Source: Burkholderiales bacterium (lineage in GTDB: Bacteria > Pseudomonadota > Gammaproteobacteria > Burkholderiales > Burkholderiaceae_C). Taken from it: a stretch of DNA of 64,000 nt. The stretch spans positions 62,001 to 126,000 of the forward strand of contig CANGHK010000001.1 of assembly GCA_947453625.1 (NCBI GenBank). The letters are read 5' to 3'. Below, piece after piece: positions 1 to 64,000 of this stretch. How positions within the stretch are numbered: the stretch's first letter is position 1; each line of letters starts with the position of its first letter. A program made the position numbers and the translations under genes. The notes under the pieces are model-generated. The model made no database searches. It was not told the origin of the DNA and worked only from the letters and a program-made list of their open reading frames with translations.

Positions 1-105
1 GTTCATCACGTCGTAGCGTTTGGCGACCGAATCGAAAACGCCGCGCACGCGGCCAGCCTTCTCGGATTCGTCGACGTTGGTGAAACCGAAGTGGGTTTGG
101 GCCAT
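1..105 (-). CDS. ubiE: UbiE/MenG quinone C-methyltransferase, N-terminal part
   Basis: This is the first 35 codons of a gene that leaves the window. The reverse strand reads MAQTHFGF then VDESEK and [13 protein letters not shown], the characteristic N-terminus of the SAM-dependent methyltransferase that C-methylates the ubiquinone or menaquinone ring. The catalytic SAM-binding motifs lie outside the window. The start ATG is at 105-103. A DUF971 gene lies directly upstream on the same strand, an arrangement common in Burkholderiales, which supports the call. No promoter is evident in the 87 bases between the two genes. Confidence 0.9.
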
Positions 106-192
106 GGGGGTCTCAGGCGGTCTGGTGGAAAGTCATGGGGTCAGGTCTTGCCTTTTGCCTGTATCTTGTCGCGCGCCTCGCGACGGCCGGCT

Positions 193-600
193 TCAGTGGC
201 TGGCGCAGGCGCTGCCTGGTTTTCCGGGCATGGGGGCGTCGCGGTCCATGCCGGCTTCGGCCAGGCGTTGCTCGTAGCGCTGCCACAGGTCGGCCTGCTC
301 GGCGCCCAGCTTGTAGAGGTAGCCCCAGGCGAACAGGCCGGTGTCGTGGCCGTCGCTGAAGGTGGGCTGCACGGCGTAATGGCCGACCATTTCAAGCTTG
401 GTCACGTCGACCTGGCGCTTGCCGGTCTGCAGCGTCTCCTGGCCTGGGCCGTGGCCCTGCACCTCGGCCGAAGGCGAGTAGACGCGCATCAGCTCGAACG
501 GGATGCGGAACACCGCGCCGTCGTCGAAACCGACCTCGAGCACGCGCGAGGCCTGGTGCAGCGTCAGGGCGGTGGGTTGGGGGCTGGGGTTGGCGGCCAT
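193..600 (-). CDS. DUF971 (GBBH-like N-terminal domain) protein
   Basis: This 135-residue protein consists almost entirely of a DUF971 domain, the small fold also found at the N-terminus of gamma-butyrobetaine hydroxylase. Features seen are LEVGFDDG near residue 20, IPFELMRVYSPSAEVQGHG near 34-52, and GHYAVQPTFSDGHDTGLFAWGYL near 72-94. In the family these residues belong to an Fe-S/zinc-associated small domain. The molecular role is not settled, although links to Fe-S protein maturation have been proposed. It sits just upstream of ubiE on the same strand, probably in the same operon. The length is typical. Confidence 0.85.
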   Translation of the reverse strand: MAANPSPQPTALTLHQASRVLEVGFDDGAVFRIPFELMRVYSPSAEVQGHGPGQETLQTGKRQVDVTKLEMVGHYAVQPTFSDGHDTGLFAWGYLYKLGAEQADLWQRYEQRLAEAGMDRDAPMPGKPGSACASH

Positions 601-660
601 GGCGGGACTCTCGAAAACGGGGGATGGGGGAATGGGAGTGACGCTGCGGCGCGCGATGGC

Positions 661-1281
661 TCAGACGCCGGCCGCGGCGGGATGCGCAGCGCGGGCGGCG
701 GCGGCGGCGGTGAAATCGACGTCCTCGAACAGGCTGGCCACCGGCCAAGGCTGGCCCAGACGGTCGATGGGGATCAAGCCGTCGGCCTGCAAGGGCTGCA
801 GCACCCACTGGCCTTGGTCGTTCTTGAAGAACAGTTCGGCGTGGGGCCGGTCCTGCTCGATCAGCAGGTAATGGGTGAGGGTCTCGATACCGCGGTAGAG
901 CTCGAACTTGTGGCCCCGGTCGTCGGCGGCGGTGCTGTCGCTGATCACCTCGGCGATCAGCCAGGGGTGGCTGATGAAGCGCGGCTCCTCCGGACGGCGA
1001 TCGCGCGGGTCGCAAGTGACCATGACGTCCGGGTAGAGGAAACCACCCTGGGCGTTGATCCGCAACTTGTGGCTGTCGATGAACACGCTGCACGGCGTGC
1101 CGCGCAAGGCCTGCCGCAACCAGACATAGGCGTTGCCGGAGATGAAGTTGTGCGGTGCGAGTGCCCCAGTCATCGCATATACCTCGCCGTCCACAAGCTC
1201 ATGGCGCTCAGGCTGAAGCTCCTCCCAGGCCAGGTAGGCCTCGGCATCGGCAAAGCGGGGGCTGTTCATCACGGCGCTCAT
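661..1281 (-). CDS. Uma2 family protein (DUF820, restriction-endonuclease-like fold)
   Basis: This 206-residue protein has the Uma2/DUF820 pattern: an N-terminal YLAWEELQPERHELVDGEVY segment, MTGALAPHN, then PDVMVTCDPRD around residue 84 and AEVISDSTAADDRGHKFELY around 110-130. The Asp and the Glu-x-x-Ser-x-Ser-T segment match the PD-(D/E)XK-type acidic residues of the fold. The family is very abundant in cyanobacteria and patchy elsewhere, and its biological function is not established. The gene stands alone between the DUF971 gene and the large FAD gene and could have been acquired horizontally. Its base composition does not stand out from the neighbours. Confidence 0.85.
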   Translation of the reverse strand: MSAVMNSPRFADAEAYLAWEELQPERHELVDGEVYAMTGALAPHNFISGNAYVWLRQALRGTPCSVFIDSHKLRINAQGGFLYPDVMVTCDPRDRRPEEPRFISHPWLIAEVISDSTAADDRGHKFELYRGIETLTHYLLIEQDRPHAELFFKNDQGQWVLQPLQADGLIPIDRLGQPWPVASLFEDVDFTAAAAARAAHPAAAGV

Positions 1282-1326
1282 GACACTCTCCGGTAAAAGG
1301 CCTGCACCACAATAACAGCCCGCCGC

Positions 1327-4300
1327 CTACACCAGCACCCGCTCGATGCCGCCGGCGTTGGCCCGGCCGACGTAATCCTGCAGCCAGCTTTCACCCAGGA
1401 TCTTGCGCGCCATCTCCACCACGATGTAGTCGGCCTCCAGCAGGCCGGTCTTCATGTCGTCCTCGTAGCGGCTCAGGCCCTGCAGGCAGCTTGGGCAAGA
1501 GGTGAGGATCTTGATGTTGCCGCCGGCGGCCACTGGCGCCGCGCCGTCGGCCGGCGCCAAGCCCGCCATGCGCTCGCGCAGCTTGCCTTCGTCCAGCCGC
1601 AGTTCTTCTTCCTTGCGGAAGCGGATCTGGGTGGCGATGTCGGGCCGGGTGACGCCCAGCGTGCCGCTCTCGCCGCAGCAGCGCTCACTCTTCAGAACGT
1701 TGGGACCGACCAGCGCCTTCACCGTCTTCATCGGTTCCTGCAGCTTCATCGGGCTGTGGCAGGGGTCGTGGTAGAGGTAGCCGGTGGCGTTGGCGTCGCC
1801 AGCACCCGGCAAGGTGATGCCTTTTTCCAGCAGGTACTCGTGGATGTCGATGATGCGGCTGCCGGGGAAGATGTCCTCGAACTTGTAACCCTGCAACTGG
1901 TCGTAGCAGGTGCCGCAACTGACCACCACGGTCTTGATTTCGAGGTAGTTCAGCGTGTTGGCCACGCGGTGGAACAGCACCCGGTTGTCGGTGATGATCT
2001 TCTCGGCCTTGTCGAACTGGCCCGACCCGCGCTGCGGGTAGCCGCAGCACAGGTAGCCGGGCGGCAGCACGGTCTGCACGCCGGCATGCCACAGCATGGC
2101 CTGGGTGGCCAGGCCCACCTGGCTGAACAGGCGCTCGGACCCGCAGCCCGGGAAATAGAACACCGCCTCGGTCTCGGCGGTGGTGGCCGCCGGGTTGCGG
2201 ATGATGGGGACGTAGTCCTTGTCCTCGATGTCGAGCAGCGCGCGCGCCGTTTTCTTGGGCAGCCCGCCGGGCAGCTTCTTGTTGATGAAGTGGATCACCT
2301 GCTCGCGCACCGGCGCCGCGCCCAGCGAGGCGGCGGGCGCGTTGGTCTGCTTGCGGGCGGCCAGCTTGAGCACGTCGTGCGCGAACCGCTGCAGCTTGAA
2401 GCCCACACCCACCATCGCGCCACGCATCAGCTTGATGGTCTGCGGGCTGGTGGCGTTGAGCATCAGCATGGCCGCCGCGTTGCCCGGGCGGAAGCTCTTC
2501 TGGCCCATCTTGCGCAGCAGGTTGCGCATGTTCATCGAGACGTCGCCGAAGTCGATCTTGACCGGGCAAGGGCTCAGGCACTTGTGGCAGACGGTGCAGT
2601 GGTCGGCCACGTCCTCGAACTCTTCCCAATGCTTCAGGCTGATGCCGCGCCGCGTCTGCTCCTCGTAGAGAAAGGCCTCGATCAGCAGCGAGGTGGCCAG
2701 GATCTTGTTGCGCGGGCTGTACAGCAGGTTGGCGCGCGGCACATGGGTGGCGCACACCGGCTTGCACTTGCCGCAGCGCAGGCAGTCCTTGATGCTGTCG
2801 GCGATGGCGCCGATGTCGCTCTGCTGCATGATCAGCGACTCATGCCCCATCAGCCCGAAGCTGGGCGTGTAGGCATGGCTCAGGTCGGCGGCGTGAACGT
2901 CGCTGTCGCCCAGGGCGCCAAGGGCCGCGCCGCGCAGCAGCTTACCCTTGTTGAAGCGGCCTTCGGGGTCGATGCGGGCCTTGTAGCTGGCAAAGTCGGC
3001 CAGCTCGGTGTCGGTCATGAACTCGAGCTTGGTGATGCCTATGCCATGCTCGCCCGAGATCACGCCGCCCAGGCCGCGCGCCAGCACCATGATGCGGGCC
3101 ACCGCCTCATGCGCCGCCTGCAGCATCTCGTAGTTGTCGCTGTTGACGGGGATGTTGGTGTGCACGTTGCCGTCGCCGGCATGCATGTGCAAGGCCACCC
3201 ACACCCGGCCGCGCAACACCTCCTGGTGCACGCGCTGCAGTTCGTCGACGATGGCGCCCAGCGCCGCGCCGGCAAACAAGGCTTGCAGCGGCTTGAGCAC
3301 CTGCAGCTTCCAGCTGGCGCGCAGGCTGTGGTCTTGCAGCTGGTCGAAATAGCTGCGGCCGGGCTGGCCGCCGTCGGGCGCCTGGGGCAGGTCGAGCTGG
3401 TTCAGCCAGCCCTGCCATTGGCCGCGCACCTCGCGCAATACCGCCAGAGCCTGCTGCACCCGGTCTTCCAGCAGCTCGGCGCTGGCGATGTTGCCGGCGT
3501 CGTCGGCCTTGCCCAGCGGCAGCCTGCCATGGCCCAGCAAGGCCTCGAGCCGGCCGATCAGCTGCAGCTTGTTGCGCAGGCTGAGCTCGATGTTGATGCG
3601 CTCTATGCCCAGGGTGTACTCGCCCATGCGCTCGAGCGGGATCACCACGTCCTCGTTGACCTTGAAGGCGTTGGTGTGCTTGGCGATGGCCGCGGTGCGC
3701 TTGCGGTCGAGCCAGAACTTCTTGCGCGCGTCGGCGCTGACGGCCACGAAGCCCTCGCCCGAGCGGCTGTTGGCGATGCGCACCACCTCGCTGGCGGCGC
3801 GCGCCACGGCGTTCTCGTCGTCGCCGACGATGTCGCCGAACAACACCATCTTGGGCAGCATGCCGTTGAAGGCGCCGCGCTTGCTCTTGGTGGTGTAGCC
3901 CACCGCCTTCAGGTAACGGTCGTCCAGGTGCTCCAGGCCGGCCAGCACCGCCCCACCCTTGCGGGTGTCCTCGAACATGAAGTTCTTGATCTCGACGATG
4001 GACGGCACGGCCTCGATCGGGTTGCCGAAGAACTCGAGGCAAACGGTGCGCACATGCGCCGGCATCTTGTGCACGATCCAGCGCGCGCTGGTGATCAGGC
4101 CGTCGCAGCCCTCTTTCTGGATGCCGGGCAGGCCGGCCAGAAACTTGTCGGTGACGTCCTTGCCCAGGCCGGCCTTGCGGAAGGTAGAGCCCGGGATTTC
4201 CAGCCGCTCAGTCTTCTCCAGCACCTTGCCCGAGGCGTCGAACCAGCGCAGCTCGAAGCTGGCCAGCGGGGCGTCGTGGATCTTGCCCAGGTTGTGGTCG

Positions 4301-5319
4301 AGACGGATCACCTCCAGCCACTTCGCCTGGGGCGTCACCATGCGCCAGCTGGCCAGGTTGTCCAGCGCCGTGCCCCACAGCACGGCCTTCTTGCCGCCGG
4401 CGTTCATCGCGATGTTGCCGCCCACGCAACTGGCCTCGGCCGAGGTGGGGTCGACCGCGAAGACATAGCCGGCGCGCTCGGCGGCGTCGGACACGCGCTG
4501 GGTGACGACGCCGGCGCCGGTCCAGACGGTGGCCACCTTCTGGGCCACGCCGGGCAGCGAGACCAGCTCGACCTCGGTCATCTGCTCGAGCTTTTCGGTG
4601 TTGATCACCGCGCTCTTCCAGGTCAGCGGCACCGCGCCGCCGGTGTAGCCGGTGCCGCCGCCACGCGGGATGATGGTCAGGCCAAGCTCGACGCAGCCGG
4701 CCACCATCGCGGCCATTTCGGCCTCGGTGTCGGGCGTCAGCACGACGAAGGGGTACTCGACGCGCCAGTCGGTGGCGTCGGTGACATGCGAGACGCGCGA
4801 CAGGCCGTCGAACTTGATGTTGTCGCGGGCCGTGGTGCGGCCCAGCACCCGGCGGCAGCGCTGGCGCAGCGCGACCACGGTGGCGAAGCGGCTGGCAAAG
4901 CGCTGCACCGCGGCGTCGGCCATCTGCAGCAGCTCGCCCACATGGGCGTCGCGCGCGGCGTCCACCGCCGGCGTGCGGCGCGCCGCCACCTCGCGCAGCC
5001 GATGCTCCAGCGCGGCGATCAGCAACTCGCGGCGCTTGGGGTTGTCCAGCAGGTCGTCTTCAAGATAGGGGTTACGCTGCACCACCCAGATGTCGCCCAG
5101 CACCTCGTAGAGCATGCGGGCCGAGCGGCCGGTGCGGCGCTCGTCGCGCAGCAGGTCCAGCAACTCCCAGGCCCGCGCGCCCAGCAGGCGCAGCACGATC
5201 TCGCGGTCGGAGAACGAGGTGTAGTTGTACGGGATCTCGCGCAGGCGGGGCGCCTGGGCGGTGTCGGCTGCGTCGGTGAGGCCTTCGGCCAGGCGGGTGA
5301 GAGCGAGCGGAGCGTTCAT
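1327..5319 (-). CDS. Giant FAD-linked / Fe-S dehydrogenase (GlcD-GlcF-like fusion, DUF3683 type)
   Basis: This is a 1330-residue fusion. The N-terminal third carries a PCMH-type FAD domain ([15 protein letters not shown] near residue 218), followed by a flavin-oxidase C-terminal domain with [15 protein letters not shown] and SGEHGIG. After about residue 840 come two 4Fe-4S motifs ([11 protein letters not shown] and [12 protein letters not shown]) and two CCG domains ([30 protein letters not shown]). This combines the architecture of glycolate or D-lactate dehydrogenase subunits D and F in one chain. It probably oxidises a 2-hydroxy acid and passes electrons to quinone, but the substrate is unknown. 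I chose the ATG at 5319, where [10 protein letters not shown] begins. The frame stays open another 70 codons upstream, but that part has no family character. Confidence 0.85.
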
Positions 5320-5401
5320 GGTGCGGCGGACGCCGGTTTCCTTGAGAAAGATCAGCGTGACCCAGGGTAGGCACCTGAGGACCCATTTTATCGCTGGGCA
5401 A

Positions 5402-5414
5402 CAATGCAGCATTG
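5402..5414. promoter_or_regulatory. 13-base perfect palindrome between divergent genes
   Basis: CAATGCAGCATTG reads the same on both strands around a central A. It lies in the 230-base gap between the FAD dehydrogenase (minus) and ugpB (plus), about 85 and 135 bases from the respective starts. It is a candidate operator, but no regulator is known from this window. The rest of the gap holds a single CTGTCAC (5490s) that resembles half of a Pho box. No clear -35/-10 pair was found. Confidence 0.25.
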
Positions 5415-5549
5415 CGGCACCGGGCGGGGCCGCACAGCGTGGCGGGTTAATCCCGTTGCCCGGCAGAAGGCTTGATGCCAGAAACGGGTCTGTCACAAAC
5501 GGCCGCCACACTGCTGCGCTTTTGCGCACTTGGTTTTCACGGAGACGTC

Positions 5550-6869
5550 ATGAAATTGAAATCACATCTGGCCGCGCTGGTCGCGGCCGCCAGCCTGGGC
5601 GCCATGGGCCTGCCGGCGCAAGCGCAGACCGAAATCCAGTGGTGGCACTCGATGGGCGGCGCGCTGGGCGACTGGGTCAACGACCTGGCCAACGAGTTCA
5701 ACGCCAGCCAGAAGGACTACAAGGTGGTGCCCACCTTCAAGGGCAACTACGACGAGGCCATGACCGCGGCGATGGCGGCGTTCAGGGCAGGCAACGCGCC
5801 CGACATCCTGCAGGTGTTCGAGGTGGGCACGGCCACGATGATGGCGGCCAAGGGCGCCGTCAAGCCGGTGGGCGAAGTGATGAAGCAGGCCGGCGTGGCC
5901 TTCAACCCCAAGGCCTATGTGCCCGCGGTGGCCGGCTACTACACCGCCAACAACGGCGAGATGCTGTCGTTCCCGTTCAACAGTTCGACCACCATCTTCT
6001 ACTACAACAAGGACGCCTTCAAAGCTGCCGGGCTCGACCCGAACAAGGCCCCCACCACCTGGCCCGAGGTGACGCTGGCCGCAGCCAAGCTCAAGGCCAG
6101 CGGCAGCAAGTGCCCTTACACCACCAGTTGGATGAGCTGGGTGCACCTGGAAAGCTTTTCGCTGTGGCACAACACGCTGTTCGCGACCCAGAACAACGGC
6201 TTCGGCGGCCCCAGTGCGCGCCTGGCCTTCGACTCGCCGCTGCACCTGCGCCATTTCGAGAACCTGGCCAACATGAGCAAGCAGGGCCTGTTCGTCTACA
6301 AGGGCCGCGCCAGCGCGTCGACGCCGGCCTTCGTGTCGGGTGAGTGCGCGATGTTCACCGGCTCGTCGGGCACCTACGCCGACGTGAGCAAGGGTGCCAA
6401 GTTCGCCTACGGCCTGGCCCCGCTGCCCTACTACCCAGACGTGGTCGGGGCGCCGCAGAACACCGCCATTGGCGGTGCCAGCCTGTGGGTGATGGCGGGC
6501 AAGAAGCCGGCCGAGTACAAGGGCGTGGCCGAGTTCTTCAAGTTCCTGTCCGACCCGGCGGTGCAGTCGGCCAGCCACAAGCGGACCGGCTACCTGCCTA
6601 TCACCACCGCGGCCTACGAGCTGACCGACAAGTCGGGCTTCTACAAGGAAAAGCCGGGCACCGACGTGGCCGTGACGCAGATGATCCGCAAGACCACCGA
6701 CAAGTCGCGCGGCATCCGGCTGGGCAACTTCGTGCAGGTCCGCACCATCCTGGACGAAGAGACCGAGCAGATCTGGACCGGCAAGAAAACCGCCAAGGAA
6801 GCGCTGACCGCGGCCATCACGCGTGGCAACGAGCAGCTCGAGCGGTTTGAGAAGGCGAACAAGCCTTGA
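5550..6869 (+). CDS. ugpB: sn-Glycerol-3-phosphate-binding periplasmic protein UgpB
   Basis: This 439-residue extracellular solute-binding protein has a cleavable signal peptide (MKLKSHLAALVAAASLGA, cut after AQA near residue 26). The mature protein starts with TEIQWWHSMGGALGDWVNDLA, the typical UgpB opening. Other family residues are FPFNSSTTIFYYNKDAF, NNGFGGPSARL and SGECAMFTGSSGTY. It delivers glycerol-3-phosphate and glycerophosphodiesters to UgpAE. The ATG at 5550 was chosen because the signal peptide begins there. It is the first gene of ugpBAECQ. In E. coli this operon is under PhoB control, but no convincing Pho box is visible here. Confidence 0.95.
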   Translation: MKLKSHLAALVAAASLGAMGLPAQAQTEIQWWHSMGGALGDWVNDLANEFNASQKDYKVVPTFKGNYDEAMTAAMAAFRAGNAPDILQVFEVGTATMMAAKGAVKPVGEVMKQAGVAFNPKAYVPAVAGYYTANNGEMLSFPFNSSTTIFYYNKDAFKAAGLDPNKAPTTWPEVTLAAAKLKASGSKCPYTTSWMSWVHLESFSLWHNTLFATQNNGFGGPSARLAFDSPLHLRHFENLANMSKQGLFVYKGRASASTPAFVSGECAMFTGSSGTYADVSKGAKFAYGLAPLPYYPDVVGAPQNTAIGGASLWVMAGKKPAEYKGVAEFFKFLSDPAVQSASHKRTGYLPITTAAYELTDKSGFYKEKPGTDVAVTQMIRKTTDKSRGIRLGNFVQVRTILDEETEQIWTGKKTAKEALTAAITRGNEQLERFEKANKP

Positions 6870-6875
6870 GTGAGC

Positions 6876-6909
6876 CCGCCCCCGCCGCGCCCTGCGTGGT
6901 CGGGGGCGG
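6876..6909 (+). promoter_or_regulatory. Intra-operon hairpin between ugpB and ugpA
   Basis: CCGCCCCCG (6876-6884) and CGGGGGCGG (6901-6909) form a perfect nine-pair G+C stem with a 16-base loop, starting seven bases after the ugpB stop. There is no T-tract. It is probably an mRNA-stabilising or partial-termination stem that keeps the binding protein more abundant than the membrane components, as in other ABC operons. This role is inferred from position and fold only. Confidence 0.5.
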
Positions 6910-6938
6910 CTTCTTGAATCGGACCAAAGGACCCCGTC

Positions 6939-7829
6939 TTGGCGGCTGAAAAATACGCAGTCTTCAAGTCGGGCTGGCTGCCCTGGGCGCTGCTGGCGCC
7001 GCAGGGGCTGATCATCGCGGTCTTCTTCTTCTGGCCGGCGGCGCAAGCCTTGCTGCAGTCGCTGCAGATGCAGGACAGCTTCGGCTTGTCGCGGCAGTGG
7101 GTGGGACTGGACAATTTCAGGTCGCTGTTTGCCGATTCCGCCTACCTCGAGGCCTTCCAGACCACCGCGGTGTTTTCAGTGCTGGTGGCGGTGCTGGGCC
7201 TGACCTTGTCACTGGGGCTGGCGGTGTTTGCCGACCGGGTGGTGCGCGGCGCGCTGCTGTACCGATCGATGCTGATCGTGCCCTACGCGGTGGCCCCGGC
7301 CGTGGCCGGCGTGCTGTGGGTGTTCATGTTCGCGCCGTCGCTGGGCGTGGTGGCCTACGCGCTGCGCCATTTCTTCGAGGTGGAATGGAACCACCTGCTC
7401 AACAGCACGCACGCGATGACGCTGATCGTCGCGGCGGCGGTCTGGAAGCAGATCTCCTACAACTTCCTGTTCTTCCTGGCCGGGCTGCAGTCGATCCCGA
7501 AGTCGCTGATCGAGGCGGCGGCGATAGACGGCGCGCGGCCCTGGCACCGCTTCTGGACCATACAGTTGCCCTTGCTGTCACCGACCACCTTCTTCCTGCT
7601 GGTGATCAACATGGTGTACGCCTTCTTCGACACCTTCGCGATCATCGACGCCACCACCCAGGGCGGCCCGGGACGCGACACGGCGATCCTGGTCTTCAAG
7701 GTCTACCAGGACGGTTTCAAGGGCGGCGACCTGGGCGGGTCGGCGGCCCAGTCGGTGGTGTTGATGGTGATCGTGGTCGCGTTGACTGTGGCGCAGTTCC
7801 ACTATGTCGAGAAAAAGGTGCAGTACTGA
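6939..7829 (+). CDS. ugpA: Glycerol-3-phosphate ABC transporter permease UgpA
   Basis: This 296-residue MalF-type inner-membrane permease has about six hydrophobic segments. The cytoplasmic EAA loop is visible as [20 protein letters not shown] near residues 193-212. The first segment ([20 protein letters not shown]) is typical of UgpA. It pairs with UgpE to form the channel. The start appears to be TTG at 6939, preceded by AAAGGA at a suitable distance. No in-frame ATG fits the usual length of about 293 residues. Confidence 0.95.
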
Positions 7830-7844
7830 TGCATGGCTTGAACC

Positions 7845-8696
7845 GTGGTTGAACGCAGCCCGACGCTGGACTTGCTGGCCCAGGTGGTGATGGTGCTGGG
7901 CGTGCTGATCGTGGCCTTCCCGCTCTACCTCGCCCTGATCGCCTCGACCCACACCGCGCAGGCCATTGCGCAGGCGCCTATGCCCATGCTGCCGGGCGGC
8001 CATATGCTGGAAAACTATGCGGCGGTGCTGGCGGGCAGCGGCGGCAGCGGCGCGTCGAATGCGCCGGTGGGCCGGATGATGTGGGTCAGCCTGGTCACCG
8101 CGATGGCGATCACGGTGGGCAAGATCGCGGTCTCGCTGCTGTCGGCGTTTGCGCTGGTCTACTTCCGCTTCCCGCTGCGCGGGCTGGTGTTCTGGTCGAT
8201 CTTCGTCACACTGATGCTGCCGGTCGAGGTACGCATCGCACCGACCTACCAGGTGGTGGCCGACCTGGGCCTGCTCAACACCTATGCCGGACTGACGGTG
8301 CCGCTGATCGCATCGGCCACCGCCACCTTCCTGTTCAGGCAGTTCTTTCTGACCGTTCCCGACGAGTTGGTCGAGGCCGCGCGCATGGACGGCGCCGGGC
8401 CGATGCGCTTCTTCCTGGACATCCTGCTGCCCTTGTCCAAGACCTCGATCGCGGCGCTGTTCGTGATCCAGTTCATCTACGGCTGGAACCAGTACCTGTG
8501 GCCGCTGCTGGCCACGACCAGCGAGGACATGTACCCGGTGGTGGTGGGCATCAGGCGCATGATGGCCGGCGGCGACTCGGGCAACCAATGGAACATGGTG
8601 ATGGCCACCGCCGTGCTGGCCATGCTGCCGCCAACGCTGGTGGTGGTGCTGATGCAGCGCTGGTTTGTCAAAGGCCTGGTGGACACCGAAAAGTAA
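7845..8696 (+). CDS. ugpE: Glycerol-3-phosphate ABC transporter permease UgpE
   Basis: This 283-residue MalG-type permease has the EAA motif EAARMDGAGPMRFFLDILLP near residues 176-195 and the UgpE C-terminal stretch FIYGWNQYLWPLL followed by VVVGIRRMM. Its partner is UgpA. The start is GTG at 7845, because an in-frame stop at 7839-7841 rules out anything further upstream. An out-of-frame ATG overlapping the ugpA stop opens only an eight-codon reading frame. The gap to ugpC is six bases. Confidence 0.95.
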   Translation: MVERSPTLDLLAQVVMVLGVLIVAFPLYLALIASTHTAQAIAQAPMPMLPGGHMLENYAAVLAGSGGSGASNAPVGRMMWVSLVTAMAITVGKIAVSLLSAFALVYFRFPLRGLVFWSIFVTLMLPVEVRIAPTYQVVADLGLLNTYAGLTVPLIASATATFLFRQFFLTVPDELVEAARMDGAGPMRFFLDILLPLSKTSIAALFVIQFIYGWNQYLWPLLATTSEDMYPVVVGIRRMMAGGDSGNQWNMVMATAVLAMLPPTLVVVLMQRWFVKGLVDTEK

Positions 8697-8702
8697 AACG
8701 AC

Positions 8703-9782
8703 ATGGCAGCCATTTCCCTTCAAAACATCGTCAAGCGCTACGGCCACGGGCCCAAGGCCAACCCCGTCCTGCACGGCATATCGGCCGAGATCGCCGACGG
8801 CGAGTTCATCGTCATCGTCGGGCCGTCGGGCTGCGGCAAGAGCACGCTGCTGCGCATGGTGGCCGGGCTGGAAGAGATCAGCGAGGGCGAGATCTGCATC
8901 GCCGGCCGGGTGGTCAACGACGTCGAGCCGGCCGACCGCGACATCGCGATGGTGTTCCAGAACTACGCGCTGTATCCGCACATGAGCGTCTTCGACAACA
9001 TGGCGTATGGGCTGAAGATCGCCAAAGTGCCCAAGGCCGAGATAGCGCAGCGGGTGAACAAGGCGGCCGGCATTCTCGAGCTGGCGCCTTTTCTGCAGCG
9101 CACGCCGCGCCAGCTCTCGGGCGGCCAGCGCCAGCGCGTGGCGATGGGCCGGGCCATCGTGCGCCAGCCCAAGGCCTTTCTGTTCGACGAGCCGCTGTCC
9201 AACCTGGACGCCAAGCTGCGGGCACAGACCCGGCTCGAGATCCAGAAACTGCACCGCGAACTCGGCGTCACCTCGCTCTTCGTCACCCACGACCAGGTGG
9301 AGGCGATGACGCTGGCCCAGCGCATGATCGTGATGAACGCCGGCCGGGTCGAGCAGATGGGCACGCCCGAACAGGTCTACGGCAAGCCGGCCAGCAGCTT
9401 CGTCGCCAGCTTCATCGGTTCACCGCCGATGAACCTGCTGACGGGCCAGGCCGACGGCGCGCGCTTCCGGCTGGGTAACGCCGTGCTGGCGCTGCCCACC
9501 GCCGCGCCGCGCGACGGCCCGCTGGTGCTGGGCCTGCGCCCCGAGCATGTGGAGATCGCCCCAGACGGGCGCTGGCCGATGCGGGTGGAGACGGTCGAAA
9601 TGTTGGGCGCCGAGCGCCTGGTGCACGGTCGGGTTGCGGGCAGCCAGGCTGGCATGCTGTTCACGGTGCGCATCGACGCCACGCTGGCGCCGCCGGCGGT
9701 GGGGCAGACCGTGGGCCTGAATGCGGCGCCAACGCGACTGCACTGGTTCGATGCCGAGTCCGGCCTGCGGGTGGGCCTGTGA
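8703..9782 (+). CDS. ugpC: Glycerol-3-phosphate ABC transporter ATP-binding protein UgpC
   Basis: This 359-residue MalK-like ATPase has Walker [10 protein letters not shown] near residue 40, Q-loop [11 protein letters not shown], signature [14 protein letters not shown] near 138, Walker [12 protein letters not shown] near 160 and switch His in [10 protein letters not shown]. The C-terminal third is a TOBE/OB regulatory domain ([11 protein letters not shown]). It powers UgpAE. Its last four bases overlap ugpQ, which indicates translational coupling. Confidence 0.95.
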
Positions 9783-10531
9783 AGCGCCCCGCACCCTGGC
9801 CCTACCCGCGCTGGGTGGCGCACCGCGGCGCCGGCAAGCTGGCGCCCGAGAACACGCTGGCCGCGTTCCGGCTGGGGGCGTCGCAGGGTTTTCGGGCCTT
9901 CGAGTGCGATGTCAAGCTGTCAGCCGACGGCCTGCCCTTTCTGCTGCACGACGACACGCTGGACCGCACGACGACCGGCCAGGGCCGGGCCGGCGACCTG
10001 GCCTGGACTGCACTGTCGCAGCTGGACGCGGGCAGCTGGCATGGCCGGCAGCACGCGGGCGAGTCGCTGCCCACTCTGCGGGCGGTGGCCGCCTTCATGC
10101 GGCGCAACGGCTACCTGCTGAACATCGAGATCAAGCCCACGCCAGGCCAGGAGGAGGAGACCGGCAGGGTGGTGGCGGCGCTGGCCGACCAACTGTGGGC
10201 GGGCGCCGACGTGCCGCCGCTGCTGAGCTCGTTCCGGCCCGACGCGCTGGCGGGCGCGCGCGCCACGGCGCCGTCGCTGCCGCGCGCCCTGCTGCTCGAC
10301 ACGCTGTGGCCGGACTGGTTCGAGGTGGCGGCGTCGCTCGGTTGCGTGGCCGTGGTCACCAACTACCGGCTGATGGACGCGGCCCTGGTGGAGCGCCTGC
10401 ATGGCGCGGGCTGGCGGGCGATGGTCTACACCGTCAACGAGGCCGATGATGCACTGCGCCTGCTGGCGCTGGGCGTGGACGGGCTGATCACCGACGCGGT
10501 GGACCGGTTCGCACCAGCGACGGCGGGCTGA
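9779..10531 (+). CDS. ugpQ: Glycerophosphodiester phosphodiesterase UgpQ
   Basis: This 250-residue cytosolic GDPD enzyme hydrolyses imported glycerophosphodiesters to glycerol-3-phosphate and an alcohol. It has the catalytic [16 protein letters not shown] (His-Arg and Glu-Asn) near residues 16-31, [24 protein letters not shown] near 42-65 and NIEIKPT near 120. No signal peptide is present, consistent with intracellular action. The start is GTG at 9779, overlapping the ugpC stop by four bases. It completes the ugpBAECQ operon. Confidence 0.93.
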
Positions 10532-10565
10532 TACTGCGCGACCCGGCGCGGCCCGGCCCGCGGTC

Positions 10566-11798
10566 TCAGGACCGGTAGTCGGCGTTGATGCTGACGTAGT
10601 CGTGCGACAGGTCGCAGGTCCAGACCGTGGTGGACGCCGTGCCGCGATGCAGCAGCACCCGCACCGCGATCTCGCTTTGCTGCATCACCCGCTGTCCGTC
10701 GGCTTCCTGGTAGTCCGGATGCCGGCCGCCCTGGTGGGCGACATGCACGTCGTCCAGGTAGAGGTCGATCAGGCCCTGGTCGAGATCGGCGATGCCGGCG
10801 TAACCTACCGCAGCCAGGATGCGGCCGAGGTTGGGGTCGCTGGCGAAGAAGGCCGTCTTGACCAGAGGCGAATGGGCGATGGCGTAGGCCACCAGCCGGC
10901 ACTCGTCCTCGGTGACACCACCCTCCACCTGCACGGTGATGAACTTGGTGGCCCCTTCACCGTCGCGCACGATGGCCTGGGCCAGTTGCCGCGACACCGC
11001 CAGCACCGCCTCGCACAGCAGCAGGCCGTCGGCGGACGACAGCGAGTCGATCTGCGCATGGCCGGCCTGGTGGGTGGCGATCAGCACGAAGGAGTCGTTG
11101 GTGGAGGTGTCACCGTCGATGGTGATGCGGTTGAAACTGGCGTCGGCCGCCAGCTTGACCAGCGGCTGGAGCAGTCCGGGCGCCAGCACCGCGTCGGTGG
11201 CAACGAAGCCCAGCATCGTCGCCATGTTGGGCCGGATCATGCCGGCACCCTTGGAAATGCCGGTGACAGTGACCGTGCGGCCGCCGATCTGCAGCTGGCG
11301 CGAGGCCGCTTTGGGCAGGGTGTCGGTGGTCATGATGGCCTGCGCGGACTGCAGCCATTGCGCGGGCTGCAGGTCGGCGATCGCGGCGGGCAAGCCGGCC
11401 TCGATGCGGTCGACCGGCAGCGTTTCCATGATCACGCCGGTGGAGAAAGGCAGCACCTGCTCGGGCGCCAGCCCCATCAGCGCAGCCAGCGCCACACAGC
11501 TGCGGCGCGCCCGCACCAGGCCGTCGGCACCGGTGCCGGCATTGGCGTTGCCGGTGTTGACCAGCAGCGCGCGGATCGCGGGCGCGCCGCCCAGCAGGTG
11601 CTCGCGGCAGACCTGAACCGGTGCCGCGCAAAAACGATTCTGGGTGAACACACCGGCCACACTGGCGCCAGCGTCGAGCGCGACCACCAGCAGATCGGCC
11701 CGACCGGGCTTGCGGATGCCGGCGCGCGCCACACCCAGGCGAAGGCCCGCCACGGCATGCAAGTCGGCGGGATTGGGGGGCAACAAGGCGACGGGCAT
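10566..11798 (-). CDS. argJ: Bifunctional ornithine acetyltransferase / N-acetylglutamate synthase ArgJ
   Basis: This 410-residue enzyme recycles the acetyl group from N-acetylornithine to glutamate in arginine synthesis. The self-cleavage site is visible in [20 protein letters not shown], where Thr of A-T-M-L becomes the nucleophile and new N-terminus of the beta chain. [11 protein letters not shown] and [15 protein letters not shown] are also diagnostic. The ATG at 11798 ([10 protein letters not shown]) was chosen; upstream codons in the open frame are not family-like. It lies on the same strand as secA, but a PEP-CTERM gene pair separates them. The usual downstream partners (DUF815 ATPase and Nudix gene) are about 20 kb away in this window. 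Confidence 0.95.
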
Positions 11799-11878
11799 GC
11801 GTGGGACCTCTGGAAACAACACGGAAACCGGATTGTAGGGGGGGTCTATTTCGGGCACGCTCAGGTCGAGCCGGTGAC

Positions 11879-11906
11879 AAAAAAGCGGCCGAAGCCGCTT
11901 CTTTTT
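11879..11906 (-). terminator. Rho-independent terminator of the PEP-CTERM gene
   Basis: On the minus strand AAGCGGC, loop TTCG and GCCGCTT form a seven-pair tetraloop hairpin followed by a run of T. It sits about 30 bases after the PEP-CTERM stop at 11933. The A-rich flank on the other side (TAAAAAG) makes it partly bidirectional. It isolates this gene from argJ. Confidence 0.85.
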
Positions 11907-11932
11907 ACAGGCCGGGGATAAGTCCCGCCAGC

Positions 11933-12469
11933 TCAGTTGCCGAGGCGGCGACGTGCAAGGAAGCCCAAGGCACCCAGACCGGCCAGCATCATGGCGTAGG
12001 TTTCGGGTTCGGGCACGGGTGTGGCAACCAGGTTGCCACCATAGGAAGCCGATGTTCCCGTTATCCCGGTTCCGCTGATCTTCAGCTCGTAGTTGACGCC
12101 CGCCGGCAGTGCAACGCCGCCTGCCTTGACCTGCGTCGTGATGGTCAGCGGGTTGCCAGGACCAAAGGGGTAGGTGGTCGAGCTCGAAATCGATCCGAAG
12201 ATCTCCGTGCCATTCAGCCAAGCATGGAGGCCCAGGATACCGCCGGTCGAGTTGCCGAATATCGAGACCTCAACGTTCGTCAGAGACGCCGCGACAATGG
12301 AGGGACTGCCTAGATTGAACTGCCAAATGTCAGTGAAAGCACCGACCACCGTATTGGCGAACGATGCGCTTGGCGCCGGCGCGACAGGACTGACGGGTCC
12401 CGTAACAGCGAAGGCACCAACCGAGGTCAGGGCCGCAATGGCCGCTGCCGAAACAAATCTCAATTTCAT
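11933..12469 (-). CDS. PEP-CTERM sorting-domain protein, FxDxF type
   Basis: This is a 178-residue exported protein. A signal peptide ([21 protein letters not shown]) is followed by a beta-rich domain beginning with the FxDxF-like FTDIWQFNL near residue 46. It ends with the exosortase signal [20 protein letters not shown] followed by ARRRLGN. The family is exported and then processed by an exosortase, with links to exopolysaccharide and biofilm matrix. The exosortase gene is not in this window. The ATG at 12469 is the first residue of the signal peptide. A decayed paralogue lies immediately upstream. Confidence 0.9.
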
Positions 12470-12809
12470 GATGTACCCCCAAAGCCTCTGTGAAAACCAT
12501 GGACAGAAGGGCGATCGCAAGCCTGACCAACGAACCGTTCGACATCCGGAATCCGAACCCACCGGTTCAAAGTCTAGACCTCGCCGCCTGTGCGTCCACC
12601 CCCAAAACTAGGGGACGGCCACCAGACAGAAGCCCCCATGTACAGGGTTAACGATAGGCCGGCAGCGCTTGCAATGCACCACCTATTCAGGGGGTTTGGC
12701 GGGCGAAGAGATGTAAAAAACGGCGGTCGGAAGTTACACCTACGAAACCGTCAAAGCCGCTTCAAGTCGAGCGGCAGTGGCAGCTTCTGTGCTAAGACCG
12801 CTGGCCGAC
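12470..12809. other. 340-base intergenic region between two PEP-CTERM loci
   Basis: No gene is supported here; the short open frames lack coding character. It must contain the promoter of the gene starting at 12469 and the end of the decayed paralogue's transcript. A weak stem, GCCGCT/AGCGGC at 12766-12784 with an eight-base loop, could be a residual terminator for the decayed gene. The region is somewhat richer in A+T than the coding sequence around it. Confidence 0.5.
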
Positions 12810-13338
12810 TCAGGCCACGCTGCTGCTGCGGCGTGCCAGGAAGCCCACACCCACCAGCCCGGCCAGCATCAGGGCGCTGGTTTCAGGTTACGGGACCGGC
12901 GCAAGCATCGGCGTCACGTTGAAGTCATAGGTCCCGCCCCGGGTGCCGATCACAGTGCCGCCCAGGCACGATGTGGTAGCGGCCCTGGGGCAGGTTGGCA
13001 AAGGTGGCGCCGAAACTGCTGACGGGCGCAGCGGGCGTGAACTCGAGGTTGGCGCTATCGAACAGTTGCAGCGACGTGACGTTCAGGTTGAACATGGTCG
13101 TCGCCTTGGGGGTGAATCTGGCGGTGAACGCCCCCGCGGTATCGAGCGCCATCGAGTTGCTCAGATTGAATTCGAAGCTGTCAGCGAAAGGCGACGCGCC
13201 GGCGGCAAAGGGAATGCCGATGAAATCAAACCAGTTGGTCTCATCCACGATCGGCGATGGGCCGGCCGAATAGCTGCGGGCAAACGCCGGCAGCGCGGCG
13301 GCAAGAAGGACAGCCGCAACAAAGGGCTTGAAGCGCAT
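12810..13338 (-). pseudogene. Decayed FxDxF-type PEP-CTERM gene (frameshift plus stop inside the PEP motif)
   Basis: The N-terminal part reads a signal peptide (MRFKPFVAAVLLAAALPAFA) and the family motif FADSFEFNL, up to GRYHIV near 12970. One extra base (a C in the GTGCCTGG run on the minus strand) then shifts the frame. Read in the shifted frame, the protein continues LGGTVIGTRGGTYDFNVTP and reaches VP-stop-PETSALMLAGLVGV, ending with FLARRSSSVA. A GAA-to-TAA type change at 12890-12888 therefore sits exactly at the first Glu of the expected VPEPE signal. Two independent lesions argue against a single sequencing error. The frameshifted product would lack its sorting signal. Confidence 0.85.
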
Positions 13339-13371
13339 GGCAATCTCTCAGTTTTCAGGGGGAACGGAAGC

Positions 13372-13387
13372 GCCGGAGATCTCCGGC
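13372..13387. repeat. 16-base perfect palindrome upstream of the decayed PEP-CTERM gene
   Basis: GCCGGAGATCTCCGGC is fully self-complementary and lies 34 bases before the ATG of the decayed gene, within the gap to secA. It is followed on the plus strand by an A-run but has no T-tract on the minus side, so it is not an obvious secA terminator. It may be an operator or an mRNA 5' stem of the PEP-CTERM gene. Confidence 0.35.
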
Positions 13388-13490
13388 TAGCCTGAAAAAA
13401 ACTGTCGAGCCGCCTGGCGAAACCCTCTACCCCCGAGAGGAAGGGACAGGCCTGCAGCCGTCGAATCTCGCATGAAAAACTCGCCAGTCT

Positions 13491-16235
<2,745 letters not shown>

Positions 16236-16473
16236 GCGGCGTCAGGGGCTGAAAAATCGGTGGGCGGCGCTGGCTGTCCGGCAGGGGCCGAAGCAGTGCC
16301 GGCGAGAAAGGCGATCGCGAAGGATCACAACGGCAGCCTGGAAGATGCGGGGCCCGCGGGGCACGACAAGTGCCACCGATGCCCGCCCTGCCCTGCAGTA
16401 CCCATCGCACAAAGCCGTCGAGTCTATCATCGGGCTTCCCAGCCATTTCCGGCCCCAGCCCGCCATCACGACC

Positions 16474-16806
16474 ATGCCAACGACAGTCCCCCGCCCCGGC
16501 GCCCCGCTGCCCGCGGGCACGCAGGCCATAGGGCAGGCACTGGCAGGCAGCGAACCCCTTGTGGCGCTGACGCAGCGGCTGCGTGCATCGCAGGCTAGGC
16601 TGGACGCCGTGCTGCCGCTGCTGGCCCCGGCGATGCGGCCGCATGTCAAGGCCGGGCCCATCGACGAGACCGGCTGGACCCTGCTGGCCACCAACAGCGC
16701 GGTGTCGGCCAAGCTGCGCCAGATGCTGCCCGCGATGGAGGCCCACCTGCGCACCTGCGGCTGGCCAGGCCCGCCGGTGCGGGTGAAGATGCTGAGCCCG
16801 GGCTGA
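16474..16806 (+). CDS. DciA-like / DUF721 protein
   Basis: This small protein of 110 residues has a DUF721-like core: LRASQARLDAVLPLLAPAMRPHVK, then TLLATNSAVSAKLRQMLPAME and a basic C-terminus. In bacteria without DnaC or DnaI, DciA-type DUF721 proteins help load the replicative helicase. Whether this divergent short member does so is inference. The ATG at 16474 was chosen because the DUF721-like sequence starts soon after it. It is divergent from secA, as in relatives, but the M23 peptidase gene often found nearby is absent. Confidence 0.65.
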   Translation: MPTTVPRPGAPLPAGTQAIGQALAGSEPLVALTQRLRASQARLDAVLPLLAPAMRPHVKAGPIDETGWTLLATNSAVSAKLRQMLPAMEAHLRTCGWPGPPVRVKMLSPG

Positions 16807-16834
16807 GTGGGCGCGTGAGTGAGCGCAGTGACCG

Positions 16835-16910
16835 TGGTGCCGGCTATCCGAATCGAACGGATCACCTACCGCTTACAAGGCGGTTGCTCTACCAAATGAG
16901 CTAAGCCGGC
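16835..16910 (-). tRNA. tRNA-Thr (anticodon TGT)
   Basis: The minus strand folds into a 76-base cloverleaf. The acceptor GCCGGCT pairs with AGCCGGC and an encoded CCA end follows. The D-arm contains TAGCTCATTTGGTAGAGCA. The anticodon stem ACCGC/GCGGT encloses loop CTTGTAA, giving anticodon TGT (reads ACA). The T-loop is TTCGATT. It lies between the DciA-like gene and sspB. Confidence 0.95.
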
Positions 16911-16955
16911 ACGGCTTCGAATTCTAGTGGGCCTGCGGCCCTGGACCACCGCGGC

Positions 16956-17507
16956 TTACTTGATGCGTTTGAGCGACGGCCGGCCGCCCTTGGCAGGCGG
17001 CGGCGCGTCGGGCGGCGGCTTGTCGGCTTGGGCAGCGCCAGCCTCAGGGACCGGCGTCGACACGTCGGCGTCGGGCCCCGCGGCGGGACCTGACGTTCCA
17101 GCAAGCCGCAAGCCGACCCGCGACGGCTCCGGGGCCGAGGACAGCGCTGTGCCGCCACCCTGACCCGGCGCGGTGGGCGCCGGAAACGCCATCCCCTGGC
17201 CGTTCTCGCGGGCGTAGATCGCCACCACATGGTCTATGGGCACGGCGATCTCGCGCGACACGCCGCCAAACCGGGCTTTGAACTCGACGAACTCGTTGCC
17301 CAGGTTCAGCCCGCTGGTGGCCTCGAAACCGACATTGAGCACGATCTCGTTGTTCTTGACGTACTCCATCGGCACCTGGATGCCAGGCGTGACGAACACC
17401 GCCAGATAAGGCGTGAAGCCGTTGTCGGTGCACCACTCATGCAAGGCGCGGATCAGGTAGGGACGGGTCGAGGTGCCCTGCTCGTCGGGTGCGGCCGGTT
17501 TTGTCAT
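16956..17507 (-). CDS. sspB: ClpXP protease specificity-enhancing factor SspB
   Basis: This 183-residue adaptor tethers ssrA-tagged proteins to ClpXP. The N-terminal SspB fold shows RPYLIRALHEWCTDNGFTPYL, then VPMEYVKNNEIVLNV and FKARFGGVSREIAVPIDHVVAIYARENGQGM, ending near residue 110. A long Pro/Ala-rich linker then leads to a short basic tail (GGRPSLKRIK), which in the family is the ClpX-binding end. It follows sspA by nine bases on the same strand, forming the usual sspAB unit. Confidence 0.95.
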   Translation of the reverse strand: MTKPAAPDEQGTSTRPYLIRALHEWCTDNGFTPYLAVFVTPGIQVPMEYVKNNEIVLNVGFEATSGLNLGNEFVEFKARFGGVSREIAVPIDHVVAIYARENGQGMAFPAPTAPGQGGGTALSSAPEPSRVGLRLAGTSGPAAGPDADVSTPVPEAGAAQADKPPPDAPPPAKGGRPSLKRIK

Positions 17508-17516
17508 GCTGTGATC

Positions 17517-18131
17517 TTACTTTCGCATCACCTTCTCGGACGGCGTCAGCGCCTCGATATAGGCCGGGCGCGAGAAGATGCGCTCGGCGTACTTCAGCAG
17601 CGGCGCGGCGTTCTTCGACAGATCGATGCCGTAGTAGTCCAGACGCCACAGCAGCGGAGCGATGGCCACGTCGAGCATCGAGAAGTCGTCCCCCAGCATG
17701 TACTTGTTCTTCAGGAAGATGGGCGCGAGCTGGGTCAGGCGTTCTCGGATCTGCGAGCGCGCCTTTTCCAGTTGCTTGTCGTTGGACTTGACGCCGCTGC
17801 GGCCTTCGAGCAGGTTGACATGGGCGAACAACTCCTTCTCGAAGTTGAACAGGAACAGTCTCACGCGGGCGCGGGCCACCGGATCACCGGGCATCAGTTG
17901 CGGGTGCGGGAAGCGCTCGTCGATGTACTCGTTGATGATGTGCGACTCGTACAGGATCAGGTCGCGCTCGACCAGGATCGGCACTTCGTTGTAAGGGTTC
18001 ATCAGCGCGATGTCTTCGGGCTTGGCGAACAGGTCGACGTCGCGGATCTCGAAGTCCATGCCTTTCTCGAACAGCACGAAGCGGCAGCGGTGCGAGTAGG
18101 GGCAGGTGGTTCCGGAGTAAAGCACCATCAT
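17517..18131 (-). CDS. sspA: Stringent starvation protein A (GST-like transcription factor) SspA
   Basis: This 204-residue protein has a glutathione-S-transferase fold. The thioredoxin-like N-terminal domain reads MVLYSGTTCPYSHRCRFVLFEKG, followed by NPYNEVPILVERDLILYESHIINEYIDERFP. The C-terminal helical domain includes MLDVAIAPLLWRLDYYGI. In E. coli SspA binds RNA polymerase during stress. It is upstream of sspB and downstream of the cytochrome bc1 operon on the same strand, a conserved betaproteobacterial order. The start could be either of two adjacent Met codons; the upstream one is used. Confidence 0.95.
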   Translation of the reverse strand: MMVLYSGTTCPYSHRCRFVLFEKGMDFEIRDVDLFAKPEDIALMNPYNEVPILVERDLILYESHIINEYIDERFPHPQLMPGDPVARARVRLFLFNFEKELFAHVNLLEGRSGVKSNDKQLEKARSQIRERLTQLAPIFLKNKYMLGDDFSMLDVAIAPLLWRLDYYGIDLSKNAAPLLKYAERIFSRPAYIEALTPSEKVMRK

Positions 18132-18279
18132 GGTCGTGGGCTCCTAAAAGGGCAGGTTCTTCGGCGGATCGTCGAGCGGATTCAAAAATGCGAATGCGCG
18201 CAGAGGGCCGGCAAGGGCGACCACTGCGCGCGCGGCCCGGCTGGCGCGCCGGGCCGGAGGGGTGCTGGTACTGCTGGGG

Positions 18280-19047
18280 CTACTTGACGTCTTTCCAGAA
18301 TGCAGCGTTCATGCGCCAGGCGATGAACGTGAAGATGGCCAGGAACAGCAACACCCACACGCCCATGCGCTGGCGCTGGTTCTGGCCCGGCTCACCCATC
18401 CATTGCAGGTAAGCCACCAGATCAGCCACCGTCAGGTCGTAGTCGGCCTTGCTCAAGGCGCCGGGCTTGGTCAGCTCGAAACCCTTGAACACATGGCTGA
18501 TCTTGGTGGGATCGTGGGCATCTTTCTCGGTCTCGTAGATCGCGCGCTGCTCGCCCTGCATCTCCCACAACACATGCGGCATCGCCACGGCCGGCATCAC
18601 CAGGTTGTTCCAGCCGGTCGGACGGGTCTCGTCGCGGTAGAAGCTGCGCATGTAGGTGTAGAGATAGTCAGCGCCCGAGCCGTTGGCCCCGGCCCGCGAA
18701 CGCGCAATCACGCTCAGGTCCGGCGGCTGGGCGCCGAACCAGTCCTTGGCGTCCTTGGCGGCGATCGAGACCGTCATCAAGTCACCGACTTTTTCGCTGG
18801 CGAACAGCAGGTTCTTCTTGATCTGCGCTTCAGTCAGGTCGATGTCGCGCAGGCGGTTGTAGCGCATGTACGACGCGGCATGGCAGTTCAGGCAGTAGTT
18901 GACGAACACCTTGGCGCCATGTTGCAGCGCGGCGACGTCGGTGACGCGGTCTTTCGGGAACTTGTCCCAGGCCGGACCGCCTTCGTTGGCCCATGCGCCA
19001 GCACAGAACGACAGTGCTGCCAGCAGGCTGATGATGATTTTCTTCAT
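18280..19047 (-). CDS. petC: Cytochrome c1 of the bc1 complex
   Basis: This 255-residue heme protein has a signal peptide (MKKIIISLLAALSFCAGAWA), heme motif CLNCH near residue 52, the c1-specific ARSRAGANGSGADYLYTYMRSFYRD region and a methionine-containing MPHVLWEMQGEQ segment. A C-terminal anchor (MGVWVLLFLAIFTFIAW) is also seen. It accepts electrons from the Rieske protein and passes them to soluble cytochrome c. It is the last gene of petABC. The 148-base gap to sspA shows no gene. Confidence 0.95.
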   Translation of the reverse strand: MKKIIISLLAALSFCAGAWANEGGPAWDKFPKDRVTDVAALQHGAKVFVNYCLNCHAASYMRYNRLRDIDLTEAQIKKNLLFASEKVGDLMTVSIAAKDAKDWFGAQPPDLSVIARSRAGANGSGADYLYTYMRSFYRDETRPTGWNNLVMPAVAMPHVLWEMQGEQRAIYETEKDAHDPTKISHVFKGFELTKPGALSKADYDLTVADLVAYLQWMGEPGQNQRQRMGVWVLLFLAIFTFIAWRMNAAFWKDVK

Positions 19048-19064
19048 GTTCGAGCGCTCCTGCT

Positions 19065-20459
19065 TCAGTGGGCCGAGAAGGTGACGCGATCGGGCACTTG
19101 CTTGAAGGTGCCGATCGTGCTCCACCAGGGCATCAGCAGGAAGAAGCCGAAGTAGAACAAGGTGCCGATCTGGGCGATCAGCGTGCCGATGTCGGAGGGC
19201 GGCTGTATGCCCAGGTAGCCCAGCACCGCGAAGAAGACGACGAAGATGCCATACATCACCTTGTGCCAGGTCGGCCGGTAGCGGATCGACTTGACCGGGC
19301 TGTTGTCCAGCCAGGGCAGCAAGAACAGGATGATCACGGCGCCGCCCATCACCACCACGCCCCAAAACTTGGCATCGAAGGTCTTGAGCAGCGCGATACC
19401 CACGATGACGCCGACCGCGATGGCGATCCGAGCGCGGCCCTTGACGCTGAGCAGCGAGACCAGCCCGGCCAGGCCGGCGATCACGCACAGCACGTTGACC
19501 ATGCCGTCATTGGTGGCGCGCAACATCGAATAGAAGGGCGTGAAGTACCAGACCGGAGCGATGTGGGCCGGTGTCTTCAGCGGGTCGGCCGGTATGAAGT
19601 TGTTGTACTCCAGGAAATAGCCGCCCAGTTCGGGGCCGAAGAAGATGATCGCGCAAAACACCAGCAGGAAGCAGCCGATGCCGAAGATGTCGTGCACCGA
19701 GTAATACGGATGGAACGGGATGCCGTCCAGCGGTATGCCCTTGGCATCCTTCTTGGCCTTGATCTCGACACCGTCCGGGTTGTTCGAACCCACCTCGTGC
19801 AGCGCGATGATGTGCGCCACCACCAGCCCCAGCAGTACCAGCGGCACGGCGATGACGTGGAAGCTGAAGAAGCGGTTCAGCGTGGCGTCGCCCACCACAT
19901 AGTCGCCGCGGATCAGCAGCGCCAGGTCGGGACCGATGAAGGGCACGGCGGCAAACAGGTTGACGATCACCTGGGCACCCCAGTAGCTCATCTGGCCCCA
20001 GGGCAGCAGGTAGCCCATGAAGGCTTCGGCCATCAGCGCCAGGAAGATCGCGCAACCGAACAGCCAGACCAGTTCACGCGGTTTGCGGTAGCTGCCGTAG
20101 ATCAGGCCGCGGTACATGTGCAGGTACACCATCACGAAGAATGCCGACGCGCCGGTGGAGTGCATGTAGCGGATCAGCCAACCCCAGGGCACATCGCGCA
20201 TGATGTACTCGACCGAGGCGAAGGCCAGCGCGGCGTCGGGCTTGTAGTGCATCACCAGGAAGATGCCGGTGACGATCTGTATCACCAGCACGAACAGCGA
20301 CAGCGCGCCGAACATGTATAAGATGTTGAAGTTCTTCGGAGCGTAATACTCCGACATATGCTCTTTGAACAACTTGGTGGCCGGAAACCGGTTGTCCACC
20401 CAGTTCATCAACTTCACGCCCGCGGGCGCATCGGCCGAAGCCGTCTTGAAATCTGCCAT
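19065..20459 (-). CDS. petB: Cytochrome b of the bc1 complex
   Basis: This 464-residue integral membrane quinol oxidase subunit shows paired heme-ligand helices (WLIRYMHSTGASAFFVMVYLHMYRG and FFSFHVIAVPLVLLGLVVAHIIALHEVGSNNP). Quinone-site residues appear in GYLLPWGQMSYWG and an atypical PEW-like region near DPLKTPAHIAPVWYF. In this family PVWYF replaces PEWYF, as in many betaproteobacteria. It carries both b hemes and the Qo and Qi sites. It lies 17 bases upstream of the c1 gene. Confidence 0.95.
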   Translation of the reverse strand: MADFKTASADAPAGVKLMNWVDNRFPATKLFKEHMSEYYAPKNFNILYMFGALSLFVLVIQIVTGIFLVMHYKPDAALAFASVEYIMRDVPWGWLIRYMHSTGASAFFVMVYLHMYRGLIYGSYRKPRELVWLFGCAIFLALMAEAFMGYLLPWGQMSYWGAQVIVNLFAAVPFIGPDLALLIRGDYVVGDATLNRFFSFHVIAVPLVLLGLVVAHIIALHEVGSNNPDGVEIKAKKDAKGIPLDGIPFHPYYSVHDIFGIGCFLLVFCAIIFFGPELGGYFLEYNNFIPADPLKTPAHIAPVWYFTPFYSMLRATNDGMVNVLCVIAGLAGLVSLLSVKGRARIAIAVGVIVGIALLKTFDAKFWGVVVMGGAVIILFLLPWLDNSPVKSIRYRPTWHKVMYGIFVVFFAVLGYLGIQPPSDIGTLIAQIGTLFYFGFFLLMPWWSTIGTFKQVPDRVTFSAH

Positions 20460-20503
20460 GTCTTGACCTCAATGCTGGGGGATAGGCTGCTGCAGCGCGG
20501 GGC

Positions 20504-21103
20504 TCAGGCCTTCTTGTCCTCGCCGATCAGCAGACGCGAATCGGAGAGGTAGACGTGCGGCGGCACTTCGAGGTTGTCGGGCGCGGGCTTGTTCTTGAAG
20601 ACCCGGCCAGCCATGTCGAAGGTCGAGCCATGACAGGGGCAGAGGAAGCCGCCCTGCCAGTCGTCGGGCAGCGAGGGCTGGGCGCCGGGCGCGAACTTCT
20701 CGCTCGGCGAGCAACCCAGGTGCGAACAGATGCCCACCGCGACCAGGAACTCGGGCTTGATCGACCGGCCCTCATTGCGGGCGTAGGCCGGCGTCAGCTC
20801 ATCTTGCTTGCGCTTGGACTCGGGGTCGGCCAACTGGGCATCGTTCTTCTTCAGACCGGCCAGTTGCTCGGGCGTGCGTCGCACGATCCACACCGGCTTG
20901 CCGCGCCACTCGACGGTCATGCGCTCGCCGGGTTTGAGGCCGCTGATGTCGGCTTCTACGGCAGCGCCGGCGGCCTTGGCGCGCTCGGACGGGGTGATGC
21001 TGCTGACGAAGGGCACGGCCACCGCGGCGGCACCGAGGGCGCCGGCACCGGCCGTGATCGCCACCCAGGTGCGTCGACCTTGGTCGACGGAACTGTCACT
21101 CAT
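20504..21103 (-). CDS. petA: Rieske iron-sulfur protein of the bc1 complex
   Basis: This 199-residue protein has a twin-arginine-like N-terminus (DQGRRTWVAITAGAGALG) that also anchors it in the membrane. The [2Fe-2S] ligand boxes are CSHLGC and CPCHGSTFD. It takes electrons from quinol at the Qo site. The ATG at 21103 (MSDSSVDQ) precedes the twin-Arg region at the usual distance, so the longer open frame was rejected. It is first in petABC. Tat export genes lie about 7 kb away. Confidence 0.95.
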   Translation of the reverse strand: MSDSSVDQGRRTWVAITAGAGALGAAAVAVPFVSSITPSERAKAAGAAVEADISGLKPGERMTVEWRGKPVWIVRRTPEQLAGLKKNDAQLADPESKRKQDELTPAYARNEGRSIKPEFLVAVGICSHLGCSPSEKFAPGAQPSLPDDWQGGFLCPCHGSTFDMAGRVFKNKPAPDNLEVPPHVYLSDSRLLIGEDKKA

Positions 21104-21332
21104 GGGAATCCTCTTGAAGTGCGCCCGCAATGCTGCGCATGGCTGTTGTGCCCACTGGCTTGCAGGCTGCAGTCGGGCTGCGAATGATCTCAGGGTCAAC
21201 CCGGCATTCTAGCGGACGTCGCCACCGCCCCGGCTTCAGGGGGATGCGGATTGACCGCAATCCCGGTTCGCCGATACTGCCGGGCCGGCCGGAGGATACC
21301 GGCCGAGTCACCTACCAACACGGAGAAAAAGC

Positions 21333-21764
21333 ATGAGCTTTGGCAGCGAATTCAAAGAATTTGCTATGAAGGGCAACGTCGTCGACCTGGCGGTCGGCGT
21401 CATCATCGGCGGCGCCTTCGGCAAGATTGTCGACTCGGTCGTCAAGGACTTGATCATGCCACTGGTCAACCTGGTCACCGGCGGACAGATCGACTACTCG
21501 AACAAGTACCTGGTGCTGTCGGGCAAGGTGCCCGACGGCGCGTCGCTGGTCGAAGCACAAAAGCTGGGCAATGTGTTCGCCTACGGCAATTTCATAACTA
21601 TATCGATAAACTTCATCATTCTTGCATTAGTTATTTTTATGATGATCAAACAGATCAACCGCGTGAAGCGCGCCGAGCCGGCACCCGCGCCCGCCGCGCC
21701 TGCCCCCACGCCCGAGGACGTGGTGTTGTTGCGCGAGATCCGCGACGCGCTGAACAAGCGCTGA
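21333..21764 (+). CDS. mscL: Large-conductance mechanosensitive channel MscL
   Basis: This 143-residue channel opens on severe hypo-osmotic shock. The N-terminal helix [29 protein letters not shown] is diagnostic. The second membrane segment ([19 protein letters not shown]) and a C-terminal helix after [19 protein letters not shown] complete it. A strong ribosome site (GGAG) precedes the ATG. The second membrane segment is encoded by unusually A+T-rich DNA (21588-21662). The gene is divergent from petA. Confidence 0.97.
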
Positions 21765-21885
21765 GGCAGCGGCGGCGCGACAAGGGATTCAAGTCGACGC
21801 GCGAACTGCCGATAACCCAGGGGCAAAGAGGTAAATCGCGTCCACATGGCCCGCCCGTCCCTGGGCGGCCGGCCGCCGCAACCCC

Positions 21886-24351
21886 ATGGACCGGACCCCG
21901 CCACCCCGCCTGCACGCCAAACTGGAAAGCGCCGTTCAACGCGTGCGGATGGCTGCGCGCAGCGCCGCCGAGAACACTGTCGACAGCCTGGGGCTGGCCG
22001 CGCTGAGCAACCACAACCTGCTGCAGCGCGACGCGCTGCTGGGCGCCCAGTACGAGCTCAACCGCAAGCTGGCGATCTTTGCACTGACCTTCAACGAGGC
22101 CCTCGACAGCGACGTGGCGCGCCAGTCCGGCACGCCTACGCCCAGCGCCGATCCTACGGTCACGCCCGACAGCCTGGTGGCCAGCTGGGAATCGCTGACC
22201 CTGGTCGACGACCACGAACTCGAGATCCAGATCTCGGCCGACCGCTTCGCGCTCGAGATCTCGCATGCCTGCGAGTGGGAGATCCGCGAACTCGACGCCT
22301 ACATGGGCACGCTGATGGGCCTGGGCGCCGCCGAACACGACCGCAACCCCTTGCGCGCCGAGGTGGTGGGCAGGGCCATGATCCGCGCCATCGAGGCGGT
22401 GTCCGACCGGCCCGAAGTGCGCAAGGTGCTGAGCACCGAGATCGGCCGCTCACTGGCCCAGGCCATGCGCCAGACCTATGGCGAGATGGTGGCCGACATG
22501 CGCCATGCGGGCGTGCGGCCGGCGGGCCTGGCGCTGCGCAACACGCCGTCCCGGGGCCACTCGGTGCACGGCGGCTTGGGCTTGGATCCGACTCAAGGCG
22601 ACACCAGCGCCGGACATGTGACGTCGGCCTACGGCATGCCGCAGGACATGGCTTGCGGCACCGGGCCCGGTCGCAGCGGATTCGGGACCAGCACCCGCGG
22701 TCAAGCCGGCACCGGCCTGGGACGGGTGGACGGCGAGATGATGGCGCTGATCCGCCGCCTGGCCCAGGGTCAGGCGCCCGCCGGCGGCCGCCGGGGCCTG
22801 CACGACTTCGGCGTGGCCGGCACGCACAGCGGCTTCCAGGCCTTTCCCGCGCAGGACGGGGCGGCCTACGGCGGCGCGACCGACGGCCGAGGTGGCGGCG
22901 GTGGCGCCCGCCCGATCGCGCCCAACCTGATCGTGGCCTACCGCGACGAATTGCGCCAGGCGTCCACCGGCACGCTGGACCACATGGTGATCGACGTGAT
23001 CGCCAGCCTGTTCGACCAGATCCTGTCGGACGGCAAGGTGCCGCCCCAGGTGGCGCGCCACATCGCCAGGCTGCAGTTGCCGGTGCTGCGCGCCGCGCTC
23101 GGCGACAACAGCTTCTTTTCGTCGCGGCGCCACCCGGTGCGGCGCTTCATCAACCGCATCGCCTCGCTGGGCACGGCGGTCGACGATTTCGACGGCGACG
23201 AGGGCCGTGCCCTGCTGGCCCGGGTGGCCGACCTGGTGCAGGAGGTGGTGGACGGCGACTTCGAGCAGATCGAGGTCTACGGGCAGAAGCTGCAGGCGCT
23301 CGAAGCCTTCATCGCGACACAAGCCGCTGAGCGGCTGCGCGCGCTGGGCTCGGCCGACCTGCTGCTGGGGCGCAAGGAAGACCTGCTGCGGGTGCAGCAA
23401 CGCTTCGCGCTGGAGCTCGACGGCGCGCTGCAAGGGCTGCCGGTGCCCGGCTACCTGCGCGACTTCCTGTCCACCCAATGGAGCCGGGCCATCGCCAGCG
23501 CGGCCCAGGACGGCAGCGACGACGGCGCCGCGGTCCAGCGGCTGCGCGATGCCGGGCGCGAACTGGTGATGAGCGTTCAGCCCAAGGGCACGCCGGCCGA
23601 CCGGCAGCTCTTTCTGCGCAAACTGCCGCAGTTGATGAAGGACTTGAACGGCGGCCTGGACCGGATAGGCTGCCCTGAACCGGAGCGCAGGGCCTTCTTT
23701 GCCCAGTTGCTGCCGGCGCATGCCGAATCGCTCAAGGGCCAGTCGCTCAGCACGCTAGAGCACAACCTGCTGCTGCGCCGGGTCGACGGCGCGCTCTCCA
23801 CGCCGGTGCCACGCGCGGCCGATGTGCCGGCGCCGGCCTCAAGCCAGGCCGCCGCCACGCTGCAGGCGCTGTCGCCGCAGGCCGTGTTCACGCCGTCCGA
23901 GGCGGCTGCCGTCGGTCTGGTGGAAGAAATCTCGGTCGACTGGGGCGCCCAAGTCGACATCGACCTGGGCGCCGAACCCGAGCTCACGGCCGTCGACATA
24001 GCGATCGTCGGCCTGCCCACGCCGGAGGCTGTGGAACCGAGCGCGGGCAAGTCGCTGGCCGACCATGTGCAGATCGGTTTTGCCTACCGCATGCTGCTCA
24101 AGGGCGACTGGCAGCAGGTGCGGCTGTCACATGTCAGCCCGGGACGCGGCTTCTTCGTCTTCACGCATGGCGCCAAGCAGCGCGCCGCGCTGTCGATGAC
24201 CCACCGCATGCTGGTCAAGCTGTGCGGCGACGGCCGGCTGCGCGCGCTGGAGAACGCCTACCTGCTCGAGCGCGCCACCGCGCGGACACGTCGCCAACTG
24301 GCGCAGATGGCCCGCCCCCACGCCGACGACCTGCTCACGCGACCGGGCTGA
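21886..24351 (+). CDS. DUF1631 family protein
   Basis: This 821-residue soluble protein belongs to the DUF1631 family, found mainly in beta- and gammaproteobacteria. It has no signal peptide or membrane segment. Seen features are DRFALEISHACEWEIRELDAYMG near residue 120, a Gly-rich low-complexity region at about 225-345, HPVRRFINRIASLGTAVDDFDGDEG near 415, and VQIGFAYRMLLKGDWQQVRLSHVSPGRGFFVFTH near 725, which resembles a PilZ-like C-terminal fold. The function is unknown. Its 3' end overlaps the convergent pdxA by 17 bases. Confidence 0.8.
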   Translation: MDRTPPPRLHAKLESAVQRVRMAARSAAENTVDSLGLAALSNHNLLQRDALLGAQYELNRKLAIFALTFNEALDSDVARQSGTPTPSADPTVTPDSLVASWESLTLVDDHELEIQISADRFALEISHACEWEIRELDAYMGTLMGLGAAEHDRNPLRAEVVGRAMIRAIEAVSDRPEVRKVLSTEIGRSLAQAMRQTYGEMVADMRHAGVRPAGLALRNTPSRGHSVHGGLGLDPTQGDTSAGHVTSAYGMPQDMACGTGPGRSGFGTSTRGQAGTGLGRVDGEMMALIRRLAQGQAPAGGRRGLHDFGVAGTHSGFQAFPAQDGAAYGGATDGRGGGGGARPIAPNLIVAYRDELRQASTGTLDHMVIDVIASLFDQILSDGKVPPQVARHIARLQLPVLRAALGDNSFFSSRRHPVRRFINRIASLGTAVDDFDGDEGRALLARVADLVQEVVDGDFEQIEVYGQKLQALEAFIATQAAERLRALGSADLLLGRKEDLLRVQQRFALELDGALQGLPVPGYLRDFLSTQWSRAIASAAQDGSDDGAAVQRLRDAGRELVMSVQPKGTPADRQLFLRKLPQLMKDLNGGLDRIGCPEPERRAFFAQLLPAHAESLKGQSLSTLEHNLLLRRVDGALSTPVPRAADVPAPASSQAAATLQALSPQAVFTPSEAAAVGLVEEISVDWGAQVDIDLGAEPELTAVDIAIVGLPTPEAVEPSAGKSLADHVQIGFAYRMLLKGDWQQVRLSHVSPGRGFFVFTHGAKQRAALSMTHRMLVKLCGDGRLRALENAYLLERATARTRRQLAQMARPHADDLLTRPG

Positions 24352-25411
24352 GACCGGCGCTTGGCGGCGCCGGCATGACGCCGTCCAAGCGGCGCGCCAT
24401 GCGGATCGCCGCGATCAGGCTGCTGGCATCGGCGCGGCCGCTGCCCGCGATGTCGAACGCGGTGCCGTGATCCGGGCTGGTGCGCACGAAGGGCAGGCCG
24501 AGCGTGACATTGACGCCCTGCTCCACCCCCAGGTATTTGACCGGAATCAGGCCGTGGTCGTGGGTCATCGCCACCACGGCGTCGAACTCGCCCGGATGAC
24601 CCGGCGCGTTGCGGGCCCGCATGAACACCGTGTCGGGGGCGAACGGGCCGCGCGCGTCTATGCCCTCGGCCCGCGCCGCGGCCACTGCCGGCGCGATGAA
24701 GGCGATCTCCTCGTCGCCGAACAAACCGCCCTCGCCGGCATGCGGATTCAGGCCCGCCACCGCAATCCGCGGCACGGACTGGCCCCAGGCCGCGGCACTG
24801 CGGTGGGCGATGCGCAGGGTCTGCAGCACGGCGTCGAAATCGAGCATCTCGATCGCTCGGCGCAAGGCCACGTGGATGGTGACCAGCACCACCCGCAACT
24901 CGTCGTTGGCCAGCATCATGCGCACCGGAGCGCCGCCGGCCGCCGCCTGCAGCATCTCGGTATGGCCGGGGAAGGGCACGCCCGCCGCCGCCAGCGCCTC
25001 TTTGTGGATGGGCGCGGTGACCAGTGCCGCCACCTCACCGCGCAGCGCCAGCGCCGCCGCCGCCGCAATGCACAGCGCCGCGGCACGGCCGGCTTCCGCC
25101 CGCACCTGGCCCATGGGCAGGCCAGCCAAGCCAGGCGGCAGGCCGGGCGGCTGCCAGACCAGCAGGCAGTCCGGCGGCGCGGTCAGCGCGTCGCCGGGCG
25201 TGTCGAGAAGCGCCACCGGCAGCAGCAGCCCGCACTGCGCCACGGCGCGCCGCATCACCGCCACGTCACCCACCACCAGCGCCGGCCCGGTGGCGCTGGC
25301 CGCAACCGCGCGGGCCAGGGTCTCGGGGCCGATGCCGCAGGGGTCGCCCATCGTCAGTGCGAGCAGGCGTGGGGCTGAATCGGTGGGGGTCGCGCGGTTT
25401 TGGGTCGTCAT
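24335..25411 (-). CDS. pdxA: 4-Hydroxythreonine-4-phosphate dehydrogenase PdxA
   Basis: This 358-residue NAD-dependent enzyme of the DXP-dependent pyridoxal phosphate pathway has the opening LLALTMGDPCGIGPE, metal-binding GHTEML, VALRRAIEMLD, NPHAGEGGLFGDEE and the C-terminal TSPDHGTAFDIAGSG with a third metal His. The start ATG at 25411 overlaps the stop of the NIF3-family gene by four bases, so the two are probably cotranslated. Its last 17 bases are shared with the end of the DUF1631 gene on the other strand. Confidence 0.95.
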   Translation of the reverse strand: MTTQNRATPTDSAPRLLALTMGDPCGIGPETLARAVAASATGPALVVGDVAVMRRAVAQCGLLLPVALLDTPGDALTAPPDCLLVWQPPGLPPGLAGLPMGQVRAEAGRAAALCIAAAAALALRGEVAALVTAPIHKEALAAAGVPFPGHTEMLQAAAGGAPVRMMLANDELRVVLVTIHVALRRAIEMLDFDAVLQTLRIAHRSAAAWGQSVPRIAVAGLNPHAGEGGLFGDEEIAFIAPAVAAARAEGIDARGPFAPDTVFMRARNAPGHPGEFDAVVAMTHDHGLIPVKYLGVEQGVNVTLGLPFVRTSPDHGTAFDIAGSGRADASSLIAAIRMARRLDGVMPAPPSAGLSPVA

Positions 25412-26163
25412 GCCGGGTTGTCGATCTCTATGAAGCGGTGCTGCAGGCCGAACTGCATGGCCAGGTGCGCGCCGAGCGCGGGCGCACCGTAGCGCTCGGT
25501 GGCATGGTGGCCGCAGGCCAGGAAGGCGACGCCGGTCTCGCGGGCGATATGGGCTTGCGGCTCGGAGATCTCGCCGGTGATGAAGGCGTCGGCACCGGCC
25601 GCGATCGCGGCCTCGAAATAGCCTTGCGCCCCGCCGCTGCACCAGGCCACCCGGCGCAGCGGCCGGCCGTCGCCCGGCAACAGCAGCGGCGCCCGGCCCA
25701 GCGCCAACGCGACCCGGGCCGCCAGCGCGGCGGCATCTGCCGGGCCGGCCGCCCCTGCCGCGGCTATGAAACCCAGGTCCTGTTCGCCGAAGCGGGCATC
25801 GGCCAGCAGCCCCAGACGCTGTCCGAGCTGGGCGTTGTTGCCCAGTTCGGCGTGGGCGTCGAGCGGCAGGTGGTAGGCGTAGAGGCTGATGTCGTGGGCC
25901 AGCAGCAGCGCCAGGCGCTGGCGCAGCCAGCCGGTGACGCGCCCGTCCTGGCCGCGCCAGAACAGACCGTGGTGGACCAGGATCGCGTCGGCGCCGTGGG
26001 CCACCGCTGCCTCGATCAGCGCCAGGCTGGCCGTGACACCCGAAACCAGGCGGCCCACCTCGGCGCGGCCCTCGACCTGCAGACCGTTCGGCCCATAATC
26101 CTTGAACCGTTCCGGCGTCAGCAACGCCGCCAGGTGCGATTCGATCTCCCCGCGCTGGGCCAT
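25408..26163 (-). CDS. NIF3-like dinuclear-metal protein (YbgI/GTP cyclohydrolase type 2-like)
   Basis: This 251-residue NIF3 family protein shows the metal-binding features ILVHHGLFW (paired His), LYAYHLPLDAH and, near the C-terminus, ACGHHATERYG followed by GAHLA. The family forms hexameric rings with a two-metal centre. Its reaction is uncertain, and the GTP cyclohydrolase label in databases is not proven for this subgroup. The start at 26163 (MAQRGEIESHL) was chosen by family length. It is divergent from the DegP-type gene with only 28 bases between starts. Confidence 0.9.
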   Translation of the reverse strand: MAQRGEIESHLAALLTPERFKDYGPNGLQVEGRAEVGRLVSGVTASLALIEAAVAHGADAILVHHGLFWRGQDGRVTGWLRQRLALLLAHDISLYAYHLPLDAHAELGNNAQLGQRLGLLADARFGEQDLGFIAAAGAAGPADAAALAARVALALGRAPLLLPGDGRPLRRVAWCSGGAQGYFEAAIAAGADAFITGEISEPQAHIARETGVAFLACGHHATERYGAPALGAHLAMQFGLQHRFIEIDNPA

Positions 26164-26191
26164 CTTGCCCGCCTTTCCCGAAACGTCCCCG

Positions 26192-27367
26192 ATGCGAAGA
26201 CTCTGGCTGATTTTCTCCCAGGCGGCCACCGTGGCCCTGGCCTGCCTCTTCGTGGTCGCCACGCTCAAGCCGCAGTGGCTGACGCGCGAGGGCCAGCCAC
26301 TGGGCGCGCTGATGACCCAGGTGGTGTCGCTGCGCACCGCCGCGCCGGCGCACGGCTGGGCGCCGGGCGCCGGCGCGGCGGGCGGCTTGGGCAGCTTGGC
26401 TGACGCCGCCAGCCTGGCGGCGCCCGCTGTCGTCAGCGTGACCACCAGCCGGGCACGCCTCCGCAACCCGCACGCCGACGACCCGTCGCTGGCCCCCTTC
26501 TTCGGCGACCGCGAGTCGACACAGGTCGGCATGGGCTCGGGCGTGATCGTCTCGCCCGAAGGCATTCTGTTGACCAACAACCATGTGATCGAGCTGGCAG
26601 ACGAGATCGACGTGCGCCTGTCCGACGGCCGCGAGTTGCGGGCCCAGGTGGTGGGCACCGACCCCGAGACCGACCTGGCCGTGCTGAAGATCGCGCTCGA
26701 CCACCTGCCGGCGATCACGCTGGGCCGGCCGCAGGACTTGCGCGTGGGCGACACGCTGCTGGCCATCGGCAATCCGTTCAACGTCGGCCAGACCGTGACC
26801 GCCGGCATCGTCAGCGCGCTCGGCCGCAACGGGCTGCAGCTGTCCACCTTCGAGAGCTTCATCCAGACCGATGCCGCGATCAATCCGGGCAACTCGGGCG
26901 GCGCGCTGGTCAATTCACGTGGCCAGTTGGTGGGCATCAACACCGCGATCTACTCGCGCAACGGCGGCAGCAACGGCATAGGCTTTGCGATCCCGACCGA
27001 CGTAGCTCAGCGGGTGATGGAAGGCCTGCTGCGCGACGGCGTCGTGCGGCGCGGCTGGATAGGCGTCGAGCCGCGCGAGCTGACGTCCGATTTCATCGAG
27101 AACTTCAAGCTGCCGATCAAGCAGGGCGTGCTGATCACTGGCGTACTGCAGGACGGACCGGCCAGCAAGGGCGGGCTCAAGCCCGGCGACGTGGTGGTGG
27201 CCGTGGCCGGCCAGCCGGTGGCCAGCGTGGCGCAATTGCTCAACAGCGTGGCGGCGTTGGCGCCTGGCCAGCCCGCCAAGGTGGGCATACAGCGCGGCGC
27301 CAAGACCCTGGAGCTGACGCTGGACGTGATCCAGCGCAAACCGCAGCCGGCGCGGCCGGCACGCTGA
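26192..27367 (+). CDS. DegP/DegQ/AlgW-type periplasmic serine protease
   Basis: This 391-residue trypsin-like protease with one PDZ domain has an N-terminal signal-anchor (WLIFSQAATVALACLFVVATL). The catalytic triad is seen as His in LLTNNHVIE, Asp in DPETDLAVLKI and Ser in NPGNSGGALVN. The PDZ core carries RRGWIGVEPREL and GPASKGGLKPGDVVVAV. With one PDZ and a membrane anchor it resembles DegS or AlgW, sensors of envelope stress, more than two-PDZ DegP. In relatives it sits next to tatABC and petABC, as it does here. Confidence 0.93.
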   Translation: MRRLWLIFSQAATVALACLFVVATLKPQWLTREGQPLGALMTQVVSLRTAAPAHGWAPGAGAAGGLGSLADAASLAAPAVVSVTTSRARLRNPHADDPSLAPFFGDRESTQVGMGSGVIVSPEGILLTNNHVIELADEIDVRLSDGRELRAQVVGTDPETDLAVLKIALDHLPAITLGRPQDLRVGDTLLAIGNPFNVGQTVTAGIVSALGRNGLQLSTFESFIQTDAAINPGNSGGALVNSRGQLVGINTAIYSRNGGSNGIGFAIPTDVAQRVMEGLLRDGVVRRGWIGVEPRELTSDFIENFKLPIKQGVLITGVLQDGPASKGGLKPGDVVVAVAGQPVASVAQLLNSVAALAPGQPAKVGIQRGAKTLELTLDVIQRKPQPARPAR

Positions 27368-27401
27368 CTGCTGGAATACCGCAGCCCGAGGGTGGCGGCG
27401 C

Positions 27402-28184
27402 TCAGGATTCGGCGCTCTTGGCCTCGGCGTCGGGCGCCTGCGTGTGCTTGATGAAAATCTGCGCCGCCCAGATGCCGACTTCGTAGAGCAGGCACATCGG
27501 AATCGCCAGCGAGAGCTGCGACACCACGTCTGGCGGGGTGATGATCGCCGCCACGATGAAGGCCACGACGACGAAGTAGCCGCGCCACTCCTTCAACTTG
27601 GCCACCGTGACCAGGCCCATGCGCGCCAGCACCACCACCGCCACTGGCACCTCGAAGGTGGCGCCGAAGGCGATGAACATCGTCAACACGAAGCTCAGAT
27701 AAGCCTCGATGTCGGGGGCGGCCGTGATGCTCTTGGGCGCAAAGCCCTGGATGAACTTGAAAACTTGGCCAAAGACGAAGAAGTAGCAAAAAGCCACCCC
27801 GCTGATGAACAGCAGCGTGCTCGACACGACCAGCGGCAGCACCAGTTTCTTCTCGTGGCTGTACAGCCCCGGCGCCACGAAGGCCCATAACTGGTAGAGC
27901 ACGATCGGCAGTGCGACCAGGAACGCCGCCATCAGCGTGATCTTGAGCGGTACGATGAAGGGCGAGATCACGTTGGTGGCGATCAGCGTCGTGCCCTTGG
28001 GCAGGTGCGCCACCAGCGGTGCGGCCAGCAGGTCGTAGAGCCCGGCCGGACCCGGCCACAGGCAGAGCGCGCCGAACACCACCGCGATCGCGATCAAGGC
28101 CCGCACCAGGCGGTCGCGCAACTCGATCAGGTGGGATACGAAGGGTTGCTCGGTGCCTTCGAGTTCGTCTTTGGATTCGGACAT
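27402..28184 (-). CDS. tatC: Twin-arginine translocase subunit TatC
   Basis: This 260-residue polytopic receptor for twin-arginine signal peptides has six hydrophobic segments. Diagnostic residues are SHLIELRDRLVRALIA at the N-terminus, the EKKLVLPLVVSS loop, and FVLTMFIAFGATFEVPV with the key Glu. It recognises the SRRxFLK-type motif and recruits TatA. It is the last gene of tatABC and lies eight bases from tatB. The Rieske protein nearby is a likely client. Confidence 0.97.
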   Translation of the reverse strand: MSESKDELEGTEQPFVSHLIELRDRLVRALIAIAVVFGALCLWPGPAGLYDLLAAPLVAHLPKGTTLIATNVISPFIVPLKITLMAAFLVALPIVLYQLWAFVAPGLYSHEKKLVLPLVVSSTLLFISGVAFCYFFVFGQVFKFIQGFAPKSITAAPDIEAYLSFVLTMFIAFGATFEVPVAVVVLARMGLVTVAKLKEWRGYFVVVAFIVAAIITPPDVVSQLSLAIPMCLLYEVGIWAAQIFIKHTQAPDAEAKSAES

Positions 28185-28192
28185 TCAGGGGT

Positions 28193-28684
28193 TCAAGGTT
28201 TCGATGCGCTGGCAGGCCGGAAGCGCGCCACCCGCGCCGCACCCGACTGCACATGGCCGCGCACGCCGGCGCGCTGCTTGTACCAGCGCGGCATCGCGCT
28301 GCGCTTGGCGCGCCAGCGCTTGTTGGGCCGCTTGTACTGAGGCGGCGGGGGCTCCCAGACCGGGCTGGAGGCGGCGTCGCTGCCCGTCAAGGCGCCGGTG
28401 AGGTCGCTCATCTGGCTGCCGAAGGCCTGGCTGGCGTCGTTGACCTCGCGCGAAACGGTCTGCTCGACGTCGCGCGCGGCGGTCTCGAACTGCGCCTTCA
28501 CCTTCTGCAGTTCTTCCAGCTCGATCGAGCGGCTGACTTCGGCCTTGACGTCGGCCACATAGCGCCTGGCCTTGCCCATCAGCGTGCCCACGGTGCGGGC
28601 CACGCGCGGCAGCTTCTCGGGGCCGATGACGATCAGCGCCACGGCGCCGATCAACGCAATCTTGTCGAATCCGAAATCGATCAT
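28193..28684 (-). CDS. tatB: Twin-arginine translocase subunit TatB
   Basis: This 163-residue protein has the TatB signature: a short N-terminal membrane helix with [26 protein letters not shown], an amphipathic helix ([24 protein letters not shown]) and a long variable tail. The tail here is basic and rich in Trp/Arg ([20 protein letters not shown]), as in betaproteobacterial TatB. It works with TatC in signal-peptide recognition. It is located between tatA and tatC. Confidence 0.95.
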
Positions 28685-28723
28685 GCGCGGCGCCCAGCCT
28701 CGGCCAACCCGCGCGAGCCCGAC

Positions 28724-28969
28724 TCAGGACTTGGTCTTGGCTTCGACATCGACCGTATTCGCGTCGGCCATCTTGCTGGCGCTGACTTGCTGCGCGGTGG
28801 CTGCCGGCGCGGCGGCATCGACCGATCCGGTGCCGTCCCTGACACCGTCCTTGAAGCCCTTGACCGCCGAGCCGAGATCGGCGCCGACATTCTTGAGCTT
28901 CTTGGTGCCGAAGATCAGCACCACCACGACCAGCACGATCAGCCAGTGCCAGATGCTGAATGTTCCCAT
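28724..28969 (-). CDS. tatA: Twin-arginine translocase subunit TatA
   Basis: This 81-residue pore-forming subunit starts with [20 protein letters not shown], then [22 protein letters not shown], the standard TatA helix-hinge-amphipathic pattern. The C-terminal tail is Ala/Lys-rich and low complexity. It oligomerises to conduct folded proteins. It is the first gene of tatABC. The 136-base gap upstream to the HIT gene shows no extra gene. Confidence 0.97.
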
Positions 28970-29105
28970 GTTGAACTCCTGAAGGCCAGAGGCCTGAAAA
29001 CGTTGAAGACTGATTCTAGGTCAGCCCCCCTACGCCAGCGCGGCGCTGGGGTTTGGCAGCGGGCGTCTGCCCGCAGAGTGGCCGGCAGATCCTTGTGCTG
29101 CAACC

Positions 29106-29453
29106 TCAGCCCTTGAGCCAGGGTCGCGGGCCGCCCATCACATGCAGGTGCAGGTGCTTGACCTCTTGCCGGCCGTCGTGGCCGGTGTTGATCACATGGC
29201 GGTAACCGTTGGTCACGCCCAGGTCGAGCATCAATTGGGGGCTGATCGCCATCATCTTGCCCAGCAGCGCCTGGTGCTCGGCCGTCACGTCGACCATGCT
29301 GGCGATATGCGTCTTGGGCACGATCAGGATGTGCACCGGCGCCCAGGGCGCGATGTCGTGGAAGGCGATCACCTCGTCGTCCTCGTAGACCTTGCGGGAC
29401 GGGATCTGGCCGGCGGCGATCTTGCAGAACAGGCAGTTGGGGTCGGTGTGCAT
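29106..29453 (-). CDS. HIT family nucleotide phosphoramidase (HinT-like)
   Basis: This 115-residue histidine-triad protein has NCLFCKIAAGQIPSRKVYEDD at the N-terminus, including a zinc-type CxxC, and the catalytic triad in HLHLHVMGG near the end. The family hydrolyses AMP-lysine and other nucleoside phosphoramidates. The DNA after the stop has no gene. It sits between hisE and tatA on the same strand, the usual arrangement in Burkholderiales. Confidence 0.95.
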   Translation of the reverse strand: MHTDPNCLFCKIAAGQIPSRKVYEDDEVIAFHDIAPWAPVHILIVPKTHIASMVDVTAEHQALLGKMMAISPQLMLDLGVTNGYRHVINTGHDGRQEVKHLHLHVMGGPRPWLKG

Positions 29454-29554
29454 GGCGGGAAAGTACGAAAGGGGGAAGGGTTGAAGTGGAAACGGGAGCG
29501 TCAGCCCAGCTCGCCGGACAGCACCAAGCCGGTTTGCTGCGCAATCGTCATCGC

Positions 29555-29959
29555 TCAGCCTCGCGGGTCAGGCGGCGCCAGCGGCCGCTGGGCGAATTCC
29601 TGCAGGCCAGACAAGCCCTCGCGCCTGGCCAGTTCAGCCAGCACGTCGGCCGGGCGCAGGCCGAACTGGGCCAGCACGATCATCGAGTGGAACCACAGGT
29701 CGGCCACCTCGTAGACGACCTTCTCGGGCACACCGTCCTTGGCCGCCATCACGGTCTCGGTGGCTTCCTCGCCCACCTTCTTGAGCATCGCGTCGACCCC
29801 CTTGGCGAACAGCCGGGCGACATAGCTCTGGCCGGGGTCGCCGCCGTTGGCGGGCTTGCGCGACTCGATCACGTCGGCCAGGCGCGCCAGGAAATCCTGC
29901 GCCAGCGCCGGCTGGCCGGGCTCACCTGGCGATGCGGGGAGGGGGTCGGGCAAGGTCAT
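29555..29959 (-). CDS. hisE: Phosphoribosyl-ATP diphosphatase HisE
   Basis: This 134-residue MazG-like enzyme performs the second step of histidine synthesis, removing pyrophosphate from phosphoribosyl-ATP. The acidic helices are visible as [31 protein letters not shown] and [16 protein letters not shown], with the E-E-x-x-E and E-x-x-D metal ligands. It overlaps hisI by four bases, giving translational coupling. The 101 bases before the HIT gene are non-coding. Confidence 0.95.
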
Positions 29960-30360
29960 TTGCGGTAGATGCGTTCGGGATCTTCGAGCACCGGCTCGAC
30001 GCTGAGCCAGTTGGCGCCCTCGGCGCCGGTTTCAAGCTTGCGGAAGAAGCAGCTGTGCCGGCCGGTGTGGCAGGCGATGCCGGGGTCGTGGCCCAGTTGC
30101 GTGACCTTCAGCAGCAGCACGTCGGCGTCGCAGTCGACCCGGATCTCGTGCACCTGCTGGAAGTGCCCGCTTTCCTCGCCCTTGTGCCACAGCCGCTGGC
30201 GCGACCGGCTCCAGTACACCGCCTGGCCGCGCTCGAGGGTGAGCGCCAGCGACTCCCGGTTCATGAAGGCGAACATCAGCACGTCGCCGCTGCCGGCCTC
30301 CTGCGCGATCACCGGCACCAGGCCGTCGCGGTCCCATGTCACATCGTCTAGCCAGCTCAT
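29956..30360 (-). CDS. hisI: Phosphoribosyl-AMP cyclohydrolase HisI
   Basis: This 134-residue zinc enzyme opens the purine ring of phosphoribosyl-AMP. It shows the family motifs [33 protein letters not shown] and the metal ligands in [10 protein letters not shown] and [10 protein letters not shown]. The ATG at 30360 (MSWLDDVTW) gives the normal length. In relatives hisF and the rest of the his operon lie upstream; here a Nudix gene is found instead, so the his cluster is split. Confidence 0.96.
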
Positions 30361-30409
30361 GGACGCAGTGTACCCAGCGGGTCCGGCAACGCCGGGCGAG
30401 GCCCGCCTG

Positions 30410-30889
30410 TCAGCCGTGCAGCGCGCCGGCATGGCCGCGCTCGGCGGCAAACCACTGCAGCACGGGCACGGTGCCGGGCAGCACAGGCGCCAGCGTCACC
30501 GGCAGCGTGGCCCAGGCCATCTGCTGCTGCTCGCGCATCTCGAACTCGCCGATCCAGTCGAACACCTTGCAAAAATGCAGCCGCACCCGGGCATGCGGGT
30601 AGTCGAACACCGCCTGCTGCCAGGGGTGGACCGCGCCTATGGTGATGCCGAGTTCCTCGTGCAGCTCGCGCCGCAAGGCCTGGTCCAGCGTCTCGCCGGG
30701 CTCGAACTTGCCGCCCGGGAACTCCCAGTAGCCGGCGTAGACCTTGCCTTCGGGCCGGCTGGTGAGCAGGAAGCGCCCTTCCCGGCCCTGGGCATCGCGC
30801 TCGATCAGCACCCCCACCGCGACGTCGACCGGCGCCCGCTCGGGGCGCGCCACCCCGTCCACCGAGGTGACCCCGGACGCCTCAGACAT
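30410..30889 (-). CDS. Nudix hydrolase (MutT-like)
   Basis: This 159-residue Nudix protein has a complete box, [20 protein letters not shown] followed by LGI, matching Gx5Ex7REUxEExGU. Flanking sequence ([20 protein letters not shown]) is typical of MutT, which removes 8-oxo-dGTP. The ATG at 30889 overlaps the upstream DUF815 gene by eight bases, so the two are cotranscribed. In relatives this pair follows argJ; here it adjoins hisI. A longer open frame upstream lies inside the neighbouring gene and was rejected. Confidence 0.92.
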
Positions 30890-31814
30890 GGTCGAGCCCG
30901 TCGGGAGCCGGGGCATCGCCGGACAGGCCGGTCGGCGCATCTGCGGCATGGCCATGGCCGGCCCAATCGCGCGCGAACTGATAGGCCACCCGACCCGAGC
31001 GCGAGCCGCGCTCCAGCGCCCACACCAGCGAGGGCTGGCGGGCGGCGGCGATCGCGCCGGGGGCCGCGCCGAAGTGCTGCAACCATTGCGCGACGATCGC
31101 CAGGTACTCGGGCTGGCTGAAGGGGTAGAAGCTGATCCACAGGCCGAAGCGCTCGGACAGTGAGATCTTTTCCTCGACCGCCTCCCCCGGGTGCACCTCG
31201 CCGTCGTCGGTGTGGGTATAGCTGAGGTTCTCCTTCATGGTCTCGGGCAGCAGGTGGCGGCGGTTGCTGGTGGCATAGACCAGCACGTTGTCGCTGGCCG
31301 CCGCGATGCTGCCGTCCAGGATGGACTTGAGCGCCTTGTAGCCCGGCTCGCCCTCGTCGAAGCTCAGGTCGTCGCAGAACACGATGAAGCGCTCGGGCCG
31401 CGCCGCCACCAGGTCGACCAGGTCGGGCAAGTCCACCAGGTCGGCCTTGTCGACCTCGATCAGGCGCAGGCCGCGATCGGCGAACTCGTTCAGGCAGGCC
31501 TTGATCAGCGAGCTCTTGCCCGTGCCGCGGGCGCCGGTGAGCAACACGTTGTTGGCCGGTTGGCCGGCGACGAACTGCGCGGTGTTGCGCAGCAGCCGGT
31601 CTTTCTGGCCATCGACCTCCTTCAGGTCGCCGAGAGCGATAGGCCCGACCTGGCGAACCGGTTGCAACCAGCCGGCGTTGCCGCGCTTGCGGTAGCGGAA
31701 GGCGATCGAGGCGCCCCAGTCGGGCGCGACCAGGGCTTGGGGCAGGATTTGTTCCAGCCGCCGCAGCAACTGATCGGCGCGGTGGAACAGGGCATCGAGG
31801 GGCGTGGACGTCAT
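30882..31814 (-). CDS. DUF815 family AAA-type ATP-binding protein
   Basis: This 310-residue P-loop ATPase has Walker A LLTGARGTGKSSLIKA near residue 95, Walker B-like FIVFCDDLSFDEGEPGYKALK near 145, sensor-like VLVYATSNRRHLLPETM near 180 and EKISLSERFGLWISFYPFSQPEYL near 225. DUF815 proteins are widespread, usually annotated as ATPases of unknown function, often beside mutT. It has no signal peptide. It overlaps the Nudix gene by eight bases. Confidence 0.88.
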   Translation of the reverse strand: MTSTPLDALFHRADQLLRRLEQILPQALVAPDWGASIAFRYRKRGNAGWLQPVRQVGPIALGDLKEVDGQKDRLLRNTAQFVAGQPANNVLLTGARGTGKSSLIKACLNEFADRGLRLIEVDKADLVDLPDLVDLVAARPERFIVFCDDLSFDEGEPGYKALKSILDGSIAAASDNVLVYATSNRRHLLPETMKENLSYTHTDDGEVHPGEAVEEKISLSERFGLWISFYPFSQPEYLAIVAQWLQHFGAAPGAIAAARQPSLVWALERGSRSGRVAYQFARDWAGHGHAADAPTGLSGDAPAPDGLDHV

Positions 31815-31860
31815 CCAGCCAGTGTAGCGAGCGGGTCCCGGGCCAGCGCCGGGCCAGCAT

Positions 31861-32538
31861 TCAAGCCGTCAGGCGCACCAGCAGTTCGTCCAGATGCTCG
31901 GTCGGGCTGCGCCGGAAATCCGACCGGACATAGCGCTGCAGGCGGCCGACCATCAGCGCCGTCAGGCCAGACGCCAGGATCTGGGCCTGCGCCGAGGGCG
32001 TGGACGAGCCCGAGGCAACCAGACCGAGGCGCAGGCATTGGCGCAACTGGCCCTCGACGCGGTCGAAGAACTGGTTCATCCGCAAGCCCAGGCGCTGATG
32101 CTCGAACACCAGCGCATCGCCCACCATCACCCGCGCCATGCCGGGGTTTTTCTCGCCGAACTGCAGCAGCATCATCGCTATGCGGCTGGCCTGCAGCGCC
32201 CCCGCGGCCTCGCGCTCGACGATATGGTTGACCAGGCTGAACACGCTGGTCTCGATGAACTCGATCAGTCCCTCGAACATCTGGGCCTTGCTGGCGAAAT
32301 GCCGGTACAGCGCGGCCTCGCTGACCTGCAGCCGGGCCGCCAGCGCGGCGGTGGTGATGCGCTCGGTGCCGGGCTGCTCGAGCATCGCGGCCAGGGTCTG
32401 CAGGATCTGCACCCGGCGCTCGCCCGGGCGTGGGCGCTTGCGCAGCGCCGGCTCGGCTGCGGGATCGGACGGCGCCACGGGTTCAATTGGCCGGACGAGC
32501 CGGACGACGTCACCGCTGGGCTCGGACAGTTCAGGCAT
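31861..32538 (-). CDS. slmA: TetR-type nucleoid occlusion factor SlmA
   Basis: This 225-residue TetR-family protein blocks FtsZ assembly over the nucleoid when bound to its chromosomal sites. The HTH is visible in ITTAALAARLQVSEAALYRHFASKAQMFEGLIEF near residues 59-92, followed by the effector-free C-terminal domain with KNPGMARVMVGDALVFEHQRL and LRMNQFFDRVEGQLRQ. The start at 32538 was chosen; N-terminal residues 1-40 are low complexity. It neighbours argB and the nucleotidase gene, a conserved Burkholderiales order. Confidence 0.92.
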   Translation of the reverse strand: MPELSEPSGDVVRLVRPIEPVAPSDPAAEPALRKRPRPGERRVQILQTLAAMLEQPGTERITTAALAARLQVSEAALYRHFASKAQMFEGLIEFIETSVFSLVNHIVEREAAGALQASRIAMMLLQFGEKNPGMARVMVGDALVFEHQRLGLRMNQFFDRVEGQLRQCLRLGLVASGSSTPSAQAQILASGLTALMVGRLQRYVRSDFRRSPTEHLDELLVRLTA

Positions 32539-32632
32539 TGCGATGAAAGTGGAGTGAGCGGGCGGAGAACACCCGATCGATTCTTGCACAGCGCCTGGTC
32601 CAGCCCGCGCCAAGACCAAAGCCGCGCCCGGC

Positions 32633-33334
32633 TCAGCCGCGCGGCCGCAGCAAGGCGCGCATCGAGCGCACCCGGCGATCGACATAGCGCGGCCACATCG
32701 CCCAGCGCGCGGGCGTCGTCCCGAGTTCGGGGCCGCGGCGGGCGAAACGCTGCATCCAGACCGTGCCCATGCCCACCTTGCGGGCAGATTTCTGGTGCAC
32801 CAGCGTGTCCTCGACCAGCACGCAGCGCGAGGCCGGCACGCCCAGCCGCACCGCCAGCGCGCGCAGCATGCGGGCATCGGGCTTGGGCCGCAACTGGCCG
32901 AACATCGCCATGTCCTCGATCGTGATCACGCCGTCGAACAGCGTGCCTATGCCCAGCGCGCCCAGCACCCGCAGCGCATAGGCGCGCGGCGCGTTGGTGA
33001 GGATGAACTTTCGCCCAGGCAGGCGCTGCAACGCCGCCAGGTCATGGGCATGGCCGCTGACCAGCCGCTCCAGCCCGGGCACGCGGTGGGTGTCATGCAG
33101 AAAATGCGCCGCCTTGACGCCGTGGTGGCGCATCAGCCCCAGCAGCGTGGCGCCGTAGCGCAGCCAGTACTGGCGGCGCAGCCGGTTGGCCTCCTCGGCG
33201 GGCAGGCCCAGCTCACGCTCGACATAGGCGCCCATCGCCCGGTTCAGTTCGCTGAAGACATGGGCGCCGGCGTCGTGCAGCGTGTTGTCGAGGTCGAACA
33301 GCCAGACCGTCCGGCGGTCGATGCGCAGCGTCAT
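32633..33334 (-). CDS. Pyrimidine 5'-nucleotidase (HAD superfamily)
   Basis: This 233-residue HAD hydrolase has motif I WLFDLDNTLHDAG (nucleophile Asp), motif II FILTNAPRAYA, motif III Lys in LRPKPDARML and motif IV VLVEDTLVHQKSARKVG. It matches the SDT1-like pyrimidine nucleotidases that dephosphorylate UMP and CMP. It lies between slmA and argB on the same strand. Confidence 0.9.
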   Translation of the reverse strand: MTLRIDRRTVWLFDLDNTLHDAGAHVFSELNRAMGAYVERELGLPAEEANRLRRQYWLRYGATLLGLMRHHGVKAAHFLHDTHRVPGLERLVSGHAHDLAALQRLPGRKFILTNAPRAYALRVLGALGIGTLFDGVITIEDMAMFGQLRPKPDARMLRALAVRLGVPASRCVLVEDTLVHQKSARKVGMGTVWMQRFARRGPELGTTPARWAMWPRYVDRRVRSMRALLRPRG

Positions 33335-33402
33335 CGGAATCTACCCATGTCCGCCACGACCAGGATGGCCAGCCAAGACGCACTGATACGGCGCCGCCGA
33401 GC

Positions 33403-33482
33403 GGACGCCGCGGATCCGGCTATGCCGGGCCGCTGGCGGCGCCCCCTTGAGGGGGAGCGCCGAAGGCGCTGCGGGGGTGGGC
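33403..33482 (-). repeat. Stop-codon-adjacent hairpin repeat, copy 1 (after argB)
   Basis: On the minus strand it begins immediately after the argB stop with GCCCACCCCCGCAGCGCC, then a TTCGGCGCT hairpin, CCCCCTCAAGGGGG and CCGGCATAGCCGG arms, and ends near CCGCGGCGTCC. Copies 2 (48075-48150) and 3 (54266-54340) share the same order of hairpins. It probably acts in the RNA after argB. The 68 bases beyond it up to the nucleotidase gene hold nothing evident. Confidence 0.75.
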
Positions 33483-34394
33483 TCAATGGCTGCGGATCAT
33501 CGTGCCGTAGGCCTGGTCGGTCAGGATCTCCAGCAGCAGCGCATGGGGTACCCGGCCGTCGATGATGTGCACCGCGTTGACGCCGCTCTTGGCCGCGTCG
33601 AGCGCGCCGGCGATCTTGGGCAGCATGCCGCCGCTGATCGTGCCATCGGCAAACAGCTCGTCGATGCGGCGCGCGGTCAGGTCGGTCAGCAACTTGCCCT
33701 GCTTGTCCAACACGCCCGATATATTGGTCAGCATCAGCAGCTTCTCGGCCTTGAGCACCGTGGCCAGCTTGGCCGCCACCACGTCGGCGTTGATGTTGTA
33801 GCTCTCGTTGTGCTCGCCAAAGCCTATCGGGCTGATCACCGGGATGAAGGCATCGTCCTGCAGCGCCTTGACCACGCTGGGGTCTATCGATTCGATCTCG
33901 CCCACCTGGCCGACGTCGACTTCCTTGGTCGGGTCGTCCTTGTCGATCATCTTGAGCTTGCGGGCGCGGATCATGCCGCCATCGCGCCCGGTCAGGCCCA
34001 CCGCCTTGCCACCGGCCACATTGATCAGGCCGACGATGTCCTGCTGCACCTCGCCGCCCAGCACCCACTCGACGACTTCCATCGTCTCCTCGTCGGTGAC
34101 GCGCATGCCCTGGATGAAAGTGCCCTTCTTGCCTATCTTGGCCAGCGCCTCGTCGATCTGCGGCCCGCCGCCATGCACCACCACCGGGTTCATGCCCACC
34201 AGCTTGAGCAGCACCACATCCTCGGCAAAGTCCTGCTGCAGCGCAGGGTCGGTCATCGCGTTGCCGCCGTACTTGATCACCAGCGTCTTGCCATGGAACT
34301 TGCGGATGTAGGGCAGCGCCTGGGCCAGGATCTCGGCCTTGTCGCGCGGCGAGATATGGGTCAGGTCGGGGTCGGCGGCGACGGGCGGGGTCAT
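33483..34394 (-). CDS. argB: Acetylglutamate kinase ArgB
   Basis: This 303-residue amino-acid kinase performs the second step of arginine synthesis. Features are [14 protein letters not shown] (phosphate-binding Lys and Gly), [27 protein letters not shown] and [24 protein letters not shown]. The start at 34394 fits the family; the longer open frame upstream is not conserved. argJ of the same pathway lies 22 kb away. A copy of the hairpin repeat begins right after its stop. Confidence 0.97.
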
Positions 34395-34555
34395 GTCGGG
34401 TCCTTTGATGCGTTGCAGCAATTTGCCGGTGATTGTAGGAACAAGCCCCGCGCGGGAACCGCTCGGCCGGCTGAGCGGGCTGCGTCCCCCAGGCGACGCA
34501 GCCCGGCCCCGCGCCGGCGCTAGCATCCGGCCGCCCGCAACCCCTGGACGCCGCC

Positions 34556-35599
34556 ATGACCGCCACCCTGACCACGCTCGTCAACCACCAGGCCAGACTG
34601 GCCGCCCGCCCGGTCGGCATGGCCACCGCCGCCAACTGGCAGTTCACCGAGGAGGCCGTGGCCGAGCCGGCCGAAGGCGGCGTGCTGGTCAAGGTGCTGG
34701 CGCTGTCGCTGGACCCGGCGATGCGCGGCTGGATGAACGAGGGCAAGAGCTACATCCCGCCGGTGGCCATCGGCGAGGTGATGCGCGCCGGCGGCATAGG
34801 CCGGGTGGTGGCCTCGAAACACCCCGACTTCGCGGTCGGCGACACCGTCAGCGGCACGCCCGGCGTGCAGGAATACTGGTCGGTGCCGGCGGCGCAGGTC
34901 GCCCGCAGCAGCCTGAGCAAGATCGACCTGGCGCTGGGCAGCGTGACACAGTGGCTCAACGTGCTGGGCATGCCCGGCATGACGGGCTACTTCGGTCTGA
35001 TGGACGTGGGCCAGCCGCAGCCGGGCGAGACGGTGGTGGTTTCAGGTGCGGCGGGCGCGGTCGGCCAGACCGTGGGCCAGATCGCCAAGATCAGCGGCTG
35101 CAGGGTGGTGGGCATCGCCGGCGGCGCGGCCAAGTGCGACTGGGTGGTCAGGGAACTGGGCTTCGACGCCTGCATCGACTACAAGACCGGCAGCGTGCGC
35201 GAGGGCCTCAAGCAGCACTGCCCGAAGGGCGTGGACATCTACTTCGACAACGTCGGCGGCGAGATCCTCGACACCGTGCTGACCCGCATCAACCTGAAGG
35301 CCCGCATCATCATCTGCGGCGCGATCAGCCAATACAACAACACCACGCCGGTGGCCGGACCGAAGAACTACCTCTCGCTGCTGGTCAACCGTGCGCGGAT
35401 GGAAGGCATCGTGGTGTTCGACTACGCCCAGCGCTACCCGCTGGCGATCGCCGAGATGGCGGCCTACCTGAAGGACGGCCGGATGAAGAGCAAGGAGGAC
35501 ATCGTGCCGGGTGGCGTGGCGGCCTTCCCCGACACGCTGAACAAGCTGTTCTCGGGCGAGAACTTCGGCAAGTTGGTGCTGCAGGTCGCAGAGGCCTGA
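34556..35599 (+). CDS. NADP-dependent medium-chain oxidoreductase (CurA/LTB4-dehydrogenase-like)
   Basis: This 347-residue zinc-independent MDR enzyme has a nucleotide-binding GxxGxxG region ([20 protein letters not shown] near residues 162-181), a substrate-domain start [11 protein letters not shown] and [17 protein letters not shown] near 228. These match the family reducing alpha,beta-unsaturated ketones with NADPH (curcumin reductase, leukotriene B4 dehydrogenase). The natural substrate is unknown. It stands alone between argB (divergent) and gspB (convergent). Confidence 0.9.
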
Positions 35600-35752
35600 G
35601 CGCAGGGCGCGGTGCGCCGTCGATGACCAGCGCCGGGTCCAGGTCCTCGATTACCGTGCGCCAGACCCGGCGCACCGGCGCCTTCGGTCGCTTGCGCGTT
35701 CGCTGGGTAGCGAAGCCGAACCGCCGGGGGACCGCGTAGCGGCGGGCAGGCC

Positions 35753-36451
35753 TTACAGCGGCATCTCGAAGCGCTGGCCGCGCTGGCTGAAGACCACCGA
35801 CTTGAGCCTGATCTCCTGCACCTGCAGGTCGGCGCCCAGCCGGTCGCCCTCGTGGAACACCTGACCGTTGACGATCACCATGCGCTGCGCCGGCTGCTCG
35901 GCGTAGACCGCACCGCCCAGGTTCAGCGCGGGGAGTTCGCGGCGCAGCGCATCGGGCAATTCGGCCAGAGTGAGCAGGCGGGCGGGTGGGATGGGGCTGA
36001 CGTTGCGCGGCGCAGGCGCGGAAGCGGGCGCCACCACTGCTTCCGGCGCGGCCGCCGCAGGCAATCTCTGCAGCGCGACGGGTGCGATGGCGGCCACCGA
36101 CGCGGGCGGCTGCGGGAGCGGCGCTGCGGGTGCGGGCATGGCGCTCGGCGGAGCCGTCGGCGTTGGCGCCGGCCCCAACGTCGGCGGCGCCACGGCGACC
36201 ACGGCAGGCGCCGGCGCTGCCGTCCGGTAGGGTTGCGCCGGCATGAGCCACCAGACCGCGCCGGCGCCCAGCGCCAGCAGGCCCACCCCGGCCAGCGCCG
36301 CCAGGCGCCAGCGGCCGGACGCGCCGGCCGGCGCCGTCACCCACCCGGCATCGGCCAGCGCGGTGGCGGCGGGCTGGGCATGCAGGCCCGGCACCGCGCC
36401 GCGTTGCCGCTCGGCCTCGGCACGGCGCAAGGCCTCCAGGATGTAGGACAT
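35753..36451 (-). CDS. gspB: General secretion pathway protein GspB
   Basis: This 232-residue bitopic membrane protein begins with MSYILEALRRAEAERQRG, the GspB signature. A membrane helix (LAALAGVGLLALGAGAVWWLM) follows near residue 50. Then comes a long Pro/Ala linker, and the C-terminal GspB domain shows LNLGGAVYAEQPAQRMVIVNGQVFHEGDRLG. With GspA it helps place the type II secretion secretin through the peptidoglycan. It is three bases downstream of gspA. Confidence 0.93.
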   Translation of the reverse strand: MSYILEALRRAEAERQRGAVPGLHAQPAATALADAGWVTAPAGASGRWRLAALAGVGLLALGAGAVWWLMPAQPYRTAAPAPAVVAVAPPTLGPAPTPTAPPSAMPAPAAPLPQPPASVAAIAPVALQRLPAAAAPEAVVAPASAPAPRNVSPIPPARLLTLAELPDALRRELPALNLGGAVYAEQPAQRMVIVNGQVFHEGDRLGADLQVQEIRLKSVVFSQRGQRFEMPL

Positions 36452-36454
36452 CGT

Positions 36455-38146
36455 CTATCGCTCCGGCGGGCTGGGGCTCAGGCGCGGCTCGGCCACGCCC
36501 TGCGCCCGGTTCAACTGCATGAAGGTGGTGGGGCCGGCGATGCCGTCGAGCCGGAGGCTCTGCGCCACCTGGAAGGCCGCCAGCCACTCGGCCAACGGCC
36601 CGGCCAGGACCTGGCCTTGTGCCGGCGCAGGATCCTGGCGCAGTGCGGCCAGGCCGCGCGCCAGCGCGTCGACCACCGGACCGCGCGCGCCAGGCTGCAG
36701 CGGCTCGGCATAGCCGGCGGGCGGGCGCCAGAGGGTGGCGAACTCGCCGCGCCACCCGCGCGCCAACAGGTCCAGCGGCACGCGCAAGACCTGCGTGCCA
36801 GCCGCCAGCGTCGCCTGCGTGTCGTCCAGCCTGACCAGCCGGGCCAGACGCGAGGCCCCGTCGTGGGCGTGCAGCACCAGCCAGACCGGGCGGTCGAACT
36901 GGCGCAACTGTGCCAGCGTGCCGCCGGTGGCGCGGTGACAACGCAACTGGCGGGCACGCAGGGCCAGGCAGGGATCGGCGTCGGCCAGCGCGGCAGCCTC
37001 CACGCCCCACAGCGTCGCAAGCTCGCGCCAGGCCGCCGGCTCGTCGCGCGGCAACAGCGCCAGCGCGGCGTCGGTGGCCAGCGGCGGCAGATCAGAAACC
37101 GGCAAGCCACCGAAGGCCGATGCGCTGCGCGCGGGCGCGTTTGCCTGCGGCAGCGCGGCGCTCGCGGCCCGCACCGCCCCCGCCGGGGTGGCCGAGGCCG
37201 CCCGCTCGGCAGGCGCCGCGCCGCCACCCCAGCGCAGGGCTGGCAGGCTCCACAGTCCGACCCCGACCAGCAGCGCGGCGGTCGCAGCGCCCGCCGCCAG
37301 CCAGCGCCAGCGCGGCCGCGGCGCAGCGTCATCGAACACCTCGCGCGCGGCCTGGACCACGCCGCGCCGGCCGACGACTGCCTGACCACCGGCATAAGCG
37401 CCCAGCAAGGCCCGGTCGGCCAGCAGATTGATGCGCCGCGGCACACCGGCGCTCAGGCGGTGTATGCAGCGCAGCGCCGCCGCATCGAACGGCAATCCCC
37501 CCTGTCGCCCGGCCACCGCCAGCCGGTGCGCCACATAGGCGGCGGTCTCGGCGGCCGTCAGCGCACCCAGGTGGTAGCGCGCGATCACGCGCTGCGCCAA
37601 CTGCTCCAGGCCCGCGCCGGCCAGCATGCCGCGCAGTTCGGGCTGGCCGATCAGGATGATCTGCAGCAGCTTGCGTTCGTTCGTCTCCAAATTGGTCAGC
37701 AGGCGCAGTTGCTCCAGCACCTCGGCCGACAGGTTCTGCGCTTCGTCGATGATCAGCACGCAGTGACGGCCCTGGGCATGCGAGGTCAGCAAGTGGGTGT
37801 TGAGCAGGTCGATATAGGTCTTGACCGTGGCCGCACCGGGTGCGGCCACCGGCACGGCGATCGCGAACTCGTCGCACACCGATTGCAGCAACTCGATGAC
37901 GGTGAGCTTGGGGTTGAAGATGTAGGCCACCTGGCAGCCCGCGGGCACCTGCTCCAGGAAGCAGCGGCAGACGGTGGTCTTGCCGGCACCGATCTCGCCG
38001 GTCAGCAGCACGAAACCGCCGCCACCGCCCACGCCGTACAGCAAGTGCGCCAGCGCCTCGCGGTGGCGCTCGCTCATGTAGAGGTAGCGGGGATCGGGCG
38101 CGATCGAGAACGGGTTGCCCTGCAGGCCGAAGAAAGAGACGTACAT
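36455..38146 (-). CDS. gspA: General secretion pathway ATPase GspA/ExeA with peptidoglycan-binding end
   Basis: This 563-residue protein has the start MYVSFFGLQGNPFSIAPDPRYLY, Walker A FVLLTGEIGAGKTTVCR near residue 48, Walker B HCVLIIDEAQNLS near 133 and arginine-finger region VPRRINLLADRALLGAY. A membrane helix near 275-295 (AAGAATAALLVGVGLWSLPAL) leads to a periplasmic part ending in a peptidoglycan-binding motif (LDGIAGPTTFMQLNRAQGV). It partners GspB. The remaining gsp genes are not in the window. Confidence 0.93.
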   Translation of the reverse strand: MYVSFFGLQGNPFSIAPDPRYLYMSERHREALAHLLYGVGGGGGFVLLTGEIGAGKTTVCRCFLEQVPAGCQVAYIFNPKLTVIELLQSVCDEFAIAVPVAAPGAATVKTYIDLLNTHLLTSHAQGRHCVLIIDEAQNLSAEVLEQLRLLTNLETNERKLLQIILIGQPELRGMLAGAGLEQLAQRVIARYHLGALTAAETAAYVAHRLAVAGRQGGLPFDAAALRCIHRLSAGVPRRINLLADRALLGAYAGGQAVVGRRGVVQAAREVFDDAAPRPRWRWLAAGAATAALLVGVGLWSLPALRWGGGAAPAERAASATPAGAVRAASAALPQANAPARSASAFGGLPVSDLPPLATDAALALLPRDEPAAWRELATLWGVEAAALADADPCLALRARQLRCHRATGGTLAQLRQFDRPVWLVLHAHDGASRLARLVRLDDTQATLAAGTQVLRVPLDLLARGWRGEFATLWRPPAGYAEPLQPGARGPVVDALARGLAALRQDPAPAQGQVLAGPLAEWLAAFQVAQSLRLDGIAGPTTFMQLNRAQGVAEPRLSPSPPER

Positions 38147-38334
38147 GCGTGCAGGATAGCCCGGCGGCCGGCAGGACTTCCGCGCGGCAGTCTTTCAGCG
38201 CCGCCCTGCAGGCCCCGGCAGTGCGGCCGGCCACGATTAGGCTGACGTCCCGAACCGCGCTGCCTACACTGCCGGCACGGCTGCAAACGCCATGCGATTG
38301 CAGCCCCGCGATCCCCCAACCCCGAGGAGTTCCC

Positions 38335-38988
38335 ATGGTGAAGAAACTTCAAAAAGACACCGAAAAGAAGGCGGCCGGATCGGCCGGCCTGCTGGACAGC
38401 CAGTTGGCACAGACGGTCAAAGATTCGGCGCAGCAGATCTGGCTGGCCGGTCTGGGTGCTTTCGCCAAGGCCCAGGGCGGGGGTGGCAAGGTCTTCGACA
38501 CCCTGATCAAGGAAGGCGTGAGCCTGCAGCGCAAGACCCAGGCGGTGGCAGAGGAAAAACTGGGCGACGTGGCCGACAGGATGACGGCGATGGCCGGCGA
38601 GGTCGGCCACCGGGCCAACGCCCAGTGGGACAAGCTGGAGTCGATCTTCGAGGAGCGCACCGCCCGCGCGCTGGGCAAGCTGGGCGTGCCCAGCGCCAAG
38701 GAATTGGCGGCCTTGTCGGCGCGGGTGGAGGCTGTGGCGGCGGCGCTGGTCAAGCTGGGCGGCAGCGTCGAGATGCCCGAGAGCCCCAAGCCCGCCAAGG
38801 CGGCAACGGGCAAGGGCAGGCGCGCGGCAGCGGCGGCCAGCTCGGATGCGCCTGAAGCGGCGGCGCCGAAAGTGGCCGCCAAGTCGGCACGCAGGTCGGC
38901 CAAGGCTGCGCAGCCCGCGGCGCCGGCCGAGGCCGCGCCGGTGGCCGTCAAGCGTACGGCACGCAAGAAGGCCAAGCCGGCGGAATGA
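38335..38988 (+). CDS. Phasin / PhaF-PhaI type polyhydroxyalkanoate granule protein
   Basis: This 217-residue protein has an N-terminal phasin domain (QIWLAGLGAFAKAQGGGGKVFDTLIKEG near residues 35-62, then RKTQAVAEEKLGDVADRM). Its tail from about 150 is Ala/Lys/Pro-rich and histone-like (RRAAAAASS, KSARRSAKAAQPA, KRTARKKAKPAE). In Pseudomonas PhaF this type of tail binds DNA and helps segregate PHA granules. GAGGAG upstream of the ATG at 38335 supports the start. The gene is divergent from gspA. Confidence 0.85.
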   Translation: MVKKLQKDTEKKAAGSAGLLDSQLAQTVKDSAQQIWLAGLGAFAKAQGGGGKVFDTLIKEGVSLQRKTQAVAEEKLGDVADRMTAMAGEVGHRANAQWDKLESIFEERTARALGKLGVPSAKELAALSARVEAVAAALVKLGGSVEMPESPKPAKAATGKGRRAAAAASSDAPEAAAPKVAAKSARRSAKAAQPAAPAEAAPVAVKRTARKKAKPAE

Positions 38989-39013
38989 ACGAGCCGCCAG
39001 TCGGTGCGCGCGT

Positions 39014-40319
39014 TCAGGTCAGGTAGCGTGCTTCCAGATGGGCGCGGTAGAAGGCCGGGTTCAACACCTCGCCGCTGGCGCGACTGGCGAGTTCATCCGT
39101 GGTCCAGCGGCTGGCCTGTTGCCAGATCTCGCGGTCCAGCAAGCCGAACACTGACGCCAGGTCACCCGCGCTGATGCGGGCATCGAGGTCGGGCGTGTCG
39201 CGACGCATCGCGGCAAACCACTGCGCGGCGTACATCGCGCCCAGCGTGTAGCAGGGAAAGTAGCCGAACATCACCTCGGGCCAGTGCACGTCCTGCATCG
39301 CCCCGTCGCGGAAGTCGCCCCGGGTGTACTGCCCCAGCCAGTCGGCCATGCCGGCGTCCCACAATGCGGGCACGTCATCGGGCTCGATCTCGCGTTCGAT
39401 CAGCCGTCGCTCGATGTCGTAGCGCTGCCTCACATGCGGCGCATAGGTCAGCTCATCGGCGTCGACCCGGATCTTGCCCGGCTCGACCCGCGTGACCAGG
39501 CGCAGCAGGTTGTCGTCGGCAAGCGCCGGCTGGTCGCCGAAGGCCTGCCGGATCATCGGTGCCAGCAGCGCGACAAAACCCGGATGGCGGCCGAACTGCA
39601 TCTCGAAGCTCAGGCTCTGGCTCTAGTGCAAGGCCATCGACCGCGCCTGCGACACCGGCAGGCTCAGCCAGGCGCGCGGCCGGTTCTGCTCGTAGCGGCC
39701 ATGGCCGCACCCGTGCACCGCGCCGAGCAGGCTGGAGAGGAACTCGGCGCTTTCATAGCGCGTGGTCAGCCGAACATCCTCGGGCACGCCGCCGGCAAAC
39801 AGATGGGTGCTGACGTCGAGCCGGCCGCGGTCGAAGTCGAAGCCCAGCCGCTGCATCACCCGCAGGCCCAGCGCGCGCTGGGCTTCGACCGGAAACGGGC
39901 CGACCGGCACGATCACGGCCTCGGCGCGCTGGCGCTCCTGCACCTGCCGGATCAAGCTGGCTGCGCCAGGCATGTGCGCAGCGCGAGTTGGCGAGCTGGC
40001 TGCGCTGCACCGGGGCCTCGGGCAAGGCGTTGGCGACGCGCCACTCGCGGCCGATCTCACGCAGGTTGGCGCGCGCATGCGGGCTCAAGGGCTTGTCGGT
40101 GGCGCGCGCCATCAGGCCGGATAACCGAGGGTCGGTGTGCAACTGGTGCATCAGCGCCGCGACCTCGGTCAGCGCGGCGGCGCGGGAGTCTGCATCGCCG
40201 GCCGGCATCATCGAGGCCTGGTCCCAGTAGGCCATGGCCTGCAGGTGGTCGAGGTGGTGCAGCCGGGCGAAGGTGGCGGTCATCTGCTGGTAGGCCGGGC
40301 TGGATGCAGGGGCGGGCAT
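39014..40319 (-). pseudogene. Broken M32 (thermostable) carboxypeptidase gene
   Basis: Three parts of an M32 metallocarboxypeptidase can be read. The N-terminus (MTATFARLHHLDHLQAMAYWDQASMMP to SRCAHAWR) is in one frame, 40319-39963. The middle (LIRQVQERQRAEAVIVPVGPFP onward) is in a second frame. The C-terminus (MQFGRHPGFVALLAP onward, to ARYLT) lies after an in-frame TAG at 39623 that replaces Glu of HESQS. About 65 family residues are missing at the frame change near 39960. The zinc motif HEXXH reads HGCGH, so the catalytic Glu is also lost. These lesions together make the gene non-functional. Confidence 0.85.
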
Positions 40320-40427
40320 GGCGCGGCAGAGGCAGTGGGGATGGGCGCATTCTGCGGGCAGGACAGGCGCGCGATAAGCCGCCATCGCTTCCCCGAAAGC
40401 GGGGAATTCAGGGGACCAGGTGAACGG

Positions 40428-40922
40428 TCAGGACGCCAGCCCGCCCGGGAAGACCCACAACAGGCCGGCCGTCATCGTGATGTAGCGCACCAGCTTGCCT
40501 ATCGCCATGTAGGCCACACAGGGCCAGAACGGCAGCTTGAGCCAGCCCGCCACCGCGCACAGCGGGTCGCCCACCCCAGGCAGCCAGGAAAGCAGGCAGG
40601 CGCGCGGACCGAATCGCTCCAGCCACTGCAGGGCGCGGCGCTGCGCGCTACGGTGCGTCACGCGCTGGTAGGCCCGCTCGGCGCCGTAACCCATCCACCA
40701 GGTGATCGCGCCGCCCAGCGTGTTGCCCAGCGTGGCCACGACTATCGCTGGCCAGAACAGTTGCGGGTTGAGCTTGACCAGGCCGAACACCGCCGGCTCG
40801 GAGCCCAGCGGCAGCAGCGTGGCCGACACCAGCGAGATCACGAACACCGTGCTCAGGCCGAATTGGGGCAGCGCCAGCGCGGCGAGCAGCGCGCTCAGGT
40901 GCAGTTCGATCCAGGCTTCCAT
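40428..40922 (-). CDS. YqaA/SNARE-associated (VTT-domain) membrane protein
   Basis: This 164-residue integral membrane protein has about four hydrophobic stretches: FGLSTVFVISLVSATLLPLGSEP, FWPAIVVATLGNTLGGAITWWMGYGAER, ACLLSWLPGVGDPLCAVAGWL and VAYMAIGKLVRYITMTAGLLW. These fit the YqaA branch of the DedA/VTT family, which may move phospholipids; the function here is not known. The 207-base gap to dusB (40923-41129) contains no gene. Confidence 0.88.
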   Translation of the reverse strand: MEAWIELHLSALLAALALPQFGLSTVFVISLVSATLLPLGSEPAVFGLVKLNPQLFWPAIVVATLGNTLGGAITWWMGYGAERAYQRVTHRSAQRRALQWLERFGPRACLLSWLPGVGDPLCAVAGWLKLPFWPCVAYMAIGKLVRYITMTAGLLWVFPGGLAS

Positions 40923-41129
40923 GGGTGCCGATGATAGGCAGTCCAGCGAGGTCCCCGGCGCGCGGCGGTGGGTGCCCGCGACCGGCCCCCATCGGCGTGA
41001 AATCGGCCGATCGTGCGCCCGCCAACACCCCCCCGCCGGCCCGCAACCGCAGCGGGCTCGCGAAGGCCGACGGCTATACTGCTGCCTTATTTTTCAGCAG
41101 TTCGCTCCCCCTCCCCCCTCACGTCAGAC

Positions 41130-42170
41130 ATGAATATCGGCCCTTACACGCTGCCGAACCGGCTCTTCGTCGCCCCGATGGCTGGGGTGACCGACCGGCC
41201 GTTCCGCCAGTTCTGTCGCCGGCTGGGTGCGGGTTACGCGGTGAGTGAGATGGTGACCTCGCGCAAGGACTTGTGGCTGTCGCTGAAGACCTCGCGTCGC
41301 ATAGACCATGCCGGCGAACCCGGGCCGATCGCGGTGCAGATCGCCGGCACCGACGCCGCGATGCTGGCCGAGGCGGCGGCCTACAACATCGACCGCGGAG
41401 CACAGATCATCGACATCAACATGGGCTGCCCGGCCAAGAAAGTGTGCAACAAGTGGGCCGGGTCGGCACTGATGCGCGACGAGCCGCTGGCGCTGGCCAT
41501 CGTCGAGGCGGTGGTGGCGGTGTGCGCGCCGCGCGGCGTGCCGGTGACCCTGAAGATGCGCACCGGCTGGTGCGACGCCGAACGCAATGCGGTGGCACTG
41601 GCGCGGGCAGCGGAGCGCGCCGGCGTGGCGATGCTGACGGTGCATGGCCGCACCCGCGAGCAGGGCTTCAAGGGCCTGGCCGAGTACGACACCGTGAGCG
41701 CGGTGAAGGCCGCGGTGCGGGTGCCGGTGGTGGCCAACGGCGACATCGACTCCCCGGCCAAGGCCGCCGCGGTGCTGGCACGCACCGGCGCCGACGCGCT
41801 GATGATAGGCCGCGCAGCGCAGGGACGGCCCTGGATATTCCGCGAGATATCGCACCACCTGGCCACCGGCCAGACCCTGGCGGCGCCGGCCACCCACGAG
41901 GTGGGGCAGTGGCTGGTGGACCACCTGCACGAGCATTACGCGCTCTACGGCGAGTTGACCGGCGTGCGCAGCGCACGCAAGCACATCGGCTGGGCGGTCA
42001 GGCCGCTGCCAGGCGGTGAGGCTTTCAGGGCGGCGATGAACCGGCTCGACGACAGTGCCAGCCAGGTCGCCGCGGTGACCGACTTCTTCGACCAGTTGGC
42101 AGCGCTGCATCCCTTGCTGCCGCCGGCCGCGGCAGCCGCCAACGACGATCTGCTGGAACAGCAAGCATGA
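41130..42170 (+). CDS. dusB: tRNA-dihydrouridine synthase DusB
   Basis: This 346-residue FMN enzyme reduces uridine in the tRNA D-loop. Motifs are LFVAPMAGVTDRPFRQFCR at the N-terminus, DINMGCPAKKVCNKWAGSALM with the catalytic Cys, VTLKMRTGW, TVHGRTREQGF and ADALMIGRAAQGRPWIF. The ATG at 41130 is used. Its stop overlaps fis by four bases, the classical dusB-fis arrangement. Confidence 0.97.
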   Translation: MNIGPYTLPNRLFVAPMAGVTDRPFRQFCRRLGAGYAVSEMVTSRKDLWLSLKTSRRIDHAGEPGPIAVQIAGTDAAMLAEAAAYNIDRGAQIIDINMGCPAKKVCNKWAGSALMRDEPLALAIVEAVVAVCAPRGVPVTLKMRTGWCDAERNAVALARAAERAGVAMLTVHGRTREQGFKGLAEYDTVSAVKAAVRVPVVANGDIDSPAKAAAVLARTGADALMIGRAAQGRPWIFREISHHLATGQTLAAPATHEVGQWLVDHLHEHYALYGELTGVRSARKHIGWAVRPLPGGEAFRAAMNRLDDSASQVAAVTDFFDQLAALHPLLPPAAAAANDDLLEQQA

Positions 42171-42403
42171 GCAACAAGGACATCGACCACTGCATCCGCG
42201 ACACCCTGGAGCAGTACTTCAAGGACTTGCGCGGCACCGAGCCCCACGCCATGCACGCGATGGTGGTGGACGCGGTGGAAAAGCCGCTGCTCGAGGTGGT
42301 GATGAAACAGGCCGAGGGCAACCAGAGCAAGGCTGCCGAATGGCTGGGCATCAACCGCAACACCCTGCGCCGCAAGCTGCTCGATCACAAGCTGATCCCC
42401 TGA
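42167..42403 (+). CDS. fis: Fis family DNA-binding protein
   Basis: This 78-residue nucleoid protein consists of a dimerisation part and a C-terminal helix-turn-helix ([23 protein letters not shown]). It is shorter than enteric Fis (98), as usual in betaproteobacteria. It bends DNA and affects rRNA and growth-phase promoters. It is cotranslated with dusB and followed 46 bases later by purH. Confidence 0.96.
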
Positions 42404-42449
42404 CTGTCGTATTTTTCCGCGCCGACCCCTGCCTGAGACAAGCCCCCCC

Positions 42450-44042
42450 ATGACCACTGCCCTGCTCTCCGTGTCCGACAAGACCGGTATCGTCGACTTC
42501 GCCCGGGCGCTGCAATCGCGCGGCATCCGCCTGCTGTCGACCGGCGGCACCGCGCGCCTGCTGGCCGACGCCGGCCTGCCCGTCACCGAGGTGGCCGAGA
42601 TCACCGGCTTTCCCGAGATGCTGGACGGCCGCGTCAAGACCCTGCACCCGACCATCCACGGCGGCCTGCTGGCGCGGCGCGACAGCCCCGAACACATGGC
42701 GGCGCTGGCCGAACACGGTATCGCGCCCATCGACCTGCTGGTGATCAACCTCTACCCCTTCGCCCAGGCCACCGCCCGGCCCGACTGCACGCTGGAAGAC
42801 GCGATCGAGAACATCGACATCGGCGGGCCGGCGATGCTGCGCGCCGCGGCCAAGAACTGGCAGGACGTCGGCGTGGTGATCGAACCGGGCGACTACGCAC
42901 AGGTGCTGGCCGAACTCGACGCCGGCGCCTTGACGCGCCAGACCAAGTTCGCCCTGGCGCGCAAGGTCTACGCCCACACCGCCGCCTACGACGGGATGAT
43001 CACCAACTACCTCAGCGCGCTGGCGCCCGGCGCCGAGGACAGCCCGGCCGCCGTGCCGCAGCGCGGCGAATACCCGGCGGTCTACAACCTGCAGTTGATC
43101 AAGACCCAGGACATGCGCTACGGCGAGAACCCGCACCAGAGCGCGGCCTTCTACCGCGAGCGCCAACCCGCGCCGGGCACGCTGTCGCAGTGGGTGCAGC
43201 TGCAGGGCAAGGCACTGTCGTTCAACAACATCGCCGACGCCGACGCGGCCTGGGAATGTGTCAAGACCTTCGGCTCGGCCGACCCCGGCGCGTCGGCGGC
43301 CGCCTGCGTGATCGTCAAGCACGCCAACCCCTGCGGCGTGGCGGTGGGCGCGAACGCCTTCGAGGCCTATGCCAAGGCCTTGAAGACCGACCCGACCAGC
43401 GCCTTCGGCGGCATCATCGCCTTCAACCAGCCGCTGGACGGCGCCACCGCCGAGGCCGTGGCGCGCCAGTTCGTCGAAGTGATCATCGCGCCGTCGATCA
43501 CGCCGGCCGCGCGCGCCATCTTCGCCGCCAAGCAGAACGTGCGGCTGCTCGAAGTGCAGCTGTCGGGCCAGGGCAATGCACTGGACTTCAAGCGCGTGGG
43601 CGGCGGCATGCTGCTGCAGTCGACCGATGCCAGGAACGTAGCGGCCTCCGAGCTGACCGTGATGACCACGCTGCAGCCCACGCCGCAGCAACTGGCCGAC
43701 CTGATGTTCGCCTGGAAGGTGGCCAAGTTCGTCAAGAGCAACGCGATCGTGTTCTGCGCCGACGGCATGACGCTGGGCGTGGGCGCGGGCCAGATGAGCC
43801 GCATCGACTCGGCCCGCATCGCCAGCATCAAGGCCGAGAACGCCGGCCTGTCGCTGGCTGGCAGCGCGGTGGCCAGCGACGCCTTCTTCCCCTTCCGCGA
43901 CGGTCTGGACGTGGTGGTGGACGCGGGCGCCGGCTGCGTGATCCAGCCCGGCGGCTCGATGCGCGACGGCGAAGTGATCGCCGCGGCCAACGAGCGCGGC
44001 ATCGCGATGGTCTTCACCGGCACCCGCCACTTCCGCCACTGA
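42450..44042 (+). CDS. purH: Bifunctional AICAR transformylase / IMP cyclohydrolase PurH
   Basis: This 530-residue enzyme carries out the last two steps of IMP synthesis. The N-terminal IMP cyclohydrolase part has [19 protein letters not shown] and [16 protein letters not shown]. The C-terminal transformylase part has [29 protein letters not shown] and [19 protein letters not shown]. In many relatives ruvC follows directly; here an 18.8-kb block intervenes. Confidence 0.98.
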
Positions 44043-44055
44043 GCCGAGCCCGCGC

Positions 44056-44115
44056 GCAGGGCCCGGAAGGGGCCTGCGGCTGGCGAGGGCCCAGTCGCGA
44101 TACAAGCGACTGGGC
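44056..44115 (+). terminator. Two tandem stem-loops after purH
   Basis: An imperfect GCAGGGCCC/GGGGCCTGC stem is followed by a perfect ten-pair stem, GCCCAGTCGC (44089-44098) and GCGACTGGGC (44106-44115), with a seven-base loop. There is no T-tract, so this may be a weak, factor-assisted terminator or an mRNA 3' stabiliser. It also lies before the convergent DUF1345 gene. Confidence 0.45.
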
Positions 44116-44152
44116 TGAGTCTGGACCGAGTGGGCACCTGCGTGCCCGAGAG

Positions 44153-44806
44153 TCAAAACATGCTGGCCGCCAGGTTGATGGTGAAGGCCAGGATCGCGGT
44201 GTTGAAGCCGAACGACAGCAGCGATTGCAGCAGCACCAGCCGGCGCATGCGCTGGGTGCTCACCGCGACATCCGAGGTCTGCGAGGCCACCGCGATGGTG
44301 AACGAGACGTACAGGAAATCGCCGTAGTCCGGCAGAAAGCCGTCGCCGCCGCCCGGAAACACCAGGCCTTGGCTGGCGGCCCCGTGGTAGTAGACGCTGG
44401 CGTAGGTCAGCGCGAACATCGTGGGCACCAGCACCCAGGCCCCCAGCACGGTGGCCAACGCGATCGCCAGATGCGGCAGCGCATGCACCGCGCCGGGTTG
44501 CTTGGCGGCGGACAACTCGATCACTACCCCGAACAGGCTGACCACCGCCGCCAGGCTCACCACCGCCAGCACGGTGGCGGCGGTCTCGGCCTGGGCTGCC
44601 GTCACCCGGCGCAGCAGGTGGTGGTCGGCATGACCCATCATCCAGCCCACCAGCAGCAGGTAGAGCCAGACCGTCACGTTCCAACCCAGCAGGCAGCGCG
44701 TCACTCCGCCCATGGCGCCCGGCAACAACAGTGCGGCCGCCACCCCGACCGCCAGCGAGAGCACCAGGCGGGGATGGGCACGAAGCGGAGCGGTCAAAGT
44801 CGGCAT
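44153..44806 (-). CDS. DUF1345 integral membrane protein
   Basis: This 217-residue protein has about five to six hydrophobic segments (for example LVLSLAVGVAAALLLPGAMGG and VLAVVSLAAVVSLFGVVIEL) and the conserved DUF1345 stretch FALTYASVYYHG followed by PDYGDFLYVSFTIAVASQTSDV. That stretch resembles the selectivity-filter region of two-helix potassium channels (TxAxxxQTSDV). The function is unknown. The ATG at 44806 was preferred over an open-frame start 38 codons further upstream. Confidence 0.85.
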   Translation of the reverse strand: MPTLTAPLRAHPRLVLSLAVGVAAALLLPGAMGGVTRCLLGWNVTVWLYLLLVGWMMGHADHHLLRRVTAAQAETAATVLAVVSLAAVVSLFGVVIELSAAKQPGAVHALPHLAIALATVLGAWVLVPTMFALTYASVYYHGAASQGLVFPGGGDGFLPDYGDFLYVSFTIAVASQTSDVAVSTQRMRRLVLLQSLLSFGFNTAILAFTINLAASMF

Positions 44807-44908
44807 GCGGGGCAGGGACTCGGCAAGGCGGAGAGGCTGATCATCATGCAGCAAGCCTGTCGCCGCCGGGACAGGGTGACTACGGGTTTGCAGGGTTCCA
44901 ACAATCCG

Positions 44909-44921
44909 TTTGTCGGACAAA
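44909..44921. promoter_or_regulatory. Perfect palindrome, likely operator of the GntR/FCD regulator
   Basis: TTTGTCGGACAAA is a 13-base perfect palindrome centred on G44915. Its core, TTGTCnGACAA, is the form of operator known for several FadR-subfamily GntR regulators. It lies 41 bases upstream of the regulator gene and about 100 bases from the divergent DUF1345 start. The next gene downstream is the FadR-like regulator itself, which suggests autoregulation and control of the downstream transport genes. Confidence 0.7.
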
Positions 44922-44962
44922 GATAGCGCCCTGCGGCAATCTGCCGTTCACAGGAGTCGAGG

Positions 44963-45709
44963 ATGGGAGCCCAGGGGCCCGCCGAGGTGTTTCAGCGCGT
45001 GGTGGTGGAGCCGGCCTACAAGGCGGTGTCGACCGCCATCGTGCGCGCCATCGTCGACGGTGCGCTGCCGCCCGGCACCGCCCTGCCCACCGAGCTGGCC
45101 TTGTCCGAACGCTTCGGCGTGCACCGCTCGACCGTGCGCGAGGCCATACGCCAGGTCGAGCAGGAGGGCTTGCTGCAGCGCCGCGAAGGCCGCCGGCTGT
45201 TCGTCTGCCTGCCGGGCGTGCATGACCTGGCGCCTCGCGCCACCCGGCTGCTGCTGCTGCACCGAACCACCTTCCAGGAGTTGTGGGACGTGGCGCTGAC
45301 GCTCGAGCCGCTGGCCGCCAAGCTGGCCGCCAGCCAGGCCACGGCAGCCGACGTCGACCTGCTGGAGGCCAACTTCTCGGCCTGCCAGGCCGAGAAAGCG
45401 TTGCCGGCGATGGTGTTGCTGGACATGGAGTTCCACGCGCTGATGGGCCGGGCCAGCCACAACCACGCGCTGATGCTGGCGCGCGAGCCGGTGGGCCTGC
45501 TCTACAACCCCACCTTGCTGCAGATCTTCGAGCGCCTGCCGCAGGCCAGCGACCGCAACCTGCGGGCGCACCGCGCCACGCTGAACGCGATAGCCCGCCG
45601 CGATGCCGCAGCCGCGGCCGAATGGACACGCAAGCATATGGTCGATTTTCAACGCGGCTTCGCGCTGGCCGGGCTCGACATGAGCACGCCCATCGCCCAG
45701 CCGACTTAA
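44963..45709 (+). CDS. GntR-family regulator, FadR/FCD subgroup
   Basis: This 248-residue protein has an N-terminal winged helix (AIVDGALPPGTALPTELALSERFGVHRSTVREAIRQVEQEGLL, residues 29-71) and an FCD all-helical effector domain whose metal-binding acidic and His residues occur in LDMEFHALMGRASHN and RAHRATLNAI. FCD regulators usually sense organic acids or sugar acids. A good ribosome site (CAGGAG) precedes the ATG. It is the first gene of a plus-strand run of transport genes, which it probably represses. Confidence 0.93.
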   Translation: MGAQGPAEVFQRVVVEPAYKAVSTAIVRAIVDGALPPGTALPTELALSERFGVHRSTVREAIRQVEQEGLLQRREGRRLFVCLPGVHDLAPRATRLLLLHRTTFQELWDVALTLEPLAAKLAASQATAADVDLLEANFSACQAEKALPAMVLLDMEFHALMGRASHNHALMLAREPVGLLYNPTLLQIFERLPQASDRNLRAHRATLNAIARRDAAAAAEWTRKHMVDFQRGFALAGLDMSTPIAQPT

Positions 45710-45744
45710 TGCCCGGGACGGGCGCATCGCAAGGAGACAGCAGC

Positions 45745-47073
45745 ATGGTCAATCAATCCGGATTCAGGCAGGTTCAGTGGCACGGTGCCGCCCTGCGGGT
45801 GTTGGCGGCCGCGGCCGCGCTGTGCGCGGGCGGCGCGGTGCAGGCCCAGCAGGAAACCTTCAAGGTCGGCATCGTCAGCTTCCTGTCCGGCCAGGCCGCC
45901 GAGAGCTTCGGCATCCCGGCGGTCAACGGCGCCAAGGTGCTGCTCGACGCCTTCAACAAGGGCGCAGCGCCCGCGCCGTACAACAAGGTCGGCTTTGGCG
46001 GCATGAAGCTCGAGTTCGTCTATGTCGACGAGAACGGCGGCGCGACCAAGCAGGTGCAGGAGTTGAAGAACCTGTACGACCGCGAGAAGGTCGACGCGGT
46101 GGTCGGCTATGTCGGCTCGGGCGATTGCCTGGCCGTCGCGCCGGCGGCCGAGGAAATGAAGAAATTCCTGATCCTCTACGACTGCGGCACGCCGCGCATC
46201 TTCGAGGACAACAAGCTGCAGTATGTGTTCCGCACCGCCTCGCACGGCGCGATGGACAACGTCGCGCTGGCGCGATACCTGAAGGCCAAGAACGTCAAGG
46301 CCGACAGCTTCAACATGATCAACCAGGACTACGCCTGGGGCCAGGACTCGAAGAAGGATTTCACCTGGTCGATGGAGAAGTTGATGCCCAACGCCAAGCC
46401 CGGCGAGGACCAGTTGCCCAAGTTCGGCGCCGGCCAGTACGGCACCGAGATCTCGGCGCTGATGGCCAAGCCGGCCGACGTGACGCACAGCAGCCTGTGG
46501 GGCGGCGACCTGCAGGCCTTCATCCTGCAGGCGGGACCGCGCGGCCTGTTCAAGAAGACGCAAGTGGTGTTCTCGGCCGGTGACCATGTGCTGCCCGGCC
46601 TGGGCGACAAGATGCCCGACGGCGTGATCCTGGGCGCGCGCGGTGCCTACGGCCTGATGTCGCCCAAGTCGGCGCTCAACGACTGGTGGTGGGACTTGTA
46701 CAGCAAGGCCTACAACGTCTACCCGGTGCAAGCCCCGTACCGGATGGTGCAAAGCCTGCTGGGCCTGAAGCTGGCAGTGGAAAAGGCGATGAGCGCCAAC
46801 GGCGGCAAGAAACCCAACCACGAGCAGTTGGCCGCGGCACTCAAGGGCAGCGAATGGGACTCACCGGCCGGCCGTATCCGCATGGCCAACGGCGACGGCC
46901 ACCAGGCGATCCAGGAGACCGCGATCGGCAAGACCCGCTATGACGCCGCCAAGAAGATGGTGATGCTCGACGACATCATGCGTTTCCCGGCCGACTGCGT
47001 GAACCCGCCGCCCAACATGAAGGCCGAAGAGTGGATCAAGGCCGGATTCCCGGGCGCGAAGAACTGCCCGTGA
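45745..47073 (+). CDS. Branched-chain-type ABC transporter substrate-binding protein
   Basis: This 442-residue periplasmic protein has a signal peptide (LRVLAAAAALCAGGAVQAQ) and a type I periplasmic binding fold of the Leu/Ile/Val family: FKVGIVSFLSGQAAESFGIPAVNGAKVL, then VGYVGSGDCLAVAPAAEE and INQDYAWGQDSKKDF. Such proteins bind not only amino acids but aromatic acids, amides or short acids, so the ligand cannot be named. It follows the regulator by 35 bases and precedes livHMGF-type genes. Confidence 0.92.
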   Translation: MVNQSGFRQVQWHGAALRVLAAAAALCAGGAVQAQQETFKVGIVSFLSGQAAESFGIPAVNGAKVLLDAFNKGAAPAPYNKVGFGGMKLEFVYVDENGGATKQVQELKNLYDREKVDAVVGYVGSGDCLAVAPAAEEMKKFLILYDCGTPRIFEDNKLQYVFRTASHGAMDNVALARYLKAKNVKADSFNMINQDYAWGQDSKKDFTWSMEKLMPNAKPGEDQLPKFGAGQYGTEISALMAKPADVTHSSLWGGDLQAFILQAGPRGLFKKTQVVFSAGDHVLPGLGDKMPDGVILGARGAYGLMSPKSALNDWWWDLYSKAYNVYPVQAPYRMVQSLLGLKLAVEKAMSANGGKKPNHEQLAAALKGSEWDSPAGRIRMANGDGHQAIQETAIGKTRYDAAKKMVMLDDIMRFPADCVNPPPNMKAEEWIKAGFPGAKNCP

Positions 47074-47177
47074 TGGCCTGACGCGTCCGGCGGCACAGGC
47101 CTGTAATGGTCTGCGCCGCCAGGGCGTCGTACCGATTTCCCACTCCCGAACCGAAAGAAATCGCCGAGCGCAAACCC

Positions 47178-48074
47178 ATGGCAGGCCTACTCACCATCCT
47201 CATCGACGGCCTGACCTATGCGTCCTGGCTGTTCATCGTCGCGCTCGGGCTCACGCTGGTCTTCGGCGTGCTCAAGATCCTCAACATCGCGCATGGCAGC
47301 TTCTACGCGCTGGGCGCCTACGCGGCGGCCAGCTTCGTCGGCTGGACCGCCAGCATGAAGTGGGCGCCCGAACTCTCGCTGGTGGCGATGCTGCTGGCGG
47401 CGGTGGCGGTGGCGGCGATCGTCGCCCCGCTGACCGAGCGCGGGCTGATGCGCTTCTTCTACGGCCGCGACGAGGTGTTGCTGGTGCTGGTGACCTACGC
47501 GATGTTCCTGATCATGGAGGATGTGACCAAGCTGGTCTGGGGCGCCAACCCGTATTACGTCTCCCAGCCCTACAGCCTGTTCGGCAACATCGACATCGGC
47601 GTGCAAACCTATGTCGGCTACGACTTCGCGCTGGTCGCGCTAGCCATCATCGTCGGGCTGGTGGTGTGGTGGGGGCTGAACCGCACGCGCAGCGGCAAGA
47701 TCGTGCTGGCGGTGATCCACAGCGCCGAGATCGCCGCCAGCATGGGCGTCAACGTGTCGCGCGTCTACATGGGCGCGTTCTCGGTCGGCATCTTCCTGGC
47801 CGCACTCGGCGGGGCCTTCACCGCGCCGATGATCTCGGTCCAGCCGGGCGTGTCGGTCGGGGTGATCATCGTCTCGTTCGCGGTGGTGATCATCGGCGGG
47901 CTGGGCAGCATCGAGGGCGCGGCGGTGGGCGCGCTGATCGTCGGCCTGGCGCGCTCGTTCGCGGTGCACCTGGCGCCGGTGACCGAACTGTTCTCGGTCT
48001 ACGTGGTGATGGCCATCGTGCTGATGTTCCGGCCAGAAGGGCTGTTCCAGCGCATCCAGGCCAGAAAAATATGA
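47178..48074 (+). CDS. Branched-chain-type ABC permease, LivH-like
   Basis: This 298-residue permease with about eight membrane segments has the LivH opening LILIDGL-type sequence, LTLVFGVLKILNIAHGSFYALGAY, and a late GGLGSIEGAAVGALIVGLA motif. It pairs with the LivM-like protein. I chose the ATG at 47178, which starts the first membrane segment properly. Its stop overlaps the livM-like start by four bases, and a hairpin repeat starts immediately afterwards. Confidence 0.93.
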   Translation: MAGLLTILIDGLTYASWLFIVALGLTLVFGVLKILNIAHGSFYALGAYAAASFVGWTASMKWAPELSLVAMLLAAVAVAAIVAPLTERGLMRFFYGRDEVLLVLVTYAMFLIMEDVTKLVWGANPYYVSQPYSLFGNIDIGVQTYVGYDFALVALAIIVGLVVWWGLNRTRSGKIVLAVIHSAEIAASMGVNVSRVYMGAFSVGIFLAALGGAFTAPMISVQPGVSVGVIIVSFAVVIIGGLGSIEGAAVGALIVGLARSFAVHLAPVTELFSVYVVMAIVLMFRPEGLFQRIQARKI

Positions 48075-49105
48075 TCCCCCCCCGAAGCGCCTTCGGCGCC
48101 CCCCCCCAGGGTGGCGACGCCAGCGGCCCGGCAAAGCCGGATCCGCGGCGTCTGCCGAGCCAGACCCGTGCTGGCCATGGCCGCACCGTGGCCCTGGGCC
48201 TGGCCGCCTGCGCGGTGCTGATCCTGGCGGGTCTGGCGATGCCCAAGTGGCTGACCTTCCTGCTGACGATGGCCGCGGCCAACGGCCTGGTCTCGCTCGG
48301 CATCGTCGGGCTGATGCGCGGCGGCGTCGTGCCCTTCGGCCAGGGCATGATGCTGGCGATAGGCGGCTATGCTGCGGCGCTGGCCTTCAACCAGTTCGGT
48401 GTCACCGACGCGCTGGCGCTGGCGCTGGGCGGGGGCGTGATGGCCACGCTGGTGGCCGCGCCCTTCGCGCCGCTGCTGTCGCGCTACCGCGGCATCTTCT
48501 TCGCGATGTTGACGCTCGCGCTGTCGATGGTGACCTACGGCCTGCTGATGAAGCTCAGCGTGCTGGGCGGATCGGACGGCTTCAACCTGGGCCGGCCCAC
48601 GCTGTTCGGCCAGCGGCTGGCCGACGCCTGGGTCGGCTACACGCTGTATGTGCTGACCATCGTGCTGGCCACCGTGATGGCCTTGCTGGCGCGGATCTAC
48701 TTCGACTCGACGCGCGGCCTGGTGACGCTGGCGGTGCGCGAGAACGAGTTGCGGGTGGAATACCTGGGCGGGTCGGTGCGCCAGGCGATGACGATCAACT
48801 TCATCCTGGCCGCCTTCTGCGGCGGCCTGGGCGGCGCGCTGGTGGTGATGTCGCTGGGCCACATCGAGCCCACCTTCAGCTTCTGGACCACCTCGGGCGA
48901 GTTCGTCTTCGTCGCGATCCTGGCCGGTTGGCAGAGCGTGGCCGCGATCTTCATCGCCAGCACGGTGCTGGAGGTGGTGCGCAGTTTCTCCAGCGCCTAT
49001 TTCCCCAACACTTGGCAACTGGTGCTGGGGCTGTTCCTGCTGTTCGTGATCCGTTTCCTGCCGCGCGGCATAGGCTCGCTGTGGATGCGGGGGGGCAACA
49101 AATGA
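48071..49105 (+). CDS. Branched-chain-type ABC permease, LivM-like, with repeat-derived N-terminus
   Basis: This 344-residue permease pairs with the LivH-like protein. Family features are GVVPFGQGMMLAIGGYAAAL, FAMLTLALSMVTYGL, GGSDGFNLGRP and AAFCGGLGGALVVMSLGHIEP. The ATG at 48071 overlaps the livH stop (ATGA). The first 30 or so residues (MIPPRSAFGAPPQGG then DASGPAKPDPRRL) are a translation of the intergenic hairpin repeat, in frame with the permease. The next plausible start is well inside the protein. The membrane part begins at about residue 41. Confidence 0.9.
   Translation: MIPPRSAFGAPPQGGDASGPAKPDPRRLPSQTRAGHGRTVALGLAACAVLILAGLAMPKWLTFLLTMAAANGLVSLGIVGLMRGGVVPFGQGMMLAIGGYAAALAFNQFGVTDALALALGGGVMATLVAAPFAPLLSRYRGIFFAMLTLALSMVTYGLLMKLSVLGGSDGFNLGRPTLFGQRLADAWVGYTLYVLTIVLATVMALLARIYFDSTRGLVTLAVRENELRVEYLGGSVRQAMTINFILAAFCGGLGGALVVMSLGHIEPTFSFWTTSGEFVFVAILAGWQSVAAIFIASTVLEVVRSFSSAYFPNTWQLVLGLFLLFVIRFLPRGIGSLWMRGGNK
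48075..48150 (+). repeat. Stop-codon-adjacent hairpin repeat, copy 2 (inside the LivM-like reading frame)
   Basis: Directly after the livH TGA the sequence reads TCCCCCCCCGAAGCGCC, TTCGGCGCC, CCCCCCCAGGGTGG, then GCCAGCGGCCCGGCAAAGCC and GGATCCGCGGCGTC. It matches copies 1 and 3 block by block. Its reading frame is open and joins livM, so it encodes the N-terminal residues of that permease. Poly-C runs here could also be prone to slippage. Confidence 0.75.
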
Positions 49106-49857
49106 CCTACATGCTCGAAGCCAAGGGGCTTGGCAAGCGCTTCGGCGCGGTGGTGGCCGCTGCCGACATCAACATCGCGATCCGCGCCGGCGAGCGCGTC
49201 AGCCTGATCGGCAGCAACGGCGCGGGCAAGACCACCTTCGTCAACATGATCACCGGCTACCTCAAGCCCGACCAGGGCCGCATCACGCTGGACGGCCAGG
49301 ACATCACGCCGCTGGCGCCGCGGACGATCACAAGGCTGGGCGTGGCGCGATCGTTCCAGATCCCGCAGCTCTACGGCGACCTGACGGTGCTGGACAACAT
49401 GCTGGTGGCCAATGCCTGCTTTGATCAGAAGCTAAGCTTCTGGCAACCGGCGCGCCGGCCCGAGGCGATAGAACGGGCCGAGACGCTGCTCGAGCGCTTC
49501 CGTCTGACCGAGCACCGCGGGCGCCGTGTCGCCGAGTTGCCCGGCGGCGTGCGCAAGCTGCTCGACATCGCGATGGCGCTAACCGGCGAACCGAAGCTGC
49601 TGCTGCTCGACGAGCCCACCAGCGGCGTGTCGGCCGACGAGAAGTTTCCGATGATGGCCACCATCATGGCCGCGCTGGGCCAGGAGGCCGGCACCACGGT
49701 GCTGTTCGTCGAGCACGACATGGACATCGTCGAACGCCACGCCAGCCGGGTGGTGGCCTTCTACGCCGGCCGCGTCATCGCCGACGACATCCCGGCCATC
49801 GCGCTGGCCACCGACGACGTGCGCCGCTACGTCACCGGCGAACTGCTGCAAGAGTAG
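49102..49857 (+). CDS. ABC ATP-binding protein, LivG-like, with altered signature motif
   Basis: This 251-residue ATPase has Walker A GSNGAGKTTFVNMITG near residue 38, Q-loop RSFQIPQLYGDLTVLDNM, Walker B LLLLDEPTSGVSADE and switch His FVEHDMDIVERHA. The signature is AELPGGVRKLLDIAMAL, in which Pro replaces the usual Ser of LSGG. It overlaps the livM stop by four bases. It should form a heterodimer with the LivF-like ATPase. Confidence 0.93.
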   Translation: MTYMLEAKGLGKRFGAVVAAADINIAIRAGERVSLIGSNGAGKTTFVNMITGYLKPDQGRITLDGQDITPLAPRTITRLGVARSFQIPQLYGDLTVLDNMLVANACFDQKLSFWQPARRPEAIERAETLLERFRLTEHRGRRVAELPGGVRKLLDIAMALTGEPKLLLLDEPTSGVSADEKFPMMATIMAALGQEAGTTVLFVEHDMDIVERHASRVVAFYAGRVIADDIPAIALATDDVRRYVTGELLQE

Positions 49858-49873
49858 CCAAGGGATCCCCAGC

Positions 49874-50526
<653 letters not shown>

Positions 50527-50527
<1 letters not shown>

Positions 50528-52197
50528 TGAACAAAACTGATCAACATGGCCTGGCCGACACGATAGCCCCCTGGTCGGGCTACCCGGTGCCGGCGATGCG
50601 CCATGAGGCGCTGTACGGCGACCGCCTGGTGCGCTGCTTTGCCGAGCGGCCGACCAGCCTGTGGGCGATGTTCGCCGCCTCGGTGGCGGCGACGCCGCAG
50701 GCCGAGGCGGTGGTCTTCGAGGGCCAGCGCTGGACTTATGCCGACTGCGCAGCGCAAGCCGGCGCGCTGGCCGCCGGATTTGCCGCCCAGGGCATAGGCC
50801 CCGGCGACCGCATCGTGCTGTTCGTCGACAACCGGCCCGAGTTCGTCTTCGTGCTGCTGGCCTTGCAGCGGCTGGGCGCCATCGTGGTGCCGGTGGGCGT
50901 GCGCGAGCAGCGGCCCGGGCTGGCCTATATCGTGCGCCAATGTGGCGCGATAGGCATCGTCGCCGACGCCGCGCTGGCCGCCCGCCTGCCCGACGCCGCC
51001 GAAGTGACCGAGCTGCGGCTGCGCGTGCTGGTGACTGACCCGTCGCTCCCGCCAGCCGGCCGCCTGCCCGGCGCCGTCGATCTGGCCGATCTGCTGCGCG
51101 CCGGCAGCGCAGTGCCGTCCGCCGCGGTAGCGCGCGACACCGACACCGCCGTCATCCTCTACACCTCGGGCACCACCGGCCACCCCAAGGGGGCGATGCT
51201 GACCCACACCAACATCGTGCACTCGGTGCTGCACTACCAGGCCTGCATGAAACTCGGCGGCGGCGAGCGCGCCGCGCTGGCAGTGCCGGCCAGCCATGTC
51301 ACCGGACTGATCGCGATCATCGCGACGATGCTGCAGGTCGGCGGCGCGGTGGTCATCGTGCCGGCGTTCAAGGCCGAAGCCTTCATCGCGCTGATGGCCG
51401 CCGAGCGCGTGACGCACACGATGATGGTGCCGGCGATGTACAACCTGTGCCTGCTGCAGCCGGGCTTTGCCAGCGCCGACTTGGACGCCTGGCGCATAGG
51501 CAGCTACGGCGGCGCGCCGATGCCGGTGGCGACGATAGACGCGCTGAACGCCCGCCTGCCCGGGCTGACGCTGCTCAATGCCTATGGCGCGACCGAGACC
51601 ACCTCGCCGGTGACGATGATGCCGATGGGCTGCACCCGCGACCATGCCGACACGGTGGGCGTGCCGCTGCCGGCCGCAGACATCCGGGTGATGGACGACG
51701 ACGGCGTCGAGTTGCCGCCCGGCGAAACCGGCGAGCTGTGGATCGCCGGCCCGATGGTGGTGCCCGGCTACTGGGCCAACCCCGAGGCGACGGCGGCCTC
51801 GTTCACCGCCGGCCACTGGCATTCGGGCGACCTGGGATCGGTCGACGACCAGGGCTATGTGCGCATCTTCGACCGCAAGAAGGACATGCTCAACCGCGGC
51901 GGCTTCAAGATCTATTCGGTCGAGGTCGAGCATGTGTTGATGGCCTGGCCAGGCATGGTCGAGGCCGCGATCATCGGCATCCCCTGCCCGGTGCTGGGCG
52001 AGCGGGTGCATGCGGTGGTCTATGCGCCCGGCGTCGCGCCCGACGACGCCGCGCTGCGCCGCCACTGCGCCGAGCGCCTGGCCGACTACAAGGTGCCCGA
52101 GACCTGGCAATGGCGCACCGAACCGCTGCCGCGCAATGCCAATGGCAAGGTGATGAAGCGGCTGTTGCGCCTGCCGCTGTCGGCCACGCCGACCTGA
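50527..52197 (+). CDS. Class I adenylate-forming enzyme (acyl-CoA synthetase)
   Basis: This 556-residue ANL-superfamily enzyme has the P-loop-like ILYTSGTTGHPKGAMLTHTN near residues 210-229, LLNAYGATETTSPVTMMP near 348, ELWIAGPMVVPGYWANPEAT, SGDLGSVDDQGYVRIFDRKKDMLNRGGFKI and the catalytic Lys near NANGKVMKRLL. It activates a carboxylic acid to the CoA thioester through an adenylate. Its overlap with the LivF-like gene suggests that the acid is the imported substrate; the acid itself is not identifiable. Confidence 0.92.
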
Positions 52198-52224
52198 CCG
52201 ATCCACGACGATGAAGACCAGGAC

Positions 52225-53199
52225 ATGACGATGAAGATGAAGGCCACCCAGCAGACGATCGTCTTCGTGCTGTTCCTGCTGCTGTTCGCCGGCTTTGCCG
52301 TGGCGCTGCCCGGCTTTGCGCAGGTCGACAACCTGCTCACGCTGCTGCAGAACGTGGCCATCCTGGGCATCCTGGGCCTGGGCATGGCGGTCGTGGTGAT
52401 AGGCCGCGGCATTGACATCTCGATGATCGCCACGCTGGCCGTGCCTTCCGGACTGCTGCTGCAACTGGTGCAGGACGGCCACAGCCTAGGCAATGCCGCG
52501 GCGATCGCGCTGGCGCTGGCGCTGGCCTTCGGCCTGGTCAACGGCTGGCTGATCGCCTATGCCGAGGTACCGTCGCTGTTCACCACGCTGGCCTCGGGCC
52601 TGTTCCTGGCCGGGTTGGGCCAGTCCTTCCTGTTCCAGTTGGAGGTGGTGCAGTGGGCGCCAGCGATGGACCCCATCGTCTGGTTCGGCCGCGGCACGCT
52701 GGCCGGACTGCCGATGCCGGTGGTGATGTTCGGCCTGGCGGCGTCGCTGCTGGCGTTGTTCCTCAGGCGCCTGCGCGCCGGCGCCTTCATCTACGCGATC
52801 GGCGACAACCCCTTCAGCGCCCGGGCCACCGGCCTGCCGACGCGGCCCATCGTGGTGCTGGAGTATGTGCTGGCCGCGCTGATCGGTCTGTTCGCCGGCC
52901 TGGTGATGGCGGCCTCGGTCAGCAGCATGCCCACCCGCATCTTCAACTCGACCATGGTCTACGACGTGGTGCTGGTGGTCGTGCTGGGCGGCATCGGCCT
53001 GTCAGGCGGCCGCGGCGGCGTACAGAACGTCATCGTCGGCACGCTGCTGATCGGCACCATGCTCAACGGCATGACCATCATGGACATCTCGTACTCGATG
53101 CAGAACATCATCAAAGGCGTGGTGCTGCTGGCCGCGATCCTGATCGACTCGGTTCTCAACCCGCGCAACGAGGAAACCGCCCAGCAGGGCGACATCTGA
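52225..53199 (+). CDS. Ribose-type ABC transporter permease
   Basis: This 324-residue RbsC-like permease has about nine membrane segments. Typical residues are VVVIGRGIDISMIATLAVPSGLLLQL, YAIGDNPFSARATGLPTRPIVVLEYVLAA and LGGIGLSGGRGGVQNVIVGTLL. It lacks a fused domain, in contrast to the second permease of the same operon. It begins 27 bases after the acyl-CoA synthetase stop and is followed by the binding-protein gene. Confidence 0.92.
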   Translation: MTMKMKATQQTIVFVLFLLLFAGFAVALPGFAQVDNLLTLLQNVAILGILGLGMAVVVIGRGIDISMIATLAVPSGLLLQLVQDGHSLGNAAAIALALALAFGLVNGWLIAYAEVPSLFTTLASGLFLAGLGQSFLFQLEVVQWAPAMDPIVWFGRGTLAGLPMPVVMFGLAASLLALFLRRLRAGAFIYAIGDNPFSARATGLPTRPIVVLEYVLAALIGLFAGLVMAASVSSMPTRIFNSTMVYDVVLVVVLGGIGLSGGRGGVQNVIVGTLLIGTMLNGMTIMDISYSMQNIIKGVVLLAAILIDSVLNPRNEETAQQGDI

Positions 53200-53245
53200 G
53201 ACGCGCTTTTCCCCGCCCTCTCGCAACACCCACAGGAGACAGAAG

Positions 53246-54265
53246 ATGAAGATGAAGATGATTCGCACCCTGGCCGCCGCCAGTCTCGGTCTGACGCTCG
53301 CGCTGGCCGCCGGCACCGCCGCACTGGCCCAGGGCAAGGGTCTGGACGAGCCCTTCCGCGACGGCTACAAGAAGGCGCTGGCCGGCAAGACCGTGGGCTA
53401 CATCCCGGTGGCGATGGGCTTCGACCTGACGCAGGGCTGGTTCGACGGCCTGAAGAAAGACCTGGAGCCCTCGGGCATGAAGGTGGTGGTGCGCGACCCG
53501 AACTGGAACACCAACGCCGGTGCCCAGGCCTTCACCTCGCTGATCGCCGAGAAACCCGCCGTGATCGTGATCCACAACCCCGACGTGCAGACCTACGCCA
53601 AGCTGATCAAGAAGGCCGAGGACGAGGGCATCTACGTGGTGCAGATCAACATGCGTTCCGCCCAGGCCTCCACCGCCTTCGTCGGCGCCGACTGGGTCGA
53701 CATCGGCGAGCGCCTGACCGAAGCCGCCGCCAGCGCCTGCAAAGGCAAGAGCAACAAGATCGCCATCGTCCAGGGCGCACCCACCGCTGCCACCAGTGCC
53801 TACACGCTCAAGGGCGTGGAGAACGTGCTGGCCAAGCACCCCGAGCTGAAAGTGGTGAGCAACCAGGCTGCCGATTGGGACGCCGCCAAGGCCAAGGCGC
53901 TGACGCAGACCGTGCTCAAGCAGCACCCCGACATCTGCGGCATCGTCGGCTTCTGGGACGGCATGGACATCGGCACCGCCGCGGCGATCAAGGAAGCCGG
54001 CCTGACTGGCAAGGTCTTCCTCGGCACCTCGGGCGGCGGCGAGCAGAAAGGCACTTGCGACCTGGTCAAGTCGGGCGCCTTCGACCTGAACATCAGCTAC
54101 GACGTGCCCACCCAGGCCGCCAACATGGCGTCGATGATCAAGTGGCTGGTGCAGGGCGGCGTCAAGCCGGGCGCGGCCAAGCAGAACATCTACACCACGC
54201 TGATCCCGGTGACCAAGGACAACGCGTCCAAGGACGGCACCTGCTGGAAGCTGGCCGCAAAGTAA
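53246..54265 (+). CDS. Ribose-type ABC transporter substrate-binding protein
   Basis: This 339-residue periplasmic binding protein of the sugar (peripla_BP_4) family has signal peptide MIRTLAAASLGLTLALAAG followed by TAALAQG, then GKTVGYIPVAMGFDLTQGWFDGLKK and KPAVIVIHNPDVQTYAKLIKKAEDEG. The C-terminal half has GIVGFWDGMDIGTAAAIKEAG and GKVFLGTSGGGEQKGTC. The usual sugar-stacking aromatic residues are not obvious, so the ligand may not be a simple pentose. A hairpin repeat begins right after its stop. Confidence 0.92.
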   Translation: MKMKMIRTLAAASLGLTLALAAGTAALAQGKGLDEPFRDGYKKALAGKTVGYIPVAMGFDLTQGWFDGLKKDLEPSGMKVVVRDPNWNTNAGAQAFTSLIAEKPAVIVIHNPDVQTYAKLIKKAEDEGIYVVQINMRSAQASTAFVGADWVDIGERLTEAAASACKGKSNKIAIVQGAPTAATSAYTLKGVENVLAKHPELKVVSNQAADWDAAKAKALTQTVLKQHPDICGIVGFWDGMDIGTAAAIKEAGLTGKVFLGTSGGGEQKGTCDLVKSGAFDLNISYDVPTQAANMASMIKWLVQGGVKPGAAKQNIYTTLIPVTKDNASKDGTCWKLAAK

Positions 54266-54340
54266 GCCCACCCCCGCAGCGGCTTCGCCGCTCCCCCTCA
54301 AGGGGGCCACGCCAGTGGACCGGCAAAGCCGGCTCCACGG
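54266..54340 (+). repeat. Stop-codon-adjacent hairpin repeat, copy 3 (after the sugar-binding protein gene)
   Basis: It begins immediately after the TAA with GCCCACCCCCGCAGCGG, then CTTCGCCGCT, CCCCCTCAAGGGGG, and CCGGCAAAGCCGG, ending near CTCCACGG. It could fold into three short stems in the mRNA between the abundant binding protein and the fused permease. The bases from 54341 to 54400 contain the ribosome site of the next gene (GGAGA). Confidence 0.75.
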
Positions 54341-54400
54341 CATGCGCTTGCCGGCACCGGCTTGTCTGTCGGCACTGGCGTTGCGTCATGGAGAATTGAA

Positions 54401-56569
54401 ATGCAAGCCAGCACGACTGCGGCAGGTCTTCCGCCGCCTGAAATGAGCGAGTCGCTTTCCGAGCGACTCACCCGATTGCGCTACAAATACTGGCCCGACC
54501 ACTGGTTGGGCGAGATCCTGGCCAAGCGTTGGACCGAGACCGCGATCCCGGTGCTGCTGCTGATGCTGGTGGTGGCGATCTCGGGCCGGCTGATCAACAA
54601 CTTCTACACCCCGGTGGTGCTGGCCGACACATTGCGCCAGGCCGGCGAAGTTGGCTTCATCGTGCTGGGCCTGGCGCTGGTGATGATCGTCGGCGGCATA
54701 GACCTGTCGGTGGGGTCGATGTTCGCGCTGACCAACTTCTGCGCGCTGATGCTGATGCATGTGCTGAAGTGGCCGGTGGCGGCAGCAGTGGCAGGCACCC
54801 TGGTGTTCGGCGCGATGCTGGGCGCGATCAACGGCTTGCTGGTCGGCTATCTGCGGCTGCGCGCCTTCCTGACCACGCTGATCACGCTGATCATCTTCCG
54901 CTCGATCTACGAGATCCTTAGCCTGCAGTACAGCGTGCAGATCGCCGGCAACCTGCCCGACTCCGTGGCCTGGGATTTCCTCGGCAACGGCACCTTCGCC
55001 GGCCTGCCGACGGTGGCCTGGGCCTATGCGAGTGCGGCGATCGGCGGGCACGTGATGCTGACCCGGCTGCGCCTGGGCTGGCACATCATGGCCATCGGCG
55101 GCTCGCGCCGCTCGGCCTACAACGGCGGCATCGCGGTGCGTCGCACCGTCGCGCTGTGCTATGTCACCTGTGGTGTGCTCACCGCGGCGGCCGGCTGCTT
55201 CTTCGCCTCGCGCCTGGCCACCGCCGGCGCCGACATCGGCGTCGGCATGGAGGTGCTGGTGCTCACCGCTGCCGTGCTGGGCGGCATCAGCCTGGGCGGC
55301 GGTCGCGGCTCGGTGACCAAGGCGCTGGTCGGCACCCTGATCGTGCTGCTGATCACCAATGGGCTGACCTCGCTGTCGGCGCCTGGCGGCGTCAACCGCA
55401 TGGTGCTGGCCAGCATCCTGCTGGCCGCGGCAATGATCGACGTGCGCTGGCTGAAGAACCGTCAGCGCATCATCAGCAAGGTCTACGTGAGCCCGGCCTA
55501 CCAAGCGCTGGCGCCCGGCATCGACTGCACCACCGTGACCAGCGGCCCCTACCAGTTGAACAACAAGCTGCGCGAGGTGACGCTGATAGGCGTCGGCCAG
55601 ATCGAGGCGCCCGAGGATGTGATCCTCGACCGCCACGACAACCTGTACGCCGGCAGCCGGCATGGCGACATCATCCGGTTCTTCGCACCCGATTACCAGC
55701 GCATGGAGGTCTTCGCCCATATCGGCGGCCAGCCGCTGGGCCTGGCCTTCGACCGCGACGACAACCTGAACGTCTGCATCGGCGGCATGGGCTTGTACCG
55801 CGTCACGCCGCAGCAGGAGGTACAGCGCGTCACCGACGAGACCAACCGCAGCCTGCACTCGATCAACGACGACAGCCGGCTGCGCCTGGCCGACGATCTG
55901 GACATCGCCGACGACGGCCGCATCTTCTTTTCCGAGGCCACCACCCGCTACGAGATGCACGAGTGGCCGGTCGACGGCCTGGAGGCCCGTGGCAACGGCC
56001 GCATCGTCTGCTACGACCCGCGCGACAACAGCACCCGCACGGTGCTGCGCAACCTGCGCTTCCCCAACGGCATCGCGATCGCGTCCGACGGCCAATCCAT
56101 CCTGTTCGCCGAAACCTGGGGCTGCTGCATCAAGCGCTACTGGTTCGACGGCCCCAAGGCGGGCAAGGTCGAGATGGTGATCGACAACCTGCCGGGTTAC
56201 CCCGACAACATCAACCTGGCCTCCGACGGCAACTACTGGCTGGCGCTGGTGGGCATGCGCTGCCCGGCCTACGACCTGGCGCTGCGCATGCCAGGCTTCC
56301 GCAAGCGCATGGCCACCCGGGTGCCGCTGGACGAATGGCTGTTCCCCAACATCAACACGGGCTGCGTGCTCAAGTTCAGCGAGTCCGGCGAGGTGTTGGA
56401 ATCGCTGTGGGACCTGGGCGGAGAGAACCACCCGATGATCACCTCGATGCGCGAACACCGCGGCCACCTCTACCTGGGCGGCATCCTGAACAACCGCATC
56501 GGCCGCTACAAGCTGCCCGACGCCGACCCGAACTTCGTGCAGTACGACAAGCGCTGGGGGAAACACTGA
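54401..56569 (+). CDS. Fusion of ribose-type ABC permease with a strictosidine-synthase-like beta-propeller
   Basis: This 722-residue chimera has residues 1-350 as an RbsC-like permease (MIVGGIDLSVGSMFALTNF, GGSRRSAYNGGIAVRRTVALCY, VLGGISLGGGRGSVTKALVGT). From about residue 390 to the end it is a SMP-30/strictosidine-synthase-like propeller: EAPEDVILDRHDNLYAGSRHG, PLGLAFDRDDNLNVC, LPGYPDNINLASDGNYWLAL and NRIGRYKLPD. RbsC-type permeases usually end in the cytoplasm, so the propeller probably lies inside the cell. The ATG at 54401 is preceded by a GGAGA site. No frameshift is seen. It overlaps the next gene by one base. Confidence 0.88.
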   Translation: MQASTTAAGLPPPEMSESLSERLTRLRYKYWPDHWLGEILAKRWTETAIPVLLLMLVVAISGRLINNFYTPVVLADTLRQAGEVGFIVLGLALVMIVGGIDLSVGSMFALTNFCALMLMHVLKWPVAAAVAGTLVFGAMLGAINGLLVGYLRLRAFLTTLITLIIFRSIYEILSLQYSVQIAGNLPDSVAWDFLGNGTFAGLPTVAWAYASAAIGGHVMLTRLRLGWHIMAIGGSRRSAYNGGIAVRRTVALCYVTCGVLTAAAGCFFASRLATAGADIGVGMEVLVLTAAVLGGISLGGGRGSVTKALVGTLIVLLITNGLTSLSAPGGVNRMVLASILLAAAMIDVRWLKNRQRIISKVYVSPAYQALAPGIDCTTVTSGPYQLNNKLREVTLIGVGQIEAPEDVILDRHDNLYAGSRHGDIIRFFAPDYQRMEVFAHIGGQPLGLAFDRDDNLNVCIGGMGLYRVTPQQEVQRVTDETNRSLHSINDDSRLRLADDLDIADDGRIFFSEATTRYEMHEWPVDGLEARGNGRIVCYDPRDNSTRTVLRNLRFPNGIAIASDGQSILFAETWGCCIKRYWFDGPKAGKVEMVIDNLPGYPDNINLASDGNYWLALVGMRCPAYDLALRMPGFRKRMATRVPLDEWLFPNINTGCVLKFSESGEVLESLWDLGGENHPMITSMREHRGHLYLGGILNNRIGRYKLPDADPNFVQYDKRWGKH

Positions 56570-57659
56570 TGCTGACCGCCCTGCGTGGATTCACCGACCG
56601 CCTGCTCGGCCGTGGCAGCGCCGCGATCACCGTGCCGGTGATGGACGGCAAACTCTTGCCTAACAGGATGCTCGACCAGGCCGAGCTACTGACCGAGCTG
56701 CCCGGCATCGACGACCTGGCCTGGGATGGGCAAAGCCTCTGGGCCAGCGCCGGTGCGGTGCTGTGGCGGCTGGACGGCAGCCACTTCACCGAGCAACGGC
56801 GCTTCGAAGCCGACATCAGTGCCATCGCGTTCTCGCGCCAGGGCCGGCTGGCCGTCGGGATTGGCGGCACGCAGGTGCTGGTGCTGGGCGCCGACGGTGT
56901 GGTCCAGACGACGCTCGACAACCTGGCCGGCAGACCGCTGCACTGCGTCAACGCGTTGGCCTGGGACGGCGAGGAGGCGCTGTTGTTCACCGATGGCTCG
57001 ACCCGGCGCGGCCCGGCGCAGTGGAGCCACGACCTGATGGAGCTTGGCCGCAGCGGCCGCGCCGGCCGCTGGTGGCTGCTCTCGGGCGCGGCCGAGTTGC
57101 TGGCCGACGGCCTGGCCTATGCCTACGGCGTGCTACCGGGGTCCGGCGGTGTGCTGCTGTCCGAGAGCTGGCGCCACCAGGTGCTGCTGCGTGGTGCGAC
57201 CGGGGCCACGCCGGTGCTGGCCGAGCTGCCGGGCTATCCGTCGCGGATGACGCCGGCCGCCGATGGCGGCTTCTGGCTCAGTTGCTTCGTCTGCCGCACG
57301 CAGTTGGTCGAATTCGTGCTGCGCGAGCCGGCCTACCGCCAGCGCATGATTGCCGAGATCGATCCACGCCACTGGATCGCGCCGGCGCTGTCTTCGGGCC
57401 ACAGCTTTCTGGAGCCCCTGCAGGGCGCGGGCGTCAAGCAGATGGGCGTGATGAAACCCTGGGCGCCGCCTCGCTCCTACGGTCTGGTGCTGCAGGTCAG
57501 CGCCAACGGCCGCATCCAGCGCTCGCTGCACAGCCAGGTCGACGGCCGTCACCATGGCATCACCGCCCTGCTCGAGCAGGGCGGCCAGTTGTACGCCGCC
57601 TCAAAGGGCAGCGGACGGCTGCTGCGTGTCGACCTGCACCCGCATGAAGGAGCTGCAAC

Positions 57660-57663
<4 letters not shown>
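56569..57663 (+). CDS. Strictosidine-synthase-like / SMP-30-like beta-propeller protein
   Basis: This 364-residue protein without a signal peptide is a paralogue of the propeller part of the fused permease. Matching elements are LPGIDDLAWDGQSLWASAGA, LAWDGEEALLFTDGST, LADGLAYAYGVLPGSGGVLLSESW, ELPGYPSRMTPAADGGFWLS and LREPAYRQRMIAEIDPRHW. The family includes calcium-dependent lactonases and strictosidine synthase. The substrate is unknown and the metal ligands are not fully assignable by eye. It shares the TGATG junction with the fusion gene and overlaps the ATPase gene by four bases. Confidence 0.85.
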
Positions 57664-59159
<1,496 letters not shown>

Positions 59160-59177
59160 CGCCAGCATCCGCAGTGA

Positions 59178-59396
59178 CGATCCACCGCGGTGCCCACCGA
59201 CCCGCTGATCTACCGCTTCCACGAGTTGGTCAGCGTCTACGGCACCGCCTTCAAGGAACTGATCCCCGAGCAGTTCGGCGACGGCATCATGAGCGAGATC
59301 GACTTCGAGATGGCCTTGACGCGCGAGCCCAACCCGGCCGGCGACCGAGTCAGCATCGTGATGAGCGGCAAGTTCTTGCCTTACAAGCGCTGTTGA
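59178..59396 (+). pseudogene. C-terminal remnant of cyanate hydratase (cynS)
   Basis: After an in-frame stop at 59175-59177 the frame reads STAVPTDPLIYRFHELVSVYG, then FGDGIMSEIDF and SGKFLPYKRC. This is the C-terminal half of cyanate hydratase, including the Arg and Glu of YRFHEL and the Ser of GIMSEI, which correspond to the catalytic Arg96, Glu99 and Ser122 of E. coli CynS. The N-terminal helical domain (about 80 residues) is absent. A GTG at 59190 could start a 68-residue product, but decamer assembly needs the missing domain. It is most likely a deletion relic. Confidence 0.8.
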
Positions 59397-59409
59397 GCAG
59401 AAGCCGCGG

Positions 59410-59790
59410 CTACACGCCCAGGGCGGTGGCGGCCGCCCGCATGCCAGCCTCCCAGCCCATCAGGTACACATAGTCCTTGCCATCGGCTTGCGACGGGATG
59501 GACAACAGCGGCCTCGCGGGTGGTTCGCAGGCCAGGCTGCCGAGTTCCTGGTAACCCTCCCGGTAGCCCTGCGACCAGGACTGGTTCAAGGCTTCGTCGG
59601 CATGGCAGCCTGTCGCTGCCTCGCCACGCCGGGCGGGTGCCTCCCGGCTGTCCACGGCCGGCAGCCTGGGCTCGGCGGGCGGCGGGGGGCGCAGAAGATT
59701 CACCAGTCCATTCAAGACACCCTTGGAATCCCGGGCTTCCAGCCGCGCAGGACTGGCGCCGAAAGAGATCTCGTCGTTGTAGAGTTTCAT
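59410..59790 (-). CDS. Hypothetical 126-residue protein
   Basis: I do not recognise this protein. From the ATG at 59790 it begins MKLYNDEISFGASPARLEAR, has a Pro-rich middle (LRPPPPAEPRLPAVDSRE) and ends with NQSWSQGYREGYQELGS, then DYVYLMGWEAGMRAAATALGV. The C-terminal spacing of GYxxGYQ and GWxxGM loosely recalls ribosome modulation factor, a similarity I regard as weak. It has no signal peptide or membrane helix. An upstream GTG would add four residues. A promoter-like sequence lies 60 bases upstream. Confidence 0.6.
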   Translation of the reverse strand: MKLYNDEISFGASPARLEARDSKGVLNGLVNLLRPPPPAEPRLPAVDSREAPARRGEAATGCHADEALNQSWSQGYREGYQELGSLACEPPARPLLSIPSQADGKDYVYLMGWEAGMRAAATALGV

Positions 59791-59849
59791 GTCCACCCTC
59801 ACTGCTGTTTTGATGGCTGGGAACCAACCACTTGAAACGCGAAGGCGAG

Positions 59850-59878
59850 ATTTTTTTCGTATTGCCTTATTTTGTCAA
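59850..59878 (-). promoter_or_regulatory. Putative sigma-70 promoter of the hypothetical gene
   Basis: On the minus strand TTGACA (59878-59873) is followed after 17 bases by AAAAAT (59855-59850), which matches TATAAT at four positions. The -35 is perfect. The region 59841-59890 is strikingly A+T-rich for this genome. It lies 60 bases before the ATG at 59790. The remaining bases of the 193-base gap (59791-59983) show no gene. Confidence 0.45.
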
Positions 59879-59983
59879 CAAGACATTTTTGGCGGCCTGT
59901 CGACCATCAAGACAGCCCAGAGCCGACGCGCCGACCTTGCGCGTTCACCCCACCCCGCGCGGGGGAGGGGTTGGCATTCCGGC

Positions 59984-60645
59984 ATGAACCGCGCTGAATC
60001 CATGGGCCTGCTGCTGGCCTTCATCGCCAGGCTGATCACCGGTGCCCAGGGCCACTGGAAGGGCTGCCCGCCCAAGGCCGAGCAGCGCATCTACCTCGCC
60101 AACCACCAGAGCCACCTCGACTGTGTGCTGATCTGGGCCGCGCTGCCACGTGAGTTGCGTGCCACCACAAGGCCCACGCCGCGCGCGACTACTGGACCGG
60201 CAACCGCTTCAAGCACTGGCTCACGAGCGAGGTGTTCAACGCGGTATACGTGTCGCGCCAGCGCAGCGACGACCAGGAGCCGCTGATCGAGGCCCTGGCC
60301 AGCCGCCGGTTGCGGCGCCGACCGGCGGCACGCCATATCGACCGAGCGTTCTCGCTGCGCGCCTGGGCGCTGGGGTCGGGTGCGCTGCTGGGCGCGGCCC
60401 TGTTCTGGATCACGCCGTTCAAGGCGCCGCAGGCCCTGGCGATGGCCTTGATCGCCGCAGCCGCCGGCACCTTGGGAGAATTCGTGATGCGCGCGCTGAA
60501 GAAAGACGCCGGCGTGCGCTACTGGGGCAATACCTCATCGGTCACCGGCGCAGTCGGGATGCTCGACCGGGTGGCGCCGCTGTGCGTCGCCGCGCCGGTG
60601 TTCTTCCACTCGGGGCGTTGGTACTTTCAGCTGAAAAGCCCCTGA
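59984..60645 (+). pseudogene. Relic joining a plsC-like acyltransferase N-terminus to a cdsA-like C-terminus
   Basis: The first frame reads an acyltransferase start (MNRAESMGLLLAFIARLITG) with the HX4D block NHQSHLDCVLIW. A frameshift near 60166 moves the sequence to a second frame with ARDYWTGNRFKHWLTSEVFNAVYVSRQ, still acyltransferase-like. After LASRR it changes to a phosphatidate cytidylyltransferase-like end: LGAALFWITPFKAPQALAMAL, GEFVMRALKKDAGVRYWGN and GMLDRVAPLCVAAPVFF. In functional CdsA this last part has Lys-Asp and Asp-x-x-Asp residues that are altered here. It looks like an internal deletion fusing two adjacent lipid genes, followed by decay. Confidence 0.75.
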
Positions 60646-60694
60646 GCGCCCCGAGGCCGGCTGCCCCCGTGGGGTCCGAAGGGCCGCCAGCCGC

Positions 60695-61285
60695 CTACTG
60701 GAAATGCCCCAGAAAATGCGCCAGCGCGCGCAGTTCGTCGTCGCCCAGACGGTAGACCGCATCGCCCATCGCCGCGACGCCGCCGCCGGTGCGTGCACCG
60801 GACTTGAAGTCACGCAACGCCTTCAACAGGTAGTCCTCGCGCTGGTTGGCGGTGCGGGCCGTGGCCTGGGCACCGGCGTAGTCGTCCTTGTGGCACGACG
60901 CGCAGCGGTTCTGCTGCGCCAGGCGTTGCCCGACGCTGTACATCGCCGGGTCGGCAGCGCCGTTGGCACCCGGCTTGGGCGGCGCCTGGGCCGCGAAGTG
61001 ACCTGCCAAGCCGCGGATGTCGTCGTCGGTCAATCCCGCCGCCATCGGCTGCATCACGGCCGACTTGCGCGTGCCGCTGCGAAAGTACACCAGTTGCCAC
61101 TGCAGGAAACCTTCGGGCTGACCCGCCAGCGACGGTGTCTCCGGCAGTTGCGAAACACCGGCCGCACCGTGGCACAGGGTGCAGGCCTCGAGCTTCGCCG
61201 AGATCACGGAACTCGCCGAAGTGTCGGCGGCCGCGCTCGCTGCATGGGCCATCAACAGCGCCCAAAAAATCGTCCAAACCCGCAT
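60695..61285 (-). CDS. Periplasmic diheme cytochrome c (c4-like)
   Basis: This 196-residue protein has a signal peptide (MRVWTIFWALLMAHAASAAA) and two heme motifs, CTLCH near residue 33 and CASCH near 130. Each is followed by a Met-containing segment (QPMAAGLTDDDIRGLAGHFAAQ and GVAAMGDAVYRLGDDELRALAHFLGHF). It carries electrons in the periplasm, probably from a dehydrogenase to an oxidase. It follows the sorbosone-type dehydrogenase on the same strand, but a terminator separates them. The ATG at 61285 was chosen for the signal peptide. Confidence 0.9.
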   Translation of the reverse strand: MRVWTIFWALLMAHAASAAADTSASSVISAKLEACTLCHGAAGVSQLPETPSLAGQPEGFLQWQLVYFRSGTRKSAVMQPMAAGLTDDDIRGLAGHFAAQAPPKPGANGAADPAMYSVGQRLAQQNRCASCHKDDYAGAQATARTANQREDYLLKALRDFKSGARTGGGVAAMGDAVYRLGDDELRALAHFLGHFQ

Positions 61286-61305
61286 GTCATGTGTCCTGTG
61301 TCGCC

Positions 61306-61340
61306 AAAAAAAAGATGCCCGCCGCTTGCGCGGCGGGCAT
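61306..61340 (-). terminator. Strong Rho-independent terminator of the sorbosone-type dehydrogenase gene
   Basis: On the minus strand ATGCCCGCCGC and GCGGCGGGCAT form an eleven-pair stem with a four-base loop, then after a C a run of eight T. It begins 16 bases after the stop at 61357. The cytochrome gene downstream must therefore rely on read-through or its own promoter, which would have to lie within the 20 bases up to its ATG at 61285 or in the terminator itself. Confidence 0.93.
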
Positions 61341-61356
61341 GCACCGACGCGCGGTG

Positions 61357-62625
61357 TTACTTCGAGTAGCTGATGCGGTAGATCGCGCCCGCCCAATCGT
61401 CGGCGACCAGGATGGAGCCGTCAGCCGCCTGCAGGATGTCGGCCGGACGGCCGCTGTAGGACTGCTCACCCGTCAGCCAACCGGACGCGAACACCTGTTC
61501 CTTGATGTTCTTGCCGTCCGGGTCGGTCGTGACGCGCATGATGCGCGCGCCCTGGTACTTGTGACGGTTCCAGGACCCATGCTCGGCGATCAGGATGTTG
61601 TTGGCGTAATCGGCCGGGAACTGGTTGCCGGTGTAGAACTTCATGCCCAGCGGCGCCACATGGGCACCCAGTTTCAGCGCCGGGGGCGTGAACTCGGAGC
61701 ACTTGCGGCCGACGCCATACTTGGGGTCGAGCATGTCGCCCTGGTGGCAATACGGGTAGCCATAGTGGGCGCCGATCTTGGCCACATGGTTCAGCTTGTC
61801 GCTGGGCAGGTCGTCGCTGACCCAGTCGCGCGCGTTCTCGGTGAACCAGTAGTCGCCGCTGCGCGGATCGATGTCGCCACCGACGCTGTTGCGAACGCCG
61901 ATCGCCATCAACTCGGCCTCGCCGGTGTCCGGGTTGACGCGCCGCACCTGAGACAGGCTGGTCGGCGGCAGGCAGATGTTGCACGGCGGGCCGAACGGCA
62001 CGTAGAGCCGGCCTTCCTTGTCGAAGGTCAGGTATTTCCAGCCATGCGGGATATACGCCGGCATGTCGCTGTAGACGACCTTGGCCTCGGGCATCTTGGC
62101 CAGACTGGCTTCGGCGTTGTCGTATTTCAGAATCTTGTCGATGTCGGCGACGTAGAGCGCACCCTTGCGGAAGGCGACCCCGGTGGGCATCTTCATGCCG
62201 GTCAGGATGGGCTTGACGGTCTTGCCGTTGTCGGTGATCGCGTAGACCGTGCCGACGCCGAACGAGCCGACGAACAGCGTGCCCTTGTCGCCCCAGGCCA
62301 TCTGGCGCGCGCTGTTCACGCCCTGGGCGTAGACGCTGATCTTGAAGCCGGGCGGCAACTTGACGGCCGCCAGGCTCTTCTCGAGGTCGGCCATCGAGGC
62401 CGGCAGCGCCGGACCGGCGGGCGGCGCCAGTCCCTTCTGGGCCACGGTCTCGTCACCGAGGAACCAGTCTGCTGGCGGGTGCTCCCAGAAGTCCTTGGTC
62501 GTGGAGTCGTAGCTCTTGACCGCCTGCGCCTGCGCCGCCGACAGCGTGATCAGCGTGAGGCAGGCGCCGGCAATCAAGGCGCGGCTGAACGTCTTGCGGG
62601 TCGATGTATTTGTTCGTTCCGTCAT
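61357..62625 (-). CDS. L-sorbosone / PQQ-dependent-type sugar dehydrogenase, periplasmic
   Basis: This 422-residue protein has signal peptide ALIAGACLTLITLSAAQAQ. The six-bladed propeller of the soluble glucose or sorbosone dehydrogenase type follows: LPPGFKISVYAQGVNSARQM, IPHGWKYLTFDKEGRLYVPFG, IGVRNSVGGDIDPRSGDYWFTEN and ILIAEHGSWNRHKYQGARI, ending SILVADDWAGAIYRISY. Such enzymes oxidise aldoses or sugar derivatives with PQQ and pass electrons to cytochrome c. The substrate is unknown. CxxC-type cysteines (PPCNICLPP) are seen. GAGGAGA before the ATG supports the start at 62625. Confidence 0.88.
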   Translation of the reverse strand: MTERTNTSTRKTFSRALIAGACLTLITLSAAQAQAVKSYDSTTKDFWEHPPADWFLGDETVAQKGLAPPAGPALPASMADLEKSLAAVKLPPGFKISVYAQGVNSARQMAWGDKGTLFVGSFGVGTVYAITDNGKTVKPILTGMKMPTGVAFRKGALYVADIDKILKYDNAEASLAKMPEAKVVYSDMPAYIPHGWKYLTFDKEGRLYVPFGPPCNICLPPTSLSQVRRVNPDTGEAELMAIGVRNSVGGDIDPRSGDYWFTENARDWVSDDLPSDKLNHVAKIGAHYGYPYCHQGDMLDPKYGVGRKCSEFTPPALKLGAHVAPLGMKFYTGNQFPADYANNILIAEHGSWNRHKYQGARIMRVTTDPDGKNIKEQVFASGWLTGEQSYSGRPADILQAADGSILVADDWAGAIYRISYSK

Positions 62626-62822
62626 GTAAGTCTCCTCGGGTTTGCAAATCAGCAAGCCCCCGGATGGGACCACGCGACTGTTCGGCTGGCAGCTAGAACA
62701 TTCCCTAGTAATGTCGCCATTTTCGAGAAGAGTGCGGATCGAGACCGGGCGACCTGGCACCGGGCTGGCGTGCGAGGCCAATTCCCGAACCCTTAAGATC
62801 CCTCCATGAACCTGATCTCCGC

Positions 62823-63365
62823 ATGCGCATCCTCGGCATAGACCCGGGCCTGCAGTGCACCGGCTTCGGTGTCATCGAGGTCCAGGGCTCGGCGCTGCAC
62901 TATGTGGCGAGCGGCACCATCAGCACACTCGAACTCGAGCGCGGCAACCTGCCCGGGCGCATCAAGCTGATCTACGAAGGCGTGGCCGAGGTCAAGCGGC
63001 GCTACCAGCCGCAGTCGGCGTCGGTCGAGATCGTGTTCGTCAACGTCAACCCGCAGTCCACGCTGCTGCTGGGCCAGGCCCGTGGCGCGGCGCTGGCCGC
63101 GCTGGTCAGCGACGAGATGCCGGTGGCCGAGTACACCGCGCTGCAAATGAAGAAGGCAGTGGTCGGCCATGGCCTGGCCAGCAAGGGCCAGATCCAGGAG
63201 ATGGTGATGCGCCTGCTCAAGCTGCCCGGCCTGCCCGGCAAGGACGCCGCCGACGCGCTGGGCCTGGCCATCACCCACGCCCATGCCGGGCGCAGCTTCG
63301 AGGCCCTGGCCGGCGCCAACTCGCCGCGCAGCCACGCCCAGTTCAAGGCCGGGCGCACCTACTGA
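62823..63365 (+). CDS. ruvC: Holliday junction endonuclease RuvC
   Basis: This 180-residue nuclease has the catalytic acids in [28 protein letters not shown] and [16 protein letters not shown]. It resolves Holliday junctions with RuvAB. In relatives it follows purH and precedes ruvA; here neither neighbour is present. The ATG at 62823 lies close to the ribosome site and gives the normal length. The 197 bases before it (62626-62822) contain the promoter side of the divergent dehydrogenase but no assignable boxes. Confidence 0.97.
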
Positions 63366-63449
63366 CGCGCAAGCCCCCGCCACTGCACGCGGGCGCGGCC
63401 CCCGCTACCATCGTCGACCCGTTCACCTCCACCCGACCCGAAAGTCCCC

Positions 63450-64000
63450 ATGACCCACCCCGTGCACACCCAATGGATCAGCCTGCCGACCGCCGGCGGA
63501 GCGATGGACGCCTACCTCGCGTTGCCGCCCGGCGGCAGCGGGCCGGGCTTGCTGCTGATGCAGGAGATCTTCGGCGTCAACGCCCATATCCGCGGCGTGG
63601 CCGAGCAGTACGCGCTGGCCGGGTTCGTGGTGCTGGCGCCCGATGTGTTCTGGCGCCAGGCGCCGCGCATCGAACTCGGCTATTCGGGTAACGACATGGC
63701 GCGCGGCATGCAACTCGCCGGCGCGCTGCAGCCGGCCGAGGTGCTGGCCGATCTGCAGGCCGCCGTGGCGGCGCTGCGCACGCGGCCGGAACTGGTGAGC
63801 CCGAGCGCCGCCCCCGCCAAGGTGGGCGCGATCGGCTACTGCATGGGCGGCCGACTGGCCTATACCGCGGCCGCGCTGGCCGGGGTGGACGCCGCGGTGG
63901 CCTATTACGGCGGCGGCATCGCGGGACAACTGGCGCTGGCCGAGCAGGTGCGGTGCCCGATGCAATTCCATTTCGCCGGCAGCGATGCCCATATCCCGCC
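63450..64000 (+). CDS. Dienelactone hydrolase family protein (5' part)
   Basis: This is the first 183 residues of an alpha/beta hydrolase that runs off the window. It shows LLLMQEIFGVNAHIRGVAEQYA near residue 36 and the nucleophile elbow IGYCMGGRLAY near 128, where Cys takes the place of Ser, as in dienelactone hydrolase. The family opens lactones in aromatic degradation, but many members have other esterase roles. The catalytic Asp region begins near the window end (FHFAGSDAHIP) and the His lies outside. Confidence 0.9.
   Translation, partial: MTHPVHTQWISLPTAGGAMDAYLALPPGGSGPGLLLMQEIFGVNAHIRGVAEQYALAGFVVLAPDVFWRQAPRIELGYSGNDMARGMQLAGALQPAEVLADLQAAVAALRTRPELVSPSAAPAKVGAIGYCMGGRLAYTAAALAGVDAAVAYYGGGIAGQLALAEQVRCPMQFHFAGSDAHIP

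Follow-up and report, generated by a model that had tools for sequence, protein, structure and literature searches.

Permeases of the RbsC type normally end at the membrane, and RbsC itself has both termini in the cytoplasm. Where other ABC importers are known to carry cytoplasmic regulatory domains, these reside on the ATPase. An enzyme domain that acts on the imported substrate has been described for the mycobactin importer IrtAB, whose fused FAD-dependent reductase domain is essential for one substrate and not for a second, water-soluble one, and leaves the ATPase rate unchanged (PMC10246721). Among propeller proteins, rice TGW6 is an IAA-glucose hydrolase whose authors describe N167, N226 and N272, together with Glu-59, as a partly conserved calcium site; it has no bound calcium and contains one acid, where calcium-binding relatives have a second (PMC10958001). 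DFPase-like proteins have a calcium site made up of Glu, Asn, Asn and Asp (PMC4215206, PMC12362111), and most strictosidine-synthase-like proteins retain metal ligands and are more likely to be hydrolases (PMC4215206).

Here we describe a locus in which an RbsC-type permease, which we call permease A, continues in frame into a six-bladed propeller. It lies in a 64,000-nucleotide stretch of a Burkholderiales genome, referred to as the window (contig CANGHK010000001.1, positions 62,001 to 126,000). A reading of the sequence made without database searches (hereafter the sequence-only reading) had pointed to this fusion as a layout for which it knew of no experimentally described transporter. We likewise found none among the titles and abstract openings listed from an open library of 5.39 million papers, which leaves out most subscription journals.

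Gene content of the cassette

The fusion is the third gene of a five-gene cassette with the order permease B, binding protein, fusion, free propeller, ATPase (Table 1). BPD_transp_2 permeases, a Peripla_BP_4 protein and a double ABC ATPase are thus found in one gene run, as in CUT2/RbsABC importers; the NCBIfam transporter equivalogs, among those listed, all scored far below cut-off for the cassette. The sequence-only reading had noted that the operon supplies every other importer part; it did not mention the second, free propeller.

Table 1. Positions in the window of the cassette genes, the parts of the fusion and the associated upstream genes.
Feature	Coordinates	Strand	Evidence
LIV-type importer, upstream; associated, not core	45283..50527	+	open frames, Pfam
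AMP-forming acyl-CoA ligase; associated, not core	50527..52197	+	Pfam, NCBIfam
Permease B, BPD_transp_2, without propeller	52225..53199	+	Pfam
Substrate-binding protein, Peripla_BP_4, ribose/allose type	53246..54265	+	Pfam, NCBIfam, likeness to sugar-binding proteins
Permease-propeller fusion, 722 aa	54401..56569	+	open frame, Pfam, AlphaFold model, Foldseek, related loci
Membrane part of fusion, RbsC/AraH type, residues ~45-348	54533..55444	+	Pfam, NCBIfam, model, hydropathy
Linker of fusion, residues 346-386	55436..55558	+	alignment of relatives; low model confidence 358-372
Six-bladed propeller of fusion, residues ~387-706	55559..56518	+	Pfam, alignment, model, Foldseek
Second, free propeller, 364 aa	56569..57663	+	open frames, alignment, model, Foldseek
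RbsA-type ATPase, two ABC domains	57660..59159	+	ATG overlaps free-propeller end; Pfam, NCBIfam

To compare the cassette with its relatives, we compiled 102 loci (100 distinct): the best 80 of 145 relatives that the fusion protein retrieved from 84,980 species genomes in a pattern-based scan, 8 plasmid records and 14 genome regions. Because the whole fusion served as the query, this collection is biased toward fused forms. Every evaluable locus encodes permease B (98/98), the binding protein (100/100) and the ATPase (92/92). The free propeller was recovered by script in 92 of 96 evaluable loci; in the other four it sits in a longer open frame that the distance filter had removed, so that all 96 encode it. 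Fusion and free propeller are tightly spaced. In the window the ATG of the free propeller shares one base with the TGA of the fusion, and across the 96 pairs, with counts that rest on the chosen start codons, the overlap is 4 bases in 58 and 1 base in 23, the remaining 15 consisting of overlaps of 19 bases (8 pairs) and 238 bases (6 pairs, probably a wrong start) and one gap of 5 bases.

The flanks of the cassette are less uniform. The acyl-CoA ligase, which in the window ends 27 bases before permease B, has an upstream counterpart scoring at least 100 bits in 29 of 89 evaluable loci, and in 11 of the 37 evaluable loci titled Bradyrhizobium. Other neighbours include a short-chain dehydrogenase, a carboxymuconolactone decarboxylase, an aldehyde dehydrogenase, regulators and a LIV binding protein, as identified partly from record annotation (the eight plasmid records) and partly by eye, and no shared pathway emerged among the flanks. 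Since the flanks vary and the ligase is found in 29 of 89 loci, the substrate class may differ between copies. The LIV-type importer of the window comprises a frame with a binding-protein domain, a BPD_transp_2 permease and two ABC ATPases, with a second permease read by eye at about 48075-49105. This importer and the ligase (45283-52197) are on the same strand directly upstream of the cassette, and the whole is likely one operon with two ABC importers.

Further observations concern the surroundings. The segment 54262-54400, which spans the 135-base GC-rich gap before the fusion, is predicted to fold with a z-score of -2.59, 2 of 200 shuffles being as stable; it is a possible attenuator or 3' stabiliser. 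Beyond the cassette, and apparently unrelated to it, the minus strand at 60695-62781 shows a protein of the glucose/sorbosone dehydrogenase type (GSDH match) next to a c-type cytochrome-like protein with two CxxCH motifs, noted by eye.

Annotation names the fusion after one of its halves. Of eight public records, six call it "SMP-30/gluconolactonase/LRE family protein", one "ABC transporter permease" and one "Ribose transport system permease protein RbsC"; the free copy is a "hypothetical protein" (7) or "strictosidine synthase" (1). A study of expression in Bradyrhizobium bacteroids names a gluconolactonase gene and a sugar permease gene, neither of which we could connect with the cassette (PMC6321122).

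Structure and continuity of the fusion

The fusion is translated from 722 codons without a stop. Its Pfam matches are BPD_transp_2 at residues 75-343 (3.3e-28), SSL_N at 382-427 (3.4e-12), Str_synth at 498-584 (7.6e-20) and SGL at 429-619 (1.7e-13); both halves exceed the Pfam cut-offs. Against PF03088 the protein scores 71.3 bits (curated cut-off 25), and in its six-bladed fold as well it belongs with the strictosidine-synthase-like (N6P) proteins. The PF03088 profile matches the fusion gene and no other in the window's own genome; the fusion protein used as a query there also retrieves permease B, the free propeller and, elsewhere, one weak match (18.5 bits).

An AlphaFold model of the fusion, built on a 33-row alignment, is of moderate quality (mean pLDDT 75.7, pTM 0.54). 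It contains about 10 membrane helices, the last of which reaches residue ~359, followed by strands from 394 to 704 that we grouped by hand into six sets of four or nearly four. When the model was searched with Foldseek, the top matches were strictosidine synthases (4imb, 9e-15), followed by TGW6, DFPase and the RPA3624 lactonase; the output carries no aligned ranges, and coverage of the propeller is judged from the identities of the targets. Taken together, the fold matches and the modelled strands suggest that the propeller is complete. Confidence falls below pLDDT 50 in the linker (358-372) and in the loops 480-494, 516-521 and 638-651, and because the linker is among these segments, the model leaves the relative placement of permease and propeller unfixed.

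Permease and propeller share one frame in all 102 loci, which come from Burkholderiales, Alphaproteobacteria and Pantoea, and no split version was found among them. The junction thus lacks the stop or frameshift that might have betrayed two separate genes, the modelled propeller is folded, and the architecture of RbsC-type permease, linker and propeller stands as first proposed. We conclude that the permease-propeller fusion is a genuine and conserved one that is probably functional, which agrees with the earlier judgement that it was "probably" not accidental.

The linker and the membrane side of the propeller

No solved structure was matched by the sequence of the permease half at E 0.01. 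The linker following it consists of two parts: residues 346-367 are positively charged and conserved, with a mean column identity of 0.82 that equals the conservation of the propeller, and residues 368-386 are variable (0.48). Its length is nearly constant, with 28 residues between the Y362 and L390 columns in 37 of 41 rows. The coupling loop 223-245 bears arginines and the exit after residue 348 is rich in arginine and lysine, which by the positive-inside rule assigns both to the cytoplasm. No stretch in residues 371-722 rises above the hydropathy threshold of 1.3, and no signal peptide was seen by eye in the fusion or the free propeller. These features lead us to a strong inference that the fused propeller faces the cytoplasm, where the sequence-only reading had also placed it.

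A candidate metal site in the fused propeller

In an alignment of 99 fused propellers (97 distinct), E405, D406, D499, N556, D602 and N603 are invariant, and the D498 position is Asp in 93 rows and Asn in 6. Unfused homologues (n=21) keep much of this set: E405, N556 and D602 are present in all 21, D498 in 20 (Asn in the other) and N603 in 16 (Gly in five). The closest PDB sequence to the fused propeller is 8kg3 (4.7e-25), which is TGW6. D498, N556 and N603 align with N167, N226 and N272 of TGW6, a single offset of 28 between chain and paper numbering fitting all three, and D602 aligns with the residue preceding N272. The sequence alignment stops short of E405, which we take, by its motif, to be the equivalent of Glu-59. 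D498 would supply the bacterial candidate site with the second acid that is absent from TGW6.

The fused propeller thus appears to keep the calcium-site residues of related hydrolases, and we have moderate confidence, based on these residues, that it binds a metal. By the same evidence, it is more likely to be a hydrolase than a strictosidine synthase. The true synthase joins tryptamine and secologanin at a metal-independent site, and the conserved metal-site residues argue against that activity here. The description "strictosidine-synthase-like" therefore holds for the PF03088 family and the fold, and the label "strictosidine synthase" misleads, because the metal-site residues are kept, as they are in most strictosidine-synthase-like proteins.

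The free propeller as a degenerate twin

The free propeller is confidently modelled as a propeller (pLDDT 90, pTM 0.88), and its Foldseek matches include strictosidine synthase and, for the free copy only, PON1. In the window it scores 13.7 bits against PF03088, under the cut-off of 25; six relatives' free copies exceed that cut-off in a scan of 398 Pseudomonadota genomes. In every one of 93 aligned free copies (91 distinct), Arg or Lys stands at the N603 position and Ser, Ala or Gly at that of D602. The N556 position is Phe or Tyr in 80 rows and Asn in 2, and 91 rows have Ala in place of D499. An acidic residue is often kept at position 405 (Glu in 50, Asp in 32) and the D498 position is Asn in 78, counts that vary with the alignment. 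Judged from its residues, the free propeller is a degenerate copy from which most of the putative metal site has disappeared.

A second difference is an insert at residues 273-304 (window 57385-57480) that is absent from the fused propeller. It is the best-conserved part of the free propeller, with an identity of 0.79 as against 0.52-0.63 elsewhere, and the model is partly of low confidence here (blocks of 59 and 55). We infer that it could serve as a docking loop. A hydropathy peak of 1.62 near residue 93, over the threshold of 1.3, was taken for a buried strand in the modelled fold.

Distribution and origin

In genome samples chosen independently of this gene, the fusion is uncommon. Full-length copies were found in 11 of 398 Pseudomonadota genomes, the window's own included. 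Within that scan, in which at most two candidates were scored per genome, each of the 15 listed places that reached 50% identity was full-length; one has a TGA within the match, followed by a 707-codon frame in which both halves are still present. Counting the window's genome each time, the fusion is present in 3 of 60 relatives (2 of the 3 in its own genus) and in 2 of 300 genomes of its order, Burkholderiales; in the class to which genome G055 belongs, read as Alphaproteobacteria from named relatives, 7 of 289 genomes have it. Several genomes have two or three copies, and 15 plasmid records contain matches covering at least 80% of the length. The cassette therefore looks like a mobile catabolic unit, uncommon and patchy, rather than a set of core genes. 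Far from being a singular oddity, the fusion belongs to a cassette of five genes that many Pseudomonadota share.

Two genomes, G055 and G191, each contain three paralogous cassettes, with fusions that are 58, 59 and 52% identical to that of the window in G055 and 73 and 50% in two of those in G191, which suggests different substrates. A record titled Frankia sp. RB7 contains a Bradyrhizobium-like copy that is 73% identical to the window's, which may reflect a mistaken title or a foreign contig.

The propeller half was also followed on its own. PF03088 matched 49 places in 35 of the 398 Pseudomonadota genomes: 17 are fusion frames of at least 700 aa (11 genomes), 6 are free partners beside a fusion and 26 are others. 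Twenty-three of these 26 fall in the window's GTDB class, 3 of them in its order, and 3 fall outside the class. The 16-kb regions around 11 of the 26 contain no cassette permease or binding protein, two of them having generic ABC ATPase matches only (44-67 bits). Among the places examined, the propeller is thus either fused within the cassette or located away from it.

Over 98 sequences, the propeller half has diverged less than the permease half (mean distances of 0.22 and 0.30). The distances of the two halves are correlated (r 0.97), a pattern that common ancestry by itself would also produce. When 25 fused, 25 free-partner and 21 unfused propellers were placed in one approximate maximum-likelihood tree, the three sets fell into separate groups (supports 0.92, 1.0 and 0.995); the free-partner branch is long and of uncertain position. 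The best propeller-less relative of permease A among the matches listed in the 398-genome scan, at locus L148 of a genome from the window's order (6432-8972, minus strand; 42% identity), is itself a fusion, in this case to the double ATPase; permease B and the binding protein keep their usual order. Because this permease runs straight into the ATPase, both propellers of the cassette occupy a site that is empty in L148, and judged by this one outgroup they may have been either gained or lost.

Discussion

We favour, with a probability of about 0.45, a reading in which the cassette encodes a CUT2/RbsC-type importer whose permease A bears a hydrolase propeller; this would cleave the import where the channel opens into the cytoplasm, and the free propeller would be its partner. 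The binding protein would capture a sugar-containing or lactone/ester compound, and the pair of permease A and permease B, powered by the double-domain ATPase, would move it inward. The fused propeller would then take the compound at the channel mouth and hydrolyse an ester or lactone bond, trapping the products inside the cell. Docked on its fused counterpart or on permease B, the free propeller would play a structural or regulatory part, and in this genome and some relatives the neighbouring acyl-CoA ligase could activate the released acid. The parts of this reading differ in strength. We have moderate confidence in catalysis by the fused propeller, given its conserved residues, and little in docking of the free one. 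Equally weak is the choice of an acyl-sugar, ester or lactone as substrate, a guess that fits because the binding protein is of a sugar type, TGW6 cuts a glucose ester, a fold relative of the fused propeller cleaves a lactone (PMC12362111) and an acyl-CoA ligase is nearby.

Several points count against hydrolysis. TGW6 has no bound calcium, and the site may accordingly work metal-free or merely bind a ligand; a sensor would likewise conserve its ligand pocket; the model of the fusion is moderate; and the free copy is often still acidic at position 405. The sequence-only reading had left it at a compound that is processed, or sensed, at the pore exit. Of these, processing is the better reading in view of the conserved calcium-site residues, and sensing becomes its chief rival.

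In that rival, binding of the imported compound or a metal to the propeller, with no turnover, would inhibit or license transport, much as cytoplasmic regulatory domains do on other ABC importers. A conserved linker of fixed length would suit the transmission of a signal, a paired propeller without a site would suit allostery, and the calcium-free TGW6 site points the same way. However, the residues of a hydrolytic site are kept in all 99 fused rows and largely in the 21 unfused homologues, and known regulatory domains of this kind are found on the ATPase. Moreover, since the IrtAB domain leaves the ATPase rate unchanged, domains borne by transporters need not be gates. We consider gating or sensing unlikely as the main role.

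Less probable again is that a heterodimer of fused and free propellers serves mainly to hold the complex together or to recruit downstream enzymes. This would account for a free copy in all 96 evaluable loci, with start and stop codons overlapping in most pairs, and for a best-conserved segment, the insert, that resembles a docking loop. It leaves unexplained, however, why the metal site is kept in the fused copy only.

A slightly poorer candidate still is a neutral event, in which neighbouring genes were joined once and an ordinary soluble enzyme has since been tethered without consequence. The fused propellers do form one tree group, and a patchy, partly plasmid-borne spread would let a single event travel. 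Yet none of the 102 loci, drawn from alpha-, beta- and gammaproteobacteria, has split again, the linker hardly varies in length, and the propeller is better conserved than the permease. Finally, a frameshift, sequencing or assembly artefact was rejected as next to impossible, the single frame recurring in every locus (102/102, 100 distinct), in many assemblies and in eight named plasmid records.

A bolder form of the hydrolase reading, which we regard as doubtful, is a membrane metabolon in which the permease pair meets a propeller pair, the fused one catalytic and the docked one a pseudoenzyme, and substrate is channelled past the cytosol. This would be a general class of importer, possibly for plant acyl-glucose esters, with a single machine for both uptake and initial cleavage.

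If a hydrolase does sit at the channel exit, the cassette would represent a widespread class of importer that unites uptake with the first step of catabolism in a single protein and has a conserved pseudoenzyme at its side. Substrate channelling from an ABC importer would become directly testable, at least 100 genes now named after one half would be explained, and there would be a lead to the compounds taken up by soil, plant-associated and freshwater bacteria.

Comparison with known systems

The cassette shares its permease family, binding-protein family and double-domain ATPase with CUT2/RbsABC importers such as those of RbsC, AraH and YtfT. It departs from them in that permease A, instead of ending at the membrane, has a C-terminal propeller, and in that a second propeller is present in the operon. 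TGW6 (8kg3) and the N6P proteins have the same fold as the fused propeller, and TGW6 is the best sequence match; of the four site positions that its authors name, three can be aligned. TGW6 is, however, a free plant protein, whereas the cassette propeller is tied to a permease and D498 adds a second acid. DFPase, Drp35 and the RPA3624 lactonase likewise share the fold; these are free proteins with 14-17% identity in the fold match. A natural fusion of a calcium propeller lactonase is known in DrSOD of Deinococcus radiodurans, but its partner there is a superoxide dismutase (PMC12362111).

IrtAB is alike in outline, in that an enzyme domain on a transporter subunit acts on the import. It differs in having an exporter fold and an N-terminal reductase on a long flexible loop. 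We saw no homology between the two, and the Pfam families of the fusion are other than the exporter fold and siderophore interaction domain of the IrtAB type. Any database of domain architectures should show the pairing of BPD_transp_2 with a propeller. Importer, propeller and enzyme on a transporter are each known; their combination, together with a degenerate twin, did not turn up in the open-access literature searched.
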